Translations under genes and position numbers: made by a program | In this document: in pieces, positions 1 through 48,043 of the stretch | How the letters are laid out: each line of letters starts with the position of its first letter | Numbering within the stretch: the first letter of the stretch is position 1 | NCBI GenBank assembly: GCA_030153215.1 | Contig: JASKKA010000013.1 | Span: forward strand, 1-48,043 | Origin: Trichococcus sp. | GTDB lineage: Bacteria > Bacillota > Bacilli > Lactobacillales > Aerococcaceae | Reading direction: 5' to 3' | Length of the DNA: 48,043 nucleotides | Notes under the pieces: generated by a model | Database searches by the model: none | What the model saw: the letters and a program-made list of their open reading frames with translations, nothing else | What the model was told of the DNA's origin: nothing

Positions 1-205
1 CAATGGCTTCAAAGCATTGGTAATACTGGATTATTGAGTAATTCGCTGTCTATAAAGGTTTTTAAAATTTTTTATGCATTTGATATTGCAATTAAGCATT
101 TTTATATATCGGGAATGGGCGGTTGGATTCTGCAGGCATAGTGCTTCAACATGAAAAGGCACGGAAGAAGTCACTTCTCCCGCGCTTGTGAAATACTGTC
201 TGTTT

Positions 206-703
206 TCAGCGACGATATTTATCATAATCGTTGCGGCTGACACTCGAAACTTCCAAAATAGCTTTGATCACGACGGCAACCACTGCACCGAGAACGGCTC
301 CAATCGGCCCGAACAATAGGATACAGACGACAGTCGCCAGAAATGTGTACAGTGGACGGATTCCGAGCTCCTTTCCGGTGATGAACGGTTCGGCGATCTG
401 TCGGACGACCACCAAAATGATGTACAGCAGTCCGATTTGCCAAGCCAAGGTTGTGTTCCCAAGCAACAGATGGATAACCGCCCAAGGAATCATCACCATA
501 CCACTCCCCAGAATCGGAATCAGGTCGAATACTGCAATCCCAAGTGCCTTCAGGAACCAGAAATCGATACCGAAGTACAGAAACCCGGCGCATAAAAGGA
601 CAAAGCTGATGGCGGCAAGCTTGACTGCCGATATGAGATAGCCCTTCAAGCCCTTTCCGGTTGCGTTGATGATTTCCTTGATATAATAGCTGATCGTCTC
701 CAA
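206..703 (-). CDS. AI-2E/YtvI-family membrane protein, C-terminal half only
   Basis: About 165 residues, matching the C-terminal half of the AI-2E exporter/YtvI/PerM family: strongly hydrophobic segments, the family-typical DLIPILGSG turn followed by MIPWA, and a VVRQIAEPFITGK segment. Full-length members have about 350-370 residues, so the usual N-terminal half is absent. I chose the TTG at 703 because GCGAGGG lies just upstream at good spacing and the residues before it in the open frame (up to an ATG at 820) are polar and unlike the family. It would be an integral membrane protein; substrate unknown. No matching N-terminal half is visible upstream in any frame. It could be a naturally short homologue or a remnant of a longer gene. 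It stands alone, divergent from the mevalonate gene on its right. Confidence 0.6.
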   Translation of the reverse strand: METISYYIKEIINATGKGLKGYLISAVKLAAISFVLLCAGFLYFGIDFWFLKALGIAVFDLIPILGSGMVMIPWAVIHLLLGNTTLAWQIGLLYIILVVVRQIAEPFITGKELGIRPLYTFLATVVCILLFGPIGAVLGAVVAVVIKAILEVSSVSRNDYDKYRR

Positions 704-898
704 TGCGATCCCTCGCTTTCTCTTGATGTATTCAGTATACACGCCTGTGCACCTGCCCGGCATCGGCCATTGGACGGATTCTTTCCCGTTGCAGGCAAGA
801 GGCTTTAAGGCGGATGCCATCAGGAATGTTCTATGCTAAAATGATATAGGAAACAGACACTGATTACACGTGAAAACACTTGGGAAAAGGAGCAGAAA

Positions 899-2203
899 AT
901 GGAATCCAAATATCTTCAAAAATTTTACGATAAAAGCCCAACGGAAAGGATCGCTGCTTTGCAGTCGGCCGGCATCCTGGATGCAGAGGCTGCTGCAACT
1001 TTGCAGAAAGGGTTAACGTTGCCCCAGGAAATAGCCGACAACATGATCGAAAACCAACTGAGTACGTACGACTTGCCCTACGGTGTCGCCTTGAACTTTT
1101 TGATTGACGGAAAAGACTATGCCGTCCCGATGGCCATTGAAGAGCCTTCTGTCATCGCTGCGGCCAGCGCCGGCGCGAAAATCATCGCCATGGCGGGCGG
1201 ATTCCGTACGACGATCGAGAAACGGATCATGATCGGCCAGGTTGCCTTAAAAAATGTCCCCGACAGCAGTGTTGCACAACAACTGATCGAGTCTCATCAG
1301 CAAGAGATCCTGCAGGCGGCCAATGCTGCCCACCCTTCCATCGTGAAGCGCGGCGGTGGAGCCCGCCGCGTCAGCGTCAGGATTCTGCCTGCCGATGATG
1401 TTGAAGGGATCCCTGCATTTCTTGTCGTCCATCTCCATGTCGAGACGCTAGAGGCGATGGGGGCCAACATCATCAATACAATGATGGAAGGGGTCATCCC
1501 TTACTTGGAGCGTTTGACCGGCGGCGAAGCTTTGATGGGCATCCTGACCAATTACGCGACCGATTGCCTGGCGACCGCCGAATGCCGGATACCTTCAAGT
1601 CTGTTGGGAAGAGGGACCCTTTCTGGTGATGAAGTGCGTGACCGGCTGATCGAAGCCTACCAGTTTGCCTACATCGATCCTTATCGCGCCGTCACCAACA
1701 ACAAGGGCATCATGAACGGCATCGATGCCATCGTGCTGGCATCCGGAAACGATTGGCGTGCCATTTCCGCCGGGGCCCACGCCTATGCCTCCCGCAACGG
1801 ACAGTACCGTTCGCTGACAACCTGGAAAAAAGCGGAAAACGGAGATCTGCTCGGAAGTCTGACTCTACCGTTGCCGGTAGGAGCTGTGGGTGGATCGATC
1901 AACTTCCACCCTGCCGCTAAAATGACGAAAGAAATCCTCGGCTACCGCTCAGCCTCCGAACTGGAATCCATCATCGTTTCAGTAGGCCTAGCCCAAAATT
2001 TTTCCGCCATCAAAGCTTTGGTGACGGAAGGAATTCAAAAGGGGCATATGGGCCTGCATTCGCGTTCACTGGCAATCAGCGCGGGTGCTACCGGCGATGA
2101 AATCGAACAGCTGTCGGAACGTTTGAAGAGCGAAAAAAATATGAATCTCGCGACGGCACAGGCACTTTTGGCGCAAATCCGTCTGGATGAACCGCACGTC
2201 TGA
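899..2203 (+). CDS. mvaA: Hydroxymethylglutaryl-CoA reductase, class II
   Basis: Protein of 434 residues, the usual length of class II HMG-CoA reductases. It interconverts HMG-CoA and mevalonate with NAD(P)H, the committed step of the mevalonate route to isoprenoids in Gram-positive cocci. Visible signatures are EEPSV at 81-85 (catalytic Glu), NKGIMNGID with Lys269, GNDW with Asp285, and GHMGLH with the catalytic His at 383 near the C-terminus. The ATG at 899 follows AAAAGGAG at 885-892. In enterococci this domain is the C-terminal half of bifunctional MvaE; here it stands alone and its thiolase partner is a separate gene at 3.9 kb. It is convergent with mvaS and they share a bidirectional terminator. 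Confidence 0.95.
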   Translation: MESKYLQKFYDKSPTERIAALQSAGILDAEAAATLQKGLTLPQEIADNMIENQLSTYDLPYGVALNFLIDGKDYAVPMAIEEPSVIAAASAGAKIIAMAGGFRTTIEKRIMIGQVALKNVPDSSVAQQLIESHQQEILQAANAAHPSIVKRGGGARRVSVRILPADDVEGIPAFLVVHLHVETLEAMGANIINTMMEGVIPYLERLTGGEALMGILTNYATDCLATAECRIPSSLLGRGTLSGDEVRDRLIEAYQFAYIDPYRAVTNNKGIMNGIDAIVLASGNDWRAISAGAHAYASRNGQYRSLTTWKKAENGDLLGSLTLPLPVGAVGGSINFHPAAKMTKEILGYRSASELESIIVSVGLAQNFSAIKALVTEGIQKGHMGLHSRSLAISAGATGDEIEQLSERLKSEKNMNLATAQALLAQIRLDEPHV

Positions 2204-2215
2204 CAGCTCTCCAGA

Positions 2216-2306
2216 CGCCAACTCCGGGGAAGTCGTGCTTCCCCGGAGTTGGCGAAACCGATTTAGTTGTTTCCTCCGGGGAGCGCGTGCTCACCGGAGT
2301 TGACGA
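2216..2306. repeat. CTCCGG palindromic intergenic repeats
   Basis: A perfect 17-bp inverted repeat (arms 2216-2232 and 2238-2254, loop TCGTG) built on CTCCGGGGAAG is followed at 2274-2304 by a weaker copy of the same CTCCGGNGA...TCNCCGGAG design. Related palindromes occur near 27.45 kb and in duplicate at 41.25-41.6 kb, so this is a dispersed family, not only a local terminator. There is no T-run after the first hairpin. Confidence 0.75.
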
Positions 2307-2375
2307 TACAAAACCTCTTTTTTATCCGACGAAAACGCCCTCGCCGGAGATTACGAACCCGGTACCTTCCAATTA

Positions 2376-2427
2376 GAAAAACGGCACGCCGTCCACCAGT
2401 TACCTGGCTGACGGCGTGCTGTTTTTT
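2376..2427. terminator. Bidirectional intrinsic terminator between mvaA and mvaS
   Basis: Arms GCACGCCGTC (2384-2393) and GACGGCGTGC (2410-2419) with an inner CCAG/CTGG pairing, a T-run at 2421-2426 on the plus strand and an A-run at 2377-2381 that is a T-run on the minus strand. It ends both convergent transcripts. Confidence 0.85.
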
Positions 2428-2438
2428 CATCGCATTCA

Positions 2439-3611
2439 TTATCTGTTTTTGTTCAGATAGATTCGTTTGTTGTAGTCCATTCCTTCGACACAGATGGTTG
2501 CAGGATCTGCGTCCACATCCAGTTCGATGCTTGAACCATCGACCGGCAAAACATTCGAAAAAATCTCTTCATATTCTGAGACGCTCACTTCTGTCCGTGC
2601 CGCGAACATTTTTCCATGCTCCGCGGCTGCCAAGGCTTCTTTGAAACCTTCTTGCAGCGTGGCCGAAAAAAATTCTCCGACCGCTCCGGATCCGTAACTG
2701 AAGAGACCGATTTTGTCGCCTGTCTTTAGGTCATCGGAAAGCTCCAACAAGGACAACAGACTCAGATACAGAGAACCCGTATAAATATTTCCGACTATTT
2801 TGTTGTAAACAGTGCTGGTTTGGTAATGCGCCGACAGTCGTTCGCGGTCCGCTTCGGTACCTTGATCGAGAACTTCGCGCAGAGCTTTCATGCCCATCTT
2901 CGTGTACGGCAGATGGAAACAGATTGCTTCGAAATCCGCCAAAGTAGCGCCGTATTTCGCCTTGAATTCTTCCCAGGCATTCACAAAGAAAGAGATGTAC
3001 TGCTCATTTGAATATTTTCCATCAACAAAAGCCGTTTCCGAATAGATGGGTCTCCAAAAATCCATCACATCGGCCGTCAAATAGCTGCTTTCATTCTCCA
3101 GCGCGAGGATGCGCGGTTCCGCACTGATGATCATGGCCACTGCACCGGCTCCTTGCGTCACTTCACCGGCCGTACCGATTCCGTAGCGGGAAATGTCCGA
3201 ACCGAGCACCAATACGCGGCTTGCCGGATTCAAAGCGACATGGCCTTTCGCCAATTGGATGCCGGCAGTCGCCCCGTAGCACGCCTGTTTCAATTCAATG
3301 CAACGGGCATGTTCCTGGATGCCCAAAAGATCATGTACGTAGACGGCTCCTGATTTTGAATTGTCGATCCCAGATTCCGTTCCGAAAATGACCAAATCGA
3401 TTTTTTCCAAATCTTCTTCATCGACGATCCGTAAAGCGGCATTCGCGGCGAGCGTAACGGCATCCTGCGTGATCGGCGCGACAGCCATTTTTTCTTGCCC
3501 GATGCCGATAGTGTACTTAGCCGGCTCCACTCCTCTGGCCTCCGCCAATTTTTCCATATCCACAAAGAAGTGCGGCGCATAAAAGCCAATCTTATCTATC
3601 CCAATCTTCAC
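2439..3611 (-). CDS. mvaS: Hydroxymethylglutaryl-CoA synthase
   Basis: Protein of 390 residues, the standard bacterial MvaS length. It condenses acetyl-CoA with acetoacetyl-CoA to HMG-CoA, the second step of the mevalonate pathway. The nucleophilic cysteine is Cys111 in KQACYGATAG; the general-base Glu is in GTES around residue 79 and the conserved His is in CFHLPYTKMG around 233. The start is GTG at 3611-3609, preceded by AAGGGG at about 8 nt. It is divergent from the thiolase that supplies its acetoacetyl-CoA, and convergent with mvaA that uses its product, so the three genes form one pathway cluster in three transcription units. Confidence 0.96.
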   Translation of the reverse strand: MKIGIDKIGFYAPHFFVDMEKLAEARGVEPAKYTIGIGQEKMAVAPITQDAVTLAANAALRIVDEEDLEKIDLVIFGTESGIDNSKSGAVYVHDLLGIQEHARCIELKQACYGATAGIQLAKGHVALNPASRVLVLGSDISRYGIGTAGEVTQGAGAVAMIISAEPRILALENESSYLTADVMDFWRPIYSETAFVDGKYSNEQYISFFVNAWEEFKAKYGATLADFEAICFHLPYTKMGMKALREVLDQGTEADRERLSAHYQTSTVYNKIVGNIYTGSLYLSLLSLLELSDDLKTGDKIGLFSYGSGAVGEFFSATLQEGFKEALAAAEHGKMFAARTEVSVSEYEEIFSNVLPVDGSSIELDVDADPATICVEGMDYNKRIYLNKNR

Positions 3612-3664
3612 GACAACTACCCCTTACTGTTTATATATAACATATTTGATGCCTCACATCCCAA

Positions 3665-3693
3665 ATGATAGACCAGACCGCTCAAAAAAACAA
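3665..3693 (-). promoter_or_regulatory. Probable mvaS promoter
   Basis: On the minus strand a TTGTTT -35 (3693-3688) and TATCAT -10 (3670-3665) are separated by 17 bp, about 55 bp upstream of the GTG start of mvaS. Confidence 0.5.
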
Positions 3694-3753
3694 CCTTGGA
3701 CCAACCAAATTAAAGATATCTTACAAAACCCTTATCCAAAGATTGCGTTCCGA

Positions 3754-3782
3754 TTGTATTTCTTTAGTAATTCTTATATGAT
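3754..3782 (+). promoter_or_regulatory. Probable thiolase promoter
   Basis: TTGTAT (3754-3759) and TATGAT (3777-3782) with a 17-bp spacer, about 85 bp upstream of the thiolase ATG. It lies back to back with the mvaS promoter, so the two divergent genes could be co-controlled from this region. Confidence 0.6.
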
Positions 3783-3867
3783 AAAGTGCACTGAGTATCG
3801 TAAAATAGAGAATACCCCCGTCTGTATGAACAGACCTATACAAGTAAACATCAGAAGGAGACATTAA

Positions 3868-5079
3868 ATGGAAGAAGTCGTAATTGTCAGTGCTGCCAGA
3901 ACCCCCATCGGTTCATTCGGAGGCAGCCTCAAAAATTGTACTGCAGTGGATTTGGGAAGAACGGCAACTGAAGCTGCGTTGAATCGGGCCGGCTTATCGC
4001 CTGAACAAGTGGATTCCGTCATTTTCGGAAACGTCCTTCAGGCAGGCGTCGGCCAGAACACAGCGCGACAAATTGCAGTCGCTGCCGGGATTCCTTATGA
4101 AAAAACAGCCATGACAATCAACGAAGTCTGCGGGTCCGGATTGAAAGCAATCATCCTGGCGAGCCAAGCCATCCGTCTCGGCGATGCCAGCGCAGTTGTC
4201 GTCGGAGGCACCGAAAGCATGTCGCAGGCTCCCTATCTTTTGCCGAATCAGCGTTGGGGCAGCAAACTCGGTGACATTAACGCCGTCGACAGCCTTGTGC
4301 ACGACGGCCTTACGGATGCTTTTGATCAACAGCATATGGGCATCACGGCCGAAACGGTGGCAGAAAGATTCCAAGTGAGTCGCGAAGAGCAGGACGCTTT
4401 CGCGCTGCATTCGCAACAGAAAGCAGCCAGTGCGCAAGCAGCGGGTTCCTTTAAGGAAGAAATCGCGCCCGTCATCCTAACCGACCGCAAGAACCAGCAG
4501 ACGGTCGTGGCCGAAGATGAATATATCCGTAAAGATGCCACGTTGGAGAGCTTGAGCAAATTAAGGCCAGCCTTCCAAAAGAACGGCACTGTGACCGCCG
4601 GAAACGCATCCGGAATCAATGATGGAGCGGCCGCTTTGGTGCTGATGGCGAAGTCGGAGGCCGAAGCGAAAGGCATCCCTTATCTGGCCACAATCAAAGG
4701 CTATGCCGAAACCGGCATCGACCCGGCCATCATGGGCTATGCACCCTACTACGCCATCAAGCAAGTATTGGAAAAAACCGGGATGCATGCGGAAGACATC
4801 GACCTCTTCGAATTGAATGAAGCTTTCGCCTCCCAGAGCATCGCCGTAATCAGGGATTTGGGCTTGCCTGAGGAAAAAATCAACATCAGCGGTGGCGCCA
4901 TCGCCTTGGGGCATCCAATCGGCGCGTCCGGATCAAGGATTTTGGTGACCTTGCTGCATGCCTTGGGGCGGACCGATGCAAAAATCGGCCTGGCATCCCT
5001 TTGCATCGGGGGCGGCATGGGCATCGCCATGATTGTCGAGAGAGCTTATAAACGTGAAGCTTTTCGCATAGGTTATTGA
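3868..5079 (+). CDS. Acetyl-CoA C-acetyltransferase (biosynthetic thiolase)
   Basis: Protein of 403 residues, typical thiolase length with a short basic C-terminal tail. It condenses two acetyl-CoA to acetoacetyl-CoA. Active-site elements are all present: acyl-accepting Cys88 in NEVCGSG, His349 in GHPIGASG and the second Cys379 in CIGGGMG. The ATG at 3868 follows AGAAGGAG. It feeds MvaS directly and stands in for the thiolase domain that enterococci and streptococci carry fused to HMG-CoA reductase in MvaE. A broader role in acetoacetyl-CoA metabolism cannot be excluded from sequence alone. Confidence 0.94.
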
Positions 5080-5104
5080 GTTTTCAGTAAAAATGTGGCA
5101 TACT
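5076..5104 (+). promoter_or_regulatory. Probable thrC promoter
   Basis: TTGAGT (5076-5081), 17-bp spacer, CATACT (5099-5104). It overlaps the stop of the thiolase gene and lies about 55 bp before the thrC start. No T-box-like leader is visible in the short space that remains. Confidence 0.45.
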
Positions 5105-5159
5105 CTTTATGAGAAATTTTTAATTTAAAAATGAGAATAATGTAGAGGAGACGGAATCC

Positions 5160-6647
5160 GTGACGACCTATCATAGCACACGAAATGCAGAAAAAACATT
5201 GACGGCTTCACAAGCAATATTACAAGGGATAGCGCCAGACGGCGGATTGTATGTACCCGATCACATTCCGGCTTTGGAAATCCCATTGGATCGCCTGGCT
5301 GACATGACTTACCAAGAATTAGCCCATGAAGTAATGAAAAAGTTTTTTGACGACTTCACTGAAGAAGAATTGAAACATTGCGTCAACGCAGCTTATGATG
5401 ACAAGTTTGACGACACCAGCATTGTCCCACTGGTGAAAGCCGGCGGACACCACTACCTGGAACTTTTCCACGGCCCGACCATCGCTTTCAAAGACATGGC
5501 CCTTTCCATCCTGCCGCACCTGATGACGACTTCCGCCAAAAAGAACGGCAGCACAAAAGAAATCGTGATCCTGACAGCAACTTCCGGCGATACCGGCAAA
5601 GCGGCGCTTGACGGTTTTGCGGACGTGCCGAACACACGCATCATCGTTTTCTACCCTAAGAACGGCGTCAGCGCCATTCAGGAAAAACAGATGGTGACGC
5701 AAAAAGGCGCCAATACTTCTGTCGTTGCCATCGACGGAAACTTCGATGATGCACAAACGAACGTCAAAAACATGTTTGGTAATGCAGATTTGGCTGCACG
5801 CTTGGATGCAGCTGGCTTCCAGTTTTCCTCAGCCAACTCCATCAACATCGGACGCCTGATCCCGCAAGTGGTCTATTACGTCTACGCTTACGGCCAAATG
5901 GTGAAACAAGGCGCCATCGCTGCCGGCGAACCGATGAACGTCGTAGTTCCTACCGGTAACTTCGGGAACATCCTGGCTGCCTACTTCGCGAAACAGATGG
6001 GCTTACCGATCCAAAAACTGATCATCGCTTCAAACGAAAACAAAGTCCTGGTCGACTTCTTCGAGACCGGCGCGTACGACCGCAACCGCGACTTCATTTT
6101 GACGACATCTCCATCCATGGATATCCTGGTTTCCAGCAACCTGGAACGCTTGTTGTACCTGATGGCCGATGAGAGCGCGGAAGCAGTCCAAACTTTCATG
6201 AACGACTTGAAGGAGATCGGTCGCTATGAAGTGACGGAAGCGATGCAGGAAAAAGCGAAGGACTTCTACGCAGACTACGCGAAAGAAGAAGAAGTAACAG
6301 CACAGATTGCAGCATTGTACCATGCTGACGGTTATGTTATCGATCCGCATACAGCTGTGGCAGCGCATGTTGCCAACACTTATGTAGCCGAAACTGACGA
6401 TCACACACCAATCGTCATCGCATCGACTGCCAGCCCTTATAAATTCCCGCAGGCTGTTTTGGACGCCATCGATCCTGAGTTCTCTGACGCTTCCATGGAA
6501 GAAATGTTAGATCGCCTGAAAGAATTGAGCGGCGTCGCTTTCCCTCCAGCAATCGACGAATTATTGCATGCAGAAGTGCGCCACAACACCGTTGTCGCTT
6601 CCGATGAAATGCAGCAGAGCGTCGAAACTATTTTAGGATTGAATTGA
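5160..6647 (+). CDS. thrC: Threonine synthase
   Basis: Protein of 495 residues, matching the longer threonine synthase type found in proteobacteria and lactic acid bacteria. It is a fold-type II PLP enzyme converting O-phosphohomoserine to threonine. The PLP lysine is Lys111 in GPTIAFKDMAL; the phosphate-binding SGDTGKAAL and the later VPTGNFGN are clear. The start is GTG at 5160, preceded by GAGGAGA. No hom or thrB gene adjoins it, so it seems to be a single-gene unit ended by the strong terminator just downstream. Confidence 0.95.
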   Translation: MTTYHSTRNAEKTLTASQAILQGIAPDGGLYVPDHIPALEIPLDRLADMTYQELAHEVMKKFFDDFTEEELKHCVNAAYDDKFDDTSIVPLVKAGGHHYLELFHGPTIAFKDMALSILPHLMTTSAKKNGSTKEIVILTATSGDTGKAALDGFADVPNTRIIVFYPKNGVSAIQEKQMVTQKGANTSVVAIDGNFDDAQTNVKNMFGNADLAARLDAAGFQFSSANSINIGRLIPQVVYYVYAYGQMVKQGAIAAGEPMNVVVPTGNFGNILAAYFAKQMGLPIQKLIIASNENKVLVDFFETGAYDRNRDFILTTSPSMDILVSSNLERLLYLMADESAEAVQTFMNDLKEIGRYEVTEAMQEKAKDFYADYAKEEEVTAQIAALYHADGYVIDPHTAVAAHVANTYVAETDDHTPIVIASTASPYKFPQAVLDAIDPEFSDASMEEMLDRLKELSGVAFPPAIDELLHAEVRHNTVVASDEMQQSVETILGLN

Positions 6648-6669
6648 TTTTTGAATGCTTAAACGCCTA

Positions 6670-6708
6670 GCCGGCAGTCCGGAATATTTCCGGACTGCCG
6701 GCTTTTTT
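6670..6708 (+). terminator. Intrinsic terminator of thrC
   Basis: Perfect 15-bp arms (6670-6684 and 6688-6702) with a 3-nt loop and a T6 run at 6703-6708. Confidence 0.92.
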
Positions 6709-6732
6709 GCGCGTACTGGCTGCCTTGTCCGG

Positions 6733-6868
6733 TGTTCTGCATTCGTCTGTCTGCGAACAGCCGACTGATTGCGTTTCTCTCGACTGTTCTGCATTCGCCT
6801 GTCTGCGAACAGCCGATTGATTGCGTTTCTCTCGACTGTTCCGCGTTTGTTTGTCTGCGAACAGCCGA
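6733..6868. repeat. 52-bp tandem repeat, 2.6 copies
   Basis: Two near-identical 52-bp units (6733-6784 and 6785-6836) plus a partial third (6837-6868). Each contains TGTTC ... GCGAACA, able to fold back on itself, followed by GCCGAYTGATTGCG and a CTCTCGAC end. No gene is evident between the thrC terminator and the next start at 6977. The unit length equals that of the larger array at 23.3 kb although the sequence differs. Confidence 0.8.
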
Positions 6869-6976
6869 TACCAGCAACAAATCACAGAGATTCGGTTAAG
6901 ACACCTGAACCAACTAGGAATTTTCTGGTGATTTTTGGTAAAATGGAGTCAGAAAGAAACAGAATCGAGGCGCCAA

Positions 6977-7420
6977 ATGAACATACTTATAGACGGGGAT
7001 GCTTGCCCCGTAAAAGACATCGTCATCGAAGAAGCCGTCAAACGCGAAATACCGGTCACGATCGTCACAAGCTTTGCCCACTTCTCCAACGCGCCGCTCC
7101 CGCCCGGAGTGAAGACGGTATACGTCGATTCCGGTGCGGATGCAGCTGATTTCAAGATTATCCAGCTCGCGCACCGGGGTGATCTGCTGGTCACGCAGGA
7201 CTACGGTTTGGCCTCCCTCGCCTTGCCGAAGGGACTGACTGTTCTCCATCACAAAGGCTTCGCCTACGACAACAGCAATATGGAGCGTCTGCTTGAGGAC
7301 CGCTACATGAGCGCGATGGTCCGCAAAAGCGGCAAGCGCACAAAAGGCCCGAAGCCTTTCACGGATGCTGACCGGCACAAATTCAGAAAACTGCTCATTT
7401 CAAAACTGCAAGAAACCTAA
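6977..7420 (+). CDS. UPF0178 (DUF188, YaiI/YqxD) family protein
   Basis: A 147-residue soluble protein of the YaiI/YqxD family. The N-terminus carries the family signature IDGDACPVK and a [13 protein letters not shown]-like segment; the middle has LVTQDYGLA and the C-terminal part the conserved [13 protein letters not shown] stretch. The family resembles PIN-like nucleases with acidic residues near the N-terminus, but no activity is established. I start at ATG 6977 after GAGG rather than at the upstream in-frame ATG at 6935. The HD hydrolase follows after 37 nt and is probably co-transcribed. Confidence 0.85.
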
Positions 7421-7457
7421 TGGAACCCTAATAGAACCAAGAAAGAGGTGCGTAAGA

Positions 7458-8078
7458 ATGCGCAACGAAATCATTATCGAAGATGTGAAACATATCGTCG
7501 CGGACAAGCTGAGGAACGAAGCTACCGGGCATGATTGGTGGCACACGCTGCGAGTCTACAACACGTCCATGGACATCGCTGAAGCGGAAGGAAATGGCGA
7601 TCGCCTCATCATCGGCTTGGCAGCTCTTTTGCATGATGTCGCCGACCATAAATTCGGCTATACCGGCGACGACCGCGAAACGATCATCACCGACATCCTA
7701 CGGCCTTTCGAGTTGAACGATTCCGTCATCGAGCAGGTCATCTACATCGTGAACAATCTTTCCTTCAAGCAAGGGAAAAACAAGCATGTTCTGGAAACGC
7801 TCGAAGGCCGGATCGTGCAGGATGCCGACCGCTTGGATGCGATCGGCGCAATCGGCATCGCCCGCGCATTTGCATACGGCGGGCACAAGGACCGGCCGCT
7901 TTATGATCCCGAGCACAGCGAAGAGACGGACAGCGATACAATCAGCCACTTCCACGAAAAACTGCTCCTGCTGAAGGACGGCATGCATACGGAAGCCGGC
8001 AAACAAAAAGCGCTCGCCCGCCATGAAAGGATGGAACAGTTCCTGAAGGACTTCCATTCTGAGTGGGAAGGCCACTGA
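7458..8078 (+). CDS. HD-domain phosphohydrolase (YpgQ/YedJ-like)
   Basis: A 206-residue HD superfamily metal-dependent phosphohydrolase. The metal-ligand pattern is clear: GHDWWH around residues 24-29, LLHD with His59/Asp60, and QDADRLDA around 121-128, with the aromatic GHDWWHTLRV start typical of YpgQ/YedJ proteins. Characterised relatives hydrolyse nucleoside triphosphates or related nucleotides; the substrate here is not known. The ATG at 7458 follows GAAAGAGG; the in-frame extension upstream overlaps the preceding gene and lacks family similarity. It ends in a strong terminator. Confidence 0.86.
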   Translation: MRNEIIIEDVKHIVADKLRNEATGHDWWHTLRVYNTSMDIAEAEGNGDRLIIGLAALLHDVADHKFGYTGDDRETIITDILRPFELNDSVIEQVIYIVNNLSFKQGKNKHVLETLEGRIVQDADRLDAIGAIGIARAFAYGGHKDRPLYDPEHSEETDSDTISHFHEKLLLLKDGMHTEAGKQKALARHERMEQFLKDFHSEWEGH

Positions 8079-8087
8079 CAACACGCG

Positions 8088-8138
8088 AAAAGACTGGTTC
8101 GAATCGGGACATTTATCCTGATTCGAACCAGTCTTTTT
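8088..8138 (+). terminator. Intrinsic terminator after the HD gene
   Basis: AAAAGACTGGTTCGAATC pairs with GATTCGAACCAGTCTTTTT across a 14-nt loop, ending in a T5 run. Confidence 0.9.
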
Positions 8139-8191
8139 GTGGTTTTGTGGAATTGTTGTCTGGTTGTTTAGTGTATGGTTCGGATTCGTCC

Positions 8192-8278
8192 CGAGATTCC
8201 CCGTGAAAGCTGGTTTAACGGGGAATCTCGCGCTGTCCGTGTACGTTATTCCCCGCCAAAGGCCTTTCGGCGGGTTTT
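8192..8278. repeat. TTCCCCG palindromic repeats
   Basis: A perfect 13-bp inverted repeat (8192-8204 with 8218-8230, CGAGATTCCCCGT) is followed by CCCGCC/GGCGGG (8252-8257 with 8269-8274) and then TTTT. A third looser copy starting GTTTCCCCGT lies near 8300. There is no gene in this 280-bp gap. Confidence 0.65.
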
Positions 8279-8359
8279 CTGACTGTGATTTGAACTGAGT
8301 TTCCCCGTAAAAATGGTTTTGGCGGGTTATTTAAACATAAATCCGATTCCCATATAAAA

Positions 8360-9547
8360 TCAAAGTGCCATTTCATAGATTTTCCGGCTGACATCCAGTG
8401 TCTGGTCAGCGCGTTCCGACAGGCGATCGCGCTTGTGGACTTCCAGCTGCTCGACCATATAGTCGATATCCGTTGCTTTGATACCTATTTCGTTGAACCG
8501 CGTCGGCATTTCCAGCGAACGGAAGAACTCCTCGGTTTTGCGGATGCCAAAATCGATCCGCGCCTCTTCGTCGCCTTCCGTGGCGCCCCATACGCGCTCT
8601 GCGTACTGCAGCAGCTTCTCCCATTTTTCCTTTTTGCGTACCTTCATGGTCGCAGGCAGGATAACCGACAGCGTACGGGCGTGATCGGTGCCGTTCAAGG
8701 CGGTGATTTCGTAGCCCAAGGCATGGCTGGACCAATCGCCCGGCACCCCGGAAGCCGTGAAACCATTAAAACCGTTCGTCACCGTCCACATGAAGTTCGC
8801 GCGCGTGTTGTAATCTATTTCCTCATCCATCAGCACGTCCTGTCCGATTTCGATGAAAGTATGCAGGATGCCTTCGGACCAGCGATCCTGCAGTTTCGCG
8901 CCTACCGGATAAGTCAGGTAGTTCTCCATGACATGGACAAACGAATCTGAGAGGCCATTCGCCAACTGCCTTTTCGGCAAAGTGTATGTCAACTCGGGCT
9001 CCAGAATCGAAAAGGTCGGGAAAAGATTCTCGTTTTTGATGCTCACCTTTGCCTGCAATTCCTCGAAGCTGACGACGGTGATCGGGTTCATTTCCGAAGA
9101 AGTTGCCGGAATCGTCAACACCGTCCCGAATGGCATGGCCTTTTCGACAGGCAAGCCTTTGCCCACACCGCTCGCGAAGATATCGATCGGATCGCCTTCA
9201 AACAAGCTGGCGGCCGCGATGAATTTCGTGCCGTCGATGACCGATCCACCGCCCACCGCAATCAGAAAGGTGTATCCTTCCGTTTTGATCTTCTCGACGG
9301 CGCCCATCAGATACTCAAAGACCGGATTAGCCGGGATGCCGCCGAACTCCCCCCATTCCCTGTCGCCCAGAGCCTCCACGACCCTATCGAAGGTGCCGGA
9401 GCGTTTGGCGCTGCCGCCTCCGTAGGTGATCAATACTTTTGCATCTTTCGGCACAAACCTATCGATTTTTTTGACCTGATCCCGTCCGAACGCTATCCGG
9501 ACAGGGTTATAAAATTCAAAATCCATAATTTCAGCTGACGGTGACAT
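8360..9547 (-). CDS. Iron-containing alcohol dehydrogenase (butanol-dehydrogenase/YqhD type)
   Basis: A 395-residue group III Fe-dependent alcohol dehydrogenase. Nucleotide-binding GGGSVIDGTK is visible, as are the metal-ligand regions SDSFVHVMENYLTYPVG and SSHALGYEITALNGTDHAR that supply Asp and His residues; the overall form resembles NADPH-using YqhD/BdhA aldehyde reductases. The ATG at 9547 follows GGGGGA; a second in-frame ATG lies seven codons later. It is only 26 nt downstream of the aminotransferase gene and almost certainly in its operon. In that setting it may reduce the semialdehyde made by the aminotransferase (succinate semialdehyde to 4-hydroxybutyrate), which is inference; a general aldehyde-reductase role is also possible. 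Confidence 0.88.
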   Translation of the reverse strand: MSPSAEIMDFEFYNPVRIAFGRDQVKKIDRFVPKDAKVLITYGGGSAKRSGTFDRVVEALGDREWGEFGGIPANPVFEYLMGAVEKIKTEGYTFLIAVGGGSVIDGTKFIAAASLFEGDPIDIFASGVGKGLPVEKAMPFGTVLTIPATSSEMNPITVVSFEELQAKVSIKNENLFPTFSILEPELTYTLPKRQLANGLSDSFVHVMENYLTYPVGAKLQDRWSEGILHTFIEIGQDVLMDEEIDYNTRANFMWTVTNGFNGFTASGVPGDWSSHALGYEITALNGTDHARTLSVILPATMKVRKKEKWEKLLQYAERVWGATEGDEEARIDFGIRKTEEFFRSLEMPTRFNEIGIKATDIDYMVEQLEVHKRDRLSERADQTLDVSRKIYEMAL

Positions 9548-9573
9548 AAAATTCCCCCATTGGTTTCAGATAA

Positions 9574-10968
9574 TTATGCTAACTTAGTGCACAAGGCCTC
9601 GATCGCATTTTCAAAGATGGCAAGGCCGGCTTCCAACTGTTCATCCGTCGTGACCAAAGGAGCCAGGAACCGGACCACATTTCCGTGGGTGCCTGCATTT
9701 TCGATGATCAGGCCATTCTGGACGCAATGCTGGATCAGCGCGTTCACCAATTCCGGAGCAGGTTCCTTCGTCAGTCGATCTTTGATGAACTCAACGCCGA
9801 TCATGCCGCCCAAACCGCGCACATCGCCGATTTCTTTGTATTGCTGTTGCCATTCCTCAACGCGGGCAGTGTATGCCGCACCCAATTTCAAGGAACGTTC
9901 GCAGAGCTTTTCGTCTTCGATGACTTGGATCGTCGCCAGCGCCGCGGCACACGATACCGAATTGCCGCCGAAAGTGCCGCCGATCAGACCGCCTGCCATC
10001 CCTTTGAAGATTTCATCCCGGGCAACGATGGCACTGAGCGGGAAGCCGCCTGCGATCGATTTTGCCGTACACAGGATATCCGGTGCGCAGCCGGCCTCTT
10101 CGTAGTAGGAAGAGGCGAACAGTTTGCCCGTGCGCCCGAACCCGGTCTGCACTTCATCCGTCATCATCATGATGCCATTTTCATCGCAGATTTGGCGGAC
10201 AGCTTTGACCCATTCGATTGGAGCCGGGATGAAACCGCCCTCGCCCTGCACCGGCTCGAACACGATGGCCGCGACTTGGCTGGCCGGCGTCAACTCATCA
10301 AAGGCGCGTTTGATGCGGTCGATGTAATGGGCAACTGCCTCTTCATCCGTGCTGTAGGCCGGTTTGCGGTAAAGATTTGGATAATCCACGCGGAATATCC
10401 CATCCGGGAACGGCCCCAAGCCGATCGAGTTGGCCTTTTTCGCGGTCATATGCGTCGTCAACAGTGTCCGTCCATGGAATGCCCCGGAGAATACGATGAC
10501 ATTCGGCCGTTTCGTGTAGGCTCTCGCTACCTTTACACCGTTTTCGATTGCTTCCGCTCCGCTGTTCGCAAAGAACGTCCGCTTTTTGAATCCCTTCACC
10601 GGCACGATATCGTTCATTTTTTCGGCCAAAGTGATATACTTTTCGCTCGTAAGGATATTGATCATTGCATGGGTATAATCGTTCTCCTGCATCTTCACGG
10701 CTTCCACGACTTTCGGGTGGCGATGGCCGATATTCAAAACACCCACGCCGCCGACCCAATCCAAGAAGCGGTTGCCGTCAACGTCCTCGATGATGGCGCC
10801 CTCAGCCTTCCCGATCGCAATCGGATAGACGCATGTCAAAGAAGAAGGGATCGCTTCCGATCTACGAGCCAGGATGGCTGCTGCTTTTTCCCCCGGCAAT
10901 GTTTCCGTGATGATTTCCGGCAGTTGATATCTCAATTCTGTTTCTGTTAGTGATGTTGTTCCTGTCAT
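9574..10968 (-). CDS. gabT: 4-aminobutyrate aminotransferase (class III)
   Basis: About 464 residues, a class III PLP aminotransferase of the GABA-transaminase group. Features in order: GVGVLNIGHRHP near 73-85, NSGAEAIENGVKVAR at 135-149, DEVQTGFGRTG with Asp271, and the PLP lysine Lys303 in CTAKSIAGGFPLSA. It would transfer the amino group of GABA to 2-oxoglutarate, giving succinate semialdehyde and glutamate; related omega-amino substrates are possible. I start at the ATG at 10968, preceded by AAAGGGAG, instead of seven codons upstream. It heads an operon with the iron alcohol dehydrogenase, and a MocR-type regulator gene follows on the same strand further upstream. Confidence 0.88.
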   Translation of the reverse strand: MTGTTSLTETELRYQLPEIITETLPGEKAAAILARRSEAIPSSLTCVYPIAIGKAEGAIIEDVDGNRFLDWVGGVGVLNIGHRHPKVVEAVKMQENDYTHAMINILTSEKYITLAEKMNDIVPVKGFKKRTFFANSGAEAIENGVKVARAYTKRPNVIVFSGAFHGRTLLTTHMTAKKANSIGLGPFPDGIFRVDYPNLYRKPAYSTDEEAVAHYIDRIKRAFDELTPASQVAAIVFEPVQGEGGFIPAPIEWVKAVRQICDENGIMMMTDEVQTGFGRTGKLFASSYYEEAGCAPDILCTAKSIAGGFPLSAIVARDEIFKGMAGGLIGGTFGGNSVSCAAALATIQVIEDEKLCERSLKLGAAYTARVEEWQQQYKEIGDVRGLGGMIGVEFIKDRLTKEPAPELVNALIQHCVQNGLIIENAGTHGNVVRFLAPLVTTDEQLEAGLAIFENAIEALCTKLA

Positions 10969-11026
10969 GGCGCTCGCTCCCTTTTTCATGCATTCTTGTA
11001 CTATCTTTTGTAACTTCGATGGTTTG

Positions 11027-11055
11027 ATTATATAGATTTATCAATCAAACAGAAA
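11027..11055 (-). promoter_or_regulatory. Probable gabT-adh promoter
   Basis: On the minus strand TTTCTG (11055-11050), a 17-bp spacer and a perfect TATAAT (11032-11027), about 60 bp before the gabT start. The remaining DNA up to 11173 shows nothing else I can name. Confidence 0.55.
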
Positions 11056-11173
11056 ACATTTCATGACACCGGATAGGACCTTTTCTGTTATGCAATGTCA
11101 GCTTCATTCACATTGATTTGGGAACAAGGTTGCAACAAAAGCCATTATTCTTGATTCCTATGGGATTCCATTC

Positions 11174-11206
11174 AAAAAAACCTTCCGTTATCTTCAAGGA
11201 AGGTTT
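11174..11206 (-). terminator. Intrinsic terminator of the MocR-type regulator
   Basis: On the minus strand AAACCTTCC pairs with GGAAGGTTT across an 11-nt loop and runs into T7 (A-run at 11174-11180 on the plus strand). Confidence 0.85.
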
Positions 11207-11307
11207 CCTGACATGCATCTCGATTTATTTTTTGTTTTCATTCCATTTGAAGGATATTGTCCAATGGATTGGGGCGTAAATGTAAGGAATCCAGAAGCGA
11301 ACCGGCC

Positions 11308-12723
11308 TCAACTTTTTGTTTTCCGCTCGACAAAATGTCCGAAGCTGAAACGGACCGCATTTTTCTGGTCGCCGAATTGGATGCCTTCCTTCACGACCAC
11401 TTTTTCTTCCAACAGTTCCTGAAGCAATGCATCCATTTCCGCATCCGTCTTATCCGGGAAGCGGCAATAGAGATGGAAGCCGCCCTTGGCTGGTTCAAAG
11501 CTTATTTCCGACCCATATCTGTCCCTGAGCCACGTCTGCAGGGCTTCAGCGCGTTCCCGCAACGCCGCGACGATGACGGGAAGATGGGCAGCCATTTCGC
11601 TCGCCAGATAATGCTCCGCCAGCAGCTGCGGCAGGAAACTCAAGCCGGAATCGATCTGATCCCGGATATCGGCCAATTCCCGGACAATGGCGGCAGGCCC
11701 GACCATCCAGCCGATCCGGATATGCTGGCCGGCAAATTTGGACAAGGAACCCAAGTAGAGGACTTGTTGCCGTTTATCCAGGCTTTTCAACGGACGGTTA
11801 TCAACCGTTTCATCAAAAGCAAAGTTGCCGTATGCATCATCCTCCACGATCGGGATGCGTTTCAGCAAACAGTAATCAAGGATGGCCTGTTTCCGCTCGG
11901 AGCTCATGACCGTGCCTGTCGGATTCTGGAAAATCGGATTCAGAAAAATCATCTTCAGCGGGTACTGTAGAGAGGCTTCCTGAAGTCCATTGACAGTCAT
12001 TCCCTCACCATCCATCGGAATCGGAATGATCCGCAGACCGGCAGCCTGAAAAAGCCGCAAAGAATAGAAATAGGAAGGGGCTTCGATGCCGATCGCATCG
12101 CCCGGCTTCAACAGCCCTTGCGTAATCAAAAACAATGATTGCTGGGTTCCCGAAGTGATGAAGATTTCCTCCAGCGGGACTGTCATTCCGTACGCGGTCT
12201 CGAGGTGTTTTTGGACACTTTCCCTCGTCGCTTTGATTCCTCGGTTCTCCTTGATGAAGGTCGCTTCGCCATGAAGCATTTCACCAAGCGAAATATCCGG
12301 GATCTTCAGTTCCGGCAGGAGGTCCTTGGGCAGATCCCCGTTACCCAAATCGAGGATTTCGCGCGAACGGTGCTGCGCCAACAGCTGTTTGACGTTCCTT
12401 TGGTAAGGGGTGTCCACCGAAAGATTGTCCGGTGTCAGGGACGTCCGCCAATTGATCGTCGGCCGTGTCTGCATCCCCCACTTGTTCGGGTTCACGAACG
12501 TGCCGCTGCCCCTTTTGCGGATGAGGATCCCCTGCGTCGTCAGCTCTTCCAGCGCGCGGATGACGGTCGAACGGTTGACCTGCAGTTCCTCCGCCAGCTT
12601 TCGTTCCGCCGGCAAGGCCCGGCCTGGGACCAAATCGCCGGCTTTGATTTTTTCTTCGATCAGTTGCATCAGCTGTTGATAGAGCGGCATGCCCCTATCC
12701 TGATCCAGTCTCCATTCCGCCAT
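11308..12723 (-). CDS. pdxR: MocR-family PLP-binding transcription regulator (PdxR-like)
   Basis: A 471-residue fusion of an N-terminal GntR-type winged helix (about residues 12-78, ending GILIRKRGSGTFV) with a fold-type I aminotransferase-like domain (about 115-470). The PLP lysine is Lys329 in SLSKFAGQHIRIGW. The start is ATG 12723, with AGGGAG upstream. It is divergent from pdxST, the arrangement of PdxR in other Gram-positives, where the protein senses PLP and activates pdxST when vitamin B6 is low. The gabT operon lies on its other side, so a GabR-like role there is an alternative. The shared intergenic region holds operator-like repeats. Confidence 0.85.
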   Translation of the reverse strand: MAEWRLDQDRGMPLYQQLMQLIEEKIKAGDLVPGRALPAERKLAEELQVNRSTVIRALEELTTQGILIRKRGSGTFVNPNKWGMQTRPTINWRTSLTPDNLSVDTPYQRNVKQLLAQHRSREILDLGNGDLPKDLLPELKIPDISLGEMLHGEATFIKENRGIKATRESVQKHLETAYGMTVPLEEIFITSGTQQSLFLITQGLLKPGDAIGIEAPSYFYSLRLFQAAGLRIIPIPMDGEGMTVNGLQEASLQYPLKMIFLNPIFQNPTGTVMSSERKQAILDYCLLKRIPIVEDDAYGNFAFDETVDNRPLKSLDKRQQVLYLGSLSKFAGQHIRIGWMVGPAAIVRELADIRDQIDSGLSFLPQLLAEHYLASEMAAHLPVIVAALRERAEALQTWLRDRYGSEISFEPAKGGFHLYCRFPDKTDAEMDALLQELLEEKVVVKEGIQFGDQKNAVRFSFGHFVERKTKS

Positions 12724-12749
12724 TCCTTCACTCTCCCTAGTTTTCATTC

Positions 12750-12822
12750 ATTATACACCAAATTGGTTGGTCCGGAAACAGTCCAATTGGATGTAGGTGT
12801 TTCTGCAAATAGGGATTATGAT
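12750..12822. promoter_or_regulatory. Divergent pdxR/pdxS control region
   Basis: For the regulator (minus strand): TTTCCG (12778-12773), 17-bp spacer, TATAAT (12755-12750). For pdxS: TATGAT at 12817-12822 with no good -35, as expected of an activated promoter. Between them an interrupted dyad runs from ACACC plus AATTGG (12755-12766) to CCAATT plus GGTGT (12783-12800). These symmetrical AATTGG/CCAATT elements are a likely MocR binding site; this is inference. Confidence 0.55.
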
Positions 12823-12870
12823 TTAACCATTCTTTAACCATTTTATCATTCAAACCTAGGAGGATCATTT

Positions 12871-13761
12871 ATGACAACAAAAATCATCGGTTCGGAAAAA
12901 GTGAAACGCGGGATGGCCCAAATGCAGAAAGGTGGCGTCATCATGGATGTCGTGAACGCGGAGCAGGCAAGGATTGCTGAAGCGGCTGGTGCCGTAGCGG
13001 TCATGGCATTGGAGCGCGTGCCTTCGGACATCCGTGCAGCCGGCGGGGTCGCGCGGATGGCGGACCCCACCATCGTCGAGGCAGTGATGAACGCGGTGAG
13101 CATTCCGGTCATGGCGAAAGCCCGCATCGGCCACATCACCGAAGCGCGCATCCTGGAAGCGATGGGCGTCGACTATATCGACGAAAGCGAAGTGCTGACT
13201 CCTGCCGATGAGGAATTCCACCTTTTGAAATCGGACTATACCGTTCCTTTCGTCTGCGGCTGCCGCGACCTGGGCGAAGCCTTGCGCCGCATCGGTGAAG
13301 GCGCCTCGATGCTGCGTACGAAAGGCGAGCCTGGGACCGGCAACATCGTGGAAGCCGTCCGCCATATGCGCAAAGTCAACGGCCAAATCCGCCAGTTGAT
13401 CACAAAATCGGACGATGAACTGATGACGTTCGCCAAAGAAATCAGCGCCCCTTACGAACTGGTCAAGGAAATCAAACTGCTGGGCAAACTGCCGGTCGTG
13501 AACTTTGCTGCAGGCGGTGTCGCAACCCCGGCTGATGCAGCCCTGATGATGAGCTTGGGAGCGGATGGTGTCTTCGTCGGATCCGGCATCTTCAAAGCCG
13601 AAAATCCGGAAAAATTCGCCCGCGCAATTGTCCGCGCGACAACCAACTATGAAGACTATGCCTTGCTGGCTGAACTTTCCAAAGGCTTGGGCGAACCGAT
13701 GAAAGGCATCGACATCAGCACGCTCCACGCCTCAGAACGCATGCAGGAAAGAGGCTGGTAA
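12871..13761 (+). CDS. pdxS: Pyridoxal 5'-phosphate synthase, lyase subunit
   Basis: A 296-residue (beta/alpha)8 PdxS/Pdx1 protein. With ammonia from PdxT it makes PLP from ribose 5-phosphate and glyceraldehyde 3-phosphate in a 12+12 complex. Key residues are visible: Asp26 in IMDVVN, Lys83 in VMAKARIGH that forms the sugar imine, and Lys151 in [12 protein letters not shown]. The ATG at 12871 follows a perfect AGGAGG. pdxT starts 3 nt after its stop, so the two are translated together. Confidence 0.98.
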
Positions 13762-13763
13762 GC

Positions 13764-14336
13764 ATGACGAAAAAAATCGGCGTATTGGCCTTGCAGGGTG
13801 CCGTAACAGAGCACCTACAGGCACTGAACAAGTTGGGAGTCACCGCCACTGCCGTGAAATCGCCCGCCGATCTGGAAGGACTGGACGGGCTGATCATCCC
13901 CGGCGGCGAATCGACTGCCATCGGTCGGCTGATCCGCGAACAACATCTTGAGGAACCATTTCGGAAATTTTATGGTGCCGGCAAAGCGATTTTCGGAACC
14001 TGCGCCGGACTGATTCTCTGCAGTACCGACAGCAGTCATGCACCTGATGAATTGCGGCTCGGCTTCATCGACATCGCAGTCGAACGGAACGGCTTCGGAC
14101 GCCAAGTCGACAGCTTTGAGGCCTTGCTAGCATTTGTGGGCCTCGCGGAACCGGTGGAAGCCGTCTTCATCCGCGCGCCCTATATCCGCTCAGTCAGTGA
14201 GGGCGTGCGGGTTTTGGCCAGCATCGACGGCAAGATCGTGGCGGCCGAAAACGACCGCGTACTGGTCACGGCTTTCCATCCGGAATTGACGGACGATCTT
14301 ACGGTGTTCGAGTACTTTTTGAAGAAAGTCGGATAA
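13764..14336 (+). CDS. pdxT: Pyridoxal 5'-phosphate synthase, glutaminase subunit
   Basis: A 190-residue class I glutaminase that supplies ammonia to PdxS. The triad is clear: Cys80 in FGTCAGLIL, and His172 and Glu174 in FHPEL near the C-terminus; PGGESTAIGRL around 47-57 forms the oxyanion region. It is the second gene of pdxST, with GAGG upstream inside the end of pdxS. No clean terminator follows; the next 200 bp are the TTGTCCGAT repeat region. Confidence 0.97.
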   Translation: MTKKIGVLALQGAVTEHLQALNKLGVTATAVKSPADLEGLDGLIIPGGESTAIGRLIREQHLEEPFRKFYGAGKAIFGTCAGLILCSTDSSHAPDELRLGFIDIAVERNGFGRQVDSFEALLAFVGLAEPVEAVFIRAPYIRSVSEGVRVLASIDGKIVAAENDRVLVTAFHPELTDDLTVFEYFLKKVG

Positions 14337-14339
14337 GTC

Positions 14340-14510
14340 CGGGTTATCGGACAATTCTATCCTTATCGCGGCCGAACTTGTCCGATTACATACCGGTATC
14401 AGACAAGTTCGACCCTTACTGGGACCAGGATGTCCGATTTCCCCAAAGTATCGGACAATCGCGGCCAGCAAGCACACAAAGTTGTCGGATAAACAAGCAT
14501 TATCGGACAA
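14340..14510. repeat. TTGTCCGATA palindrome family, degenerate copies
   Basis: Scattered copies of TATCGGACAA and its complement TTGTCCGATA occur at about 14347, 14378, 14450, 14480 and 14501, able to pair with one another. The same core forms the regular array at 23.3 kb. No coding potential is seen. Confidence 0.65.
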
Positions 14511-14528
14511 CTCCCGTCCAGACAGCAC

Positions 14529-14573
14529 TAAAAAATCCCCTGCCCACGCTTTTGCGTGAAACAGGGGATTTTG
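14529..14573 (-). terminator. Terminator of the beta-glucosidase operon
   Basis: AAAAAATCCCCTG pairs with CAGGGGATTTT with an inner ACGC/GCGT pairing; the A-run at 14530-14535 gives the T-run on the minus strand, just beyond the stop of the last GH1 gene. Confidence 0.85.
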
Positions 14574-14580
14574 AATTTAT

Positions 14581-17459
<2,879 letters not shown>

Positions 17460-17541
17460 TCAGGCTGGTTCATTGTGGGACAGCCCTGAATGATGAAAAC
17501 TTATCCCAAATGGGTTCGGGCGCCTGAGACCACAAACCAAA

Positions 17542-17665
17542 TTCCCGAATATCTGGTTATTATTCGGGAGGCTGGCTTGCGATCTAGGTTTTTTCCCCGG
17601 ATATCTGGTTTTTATCCGAGAATATTTCTTGCGGTTAAGATTGATTTCCCGAATACTTGGGATCA
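17542..17665. repeat. CCCGAATATCTGG palindromic repeats
   Basis: Arms CCCGAATA (17544-17551) and TATTCGGG (17561-17568) enclose TCTGGTTAT; a second copy with CCGGATATCTGG and TATCCGAG lies at 17597-17620, and a third half-site CCCGAATACTTGG at about 17648. Copies share the TCTGGTT loop. They sit inside the operon, between bglP and the first GH1 gene, so they could act on the mRNA. Confidence 0.65.
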
Positions 17666-17714
17666 TTCACTACAATTGTTTGTGATCGATTCCGATTTCA
17701 CGGATAGATTACGT

Positions 17715-19551
<1,837 letters not shown>

Positions 19552-19552
19552 T

Positions 19553-19635
19553 TATAAAAAAAACCTAAATAGATAGCACGGGAATTTATTCCCTGCTGTC
19601 TACTTAGGTTTTGCCTGCTTTACCAGTAACAATCC
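19553..19635 (-). promoter_or_regulatory. RAT antiterminator and terminator upstream of bglP
   Basis: On the minus strand the RAT element runs 19635-19606 (GGATTGTTACTGG ... GCAGGCAAAACCT) and overlaps the left arm of a long terminator hairpin (AACCTAAGTAGA with its partner, ending in a T8 run at 19560-19553). This is the classical LicT/BglG-controlled leader: antiterminator and terminator are mutually exclusive. Confidence 0.92.
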
Positions 19636-19656
19636 TCTTGAGAGCATCATAGGTAT

Positions 19657-20321
19657 TCACTTTGGTTGCACGACCCGATGGATATGGATCGTGAGGTAAA
19701 CAATTTCGTCGGTGCCGACCTGAAAATGATGGGCACTTCCGACATAGGTTGCAATTTTGTTCGCACAAGTGTATGCATTCGGATAGTTTGCTTTCACCTG
19801 TTCCAACAAGAAGGTGTCCGGAGCCGTCTGGAAAACTTCTCCCATGACGACCCGTTGTGCAAAATACTGCAGATGGGTGTAGAAACGGTTATTGGATATC
19901 GATTCTTCATCGAAGGCGACACCAAAATGTAATACTCCCGTCGATAGAACTTCTTCACTTCGAAGGCCAAAGGATTGGTCAAGCTGATCCCTTCCTTTGT
20001 CCGCTGGATGGCATAATGGATATGGTCGGCAAGCGTCAGGTAGACATTTGCCTGGAAGCTATGATTCAGCCGCGTTTCGGCTTCTTGGATAATCTTAAAA
20101 ATGGCATCTGATTCTTCTTGCGGTAAATCTTGATAAATGGCCTTTAATTGATCTGCCGAATCATTTTCCTGGATGACGAATGTTTTCTCGATCAACGACT
20201 TATCGATCGCATCGCCTGTTCTTTTCTGAAACCCGATCCCTTTGCCCATCACAATGATTTCGGATGCATCTTCGGCCTCTGCCAAGACCACGTTGTTGTT
20301 GTAGACTTTTCCGATTTTCAT
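19657..20321 (-). pseudogene. licT: BglG/LicT-family antiterminator, broken by an internal deletion
   Basis: From ATG 20321 (GGGAGA upstream) the frame encodes an RNA-binding CAT domain (residues 1-55, KIGKVYNNNVVLAE) and most of PRD1 as far as KKFYRREY, then turns to unrelated sequence. In a second frame the protein resumes inside PRD2 (GVAFDEESISNNRF, then HLQYFAQRV) and ends properly after IVYLTIHIHRV. Intact LicT has about 275 residues; about 60 are missing, covering the end of PRD1 and the start of PRD2, with a frame change at about 19937-19950. The CAT domain could still be made, with a long wrong tail. Expected role: binding RAT to allow bglP expression when beta-glucosides are transported. 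Confidence 0.85.
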
Positions 20322-20347
20322 TGATTCTCCCGATTCCCCCTTCCATT

Positions 20348-20430
20348 AAAAAAAACCTAAACTAACACCAAATGATGTGCACATCATCTCGTATCAATTT
20401 AGGTTTTGCCTGCACAACCAGTAACAATCC
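20348..20430 (-). promoter_or_regulatory. RAT antiterminator and terminator upstream of licT
   Basis: The RAT element runs 20430-20401 on the minus strand (GGATTGTTACTGG ... GCAGGCAAAACCT), overlapping a hairpin of CCTAAATTGATA and partner with an ATGATGTGCACATCAT apex, ending in T8 at 20355-20348. With the second RAT before bglP it makes licT autoregulated. I could not find a convincing promoter between this leader and the terminator of the upstream gene. Confidence 0.92.
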
Positions 20431-20455
20431 TCTTTCGACATTCTGACTTTCGATG

Positions 20456-20489
20456 ACAAAAGAGGCTACCTCATTAGAAGGCAGCCTCT
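20456..20489 (-). terminator. Terminator after the YczE-like gene
   Basis: AGAGGCTGCC (20489-20480) pairs with GGTAGCCTCT (20470-20461) on the minus strand and continues into TTTTG. Confidence 0.75.
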
Positions 20490-20492
20490 GCT

Positions 20493-21043
20493 TTACGCAC
20501 GTTCTTTGATTGTCATCATTTTTTGGAAAACGAAGCGTTCATTCAATCGGTTCACAAAATGCTGGGTCACCGTACCGGTGAAGAGCATGGCAAACACGGT
20601 GCCGATGCCGACTCCGGCGATGCCTTCCAGGAACAACACGGAGACGACAAGACTCAACACAACACAGGTGACATCGAAACCTGTTTTCATCTGCTTCACG
20701 CTCAGTAAAAGAAAACGATCCGCAGCGGTATGTTTGTGGCGATGCCCGAAAAAAGCAATTCAAAGAAATCCAGCAGATAGCCGAACAGCAACGCCAGCAG
20801 AATCGAAAAAACATATCCCAAAAACTTTCGCGTAAATAGAGCCATAATCAACACAAGCACTACTTGGAAGAGAAAATTCCAGCTGCCGATTGTGACACGC
20901 GCAAACAGTTCGTTCAACACCACCGGCACGGAAGTAATAGTCGACACCCCCAATTCACTCTTGATCATCAACGATACGGCAATGGCATTGCACAGCACGC
21001 CCATTGCCAAAGCAAGTTCACTTGCCAACACTTTCTTCTCCAT
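20493..21043 (-). pseudogene. YczE/YitT-like membrane protein, broken by an internal deletion
   Basis: The 5' frame (ATG 21043, GGAGGAAG upstream) gives 113 residues with three membrane segments and a YczE-like start (LALAMGVLCNAIAVSLM, then a LGVST segment), ending at a stop right after LRIVFFY. A second frame from 20699 gives the family's C-terminal part (KTGFDVTCVVLSL, then GVGIGTVFAMLFTG). In full-length relatives of about 210-220 residues a stretch of some 30-40 residues lies between these blocks. So, as in licT and bglP next door, an internal piece is missing and the frame is changed, near 20700-20712. Function of the family is poorly known. Confidence 0.7.
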
Positions 21044-21073
21044 ATCTTCCTCCTTATCTATCTTTTACATTTT

Positions 21074-21724
21074 TTACTTCTTGATGACAAGCCCAAGCAT
21101 CACAACAAAGGCCAGCGCCTGTTCCTCGCTGACGATCGCACCCTTCAGATCCTCTAGCGTGATGCTGATGCGCTCGAATCGGCAACTGCTGATGTCGATT
21201 GCCTTCAAAGGCGTGCCCGTGAAATTGATTCCGGACAGCTCGCACTCCAAAAAATCGACTTTTTTCAGTTTGCATGTGTAAAAATCAGCTTCATCCAGAC
21301 GGCAGTTTTCGTAACGGACATTCTTCTGCTTGCTGAAGCCCAGCGCGGCCATCTGCAGGTTGCACTCACTGAAGCGAACATCCTCAAATACGCCTTCGGT
21401 CATCGAAGTGCCGATGAGCCGGCAATTAATGAAACGGACCCGCTTCATGGTTACTTCATCCAGCTGCACATTGGCGAAATCACAACTTTCGAAAGTGACA
21501 TCCCGCAAGTACATTTGCGTCACTGCCGCTTCGCTGAAAGTCACGTTCTGGAATCTGACTTCGGCAAACTCCACTCCCCGTCTGTCGCCAATGTCGATGG
21601 TGGTGTTTTTGAAGAGAGCATGTTCTATGTACGGTTCATCCGGATCGAAACAGTCTCCGAAATTTTTTTCAGGCAAATCTTTTGGTATTGCGGGTTCCAT
21701 GATTTTAGCGGGCACTTGCTTCAT
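21074..21724 (-). CDS. Pentapeptide-repeat-like protein
   Basis: About 216 residues, with a run of degenerate pentapeptide repeats (A[D/N]LXX-type five-residue steps) from roughly residue 35 to 190, for example FKNTTIDI, FQNVTFSE, FESCDFAN, FINCRLIG, FSECNLQM, FLECELSG; these predict a right-handed quadrilateral beta-helix. The C-terminal 25 residues form a short hydrophobic tail (ALAFVVMLGLVI). Function unknown; some pentapeptide proteins mimic DNA and protect gyrase, but nothing here shows that. ATG 21724 has GGAAGGA almost touching it, so the exact start is uncertain (an ATG 14 codons upstream is in frame). Divergent from guaD. Confidence 0.75.
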   Translation of the reverse strand: MKQVPAKIMEPAIPKDLPEKNFGDCFDPDEPYIEHALFKNTTIDIGDRRGVEFAEVRFQNVTFSEAAVTQMYLRDVTFESCDFANVQLDEVTMKRVRFINCRLIGTSMTEGVFEDVRFSECNLQMAALGFSKQKNVRYENCRLDEADFYTCKLKKVDFLECELSGINFTGTPLKAIDISSCRFERISITLEDLKGAIVSEEQALAFVVMLGLVIKK

Positions 21725-21854
21725 TCCTTCCGATGTTTTTCTTTCTTTTAGTATACAGCAATACACTTCGCTTAGATATGCTTGCTTTGATAATCTGCGC
21801 TTTCGTCCGGAGTGTTATAATGGAAGCAAGGAAACAGGTTAAGGGGGAATTGAT

Positions 21855-23225
21855 ATGGATCATGCGTATGCTAAAGTGTTTCGGGGGACGGCCTTCACCA
21901 GCAGGTCGCCGCAGGAAGTGAGTGTCTGGGAAGATTGTCTGTTTTGCCTCGATGAAGAAGGCTTGATCCGGCGCATCCTGAAGCCGCAGGATCCTGATTA
22001 CGCAAAGGTCTTGGAGTCCTACAGCGGAACGGACTCCTTCCTTGCGCTTGCTGAAGGACAGTATTTCCTGCCGGGGTTCATCGATCTGCATATCCATGCA
22101 CCGCAATGGGCACAGGCCGGCACTGCGATGGACATCCCTTTGCATGATTGGCTGGATACGTATACTTTTCCGCTGGAATCGAAATTCTCCGATCTGGCTT
22201 TCGCGCGCAAGGTATACGAAAATCTTGTCGTGACGCTGCTGGCTAACGGAACGACAACCGGTCTTTATTTTGCGACCATCCATAAGGAAGCCAGCTACCT
22301 GTTGGCGCAGATTTGCGCCGAAAAAGGCCAACGCGGACTGGTCGGGAAAGTTGTTATGGACGATAGGGAACAAAATCCGGCATATTACCGGGACGAAAGC
22401 ACGGAAGCTGCCTTGGCGGATACGGAAAGTTTCATCCAGCTGGTCCAGAAATTGAGCAAAACGACGAAACAAGGCGTTTATCCGGTCGTGACGCCCCGCT
22501 TCATTCCAAGTTGCACCGACGCGGCGTTGAAGGGTCTTGGCGAGTTGGCGAAAAAATACGATACATACATCCAATCCCACTGTAGCGAAAGTGATTGGGA
22601 GCACAACTATGTCCATGAACGGATGCACAACAGCGACACATCCGCTCTGCACGAAAAAGGTTTGTTGAGCGACAAATCGGTCATGGCGCATGCCGTCTTC
22701 CTTTCGGACGAGGATGCTGATTTGTTCGCCGAAACCGGAACCGCGATTGCGCATTGTCCGATTTCGAATGTCTTTTTCTCGAACGGTGTCCTGCCGGCTG
22801 CACGTTTCACTGCACTGGGAATCGATATCGGGCTGGGAACGGACATTTCCGGTGGCTTCTCGCCAAGCCTGTTCGATAACATCAGACAAGCCGTCATATC
22901 TTCGCGCATGCTGGAGGAAGGCGTTGATCCTTCACTTCCGGCTGCGGAACGCGGCCTTCCGCATTCGCGCATTTCCGCCAATGAAGCCTTCTACTATGCG
23001 ACTGCCGGCGGAGGGCAGAGCTTGAGCCTTCCGATTGGGCGCTTGCAAGAAAACTATGTGTGGGACGTCCAAGTAATCGACGTCAACACACCGACCGCCA
23101 AACTACCGCTGTTCGATGACGGGATCTCGAAGGAAGATCTGTTGCACAAGATTCTCTATTTGAGCCGTCCGGAGAACATCCGCGAGGTCTGGGTCCAGGG
23201 CGTATGCGTCCATAAACGGACATAG
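21855..23225 (+). CDS. guaD: Guanine deaminase (amidohydrolase family)
   Basis: A 456-residue zinc amidohydrolase converting guanine to xanthine. Signatures: PGFIDLHIHAPQWAQ around residues 73-87 with the HxH metal motif and the guanine-deaminase-typical APQ, the QSHCSES motif near 240, MAHAVFLS near 276, AHCPISN near 299, and GLGTDISGG near 325. The ATG at 21855 follows AAGGGGGA. An extended -10 (TGTTATAAT at 21813-21821) lies about 35 bp upstream. A nucleobase permease gene follows at 24.4 kb on the opposite strand, so together they suit guanine/xanthine salvage. A terminator hairpin follows directly. Confidence 0.92.
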   Translation: MDHAYAKVFRGTAFTSRSPQEVSVWEDCLFCLDEEGLIRRILKPQDPDYAKVLESYSGTDSFLALAEGQYFLPGFIDLHIHAPQWAQAGTAMDIPLHDWLDTYTFPLESKFSDLAFARKVYENLVVTLLANGTTTGLYFATIHKEASYLLAQICAEKGQRGLVGKVVMDDREQNPAYYRDESTEAALADTESFIQLVQKLSKTTKQGVYPVVTPRFIPSCTDAALKGLGELAKKYDTYIQSHCSESDWEHNYVHERMHNSDTSALHEKGLLSDKSVMAHAVFLSDEDADLFAETGTAIAHCPISNVFFSNGVLPAARFTALGIDIGLGTDISGGFSPSLFDNIRQAVISSRMLEEGVDPSLPAAERGLPHSRISANEAFYYATAGGGQSLSLPIGRLQENYVWDVQVIDVNTPTAKLPLFDDGISKEDLLHKILYLSRPENIREVWVQGVCVHKRT

Positions 23226-23238
23226 GCAAAGCTGTATG

Positions 23239-23270
23239 AAAACCCGGATTTGATGATTATCCGGGTTTAT
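23239..23270 (+). terminator. Terminator of guaD
   Basis: AAACCCGGAT pairs with ATCCGGGTTT around a TTGATGATT loop, with a short ATTT tail. Confidence 0.7.
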
Positions 23271-23288
23271 TTGTGCTCGGTTACTCCG

Positions 23289-23682
23289 GTTGTCGGATTC
23301 TTTCGGATTATCCGACAACTGCCCCATCATTTGTGATCCGGTTGTCGGATTCTTTCGGGTTATCCGACAACTTCCCATCTTTTGCGAGCGGGTTGTCGGA
23401 TTCTTTCGGGTTATCCGACAACTGCCTCGTCGTTTGTGATCTGGTTGTCGGATTCTTGCGGGTTATCCGACAACTGCCCCATCATTTGTGATCCGGTTGT
23501 CGGATTCTTTCGGGTTATCCGACAACTGCCCCATCATTTGTGACCCGGTTGTCGGATTCTTTCGGGTTATCCGACAACTGCCCCATCATTTGTGATCCGG
23601 TTGTCGGATTCTTTCGGGTTATCCGACAACTGCCCCATCATTTGTGATCCGGTTGTCGGATTCTTTCGGGTTATCCGACAAG
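23289..23682. repeat. Eight-copy array of 52-bp hairpin units
   Basis: Units begin at 23289, 23341, 23392, 23444, 23496, 23548, 23600 and 23652 (steps of 52, one of 51). Each unit has a 31-bp palindrome, GTTGTCGGAT and ATCCGACAAC arms round TCTTTCGGGTT, then a 21-bp link of the type TGCCCCATCATTTGTGATCCG. The arms are nearly invariant; the links are also mostly conserved, with some drift in the second and third units. The last unit ends at the palindrome. It lies between guaD and the VOC gene and has no coding potential. The same core recurs in degenerate form at 14.35-14.5 kb. Confidence 0.93.
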
Positions 23683-23833
23683 CTCCGTATCGTTTATCGC
23701 TGCGGTTTTTAAATCAGTAGCTATGATACGGGTCCCTCAACTCCTTAAGTAAGCTCGGCCTCAGGCGAATAAAATGCCTATCTAACCTATCCATGTTAGA
23801 ATGAAAATAAGTAACTATTGGAGGATGATATAT

Positions 23834-24214
23834 ATGAACCAAAAACTCGTTGAGATTTGCCTGCGTGTCAGAGATATTGACGCTACTTTAGACTTCTATA
23901 CTGATCTATTTGATTTTGAAGTTGCCAGCCACAGAAAATTCCCTGAAAATAAGTTTGATTTAATTTATCTGAATTCTCCCGGTTCTTCTGTGCAAATTGA
24001 ACTCACCTATAATTATGATGCCGAGCCCTATAATGTCGGAAATGGCTTCAGTCATTTAGGTGTGACTGTCAGTGATTTAGAAAAAATGCATGAAATTTGT
24101 AAAGCTTCTGCTTACGAGACAGGTGAGTTAAAAGGCCTTTCAGGCGGCACACCGACCTATTTCTTTGTGACCGATCCTGATGGCTATCGAATTGAAGTAA
24201 AGCGCGCAAAATAA
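23834..24214 (+). CDS. VOC (glyoxalase I/lactoylglutathione lyase-like) family protein
   Basis: A 126-residue vicinal-oxygen-chelate protein with two beta-alpha-beta-beta-beta modules. It has the glyoxalase-type start LRVRDIDATLDFYTDLFDF, SVQIELTYNY, GNGFSHLGVTVSDL with a metal-ligand His near residue 75, and the C-terminal VTDPDGYRIEVKR with its metal-ligand Glu. The resemblance to lactoylglutathione lyase suggests methylglyoxal or a related substrate, but VOC proteins are diverse. The ATG at 23834 follows GGAGG; an extended -10 TGTTAGAAT lies at 23794-23802. Base composition is more AT-rich than neighbours, which may mean a separate origin. Confidence 0.85.
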   Translation: MNQKLVEICLRVRDIDATLDFYTDLFDFEVASHRKFPENKFDLIYLNSPGSSVQIELTYNYDAEPYNVGNGFSHLGVTVSDLEKMHEICKASAYETGELKGLSGGTPTYFFVTDPDGYRIEVKRAK

Positions 24215-24232
24215 TTTTTCCGAAAATTTCAC

Positions 24233-24323
24233 CAAATGAGAGCATATCGTTTTTTCAATATGCTTTCATTTGTTCAAAAAGAAACACGTAAGCAGCCAAG
24301 TGGATGCTTGCGTGTTTCTTTTC
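24233..24323. terminator. Two tandem terminator hairpins between the VOC and permease genes
   Basis: First hairpin: CAAATGAGAGCATAT pairs with ATATGCTTTCATTTG (24233-24271). Second: AAAGAAACACG and AAGCA pair with TGCTTGCGTGTTTCTTTT (24279-24323), followed by T's on the plus strand and preceded by A's on the other. They suit convergent transcripts. Confidence 0.75.
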
Positions 24324-24349
24324 ATTCAAGCTGCTCAAGCAGCGTATTC

Positions 24350-25663
24350 TTAAGCTTTTTCTTTCAAAATGATGTTCAATACCAACGCAACGATTGTTCC
24401 TGCGGAGATACCGGATGAGAACAATCCGCTCAAGATACCTGGCAATTGCGCTACGGTATCCGGCACAAAGGAAACACCCAGACCGACACCCAATGCAGAA
24501 GCAACAATGATCATATTGCGGTTGTTGAATTCAACGCGTGACAGTGATTGCACACCGGCAGCAGCAACCGTACCGAACATCAAGATGCCGGCACCACCCA
24601 ATACAGGTTGTGGCATGATGGAGATCAACGTAGCAAATTTAGGGAATAAGCTCATGACGATCATGATGATACCACCCATGATGGCTACTTTACGGGAAGC
24701 ATTGCGGGTCAACGGAATCAATCCGGCATTTTGGCTGAAGGTTGCGGCAGGACCGGAACCCACGAAAGGTGCGATGAACGAGCCGAACCCATCCGCACGG
24801 ACACCGGCAGCGATTCTTTCATCCGTCAGTTTCGTTTCCGTAACAGCACCCAATGTCTGCATTACTCCAACTGTTTCAATGACTGTTACAAGATAGCCGG
24901 ATACGAAAGGAATCGCGTATTCAAGCTTGAAATCAGGTACGCCGAACTTGAAGAATTGCGGGAATGCAAACCAGTCAGCAGCAACGACTTGGCCGAAGTC
25001 GACCATACCCAACGGAATGCAGACAACATATCCGATTGCTGCACCGATCAAAACTGCGGCGGGCGCAATTCTGCTTGGTCCATAATGATTGATCAAAGCG
25101 ATAATCAGGAACACAAGCACTGCGATACCGATGTTTATCGGACTACCGAAATCCTCGGATCCAAAACCGCCGCCTGCCCAGCCCATCGCTACGGACATCA
25201 GCGTCATCCCCATCAAAGAGATTACCGATCCGGTAACAACCGGCGGGAAAAATTTCAATAACGGTTTTACGAAATAACTTAAACCTACTTCAAGCAGAGC
25301 ACCCAACATCGTACCACCGAAATAGGCAGTGATGCCGCCCGCGCCGATGACGGATGCAGCCGGTGCCACAAAAGCGAAGTCCGTTCCCATGATCGTCGGC
25401 AAGCCTGCTCCGACTCGGAACCATTTCGGCCCGAAACCTTTTGATTGAATGATTGAAACGATACCTGAAGCCAAAAGCGCCGCGCTGACCATATAGGCAG
25501 TATCTTCTACCCCGAAACCTGCGATTCCGGCAATGATGAGCGGTACCGCCACTAAACCACCAAAAGCGGTGATGACGTTCTGAAATCCTAAAACGACTGT
25601 CGTGCCTAAATCCGGTTTGTCTTCCACACCGTAAGTCAGACCTGTATGTACTTTCTCTTCCAT
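24350..25663 (-). CDS. NCS2-family nucleobase (xanthine/uric acid/uracil-type) permease
   Basis: A 437-residue transporter with about 12-14 membrane segments. It shows NCS2 hallmarks: GFQNVITAFGGLVAVPLI near the start, FPPVVTGSVISLMG, VIETVGVMQTLG, and the substrate-site loop SQNAGLIPLTRNASRKVA. The sequence resembles xanthine/uric acid permeases more than UraA, but specificity cannot be fixed by eye. The ATG at 25663 follows AGGAGGAG. With guanine deaminase encoded nearby a purine role is likely. Its promoter is AT-rich and carries PurR-box-like sequences. Confidence 0.9.
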   Translation of the reverse strand: MEEKVHTGLTYGVEDKPDLGTTVVLGFQNVITAFGGLVAVPLIIAGIAGFGVEDTAYMVSAALLASGIVSIIQSKGFGPKWFRVGAGLPTIMGTDFAFVAPAASVIGAGGITAYFGGTMLGALLEVGLSYFVKPLLKFFPPVVTGSVISLMGMTLMSVAMGWAGGGFGSEDFGSPINIGIAVLVFLIIALINHYGPSRIAPAAVLIGAAIGYVVCIPLGMVDFGQVVAADWFAFPQFFKFGVPDFKLEYAIPFVSGYLVTVIETVGVMQTLGAVTETKLTDERIAAGVRADGFGSFIAPFVGSGPAATFSQNAGLIPLTRNASRKVAIMGGIIMIVMSLFPKFATLISIMPQPVLGGAGILMFGTVAAAGVQSLSRVEFNNRNMIIVASALGVGLGVSFVPDTVAQLPGILSGLFSSGISAGTIVALVLNIILKEKA

Positions 25664-25680
25664 GTTTCTCCTCCTGATAA

Positions 25681-25764
25681 CGAACATTAATGATTGCAAA
25701 ACATAATATAATTCGCATATTCAACGACAAATAAAATTATATCGATATCACATACAATTGTAAA
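25681..25764 (-). promoter_or_regulatory. Permease promoter with a PurBox-like motif
   Basis: Minus-strand -35 TTTACA (25764-25759), 17-bp spacer, -10 TATAAT (25741-25736). A CGAACATT motif lies downstream at 25681-25688 in the leader. CGAACATT resembles the PurR box of lactic acid bacteria; regulation by PurR is inference. No purine riboswitch fold was recognised in the leader. Confidence 0.5.
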
Positions 25765-25836
25765 GTGTAAATAACGAATTATAAGGGCTTACATTATGAG
25801 AATCTTCACATTTACCTGGTTATTTCAATCGAAAAA

Positions 25837-25844
25837 CGAACATT
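25837..25844 (+). promoter_or_regulatory. Second PurBox-like motif
   Basis: AAACGAACATTTTTG carries the CGAACATT core within the 345-bp AT-rich gap between the permease and degV. Confidence 0.3.
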
Positions 25845-25934
25845 TTTGACGTATTTTTTAATTTCGTACTGAAATTACGAATGATGGCAGAAAAAGCCTT
25901 ATCTGATTTGTCTGTGGGTTGGACCATTTTTTGT

Positions 25935-25940
25935 TATACT
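25935..25940 (+). promoter_or_regulatory. Extended -10 upstream of the Nudix stub and degV
   Basis: TGTTATACT (25932-25940) is an extended -10; a TTGTCT lies 21 bp upstream, too far for a standard -35. It precedes the 14-codon stub at 25993 and degV. Confidence 0.4.
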
Positions 25941-25992
25941 ATATCCATACGAAATTACAAAATCAATGGAACAAATGAACGGAGCATGAACT

Positions 25993-26034
25993 ATGCAATC
26001 AGAGAAATCATGCGGAGCCATTGCTAAAAAATAA
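25993..26034 (+). pseudogene. 5' stub of a Nudix gene paralogue
   Basis: A 13-residue reading frame (MQSEKSCGAIAKK) with its own GGAGC ribosome site. From 25981 to 26022 its 42 bases match 36 of 42 bases around the start of the real Nudix gene (26953-26994, MKSENSCGAIV). After the shared ten codons it runs straight into a stop and the ribosome site of degV. The simplest reading is a tandem Nudix copy of which all but the first codons was lost, or a partial duplication; a leader peptide is a weaker alternative. Confidence 0.6.
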
Positions 26035-26045
26035 GGAGTGAAATT

Positions 26046-26936
26046 TTGACGAAATTAATAATAGATTCAACATGTGACCTAAATGAAGCGATGCGTAAGC
26101 ATCCCAAACTGGAGTATCTGCCGTTGAACATCATCATCGATGGCGAAAGCTACAAGGACGGCATCGAAATCGATTTGGAACGCGTCTACGAAGTGATGCG
26201 CAAAGGTGAGATGCCGCAGACTTCGCAGATTGACATCGCTAGCCTATTGGACATATTGGACCGCAACCGCAAAGCCAATGAAGATTTGATTTATTTGTCT
26301 TTCTCAAGCGCAATGTCTGGAACACATGCGGTAGCCCACCAAGTATTTGAGATGTAACGGGAAGAGTACCCGGAGATGAAACTAACCTTGATCGACTCAC
26401 AAGGTGGTTGCGGCGGGGCTAGTCTGGCTGCCATCCAAGCCCTGAACTTGTTGGATAAAGGCCATCCCCATGCTGAAGTTGCCCAAACCATCCAAGAAAT
26501 CATCGCGCATACTTCCTATTCCTTCACAATCGCCAACCTGGACTGGCTCCAGAAAGGCGGACGCATCAATAAAGCAACCAGCTTCATCGGAGACAATCTG
26601 AACATCAAGCCATTGTTGACCGTCGAGGCAGGTAAAATCGTGATGGACCAACTTCTGCGCGGACATAACCGTGTCTACAAACGTATCATCAAAAAAACGG
26701 TCGACCATATCGGTCCCTATCAAGATCAACTCGTTGTCATAAGCCATGTGGGCGATCCGGAAATCGCACAAACGCTCGAAAAAATGCTGAGCGCAGCCTT
26801 GCCGGAAGCTTCCTTTGTCGTTCTTAGGGTAAGCGCGGTTCTCGGCGTTCATCTCGGTATCGGTGGTGTCGGTGTCTTCGCCCTATCCCAATTGCCGGAA
26901 AGCTATGACAGACGCCCTGCGTTTTTGGAAAAGTAA
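26046..26936 (+). pseudogene. degV: DegV-family fatty-acid-binding protein with an in-frame stop
   Basis: A TTG start at 26046, preceded by AAGGAG, opens a DegV (FakB-like) frame: IIDSTCDL at the N-terminus, SQIDIASLLDIL, then FSSAMSGT. At codon 104 (26355-26357) a TAA interrupts it; the same frame continues as REEYPEMKLTLIDS, GGRINKATSFIG, to the natural end at 26936. Total length of about 296 codons fits the family, so nothing else is missing. A single base change (for example CAA to TAA) explains it. DegV/FakB proteins bind fatty acids and present them to the FakA kinase. An internal ATG at 26376 could give only the second half. Confidence 0.85.
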
Positions 26937-26964
26937 AATAAAAGAAAAGAATGGAGCATCAACT

Positions 26965-27381
26965 ATGAAATCAGAAAATTCATGCGGGGCCATCGTGCTC
27001 TCCACAGATAATACGAACCGAAAAGTGTTGTTGATCAAACATGAAAACGGTGGCCATTGGGCATTCCCGAAAGGCCATGTCGAAAACGACGAAACGGAAG
27101 TCGAAACGGCGTTGCGGGAAATCAAGGAAGAAACTGGCTTGAGCGCCGACCTCAGCACCGCCTTCCGGAAATCCGTCAGCTACTCCCCGGCTCCCGGCGT
27201 GATCAAAGAAGTCGTCTATTTCATCGCCTTCGCCCACACCGAAACGATCGAAAAACAGGATGCCGAGGTCACCGACTTTGCCTGGATGCCGTTCAACCAA
27301 GCGCTGCAGGCCATAACGTATGAAAACGACAAAAGCATCCTCCAATCCGCAATCGATTTTATCGAAGGCATGAAATCGTAA
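26965..27381 (+). CDS. Nudix hydrolase (diadenosine tetraphosphatase-like)
   Basis: A 138-residue Nudix protein with a perfect Nudix box at about residues 36-58: G, five residues, E, seven residues, REIKEETGL. The start KSENSCGAIVL and the motif WAFPKGHVE resemble Ap4A hydrolases, which split dinucleoside polyphosphates, and the short length fits. The ATG at 26965 has GGAG at 26953. It follows degV by 28 nt and probably shares its transcript. Its first codons are duplicated at 25993. A perfect 18-bp hairpin follows. Confidence 0.88.
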   Translation: MKSENSCGAIVLSTDNTNRKVLLIKHENGGHWAFPKGHVENDETEVETALREIKEETGLSADLSTAFRKSVSYSPAPGVIKEVVYFIAFAHTETIEKQDAEVTDFAWMPFNQALQAITYENDKSILQSAIDFIEGMKS

Positions 27382-27387
27382 CAGTAA

Positions 27388-27430
27388 GCACAGAAGGTCC
27401 GCCTCAAAAGATGAGGCGGACCTTCTGTGC
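27388..27430. terminator. Perfect hairpin between Nudix and ROK genes
   Basis: 18-bp perfect arms (27388-27405 and 27413-27430) with a 7-nt loop, between convergent genes. No T-run follows, so it may block transcription imperfectly or act otherwise. A CTCCGG-type palindrome (CCTCCGG ... CGCCGGAG, about 27447-27480) follows. Confidence 0.65.
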
Positions 27431-27515
27431 TAAAAATGCTATCAACGTACGTTCCTCCGGTAAACTGCGCTTTCGCCGGAGTTCAAACCACCGCGCATCC
27501 GAATCGTTACAGATT

Positions 27516-28391
27516 CTAAAATCCTATCGTCTCCCCGAAATGCGCAACGGCGCCGATCAGATTTGCGTCATTATGGAAAGCGCAGACTTGGATATCCGGT
27601 GCGACGGCCTCAGCACCATGTGCCGTCAAGTGATAGTTCACCCGTTCCCGGATGCGGGCAATCAGATCGTCACGGACTGAGATACCACCGCCGATGATGA
27701 CCATTTCAGGATCAAAACTGACAGCGAGATTATAGATTCCGCGGGCCAAAGCATCTACCATAGCGTCCACATATTGCACTGCAAGCGGCTCCCCTTGCTC
27801 GGCTCGCTCAAACAGGAATTTCCCATCGGCTTCCTCCTTCAACCCCATCGCTTGACCATAACGGGCAGCGACTTTTACAGGGCTGCCGAGATCGCTCAAA
27901 GTTTGCCCGGAATCCAACAGCATAAAACCAAATTCTCCTCCGAAGAGATGCTTGCCTTTAAACAGCTTCCGGTCCAAAATCACAGAGCCGCCGATGCCCG
28001 AACCGATCACAAAGAATAACGCATGCTGCACGTTTTTCGCAACACCCTGCCAGACTTCGGCTAAAGCGGCACAGTTGGCGTCATTCTCTACTGAAACTGG
28101 CACACCGAACAACGCCTCCCATTCAGTTTTGATCGGGAAATGATGGATATATGGGACCGCACTGATGCCTCCAATAATTCCGGCAACGCTGTCGACAGCG
28201 CCAGGTGAGCTGATCGCCACACCGGTAACAACAGCACTTTCAGAGAACTGATCAAATATGCGGCGCATTTCCAACTTCATGGCTTCCCAAGTGTCGGGCG
28301 TAGGAAAGGAACCTTTCCCTTCCAAAATATCCTCCCGCCAAAATCCGTACTTAACGGCAGATCCACCGATATCAAATACAACCGTACTCAT
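27516..28391 (-). CDS. ROK-family sugar kinase
   Basis: A 291-residue ROK protein: ATP-binding FDIGGSAVKYG at the N-terminus, the sugar-site ENDANCAALAE around residue 100, and IGSGIGGSVILD with HLFGGEFGFM around 130-160. The CxCGxxGCxE zinc motif common in ROK glucokinases is missing, as in beta-glucoside kinase-type members. It would phosphorylate a hexose or disaccharide with ATP. It is the last gene of the mannan locus, behind its GntR regulator, so mannose, galactose, glucose or a manno-disaccharide are candidate substrates. ATG 28391 follows GGAGAG. Confidence 0.85.
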   Translation of the reverse strand: MSTVVFDIGGSAVKYGFWREDILEGKGSFPTPDTWEAMKLEMRRIFDQFSESAVVTGVAISSPGAVDSVAGIIGGISAVPYIHHFPIKTEWEALFGVPVSVENDANCAALAEVWQGVAKNVQHALFFVIGSGIGGSVILDRKLFKGKHLFGGEFGFMLLDSGQTLSDLGSPVKVAARYGQAMGLKEEADGKFLFERAEQGEPLAVQYVDAMVDALARGIYNLAVSFDPEMVIIGGGISVRDDLIARIRERVNYHLTAHGAEAVAPDIQVCAFHNDANLIGAVAHFGETIGF

Positions 28392-28426
28392 AATTGCACT
28401 CTCCATTATATTGTTTTACTTTCCGT

Positions 28427-29140
28427 TCAATTCCTGGTCAAGACGAATTCAGCAGAGAAATTATCGTAGCGGTGAACCGAGGTAGAGAATTCAAACGCAG
28501 CACCTGTATCCAAGTATCCTACTTGTTCGGCCACTGCAACCGGATCGCCTTTTTCTAGTCCGAGCTCTTCTGCCTCAAAATCTGTGGCCTTTCGCACAAT
28601 GATGGTGCGGTGGGCGCTCTGGATGTTCAGATGGAGATCATCTTTGATATATCCGTAAATGGAACCTTTGATATTTTTCTCTTTAATGTTCGGAATCAGT
28701 TCGATAGGCATATAGATCTTCTCCATAACGGTCGGCTTATCGTCCACAAACCGGACTCGACAGATATTGTAGACAAAGCTGTCCCCCGCGATGTTCAATT
28801 TGTTGGCCGCCAATTCAGGCACCCGTTCCACTGAAAAATTAAGGACTTTACTATAGACTTTTTTGTCCGCATATAGCGCAGTCGTACCGCGGAATTGATT
28901 CGCCAAGGCGATACGCTCGATTGCTTCTGGACTCAGATCCTTCACAAACGTTCCGGACCCGCGTCTTTTGATTATCAAACCTTCAGCAACCAGCATATCC
29001 AGCGCTTTTTTAACAGTCATTTTGCTTGCGTCATAGAGAACGCAAAGATCTTTTTCGAAAGGAATCTGCTGATTCGCGACATACTCCCCATTCAGAATCC
29101 TGTTCCGGATATCATTTGAAATGATGACATATTTTTGCAT
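28427..29140 (-). CDS. GntR/HutC-family regulator with UTRA domain
   Basis: A 237-residue regulator: winged helix at residues about 3-70 (NDIRNRILNGEY, MTVKKALDMLVAEGL, KRRGSGTFV) and a C-terminal UTRA ligand domain (about 90-230). UTRA regulators of this group bind a sugar or sugar phosphate and release DNA. ATG 29140 has GAGGGG upstream. Sitting between the glycosidase genes and the ROK kinase, it is the likely local repressor of the mannan genes. Confidence 0.88.
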   Translation of the reverse strand: MQKYVIISNDIRNRILNGEYVANQQIPFEKDLCVLYDASKMTVKKALDMLVAEGLIIKRRGSGTFVKDLSPEAIERIALANQFRGTTALYADKKVYSKVLNFSVERVPELAANKLNIAGDSFVYNICRVRFVDDKPTVMEKIYMPIELIPNIKEKNIKGSIYGYIKDDLHLNIQSAHRTIIVRKATDFEAEELGLEKGDPVAVAEQVGYLDTGAAFEFSTSVHRYDNFSAEFVLTRN

Positions 29141-29227
29141 ACTATTTTTGCCCCTCTCGTCAACCCATGTAGCTTCCGTGAGAAACACTGAAATCAGTAA
29201 CCTTCCGCACAAAAAGTCTATATTTTT

Positions 29228-29256
29228 AGTATAACGAAAATACGCTGTTCTGACAA
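29228..29256 (-). promoter_or_regulatory. Promoter of the GntR-ROK unit
   Basis: Minus-strand TTGTCA (29256-29251), 17-bp spacer, TATACT (29233-29228): a near-consensus promoter about 90 bp before the GntR start, beginning just after the GH1 stop. Confidence 0.65.
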
Positions 29257-29267
29257 TCCTTCCCGCC

Positions 29268-30731
29268 TCAAATCATGGTTTGCGCTGTTTCTAATTCCAA
29301 CCCAATAGTGTCCCATTTGGTGGCAAGCCAATCCGGCATTTCCAATATACTGGTTTCCGCCAGCCCTTTGAACCAGTGTCCTGACTTTTTGATTGTCTTC
29401 ACTTGGGTATGGATATTATTTGAGATAAAACCATAGCGATTGCGGTAGGCATTCCCCCAAGACCAACAATCTATTGGTGTCCAAAGGTGATAACCAAAGC
29501 AGTTCGAGCCTTCTGCTATGCCTTTTGATATCCAATATAGATGTTCCTGAATGAATTGGATCCGGTAATCATCCTCGATGACACCTTCTTCGTTCAAGTA
29601 ACGTTCCTCATTGGAAACACCCATGCCGTTTTCGGAAACAAACCACGGAATATTTCCATAATTGTCGCGGATATTCAAGGCAATATCATACATCGCCTGT
29701 GGGTAAATTTCCCAGCCTTTGTCCACGTTCATTCGACGGCCCGGCATTGCAAAACCATCGAAATATTTAGTCGGTAGCCAATCAACAGCCAGACTGTCAG
29801 AAGAGACATCCGGCCGTTGCACCCGGTTCGGATGGTAGAAATTAACCCCCAGCACATCAATCGTGTTTTTCGCAATCAATTCCAGCTCACCCTCAGTCGC
29901 TTGCCAGAGGACGCCATCCTGCATGAGTGTATCAGTCAGCTCTTGCGGGAATTTTCCTTTGACTGCAGCATCAAGGAACATCTCGTTCATCCAGAGATCG
30001 GCGAAACGTGCTGCAACAAGATCATCCTGCTTTTCTGTTGCGGGGTAGGAAGGTGTCAAGTTCAGGATGATACCGATACGGCCGGCAGGATTCGGGTTCG
30101 TATCCCGGAAAGCCGCTATTGCTTTAGCCGAGGCCAATGCGATATTGAAAGCGACCTGAACTGCTTTTTTGCCATCCACGATGTTCGGATAGTGGAACTG
30201 GTACAAATAGGCTCCATCAACAACCACTAACGGTTCATTGAACGTGAACCAATCCGTCACTCGGTCACCGAACAGACGGAAACATTGCGCGGCAAACTTC
30301 GCATACAGGTCCACGACATGTTTCGATTCCCAGCCGCCGTATTTGTGCTGCAATTCGATCGGCATGTCGAAATGGAACAAGTTCATCACCGGACGCATTT
30401 CCTGCGCCAAGCACTCATCGATCACGGCATTGTAGAAACGCACCGCATCCTCGTTGACCGTTCCTTCCTCCAGATCATCAATCAGGCGCGTCCATTGGAT
30501 TGAGGTCCGGAATGAATTCAGGCCGATCTCCTTCATCATCGCGATATCTTCTTTGAAGCTGTTGTAGAAATTGGAGGCAGTATCCGGACCGACCTGATCA
30601 TAAAAAGCAGCCGGCTCGATTTCGTACCAATAATCGAATACATTGGCGTGCCGTTTATTGAAACGCCCTTCGCTCTGGGGACCGGAAGTCGCTGCACCCC
30701 ACCAAAAATCCTTCGGAAAATCGATTTTCAT
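29268..30731 (-). CDS. GH1 beta-glycosidase of the mannan locus
   Basis: About 487 residues of GH1 type: FWWGAATSGPQSEG start, acid/base Glu in FTFNEPL, nucleophile Glu in FVSENGMG. The region that decides on phosphate binding reads CWSWGNAYRNRYGF: the Ser is kept but the usual Lys three positions before the final Tyr (as in 6-phospho-beta-galactosidases) is Asn or Arg. Next to an ABC, not a PTS, transporter this suggests unphosphorylated substrates such as manno-, gluco- or cello-oligosaccharides, though this is inference. I start at the second ATG (30731), because the TTAGGA site touches the first. It follows the GH36 gene by 10 nt. Confidence 0.85.
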   Translation of the reverse strand: MKIDFPKDFWWGAATSGPQSEGRFNKRHANVFDYWYEIEPAAFYDQVGPDTASNFYNSFKEDIAMMKEIGLNSFRTSIQWTRLIDDLEEGTVNEDAVRFYNAVIDECLAQEMRPVMNLFHFDMPIELQHKYGGWESKHVVDLYAKFAAQCFRLFGDRVTDWFTFNEPLVVVDGAYLYQFHYPNIVDGKKAVQVAFNIALASAKAIAAFRDTNPNPAGRIGIILNLTPSYPATEKQDDLVAARFADLWMNEMFLDAAVKGKFPQELTDTLMQDGVLWQATEGELELIAKNTIDVLGVNFYHPNRVQRPDVSSDSLAVDWLPTKYFDGFAMPGRRMNVDKGWEIYPQAMYDIALNIRDNYGNIPWFVSENGMGVSNEERYLNEEGVIEDDYRIQFIQEHLYWISKGIAEGSNCFGYHLWTPIDCWSWGNAYRNRYGFISNNIHTQVKTIKKSGHWFKGLAETSILEMPDWLATKWDTIGLELETAQTMI

Positions 30732-30741
30732 ATTTTTCATC

Positions 30742-32982
30742 CTAACTGTTGTCTATTTTTTGTAAATGATAAAGTTGACTTGAGAAATCGCCGGGCATCT
30801 TGCGGCTCCAGTAATCCTGGGCACGGCCGATGTAGTTGCCGCCCAGCAACAGTCCCGCTTGCATCAGATCGTCGCCGTAGCGGACTGCTTCATTTCCGTC
30901 GATCCGGTAAAGAGCAGCAGCGTCGAGTCCGGCCAGCAAAATCCGCTCATAAGCAGGATTCGGTTTTGCCAAAACGTGATAGACCCCGACCAAAGCTTCC
31001 GACTTGTCAGCCGCAACGACCATCCAGGCCGTCGTATTGCCTTCGAATGGGCTCAGCAAGCGATAAAAATCGCCTTGATGGATCAGCGCCTGCCAACCTT
31101 TCACTTGCGTAATCTGCTCGCGGATGATTGCCTTCTCGTCCTCCGACAGCTTCGTACTGTCGAGTTCGTAGCCAAACGTCCCGAATGCCGCGACATCCCC
31201 ACGCATCTTCAATGATGTGATGCGAGCGACTTGGTGGTTCGGCACTTCGGAAACATGGCTGCCGATAGCGGACAACGGATAAACCAACGAAGTGCCGTAC
31301 TGGATTTTCAGACGCTCCACTGCATCGGTGTCATCGCTGGCCCAAGTCTGCGGCGCATAATACAGCAAGCCGGCATCAAAACGACCGCCGCCGCCGGCAC
31401 AGGATTCAATCAGCAACTCCGGATAACCAGCCAGTATCTTTTCGTAGAGCGCATAAACGCCTAAAATGTAACGGTGCAAAATTTCTCCTTGGCGCTCCGA
31501 GGACAAAGCCTGCGAAAACGCTTCGGAAATGTAGCGATTCATGTCCCATTTGACATAATCGATCTTACAGCTTTTGAGGATGGCATCCATCTGGGCGAAG
31601 ATGTTGTCCACAACTTCGGGCCGCGAAAAATCGAGCACATACTGATTGCGTCCGTGAGAAATATTTTTGTGAGGATGGCCGATTTCCCAGTCGGGATGGG
31701 CATCATGGATCGGCGTTCCGACCGATACCATCTCGGGTTCGAACCACAGGCCGAATTGGAGACCCAACGCGTGGATTTTGTCCGCCAATCCCGCGATGCC
31801 GGTCGGAAGTTTGGCGCGATCGACCGACCAGTCCCCCAAGGAACTTGCGTCATCATCGCGTTTGCCGAACCAGCCGTCGTCCAGGACGAACAGATCGATG
31901 CCCAAGGCCTGCGCGTCCGTTGCCAACTCCAAAATTTTGGCTTCGTCAAACTGGAAGTAAGTGGCTTCCCAATTGTTGATCAGGATAGGCCGCTTCCTGC
32001 CTGACCATTTCGGACTGATCAGATGGTTGCGGTAAAGCGAATGAAAAGTCTGGCTCATTCCGTTCAGGCCGGCATCACTGTAAACCATGACGGCTTCGGG
32101 AGCCGTGAACACCGCACCCGGCGATAACGCCCAGCCAAATTGATGAGGATTGATCCCCAGCATCGCCCGTGTGACATGGTACGGATCGACTTCCACCTGT
32201 GCCAAAAAATTGCCGCTGTAGACAAAGCTGAAGCCGAAAACTTCCCCTTGCCGCTCGGTCGCTGTTTTTTTCGCCAGGGCAAAGAAGGGGTTGTGTACAT
32301 GGCTGCTGGCGCCGCGCGTGCTGGAAATATGCTGCACCCCGGTCAAAAGCGGATGCCGCTCCAATTGCGCTTCGCGTGCCCAGGCACCGTGCAGGTGGAT
32401 GAAATCAAAGTCGTCCGTCGGCAAGTCCAGGCTGAAGCTCATCAGACGCTCCAACTGATACGTCTCGTTGCCGCTGTTGCTGATTTCGACATGACGCGTC
32501 AAAGCGCTGAATTGGTGGAAAATCGTATACGATAGTTTCAGCACCAAGGCAGAATAGCGGTCATGCAGGCGGATTTCTAGGGTAGTCGCCTCTTCTGCTT
32601 CCGCAAAGGTCGCCGGCATCCCCGGCAATTTCTTTTTCCCTTCAATGACTTGATAGTCTAAGTATTCAAATTGGCTGATCCGATCCCCGTCCGGATAGCG
32701 GATTTCCAGAGCCGGATAGCGGAAATCGGTCGTCCCGAACACCGGCAGCTCCTGTTTCACGTGCTCAAGCGACGTCGTGTGGTCGCCTGTCACTTGGTTG
32801 TTGGAAGGACGGATCTCCCTTTCGATCAGATGATCGAAAGAATCGCGGTGGCGGATCGCCTTCCCGGCATACAGTTGTTCCAGCGTATGCGTCTTTTCCA
32901 TCACGCGGAAAATATAGCTGATTTTCCCGTTCGTCAGATGGAATTCTTGGTTGGTTTCATTGATATGGACCGTTTTTTTCAC
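30742..32982 (-). CDS. Alpha-galactosidase (GH36)
   Basis: A 746-residue GH36 enzyme, full length for the bacterial AgaA/RafA group. It has an N-terminal beta-sandwich, then a (beta/alpha)8 barrel with LDDGWFGKRDDD, the nucleophile Asp in YVKWDMNRYI near residue 480, ESCAGGGGRFD, and the acid/base region TWASDDTD near 545. It removes alpha-1,6-galactose from galactomannan fragments or raffinose-type sugars in the cytoplasm (no signal peptide). The start is GTG 32982, with GGGGG six bases upstream. In this locus it debranches imported galacto-manno-oligosaccharides before the GH1 enzyme acts. Confidence 0.95.
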   Translation of the reverse strand: MKKTVHINETNQEFHLTNGKISYIFRVMEKTHTLEQLYAGKAIRHRDSFDHLIEREIRPSNNQVTGDHTTSLEHVKQELPVFGTTDFRYPALEIRYPDGDRISQFEYLDYQVIEGKKKLPGMPATFAEAEEATTLEIRLHDRYSALVLKLSYTIFHQFSALTRHVEISNSGNETYQLERLMSFSLDLPTDDFDFIHLHGAWAREAQLERHPLLTGVQHISSTRGASSHVHNPFFALAKKTATERQGEVFGFSFVYSGNFLAQVEVDPYHVTRAMLGINPHQFGWALSPGAVFTAPEAVMVYSDAGLNGMSQTFHSLYRNHLISPKWSGRKRPILINNWEATYFQFDEAKILELATDAQALGIDLFVLDDGWFGKRDDDASSLGDWSVDRAKLPTGIAGLADKIHALGLQFGLWFEPEMVSVGTPIHDAHPDWEIGHPHKNISHGRNQYVLDFSRPEVVDNIFAQMDAILKSCKIDYVKWDMNRYISEAFSQALSSERQGEILHRYILGVYALYEKILAGYPELLIESCAGGGGRFDAGLLYYAPQTWASDDTDAVERLKIQYGTSLVYPLSAIGSHVSEVPNHQVARITSLKMRGDVAAFGTFGYELDSTKLSEDEKAIIREQITQVKGWQALIHQGDFYRLLSPFEGNTTAWMVVAADKSEALVGVYHVLAKPNPAYERILLAGLDAAALYRIDGNEAVRYGDDLMQAGLLLGGNYIGRAQDYWSRKMPGDFSSQLYHLQKIDNS

Positions 32983-33024
32983 ATTGTACCCCCATTTGCA
33001 TATTCAAACTGCCTTACCTTACGC

Positions 33025-33663
33025 TTACTTTTTTAGCAGCATTTTATCAAAACGTTTCTTTATTTTTGCAACAACCCAAACGCTCGATATACCTACTACC
33101 CCCGGCGCAAACCCAATAAGAAAAATGCCATTGCGCAGGCTGAACCACAAAGTTGCCACCAGGACGAACAACAATACTAGAGACCAGCCCGCCACGCGCA
33201 CCAACATATAGATCTGCAAAGGAACAGTCCATTTCATATCCAGAAATTCCCGTTCAAAAACAGTGCGGGTAACCAACATCAGGCACACAAACGCTTCACT
33301 GAAAATAGCCAGGTATTTGATTGCGCTCCACAGTGTTTCCCCAACTACGCTTGGAGCAGGAAGAAAGGGAATAATGAATAAATAAAGGACAAGGAAAAAG
33401 ATGAAAACGGAAAGGAACCTTCTTTTGTCGCTGTTGGTGTAATTAGTTTTAAAATTGTTGAAGGTATTTTTTCGCTTTTTGTCCAATACATCGGAACTGA
33501 CCGCAAGCAAGGCTTCGATGGATGCGTAAAGCGTAAAGATTCCAAAGCCTTTCATCAGGTATAACCAAAAGAAAAAACTATTTTTGATTAACTCATATAT
33601 AAAGTCAGTCAGAAGGTATAGCCCATTCACGAAAATATCCAGTTTATCCACGCTGTTTTGCAT
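33025..33663 (-). CDS. DUF624 (YesL-like) membrane protein
   Basis: A 212-residue protein with about five membrane segments. The first third matches YesL-type DUF624 proteins (LIKNSFFFWLYLMKGFGIFTLY, then a soluble loop KNTFNNFKTNY). Members are commonly encoded beside carbohydrate ABC transporters and glycosidases; no biochemical role is established. The ATG at 33663 follows GAGGGAT. It lies between the binding-protein gene and the alpha-galactosidase. Confidence 0.75.
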   Translation of the reverse strand: MQNSVDKLDIFVNGLYLLTDFIYELIKNSFFFWLYLMKGFGIFTLYASIEALLAVSSDVLDKKRKNTFNNFKTNYTNSDKRRFLSVFIFFLVLYLFIIPFLPAPSVVGETLWSAIKYLAIFSEAFVCLMLVTRTVFEREFLDMKWTVPLQIYMLVRVAGWSLVLLFVLVATLWFSLRNGIFLIGFAPGVVGISSVWVVAKIKKRFDKMLLKK

Positions 33664-33697
33664 GCTGATCCCTCATTTGTATGGTTTATGATAAAAG

Positions 33698-33723
33698 ACT
33701 GAAAGCACCCAGGCGCCCTCAGT
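33698..33723 (-). terminator. Attenuating hairpin after the binding-protein gene
   Basis: On the minus strand ACTGAGGGCGCC pairs imperfectly with GGTGCTTTCAGT and runs into CTTTT. A leaky stop here would raise binding-protein mRNA over the genes downstream. Confidence 0.5.
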
Positions 33724-33751
33724 CTCAAATAGCTGCCGGATGAATCCGAGC

Positions 33752-35035
33752 TTAATCTAATTTAAATTCTTTGCGCAAATCCTCAGCAAGTTTCTTCAAT
33801 GGTTGTTCCACAGGTGTATTGTTCAAATTAAGTGTTTCGATCAAAGCCGTAATTTTGGACTCCACTTCCGAAACAGCAGGATGGTATGGCGTGTTCAATA
33901 CAATGCTGCCATCATTCAATTGATTCACTAGTGATTGAGCATTCTCAGGAGCACCTGCAAGGGACAAGACATCATCAGCAGCTCTATTTACGACAGGTAC
34001 AGCCGAAGCGATTTCCGCTTGGATATCTTGTCCGCCACCGTAAGTCAAGAATTCGAGCAGTTCCCATGCTTCTTCAGGATATTCTGTATCTGCATTGATG
34101 CTGATTGGCAGATAAGCTGCAGAAGATTGTGTTCCTTTGTCGCTACCGACAGGCAATGGAACCACATCAAACTCGAAATCCGCATTTTTTTCATATTCAA
34201 TCCAATCCCAAGGTCCAGTCATGCGCATCGCAGCTACGCCTGACAAGAAGAGATTCGAAAGTCCTTCTTGCTGCGCGCCGGTAGGTTGAACATTAAATTC
34301 GTTGACCAAGGATTGGCTGAATGCGATCGCTTCAATAGTTTGCGGATCATCCAATTTCACTGCGGCCGTTACAGGATCCAGCATGCTTGTTCCGTATGCT
34401 GTCAACAACTCTTTCAAATAGAAACTCTCGATACCGAATTGGACAGTCCGTTCGCCATCCTTTACCGTCAATTTTTTCGCGATGTCCAAAAATTCTTCCA
34501 TCGTCCAATCATCTTCCGGATAAGCAATTCCGGCTTCATCGAACATATCTTTGTTGTAACCAATCTGTACAGTTGAACGGTCACGCGTCATCGCGTATTG
34601 CTTCCCATCGACTTGTCCAAGCTCCAAAACACCCGGTTGGAATTCTTCCAGATCCAGATCTTGAACATGTTCAGTCAAATCCATTACTAATTCATTTTCC
34701 ACAAATCCACCAAATCCGGCTGGCTGCACCCACAGCAAGTCAGGGAGATTACCGCCCGCAGCCATTGTAAGGACGCGCTCGTTGTATTCGGCATATGTGG
34801 CAGATACTTGTTCAATTTTGACATTCGGATGTTCTTTTGTAAAAGCATCAAGGATTTCTTGCTCTTTCTTCGTTCCTTCCGGGTTGTTGTTCCAAGTCAT
34901 AATCTTCAAAGTGACGGTATCTTCTCCGTTGGCATTTTGAGCCGAAGAGTCCCCCGCAGATCCATTACCACATGCAGCCAGTAAAGTTGCACCAATCACA
35001 GCTAACGAATATAACGCTTTTTTTCCGAATTTCAT
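33752..35035 (-). CDS. Sugar ABC transporter solute-binding lipoprotein
   Basis: A 427-residue family 1 extracellular binding protein. The signal peptide ends in a lipobox (GATLLAAC, lipid-modified Cys near 22), followed by a Ser/Ala/Asn linker and the mature fold beginning VTLKIMTWNN; MTGPWDW and YLPISINAD-like motifs are typical of oligosaccharide binders. The ATG at 35035 follows GGAGGG; the longer in-frame reading upstream is not part of it. With the two permease genes it forms an importer, by context for manno- or galactomanno-oligosaccharides. No ATPase gene is present; a shared MsmK-type ATPase encoded elsewhere is expected. Confidence 0.92.
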   Translation of the reverse strand: MKFGKKALYSLAVIGATLLAACGNGSAGDSSAQNANGEDTVTLKIMTWNNNPEGTKKEQEILDAFTKEHPNVKIEQVSATYAEYNERVLTMAAGGNLPDLLWVQPAGFGGFVENELVMDLTEHVQDLDLEEFQPGVLELGQVDGKQYAMTRDRSTVQIGYNKDMFDEAGIAYPEDDWTMEEFLDIAKKLTVKDGERTVQFGIESFYLKELLTAYGTSMLDPVTAAVKLDDPQTIEAIAFSQSLVNEFNVQPTGAQQEGLSNLFLSGVAAMRMTGPWDWIEYEKNADFEFDVVPLPVGSDKGTQSSAAYLPISINADTEYPEEAWELLEFLTYGGGQDIQAEIASAVPVVNRAADDVLSLAGAPENAQSLVNQLNDGSIVLNTPYHPAVSEVESKITALIETLNLNNTPVEQPLKKLAEDLRKEFKLD

Positions 35036-35055
35036 CAGTATATCCCTCCAGTTAG

Positions 35056-35727
35056 TTATCCTTTGTTTCCTTGTGTAGCAATACCTTGTACAAAATATTT
35101 CTGACCCGTGAAGAAGATGAGAATCAACGGCAGCAACATCAATGTACTTGCAGCCATCATCGGCCCCCAATACACGGTCAATGCTCCCTGGAATTGCATG
35201 ACACCGATCGCCAATGTGTATTTTTCCATGCTATGCAGATAGATCAACGGCGTCATGAAGTCATTCCAAAATCCCATGAAACTCAACAGCGTAACGGTGA
35301 TGATTGACGCGCGCGACATCGGCAAAATAAGCCTCCAATAAATTTGGAATGTGTTCGCTCCATCAAGATAAGCTGACTCCTCAACCTCTTTGGGGATAAT
35401 CATCGTTACTTGCGGAGGCAACATCAACGTCGACAAAAGCAGAGCGAACCAAACGCCTCTTCCTTTCGCTTTGATGCGCGCAAAACCGTAAGCAACAAGC
35501 GAGCTTGACACAACCGTCCCGAAGGTCCCCAATCCAGCGACCAGTAGCGAATTTTTATAGAAAGTCGCAAATGGGACTATTTCGAATACTTCCTTATAAT
35601 TGTCCCAGTCCCATACTCTTGGCATCAAACTAGGCGGAAATGCCATCGCTTCATTTTCCGGCTTGAATGCGGTAAAAATCATCCATAAGAACGGAAAGAT
35701 AAAGAGCACCGACAGCAGTCTCCCGAT
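35056..35727 (-). pseudogene. Sugar ABC permease 2 (MalG type), start and an internal segment missing
   Basis: The readable frame begins inside the first membrane helix (LFIFPFLWMIFTAFKPENE) and ends normally (FFTGQKYFVQG). Two pieces are missing relative to about 277-residue relatives. The first is the start codon, about 20 N-terminal residues and the gap to permease 1, whose 3' end is fused directly at about 35720. The second is about 40 residues between LMLPPQVTMI and IPKEVEESAYLDGA at about 35405, in frame; it removes a membrane helix before the EAA loop, which itself is kept. A GTG at 35709 with GGGAG upstream could start a 217-residue product, but it is unlikely to be a working permease. 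Confidence 0.75.
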
Positions 35728-36602
35728 TCGTAATACACTTGTTTACCAACAAATTTGAAAATAAATACCGTCAGTACGAGCACAATTAGGAACAATACCC
35801 ATGCCAACGCCGATCCGTACCCTTGATTGAAGAATCGGAAGCCCTGTTGATACAAATAGAACACGTAGAACATCGATTGATAATTCGGTCCGCCAGTCCC
35901 GCTGCTGGCAACATATGCTTGCGTGAAGACTTGAAGGGATCCGATCAATCCCATGATCAATTGGAAAAAGATAACAGGCGATGTAATCGGAACTGTAATA
36001 TTCCAGAATTTATGCCAAGTGCTTGCACCATCCAGCTCAGCAGCTTCATAAAGTGAAACAGGCACTTCCTGCAGGCTGGCCAAGTAAATGACCATCCCTC
36101 CACCGATACCCCATAGACTCATGATGATCAATGTCGGTTTGACCATCTGTTCGCTCAACAACCACATGGATGTCGGTAATCCAAAGAAATCTAAGATAGC
36201 GTTAGCAATACCGAAATTAGGTTGGAAGATCAGTGTCCACAATAGCGATGTTGCTACGGTAGGCACAATCGAGGGTAAATAAAAGATTGTCCGGAAAATT
36301 CCGATAAACCTCACTTTTGCGTTCAGTAAGACCGCCAGAAGGTAGCCTGTCACCAAACTCAATGGCACACTCAGTAGCGTGTAGAATAAAGTGTTTCCCA
36401 TCGATTTCCAAAAAAGCGGATCTTCTGCAAACATTTTCCGATAATTTTCAAGCCCTATCCATTGAGGCGAACCGAATCCCGTAGAGTCGGTAAAAGAAAG
36501 ATAAAGTGAATAAAGCATTGGCCCTGCAGTCAGCAGAAGAAATCCTGCGATCCACGGAAAAGTAAACATATAAAATAATTTTGTTCTGTTTTTGCTTAAC
36601 AT
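35679..36602 (-). CDS. Sugar ABC permease 1 (MalF type), altered C-terminus
   Basis: 307 residues as read, of which about 294 are native. There are six membrane helices starting KLFYMFTFPWIAGFLLL, and an EAA loop near residue 195 (EAAELDGASTWHKFW, then ITVPITSPVIF) that docks to the ATPase. The native end is FVGKQVYYESG; the last 13 residues are frame-shifted sequence of the permease 2 gene, produced by the deletion that joined the two genes. The core is complete, so it may fold. The ATG at 36602 follows GAAAGGAG. It heads the transporter operon. Confidence 0.85.
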   Translation of the reverse strand: MLSKNRTKLFYMFTFPWIAGFLLLTAGPMLYSLYLSFTDSTGFGSPQWIGLENYRKMFAEDPLFWKSMGNTLFYTLLSVPLSLVTGYLLAVLLNAKVRFIGIFRTIFYLPSIVPTVATSLLWTLIFQPNFGIANAILDFFGLPTSMWLLSEQMVKPTLIIMSLWGIGGGMVIYLASLQEVPVSLYEAAELDGASTWHKFWNITVPITSPVIFFQLIMGLIGSLQVFTQAYVASSGTGGPNYQSMFYVFYLYQQGFRFFNQGYGSALAWVLFLIVLVLTVFIFKFVGKQVYYESGDCCRCSLSFRSYG

Positions 36603-36865
36603 TCTGTACTCCTTTCTCCATCACAGACAATTGCTATAATTAACTCATTTGCTGTTTTTTGTAAAACAAAGTGGTTGTCATACTTAAATGATACCCTTTA
36701 CATTTTGATATGTTGCCAAAGTCAATTGTTCGCGAAAAATGAAATCCTCTGTGTCTTCTTTTTCAGCACTGATGATCAAAACTACCCTTTTTTTGTTCCC
36801 CCTTTTCTGATGAATCGACAAACTGAAACGATTATTACCTTTTAATTTCTCTCAACCACACCAAT

Positions 36866-36894
36866 AATATAACATATATACTTTTAAAAGTAAA
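36866..36894 (-). promoter_or_regulatory. Promoter of the sugar ABC transporter operon
   Basis: Minus-strand TTTACT (36894-36889), 17-bp spacer, TATATT (36871-36866). It gives a leader of about 260 nt before permease 1; within that leader (36603-36860) I see no named element apart from T-rich stretches, and no good CcpA site. Confidence 0.55.
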
Positions 36895-36947
36895 GGTATA
36901 TTTCTATTTATTTGATAGAAGCAATAGCATTTCTTAGGCTGTTTACC

Positions 36948-39900
36948 TTAGTTAATTTTAACCAGATCTTCTATAGTGTCCTGTAATGATTCCAACGTAT
37001 GCCAAAGCGCTTCTTTTTCTGCTGATTCATTTTTTATTAGTTTTTCAGCATTTTTTAAAGCTACCTTGAAAGCTTTCCAACTCTCCTTTGTATATTCTTT
37101 TTTTACTAATCCATTGGCATCATCGACTGCGTTCTCAAGCGCTTCGATAGTCATCTCGTCGATTGAAACAGCTTCCCTTGTCTGAAATGAAGCTTCTATA
37201 CTCTCGGAAGATACTGCCATAATTTTGTCATAATAAATTGTCCCACTGACTCGGCCGTCCTTGATGGCTGCAGAATCTCCAATAGCATTCATCCAAAGTC
37301 CAATATTCGTCACTTGGCTTGCTGCTTCACTTGTGAGTGGAGCTTGAGTCCTTTTATCCAGAAATTCTGAAAACGGAAGGGTTACAAGTAGCGCTTCGGT
37401 AACAGAAGCATATGCTTTATAATTGTTAAGATACGCTTCGTACGATCCTCCATCTGCCGTATTGATCTGAATGACTGTTTTTTGATTTTTCCCATCTGGA
37501 ACTACCCAGAATTGCAAGGCATCAGACGCGGACCAATCAGCCTCTTTTGCCATAGTAATGCCAGCCCAACCTGTCACGGTCTCATCATAAGAGAACTCCA
37601 GAGAGTAATCACCTTCCAAAACGTTGTCTGTTGATAACGAGATAACCAAATTACTCCCGCTGTCCTTATTCACAGCCCAGCTACTATTCAGCAATGTGGA
37701 CTCACCGAAATAGGATTCAAAGTCGTCAACCAACAACGCATCCTTCTCTTTCTCAGGAATATTGAACAAAATCGGAATTTCTTGCATCACTGCATTGTCA
37801 GCATACAATATTATTTTACCATTAACGGATTCACCCAGTTGCGCAAGAATTTCATTTGTTATTACAGCTCCAGCAACTTTACCATCAACATGTGTATCGA
37901 GCGGTATTTCCAGCGTCCCATTGGATACGCTTATGGTAGCCATTGTATTTTCCATATTCAAACGTGCGTTCACGAGGGTTTCTTCGAGAATTCGGGTTCC
38001 AGCAATCGGTTGTGTGAAATATCCACTTATTTGGCCATTTTCCATTACTATTGGTTGGATTGGCTGTAAGGAAAGAGCAGCTTTTTGATCGGAGGCAAAG
38101 ATGCTCTTCTTATTATTGTAGAATTCAATAAAAGGATCCATCAATTCATGCCCATGCAGTGTTCCATCCTCATTTACCGATGCAACATAGGGCGTGTAAA
38201 AACTTTTATCAGAATAATTCGTCCAGGTCATAAAAAAACTGCAGTCATATGCATCCTTTGAAAGGATATCAAGAATTTCAGTGAACCAGTAAGGGCGCCT
38301 GTTTCCTGAATCTTGCATGCCTAAAATACCGATTTCCGTCACCGCAAATAGTTTTCCATGCTGTTTTGCAAACGTGTCGGTAAGTTTGACCGAATTTTCG
38401 AAATTAGTCTGAAAAGAATAGCCTTCTTCATCCGGAACAGGATTGGAATCGTATGTATCAAATCCGATCATGTCGACATAGTCATCTCCTGGGTATCTTT
38501 CACCATATTCATCTAGCGTAGCAGCTTCAGACCCTGGACCATATACATACAGCAAGTTGTGTACATTTTGGATATCACGTAGGTATTCTACAGTATACTT
38601 GAACACACTCTTATATGTTTCAGTATCACTGAATGCCTTCCCCCACCAAAACCAGCTTCCAGTATTTTCATGAAAAGGCCGAAAAAGAATGGGCCCATCT
38701 ACTTGCTTCGCATACTCTGCAATCATATCTAGGTAAGCAGTGAATTGTTCATGGTATTGACCACCTGGCAGGATTTGATTCATAGTATTCCCTTTAAGAT
38801 TATATGAATCTGCCGGAGTATAATCATATCGATCATAGGTTTTCTCTGCTGAAGCGTTTTCCGTAGTTGCAAAAGCAAAATTTGGCATATGTGCAGAAAG
38901 TGTCATCACACCACCTTCTTCAATGGTCTCATTTGTGAACAGCGCCGCAGCTCTGATATTTCCTTCTGTGTTTTCTGGGATTTGCGGATTTTGCGGGTGA
39001 CGATTATTATATTTCTCTGCAAATCCTTCAAACAAATTGCCACAGTCCAGACCGTTTATTCCGGAAATAGAACCAGTCAGATCTTTAGTGTCCGAATAAG
39101 TCAACTCATTTGTTCCAGCTTTTAATACGGTATCCTCCATGTGTCCATAAATGACTGCATTTGATTCACCAACTGCTTTGAGATATTGATAAAGCGCCTT
39201 GGTGGCATCATTGGCTTTAGAATCTGTAAGTTGAATACTTTCAGCATACGGAATGATTTGGTTATTTATAGTAAGCATCTCACTTTGTCCTAAAAGATTC
39301 GTTTGACTTTCTGCCGTCACTGTTGCATCTACGTAGCTATCTTCGACTACAGGAGACGACAGTCGGATATTATCGAACCATAAGCTCCCTTTGTAATCTG
39401 TATTGTTCCCTACAATCAATAGCATCAGTTTTTCAGGAGTTTCTGCTTTCGCATAGGTAGGATCGATTTTAAACGTTACGGTAGCCTTTTTAATGTTTTC
39501 ACCGATGTCTTCAGTGGATAGATTATTCAGTCCTACCATCTGTTCCTGAAAAATACTACCGGAATTGGCCTTAAGCGTGATCTGCCCCGTTGTGTACGCT
39601 GTTGAATCATAAAAAAAATCGAAAGTAAGAGTGCTGAACTTTGAATAATCAATCCCTGTTCCGTTTGAAAAACTGATGCCTGGCTGACTCCACCCATTGG
39701 AGCTATCTTGCGAAAAATCGATATCGACTTGCAGTCTGCCATTGAGCAGATCATGACTATACCCACTTGTGCCATGGTAACCATCTCCAGCCCAACTACT
39801 ATCAAAGACCCACCCTTGTGTCCCTTCAGTAAAATCCCATAGCCGATCTTGTGAAGTAGTTTCTTCTGCCGCAACCAAGGGAACAACCGTATCCAAATAA

Positions 39901-39962
39901 CTTACACACAAAGAAACACCTAAAAATACTGCGCCTACTCGCCGGATAATTTTCTTCTTCAA
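36948..39962 (-). CDS. Secreted GH26 beta-mannanase, multidomain
   Basis: A 1004-residue extracellular enzyme. There is a signal peptide (KKKIIRRVGAVFLG start, cleavage near residue 31), then a carbohydrate-binding-like beta-sandwich (about 40-205, starting LWDFTEGTQGWVF). The GH26 catalytic barrel (about 245-620) has acid/base Glu in FRPFHENTGSWFWWG near 430 and nucleophile Glu in AVTEIGI near 540. A linker follows, then a second binding-like module (about 765-930, DDFESYFGES) and a FIVAR-like three-helix end (about 940-1004). No LPXTG anchor is visible; surface retention would depend on the helical end. It cuts internal beta-1,4-mannosidic bonds. The start is TTG 39962 with AGGAGG upstream. 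Noticeably more AT-rich than its neighbours, suggesting transfer. Confidence 0.9.
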   Translation of the reverse strand: MKKKIIRRVGAVFLGVSLCVSYLDTVVPLVAAEETTSQDRLWDFTEGTQGWVFDSSWAGDGYHGTSGYSHDLLNGRLQVDIDFSQDSSNGWSQPGISFSNGTGIDYSKFSTLTFDFFYDSTAYTTGQITLKANSGSIFQEQMVGLNNLSTEDIGENIKKATVTFKIDPTYAKAETPEKLMLLIVGNNTDYKGSLWFDNIRLSSPVVEDSYVDATVTAESQTNLLGQSEMLTINNQIIPYAESIQLTDSKANDATKALYQYLKAVGESNAVIYGHMEDTVLKAGTNELTYSDTKDLTGSISGINGLDCGNLFEGFAEKYNNRHPQNPQIPENTEGNIRAAALFTNETIEEGGVMTLSAHMPNFAFATTENASAEKTYDRYDYTPADSYNLKGNTMNQILPGGQYHEQFTAYLDMIAEYAKQVDGPILFRPFHENTGSWFWWGKAFSDTETYKSVFKYTVEYLRDIQNVHNLLYVYGPGSEAATLDEYGERYPGDDYVDMIGFDTYDSNPVPDEEGYSFQTNFENSVKLTDTFAKQHGKLFAVTEIGILGMQDSGNRRPYWFTEILDILSKDAYDCSFFMTWTNYSDKSFYTPYVASVNEDGTLHGHELMDPFIEFYNNKKSIFASDQKAALSLQPIQPIVMENGQISGYFTQPIAGTRILEETLVNARLNMENTMATISVSNGTLEIPLDTHVDGKVAGAVITNEILAQLGESVNGKIILYADNAVMQEIPILFNIPEKEKDALLVDDFESYFGESTLLNSSWAVNKDSGSNLVISLSTDNVLEGDYSLEFSYDETVTGWAGITMAKEADWSASDALQFWVVPDGKNQKTVIQINTADGGSYEAYLNNYKAYASVTEALLVTLPFSEFLDKRTQAPLTSEAASQVTNIGLWMNAIGDSAAIKDGRVSGTIYYDKIMAVSSESIEASFQTREAVSIDEMTIEALENAVDDANGLVKKEYTKESWKAFKVALKNAEKLIKNESAEKEALWHTLESLQDTIEDLVKIN

Positions 39963-40020
39963 TAAAATGACCTCCTCTAAAAAAGTTCACTGATCACACC
40001 TGACACTTGCTAACCCGTTT

Positions 40021-40059
40021 CTACATAAATCCGAACGTAACCCCTTTGATAAAATCCAT
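40021..40059 (-). pseudogene. 5' stub of a lost gene (GH113-like start)
   Basis: A 12-residue frame (MDFIKGVTFGFM, then TAG) with an excellent AAAGGAG site upstream. The sequence looks like the first residues of glycosidases of the GH113 beta-mannanase type (FIKGxTFGF start). The frame stops abruptly and leads directly into the GH26 leader. I read it as the remains of a second mannanase-type gene removed by deletion; a leader peptide cannot be excluded. Confidence 0.4.
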
Positions 40060-40077
40060 GATCTTCTCCTTTACGTA

Positions 40078-40105
40078 TTGACATACCGTTACAAAAGTAT
40101 ATATT
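40078..40105 (+). promoter_or_regulatory. Promoter of the CE7 esterase
   Basis: Perfect -35 TTGACA (40078-40083), 16-bp spacer, TATATT (40100-40105), with a leader of about 125 nt. Inverted ATACCG (40084) and CGGTAT (40119) flank the -10 and could be an operator. No further gene is visible in 39963-40239. Confidence 0.55.
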
Positions 40106-40239
40106 TATTAATGTATGCGGTATCATCATTATTCATCATTAAGATAGTTTTGTAAAGAACTGATGTGTCTAATTTTTGGGTACATGATGTTTTTGTAAAA
40201 TTTTAAACTTGTTTCAAAAAAATAGTTGGAGGATGGAAG

Positions 40240-41175
40240 ATGGATTATAAGGATTATCAAGGCAGCGGGATACGCCCGCATGATTTCGATGTTTTTTGGG
40301 AAGAAGGTTTGCGGGAAATGGAGAGACTTCCGCTTGAGTACAAATTGGAGATAGCGGCTGTCCCCTCACAAGTCGCAACTTTCTATCATCTGACGTTCAT
40401 CGGCGTCGGTGGCGCGGAAGTGCATTGCCAACTCTTGACGCCCAAATTTACAGCCGGCATGAAACTGAAAGGGATGCTGCAATTCCACGGCTACCATGGT
40501 GATTCCGGTGATTTCCAGGATAAAGTCGGTTGGGTGGCGGAAGGTTTCGTCGTATTGGCGATGGACGCCAGGGGTCAAGGTGGGCTTTCCGAGGACCGCA
40601 CGCAGACGAAAGGCGGCGTCCTGAAAGGATTGATCATCCGCGGCATGGAAGAAGGCAAAGAAAACCTCTATTATCGGCAAGTTTTTCTGGATACTGCCCA
40701 TGCAGCGCGCATCCTCAAATCGCTGGATTTTGTCGATGAAACAAGGATCTATGCGCAAGGTGCTTCCCAAGGCGGAGGCCTGACGATTGCCTGTGCCGGA
40801 TTGGTTCCGGATCTTTACCGCGTTTACGTCACTTACCCTTTCCTGTCCGATTATCGCAAAGCTTATGCACTCGGCGCCCAAACTTCCGCATTCGAAGAGA
40901 TCCCTTACTGGTTCCAGTTCCGCGATCCGCTGCATAAGCGCGAAAAAGAAGTCTTCGATACATTGGAATACATCGACATCCAACATTTCGCACCGCGCAT
41001 CAAAGCCGAAGTCTACTGGGTCATCGGGCTGCAGGATACGGTCGTTCCGCCGATCACGCAGATGGCCACCTACAACAACATCACCGCAAAGAAACAGCTG
41101 ATCACACTACCGGAGTACGGTCACGAGTACTTGCCGAAAGTCAGCGATGAGCTGCGCGGGTATTTTGTGGAGTAA
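40240..41175 (+). CDS. Acetyl esterase, CE7 family (acetyl xylan esterase/cephalosporin-C deacetylase type)
   Basis: A 311-residue alpha/beta hydrolase with all CE7 signatures: RGQGG at 111-115, nucleophile Ser176 in GASQGGG, Asp266 in GLQDTVVPP and His295 in GHEYL. No signal peptide, so it acts in the cytoplasm, probably as a hexamer, removing acetyl groups from imported oligosaccharides. Next to the mannanase its likely role is deacetylating acetylated (galacto)glucomannan fragments. The ATG at 40240 follows GGAGG. Confidence 0.93.
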   Translation: MDYKDYQGSGIRPHDFDVFWEEGLREMERLPLEYKLEIAAVPSQVATFYHLTFIGVGGAEVHCQLLTPKFTAGMKLKGMLQFHGYHGDSGDFQDKVGWVAEGFVVLAMDARGQGGLSEDRTQTKGGVLKGLIIRGMEEGKENLYYRQVFLDTAHAARILKSLDFVDETRIYAQGASQGGGLTIACAGLVPDLYRVYVTYPFLSDYRKAYALGAQTSAFEEIPYWFQFRDPLHKREKEVFDTLEYIDIQHFAPRIKAEVYWVIGLQDTVVPPITQMATYNNITAKKQLITLPEYGHEYLPKVSDELRGYFVE

Positions 41176-41250
41176 GGAATTGATAAGAATTGGGCAATGA
41201 TGACCGCCCACCGGAGAAGAGCTTTTGGGATTGGGGGATTGGGTCCCCTC

Positions 41251-41606
41251 CTCCGGTGAAGCCCGGCTCGCCGGAGTTCATCGGTAACCTTCGACCGCAC
41301 CTCCGACGAAGCCTTGATCATCGGAGAACGCACCCTCAAACGACTGCTCAACTCCGGCGAAGCTTCCGTTCGCCGGAGCAAGACAAAAAAATCCGCCAGA
41401 CTGAGCTATCAGATCGGCGGATTTTTGTTGATTTATTTGGTGTGACTGGATCCTAACAATTCCAAACATACCCCATGCTCCGGTGAAGCCACGCTCACAG
41501 GGGTTCATCGGTAACTTTCAGCCACACCTCCGACGAAGCCTTGGTCATCGGAGAAGGCACCCTCAAACGACTGCCCAACTCCGGCGAATCCTCCGTTCGC
41601 CGGAGC
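41251..41606. repeat. Two direct copies of a 129-bp element made of three palindromes
   Basis: Copy 1 is 41251-41379 and copy 2 is 41478-41606, equal in length and highly similar. Each contains three successive palindromes with cores CTCCGGTGA, CTCCGACGA...TCATCGGAG, and CTCCGGCGA...TTCGCCGGAG, separated by conserved links such as CACCCTCAAACGACTG. The third palindrome of copy 1 is near perfect. There is no gene in this 510-bp gap. It belongs to the same CTCCGG family seen at 2.2 and 27.45 kb. Confidence 0.88.
41383..41426. terminator. Terminator hairpin between the two 129-bp repeats
   Basis: AAAAAAATCCGCC pairs with GGCGGATTTTT around an 18-nt loop, with a T-run on the plus strand and an A-run giving T's on the minus strand. 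It could stop both the esterase and helicase transcripts. Confidence 0.8.
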
Positions 41607-41684
41607 ACAGCGAATCAGCAACGGAGTGGATCAGCAACGCAGAACCGCGCCGCCCCGTGAACCCAATTTTCCCAAATATCCCAT

Positions 41685-43759
41685 TCAAACCGAAAAGAAG
41701 TTATTCAGAATCCACTTGATTCTCAAGCTTTTGGGAACCAAATGCATGAATTTTTGATGGACCGTCAATTCTTCGATGGCCTTCTCGTTTCTATCCAGAT
41801 AGGCCGCAACGGTGTCCAAAGAAACATCCTCATCCGTCAGCCTTTGCATGATTCTTTTCAAGTCTGGACCGGTGATCAGGGAATGCTTATCGTGCAATTG
41901 ATACTTCTCCCCCTCAACGACGATGCTCTTGATGAGCAGCAACAAGGCGATATTGAACTTGGTCCCTTTGAACGTCACGATGCCGATATTGGTCTGATTA
42001 TCCTCAAACCAATAATTGCCTGCATCAAAGTAGAGTGCACTTTTCAGAAAGTCAAAGTCGCGCGTAATCTTATCGTTGTTCAGATTCAGGTACTCGCCCG
42101 TCCGCAGTAACTTTTCCATATTTTCCCGCACTTCATTGGAAACGAACCCTTCGTCGCTGATGAATTTCGGAGGTTTTCCCTCTTTCGTCCTTTCCACCTG
42201 GATGCGTTTTGCCTTGACATCGATATCTTTCACAATCCACACCCGGCCCGCCAACAGAATTTTGCTTTCGATTTGGATTTCCGGTGTGAACGGCAAACTA
42301 CCGATGCGCTCGTGTTGATAATGCACAGAAAAATCACTGGTCGTGAAAAACAGCGCGTAGAAATCCCGGGAACGCAGCAGACGCTCTCCCTCCAGACCGA
42401 CGATTGCCTCATCATCCATGATTTCAATGAAATCTTTTTCAATCATATAGTCAATCAACAACGCCAGGTCCGGATCCGAAATTGCTGACCAAACCGGAAA
42501 ATGTTTATTCAACTGCAAAAGTTGTTCCAGCGGAATGCTGACTTTTTGGAAGAGGATCGCCATAACCTGGTGCGCCAAGGCATTATAAGGTGTTTCAATC
42601 ATTTCTGTGGCATCCAGTTCGCCCCGCTCGAGCAAATCCAGTGCAGCATAGGTCTGCAGCATTTCCCATGAGTCATCTTCCACAATGTGCAGGATGCTTT
42701 GATGGCTTCTCCGTCCGCTGCGTCCCAGTCTTTGGCTGAGCGAAGAGGTAGATGGAGGGGAGCCGTACTGCACGACGCTGTCCACGGAGCCGATGTCAAT
42801 TCCCAGTTCCAAGGTGGATGTACAGGTGATCGTGAACAGTTGATCCTCATTGTTTTTCGCAAAAAATTCCACTTCTTCACGCAACAGTTTGTCCACCGAT
42901 GAATGATGGGCAAAATAGCGGATCGGTGCGTTCTCTTTTTTTGCCATCTTATCCAACTTATGGGTGATTTCTTCCACCCGATTGCGGGAATTCGGAAAAA
43001 TCAGCATCGTTTCGGTTTTGGAATACTGGTAGATGGCTGCCAAAGATTCCCTGGCGACGAATGGCCCAGACTCGCCGCTCGTATAATCAATTGTGATGAG
43101 CAGGTCGTTTTTGACGCGGTCCACGAGGATATCCGTGTGACGTGGACTGCCGAAAAAGGCTTTCGCATAGCTAAAATCTGTTTTATTCAGGGTCGCGCTC
43201 ATCGCAATGAAGCGCGGTGCTTGCATGAATCGGCTGATCCGCTGCAGCAGCGACTGCAGATGAATGCCCCGTTCCGTCCCCAGAAAACTATGGAGTTCAT
43301 CGATGATGATCCATTCCACCCCTTTAAAGAGGTGCTCCGCCTCACCCGGCCGATTCACCAGCATCCCTTCGATCGATTCCGGCGTGATCAATAGAATGCC
43401 TTTCGGTTGATTCACAACCTTTTTTTCTGTGCTTGGGAAACTTCTCCATGCCAGCGTGTGATCGGAATATCTAAATATTCACTGAGCTCGCTGATGCGCT
43501 GAAACTGATCATTGATCAGAGCTTTCAAAGGCGAAACGTACAACACCTTCAGCCCCGTTTCCCAATCTTCGACACTGTTCAATGCCGGAATGAATGCTGC
43601 TTCCGTTTTCCCGGATGCCGTTGGAGCGGACAAAATCAGGTTATGATCGGTATTGGTAACCTGTTTGATGGCCGCACTTTGAATATTTGTTAAGCTTGGC
43701 CAGCCTTTATCATAAATATACTGTTGGATATCTCGGCTGAGACTGTCAAATGCCTGCAT
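41685..43759 (-). pseudogene. sngC: Shango-type DEAD/DEAH helicase SngC, frame interrupted at an A7 tract
   Basis: The first frame (ATG 43759) holds the Q-motif region and Walker A (SAPTASGKTEA, about 44-54) and ends at a stop (43412) just after QAQKKRL. The rest (from about 43415) continues in the -1 frame as VVNQPKGILLITPESIEG, with DELH, MSATLNKTD, TSTLELGID and QRLGRSGRR, for about 690 residues in all. The break is a run of seven A's (43426-43432 on the plus strand as T's); eight A's would restore one frame. All Lhr-like helicase motifs are intact. A sequencing slip, phase variation or transcriptional slippage are each possible. The ATG overlaps the sngB stop (TGATG), so they are coupled. 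Confidence 0.8.
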
Positions 43760-45087
43760 CAGTAAACCTCTATTTCATCGTGATCATCTGCATCCTTCAC
43801 AACAGCAGGAGCTTTTCTGCCGAATCGATCAGCAAGGATATCGGAAAAAGCATGATCCGGATTCTGGCGTTGCAAGGACAGAATTTCGATATAGTCCTTG
43901 ATGACGGAACGTGGCGTCAAGAACGCCGCAGCTCCGGGCCGGTTCAGCTGGTCTTCCATGTATTGCTGAATTTCGCTGTCCTTAACAGACAGCTTCGTTT
44001 GGTAAGCCGTATTGTATATTTCCAATAACTTGGTCAAAAGGATAAAAATTTCTTCCGGCGTCAGCGGCTTCAGATCGATGACAGTGCTGTTGACATTGAC
44101 ATAGTCTTTATTTTTCATCAATTCGTTCCCGAAGCGCGTCTTCAAAGCCCCATAGCTGGCCAGTCCTCGACGTTCATCGTAAACCGTGTTCTTGGTGGCG
44201 CCGAAGTTGACGAACAGCCCTTTTGCTTCGTTTGTTTTGGTTTCGTTGTACAGATTGAGGATCATTTCATAATTTTTTTCACGGGTCAGTGCACGCGGCA
44301 ATTTGTACAGATTGACGGATTCATCAAAATTGATGACGAATCCCTTGTAGCCGATTTTCAAAAACAATTCTGCCAGATTTTTCAAGGCGATGAGGTAGTT
44401 TGAGTCGTTGATGACATTCTTGATGCCCAATTCCTTAGAGGCTTCCGTTTTTGTCGTGATATCTCCGCGGATCCAACGAATCGCCTCGATCTGCAAAGAC
44501 ATATTATCGCCTGCGATTCCTTCAAAATATTTCATCAACGCTTGCCCGAATTCATAAGACAGCCCCGATGAATAGAAGGAATTGGTCGTCTTCAGGATGG
44601 CGTTCTCCACCAATTTCCAATGGGTCTTTTCCATCAATTCAGGAACGGTGAGGGCGTTTTCCGCGGCAAGTTGCTCGAGCAGCACCTGGATCCATTGCTG
44701 GACGATCGTTTCGATGGCATTTCCGTCGCGGTTATTCTTGATGACGATCTTGTTGACGACTTCGTTATAGAGCGCCAAAGCTTTCCCGGAGGAATCATAA
44801 AAACGGCGCGTCGGAGTCAAGTCGATTGTGGAGACAACAAAGTTCTTTTGCAGCGCCAATGATTCAATCGTCCGCAAAACAAAACTTTTGCCCGATCCGA
44901 AATCGCCTACCCAAAACCGCAGATCACTATTGCCGTCTTCCAAGTTTTGTAAGGTATCGATGATCTCCTTGACTTCGTTGCTTCTGCCGACCAACACGTG
45001 CTGGACCCCTTTTACCGGCACAACCCCTGCCTCAAGCGAGGCGATAATTGTCTGGGCATCTTTCTTTCTCAACTTGCTTTCAGCCAT
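43759..45087 (-). CDS. sngB: Shango-type ATPase SngB (BrxD/DUF2791-like)
   Basis: A 442-residue P-loop ATPase related to BREX ATPase BrxD/DUF2791. Walker A is GDFGSGKSF at residues 61-69, and the Walker B-like strand is GFVINFDES around 265-273; VGRSNEVKEI near 33 is typical of AAA/STAND-like ATPases. In Shango it works with the TerB-domain protein and the helicase to block phage; the mechanism is not settled. The start overlaps the end of sngA by 8 nt and its stop overlaps the sngC start, the tight coupling expected of a complex. Confidence 0.85.
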   Translation of the reverse strand: MAESKLRKKDAQTIIASLEAGVVPVKGVQHVLVGRSNEVKEIIDTLQNLEDGNSDLRFWVGDFGSGKSFVLRTIESLALQKNFVVSTIDLTPTRRFYDSSGKALALYNEVVNKIVIKNNRDGNAIETIVQQWIQVLLEQLAAENALTVPELMEKTHWKLVENAILKTTNSFYSSGLSYEFGQALMKYFEGIAGDNMSLQIEAIRWIRGDITTKTEASKELGIKNVINDSNYLIALKNLAELFLKIGYKGFVINFDESVNLYKLPRALTREKNYEMILNLYNETKTNEAKGLFVNFGATKNTVYDERRGLASYGALKTRFGNELMKNKDYVNVNSTVIDLKPLTPEEIFILLTKLLEIYNTAYQTKLSVKDSEIQQYMEDQLNRPGAAAFLTPRSVIKDYIEILSLQRQNPDHAFSDILADRFGRKAPAVVKDADDHDEIEVY

Positions 45088-46909
45088 ATAGCCATTCCCT
45101 CATTTCTTCCATAAAATCCTCCTCGATGATGACCTGTTGCTGGCTGATTACCAGCACTTGATCATCGAACACTTCATACAACACCTCATTCAATTCCGTG
45201 AGGTATGCGTGATGGAGCTTGCCATTATTTTTTGCCTGTTCCTTGAAATCATCCAGAGAGATTCCATCATTTGCCACCAAGTGTTTCAGGAATGCCATTT
45301 GCTCAGAATCCTGGTCATTGTCAGGCTCAGTGATTGCTGTTTCTTCGGATTCTTCCATAATAGCGGCGGCACTTTGCGATTCTTTTACCTCTACGTCCGA
45401 CGACAGATCGATCTCGCCAACAAAACCCGGCTCGATGGCTGCCTCTTCCCCCAAATAAGTGTCAACCATATCAATGATTGTATCCAGGGCCGAGTGCGAG
45501 GCGCTGATCAAGGCTTTGTCCAGTTTGATTTCTCTGCGCGGCGGTTGCGTGCATTCCCTCAAAAGCTCCGGCAAATTTTCGATAGTAAGATCGGCATCAA
45601 GCAATAACTGCTGATAATCGGCCTGTCTGGTCGGATAAATGAAGCCATCCCGTTCTTTTTGCAACGCTCTTGAAATCGGCAACTCCATGCGTTCCATCAG
45701 GCAAATAAACAGGATGCGCTTTTCCGGATCCTCACTCTGTTTGATCACCTTCGCGGCTATCTTTTTCAAGTCCGGATCCTCTGCCACTTCACAAAGAACA
45801 CTGCCCACTTGCTCGACCGATTGGCGGATAAACAAGTTTGCAGCCTCATGCCAAACGGTCTTGTTTACGTTGCGCAAGGCTGCAATGGTCGGATAATCCA
45901 GCTCGATCTCAACTTTCTGCTTCAGACAGTCTTGCAGTTTCCGAAACGTCTCATCCGGAAGATACTGCGCCAAAGTCTGCAGACTTTCTTCATCAGGCAG
46001 TACGCGCAGCCCTTCCACTTCGCGGCGGACAGCGTTCTCTGCCAGGATGTACAGGTCCGTTGGCAACCGGAACGTTTCCGCCCAGACACGACCATCATCC
46101 AGCGGCAAACGGAAATATTTCCGGAAATAATTATTGGGTTTGACCTTCCATTTGATGGAATCCTCCTCCAGATCATGCAATACGAGCTGCAAAAGTTCCA
46201 CGTATTTCGACAAGCACAGGCTCATGACAGCCGGTATTTCCGTAAACCGCGTCGCCCTTTTCCTTAGGTGATCGAAATACGCCATTTCAATCCCATCAAA
46301 AATTTGTTTATCCCGAAGCACCCCTGATGGGTCCCACCAGACGATTTTGGTTCCGAACTGCGTCAAGCCAAATCGCGTTCTTGTCTCTTCATCCGGAGCA
46401 GGCAAATATTTGCGGTACTCCTCAACCTCGCGGGCAAGGATTTTTTGGATATCCCTGGACAACATGGCTTGCAGATCATAGGAAAAATAGGCATCTGGGT
46501 GCATATTGTCCTGTCTATAAAATGAAAATACCACTTCTCTGGCCAACCGATGAATTTCGTCAAAGATAGTGACGCGGTAATAGTAGCGTTCATATTTCAC
46601 ATGTTTGATATTTTTGCGCTTCTTCTTGAATTCGACGTCAACGACAGTACACAAGATTTCAAATAAGGCACCTACCACAGCCTCCACTTGTCCTGTCAAA
46701 TTTTCATTCAGTCTTACTTGAGGCGAAACGTAGCTGATCCATGATTCCTTTACAGCTTTCGTTTCAGCTTTTTTTAGAGCGCTCTGCTCTTTGATGAGAT
46801 CTCTTGGATTGATGAAGGACTCCTCGTTCTTCACCAACTCGATGATCGATAATTTTTTCTCTTCGGTCATTTGCTTATTTTTGAATATTTTATTTACGAA
46901 TTCAAACAT
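45080..46909 (-). CDS. sngA: Shango-type TerB-domain protein SngA
   Basis: About 609 residues with a TerB-N-like central region (KESWISYVSPQ, then many charged helices about 60-300, including FGTKIVWWDPSG) and a C-terminal TerB-C-like helical region (about 540-609, after an acidic low-complexity linker rich in Glu/Asp/Ser at 500-535). No catalytic motif is evident. TerB-domain proteins coupled to a BrxD-like ATPase and a DEAD helicase define the Shango anti-phage system. ATG 46909 has AGGGGGAA upstream at rather long spacing. It is the first gene of the operon, after a near-consensus promoter with two LexA-type boxes. Confidence 0.82.
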   Translation of the reverse strand: MFEFVNKIFKNKQMTEEKKLSIIELVKNEESFINPRDLIKEQSALKKAETKAVKESWISYVSPQVRLNENLTGQVEAVVGALFEILCTVVDVEFKKKRKNIKHVKYERYYYRVTIFDEIHRLAREVVFSFYRQDNMHPDAYFSYDLQAMLSRDIQKILAREVEEYRKYLPAPDEETRTRFGLTQFGTKIVWWDPSGVLRDKQIFDGIEMAYFDHLRKRATRFTEIPAVMSLCLSKYVELLQLVLHDLEEDSIKWKVKPNNYFRKYFRLPLDDGRVWAETFRLPTDLYILAENAVRREVEGLRVLPDEESLQTLAQYLPDETFRKLQDCLKQKVEIELDYPTIAALRNVNKTVWHEAANLFIRQSVEQVGSVLCEVAEDPDLKKIAAKVIKQSEDPEKRILFICLMERMELPISRALQKERDGFIYPTRQADYQQLLLDADLTIENLPELLRECTQPPRREIKLDKALISASHSALDTIIDMVDTYLGEEAAIEPGFVGEIDLSSDVEVKESQSAAAIMEESEETAITEPDNDQDSEQMAFLKHLVANDGISLDDFKEQAKNNGKLHHAYLTELNEVLYEVFDDQVLVISQQQVIIEEDFMEEMREWLYG

Positions 46910-46954
46910 CTTGGACGTTCCCCCTTTCCAAGTCACTCTGCAGGATACCCTCTA

Positions 46955-46983
46955 AGTATACGTCGGATGGCGCACATATTCAA
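46955..46983 (-). promoter_or_regulatory. Promoter of the sngABC operon
   Basis: Minus-strand TTGAAT (46983-46978), 17-bp spacer, TATACT (46960-46955), about 45 bp before the sngA ATG. Confidence 0.7.
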
Positions 46984-46995
46984 GAACGCGTGTTC
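46984..46995. promoter_or_regulatory. LexA/DinR-type box 1 (GAAC-N4-GTTC)
   Basis: GAACGCGTGTTC fits the Gram-positive LexA (DinR) consensus GAAC-N4-GTTC exactly and directly abuts the -35 of the sngA promoter, a position where a repressor would block polymerase. Confidence 0.6.
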
Positions 46996-47013
46996 TGCAG
47001 AAAAATGATTAAA

Positions 47014-47025
47014 GAACCCCTGTTC
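47014..47025. promoter_or_regulatory. LexA/DinR-type box 2 (GAAC-N4-GTTC)
   Basis: GAACCCCTGTTC is a second exact GAAC-N4-GTTC match, 30 bp (about three helix turns) from box 1 and so on the same face. The rest of the gap up to 47222 shows no gene. Confidence 0.55.
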
Positions 47026-47222
47026 ACCAGCGGAGGCGGTCCCTGGACCATATAGAACATAGATTATTTCTTCTGCCCGACAACCATCTTACAATCATTT
47101 GAAATAAAACCTTATGAAAAGTGGATCAATTACAGTGATCATATTCCAATTATGGTAGAAATAGATGTATAGAAACTCTTCTCTCTCATCAATCAAACCC
47201 CAAAAAAGACCTTTATTAAAAG

Positions 47223-47251
47223 TTGATTTAAATACCTTTTGCTATTATAAT
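47223..47251 (+). promoter_or_regulatory. Promoter of the toxin-antitoxin pair
   Basis: TTGATT (47223-47228), 17-bp spacer, perfect TATAAT (47246-47251), about 30 bp before the antitoxin start. Confidence 0.75.
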
Positions 47252-47282
47252 GAGGTAAAGATAGAAAACGGAGGTGCCTCAA

Positions 47283-47606
47283 ATGCTAAAAATATTAGAT
47301 GTGAACACTAAATCAGTTACTGAAGCAAAAAAAGAATTTTCAAAAATCATCAAAGACATCAATCAAACCGGAGAGCCAACTTTTATTTTTAATCATAATA
47401 AGCCTGAAGCTGTTATACTCAGCAATACCACCTACGAAGAACTTGTAAAAAGAAACATGGTCCTTGAAGAAAAACTCTTTTATAGCCAACTAAACAATCG
47501 AGTCAAAGAAGGTCCCGGTGAGCTCATTCCCTCTGAAAAGGTAATCGAATCCAACCAAGAAAATAATCCTTTCTCCGCATTGTCTGATAAGGATTTGTTT
47601 GATTGA
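47283..47606 (+). CDS. Phd/YefM-family antitoxin
   Basis: A 107-residue type II antitoxin. The N-terminal DNA-binding domain is typical of Phd/YefM (VTEAKKEFSKIIKDI, then GEPTFIFNHNKPEAVILSNTTYEELV); the C-terminal half is polar and charged, as expected of a toxin-wrapping tail. ATG 47283 follows CGGAGG at good spacing; the GTG three codons earlier touches that site. Its TGA overlaps the toxin ATG, so the two are coupled. It probably represses its own promoter. Confidence 0.88.
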   Translation: MLKILDVNTKSVTEAKKEFSKIIKDINQTGEPTFIFNHNKPEAVILSNTTYEELVKRNMVLEEKLFYSQLNNRVKEGPGELIPSEKVIESNQENNPFSALSDKDLFD

Positions 47607-47920
47607 TGGCTGAGGTGTTTTTTTGGAAAGAAGCCGAAAGAGATTATAAAAAATTAGATGGCGCTTTGAAGCAGTGGGTCAACGCTGCTGAAGAGCGACT
47701 AAAAGAAAGAGGCTCAGAAATTGGTAAAGAACTCGGGAACACTACATATTCAAAGTTAGCGGGTTTTAAAGAACTCAAAAACCAAAGACTGGGTATTCGT
47801 CTCATTTTCAAACCCTGCAAAGATGGTAGTATAGAAATCATTGAGATCCTAGCCATTGGAAGAAGAGCAGATGATGAAATTTTCTTTACAGCGGAAAAAA
47901 GAAGAAAAAAACATTTATAG
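47606..47920 (+). CDS. RelE/ParE-superfamily toxin
   Basis: A 104-residue toxin of the RelE/ParE fold: FFWKEAERDYKKLD start, the central KLAGFKELKNQRLGIRLIF beta-sheet core and the basic end AIGRRADDEIF. RelE-like members cleave mRNA on the ribosome and ParE-like members poison gyrase; this one looks closer to the RelE-like type, but this is not certain. It starts inside the antitoxin stop (TGATG) and is followed by a terminator. Low GC, unlike the metabolic genes, fits a mobile cassette. Confidence 0.86.
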   Translation: MAEVFFWKEAERDYKKLDGALKQWVNAAEERLKERGSEIGKELGNTTYSKLAGFKELKNQRLGIRLIFKPCKDGSIEIIEILAIGRRADDEIFFTAEKRRKKHL

Positions 47921-47961
47921 AGCGCTGATCATGATGTACCTTGTCTGATCAAAAATAAACT

Positions 47962-47998
47962 ATTCCAATCTTCACAATTTGAGGATTGGAATTTTTTT
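47962..47998 (+). terminator. Terminator of the toxin-antitoxin operon
   Basis: ATTCCAATC pairs with GATTGGAAT across a 13-nt loop followed by T7. Confidence 0.9.
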
Positions 47999-48043
47999 GC
48001 TCTACAAAATAAACCCAGTTCGATTTGACGTTAAACCATCAGC

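Follow-up and report, generated by a model that had tools for sequence, protein, structure and literature searches.

A conserved SOS-type operator at the promoter of a Shango-type defence operon suggests LexA control in Trichococcus

We analyzed a stretch of 48,043 nucleotides from a Trichococcus sp. genome (the window, meaning this whole stretch), which forms contig 49 of a partial assembly of 1.31 Mb and 51.5% completeness. Its minus strand carries an operon related to the anti-phage system Shango, sngABC, preceded by a promoter and two sites of the form GAAC-N4-GTTC. Listed in the direction of transcription, the features are as follows.

47014..47025, minus strand: distal GAAC-N4-GTTC site, exact in the window genome, the only one of 13 genus genomes to have it there
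46984..46995, minus strand: promoter-proximal SOS box (predicted), GAACACGCGTTC on the minus strand; exact in the window and in 13 of 13 Trichococcus genomes
46978..46983, minus strand: TTGAAT, the -35 element, directly adjoining the proximal box; invariant at 5 of 6 positions across 13 genomes
46955..46960, minus strand: TATACT, the -10 element, separated from the -35 by 17 bp; invariant at 6 of 6 positions across 13 genomes
45080..46909, minus strand: sngA, 609 aa from a conserved ATG; divergent TerB_C protein
43759..45087, minus strand: sngB, a 442-aa BrxC/BrxD-type ATPase; PADLOC SngB 467.6 bits, Pfam BrxC_BrxD 392 bits
43412..43759, minus strand: first part of sngC, with the start of the DEAD domain; PADLOC SngC 170 bits
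41685..43415, minus strand: second part of sngC, the rest of the helicase; PADLOC SngC 429 bits, Helicase_C 54.6 bits

Shango comprises a TerB-like protein, an ATPase and a helicase; it is described as anti-phage in Pseudomonas aeruginosa and as reported earlier from Escherichia coli (PMC10250203). A Shango-type operon had been proposed for this locus from the DNA alone (hereafter the original prediction), and that assignment stands for SngB and SngC, which match the PADLOC models as a BrxC/BrxD-type ATPase and a DEAD/DEAH helicase, the latter with Pfam DEAD and Helicase_C domains. SngA is recognized in its C-terminal TerB_C part alone: the PADLOC SngA match (54 bits) covers residues 342-616 of the longer frame, Pfam TerB_C scores 38.7 bits, over its cut-off, and TerB_N gives no Pfam match at E 0.001. 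Because TerB_N as well as TerB_C is present in the three other Bacilli SngA proteins scanned, whose scores against the SngA model are 246-380 bits, the Trichococcus SngA is, as judged from its sequence, a divergent member. A tblastn search with it recovered the SngA of one other group of loci, g41, at 54-57% identity (4 of 4 loci) and gave no match in the other seven loci given.

All 12 relatives have sngC as one uninterrupted frame of 696 aa. The window alone breaks it into two frames, which share positions 43412-43415 next to a run of T. Either a sequencing error or a true frameshift may account for the split.

The promoter region is built as the original prediction had described it. Both exact GAAC-N4-GTTC sites are present with their centres 30 bp apart, and the proximal one abuts, on the minus strand and upstream of the sngA ATG, a TTGAAT-17-TATACT promoter. 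The ATG lies downstream of this promoter, at 46909, and is preceded by a G-rich ribosome-binding stretch. A longer GTG start at 46936, returned by the ORF tool, is less likely because the ATG and the sequence following it are conserved in the genus. The end of the proximal box lies 23 bases before the -10 of sngA, a distance within the range seen at uvrA (19), lexA (21) and recA (32) of the same genome, the -10s of these three genes being chosen by eye.

Counting the motif across the whole window reveals no enrichment (2 sites against 1.01 expected, with at least two in 27 of 100 shuffles), and such counting was dropped as evidence for the box. Within the 364-bp intergenic stretch itself, the shuffle probability of at least one exact box is 0.0044, and two exact boxes arose in 0 of 20,000 shuffles.

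Conservation of the proximal box is a stronger test than motif counting. The box is exact and at the same place in all 13 Trichococcus genomes; T. flocculiformis DSM 2094 and T. collinsii DSM 14526 are strains that carry both the locus and the box. When these genomes are aligned on it, all 8 half-site positions are invariant, compared with 2 of 4 in N4, 5 of 17 in the spacer between the -35 and -10, and 2 of the 12 bases upstream of the box. DNA further upstream is mostly unalignable among genus genomes. In each of 12 relatives, the main block of similarity to the window starts between 1 and 31 bases ahead of the box; in 9 of the 12 this block stops just beyond the sngC stop. The distal box, in contrast, is private to the window genome (1 of 13), so the two boxes originally proposed reduce to one conserved operator at sngA. 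An additional exact site at another position occurs in T. flocculiformis, 284 bp above the proximal box of that genome.

The original prediction had taken these sites for operators of the LexA/DinR type, and a scan of the genome finds the same form at its SOS genes. The window genome holds 12 exact GAAC-N4-GTTC sites, two of them at sngA. Exact sites stand upstream of recA and of uvrA, both confirmed as gene families, and all 13 Trichococcus genomes have GAAC-N4-GTTT upstream of lexA. The region before lexA also served as a positive control: 51 of 51 loci (the 13 Trichococcus loci included) and 23 of 23 showed a box there with at most one mismatch. GAACN4GTTC is listed for Bacillus subtilis and GAAC....GTTT for the lexA of Clostridioides difficile in the motifs given in PMC4234289. 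Since the same operator precedes recA and uvrA, with its GTTT form at lexA throughout, GAAC-N4-GTTC/T is, on these sequence grounds, the predicted SOS box of Trichococcus. The window genome encodes one LexA over the NCBIfam cut-off (TIGR00498), which matches solved LexA repressors over residues 2-197 and is predicted to be of the autocleavage type.

The remaining sites give a more mixed picture. Other exact sites of the window genome lie upstream of a dnaB-like gene, a gene for a 114-aa protein, an rplT-like gene and, at 288 bp, a YycF-like response regulator; four of the ten sites away from sngA sit within ORFs. The identity of dnaB was confirmed on the copy in a relative (G006), and that of rplT is our reading of the translation. 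Two complete genus genomes contain 30 and 25 exact sites, of which 12 are common to both by position, 9 upstream of genes and 3 within ORFs (11 read from alignment coordinates, plus sngA from a separate comparison; one further alignment, L138_1262, was left out of the count, as the second genome has no exact box there). The nine shared upstream sites precede recA, uvrA, sngA, a YdjM-family gene (Pfam), the 114-aa gene, dnaB, a Cof-type HAD hydrolase gene, rplT and a TnpB-like gene, the last assigned by our reading. In E. coli, ydjM is under LexA control. The shared set is rich in SOS genes yet impure, rplT and the TnpB-like gene not being known SOS genes. Genome-wide, the motif is not enriched over a reversed control (12 vs 21 in the window genome, 30 vs 52 and 25 vs 45 in the complete ones); its rarity could reflect avoidance of stray sites, a comparison on which we do not rely given that the control differs in dinucleotides.

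Three genes with sites deserve description in their own right. The 114-aa gene (L006 2035-2376; L119 862-1203) has an exact SOS box directly before a TATAAT, and a near-box lies where its ribosome-binding site is; its product has no Pfam or NCBIfam match and is a candidate SOS protein of Trichococcus. In each of the three Trichococcus genomes examined for it (L011, L110, L140), dnaB, which encodes the replicative helicase, is preceded by an exact GAAC-N4-GTTC. In two Trichococcus genomes, an exact box lies directly upstream of the gene for a YdjM-family membrane protein (L094 1543-2160, L103).

Taken together, these comparisons argue for placing the Trichococcus sngABC operon in the LexA (SOS) regulon, a reading to which we assign a probability of roughly 0.85. 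What is observed is the box, its conservation, an operator of the same form as those of the genus SOS genes, the promoter geometry and the lexA gene; from these we infer LexA binding, repression, induction by damage and phage infection as a natural trigger. A LexA dimer on the single conserved box, which abuts the -35, would compete there with RNA polymerase and keep the sngABC promoter low. Self-cleavage of LexA on RecA filaments is established. Following DNA damage, RecA on single-stranded DNA would provoke this cleavage, and sngABC would be derepressed along with recA, uvrA and lexA. The data thus suggest that DNA damage raises expression of a Shango-type defence, and the SOS interpretation of the original prediction is supported in a form reduced to one operator. 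Against it we count the lack of conservation of the distal box, the lack of motif enrichment in the window or genome-wide, the 3 of 12 shared sites within ORFs, and the upstream sites at rplT and the TnpB-like gene. We also count group g41, in which SngA is 54-57% identical and the -35 and -10 resemble those of Trichococcus, and which has no box with at most one mismatch at the Trichococcus place in 4 of 4 loci.

One alternative accepts LexA control and disputes the function: the operon would serve mainly as vertically inherited genome maintenance that shares proteins with Shango, rather than as an anti-phage system. In its favour, SngB is present in 13 of 13 Trichococcus genomes at 95-96% identity, the downstream flank is common to the five genomes compared (the window genome, G001, G004, G006 and G011), SngA is divergent, and no SngB relative occurs in the phage collection at E 1e-10. 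However, SngB and SngC match defence models strongly, the operon is set in variable DNA with a toxin-antitoxin-like pair, and the P. aeruginosa Shango is described as restricting phages (PMC10250203), so that we regard this alternative as unlikely. Beyond the genus, SngB is present in 5 of 63 other genomes of the family. The idea that the operon is prophage or phage cargo was dropped on the same search of phage records.

On its upstream side the locus varies among the same five genomes, with parts common to some pairs. Head to head with sngA, positions 47274-47920 of the window hold genes for a Phd-type antitoxin and for a weakly ParE-like protein (below the Pfam cut-off), and this stretch is 89% identical over 996 bp to DNA upstream of sngABC in G006. 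Beside sngC, about 12 kb of extra DNA (~29300-41680), including genes for a GH26/CBM11 protein and an acetyl xylan esterase, sets sngC apart from the flank shared with the four relatives. One record, MUZD01000001.1, titled Sedimentibacter sp. SX930, groups with the Trichococcus set and is probably mislabelled.

A second alternative places another dimeric repressor with a LexA-like site on the box, such as a shorter LexA/HdiR-like paralogue, which would answer to a different signal. Matches to the LexA family below the cut-off do occur in several genus genomes (for example G001, G004, G009, G010 and G012), but the window genome and seven others (G002, G003, G005, G006, G007, G008 and G011) carry the box and have a single match, the full LexA. 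The half-sites at sngA are, moreover, identical to those of recA and uvrA, and we consider a different repressor highly improbable. Also highly improbable is that the box binds nothing and is fortuitous, a by-product of the conserved surroundings of the -35, for although it abuts a -35 that is itself conserved, and g41 retains the -35 and -10 with no box at that place, only the two half-sites and the promoter elements are invariant, the inner, spacer and upstream bases being variable, and the shuffle probability for the intergenic stretch is low.

The LexA reading of the Trichococcus operon raises the question of Shango loci elsewhere. At E 1e-70, SngB was found in 37 of 395 genomes at the level of the order and in 53 of 398 at that of the class, 14 of the latter 53 being left out of the upstream comparison. 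Of 62 Bacilli loci outside Trichococcus, 54 sngA upstreams were scored; the other eight, in which the sngA start was not settled, are four of g117 together with L075, L076, L077 and L079. Two of these g117 loci (L225 and L245) have CGAAAATATGTTCG at -111 and -97. A box with at most one mismatch occurs in 18 of the 54 scored upstreams, against 3.36 expected, and these boxes are clustered: 10 of 10 loci in g29, 4 of 4 in g146, 2 of 4 in g41 (with one mismatch, after the -10), 1 of 7 in g84 and one on a Paenibacillus cellulositrophicus plasmid. Counted by group, a majority of loci is boxed in 3 of 20 groups against 1.16 expected (P = 0.106), which is not significant, and SOS control as a general Shango trait was not borne out. 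In the scored stretch, no box with at most one mismatch was found in g36, g38, g33, g63, g4, g107, f41, f40, f19, f37, f25, f30, f11 or either f42 genus.

The boxed groups differ in where the box lies. In g29, a genus from another Lactobacillales family, it sits just after the -10 at all ten promoters, as GAAT-N4-GTTC in eight and GAAC-N4-GTAC in two, and the surrounding DNA differs between subgroups. In g146, a Paenibacillaceae-like genus, CGAACAAAYTTTCG stands shortly before the -10 region at all four. Both loci scanned in this comparison of differently placed boxes have SngA of the canonical type. On the P. cellulositrophicus plasmid, an exact box abuts a TATAAT 160 bp before the annotated sngA start.

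Among proteobacterial plasmids, 18 loci were examined of 679-681 records (14 alphaproteobacterial and 4 beta/gammaproteobacterial), and none has a convincing SOS site. The alphaproteobacterial SOS consensus is GTTC-N7-GTTC. An exact copy lies 20 bp before sngA on a Sulfitobacter faviae plasmid (L282, near 1957), in 1 of the 14 alphaproteobacterial loci; because four other roseobacter loci (L285-L288) have no GTTC-N7-GTTC, we treat this site as probably due to chance. In L291, another of the 14, whose record lacks an annotated sngA start, the scan covered the first 1500 bases. The E. coli consensus CTGT-N8-ACAG, as listed in PMC4234289, was found with at most one mismatch in 0 of the 4 beta/gamma loci.

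The placement of the boxes upstream of the -35 in Trichococcus, after the -10 in g29 and before the -10 region in g146 allows a tentative further reading, which we hold to be possible and somewhat doubtful, that SOS control of Shango has more than one origin within Bacilli, as a repeated design, a damage-induced second line. Shango would then be switched on by single-stranded DNA arising from phage attack or from the action of other systems, and the Trichococcus operon would have become a fixed chromosomal member of the SOS regulon.

The original prediction knew of no described link between Shango and the SOS response, and in the literature searched, among the matches listed, we found no report joining Shango to LexA or SOS control. 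Where Shango and LexA occur within one paper of that literature they are mentioned apart from each other. 'SOS' is absent from the main text of the P. aeruginosa Shango paper (PMC10250203), and LexA and SOS are absent from the available text of the paper presenting the SngC helicase tree (PMC12278908). Within the available text of the searched literature, we found no description of what switches Shango on. The conserved SOS operator makes this switch directly testable. If the proposed control is true, DNA damage and phage defence would be governed by one switch in these bacteria, prophage induction would coincide with expression of the defence, and Shango may be stronger than assays on undamaged cells indicate.

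Three known systems frame these results. With the P. aeruginosa Shango, as PMC10250203 describes it, the Trichococcus operon shares an ATPase and a DEAD/DEAH helicase, preceded by a putative TerB-type protein, in the PADLOC order SngA, SngB, SngC; it differs in an SngA matched only at its C-terminus and in the SOS box predicted at its promoter. With BREX it shares protein families: SngB also matches BrxD (148 bits) and SngC matches BrxHI/HII (100 and 263 bits), although the Sng models outscore these by far, and a published tree places SngC with the BrxHI, DruE and DpdJ helicases (PMC12278908). Finally, like members of the LexA/DinR regulon of Gram-positive bacteria, Trichococcus sngA has an operator of the GAAC-N4-GTTC/T form next to its promoter; sngABC differs in that the operator is a predicted one and its target a defence-type operon rather than a repair gene.
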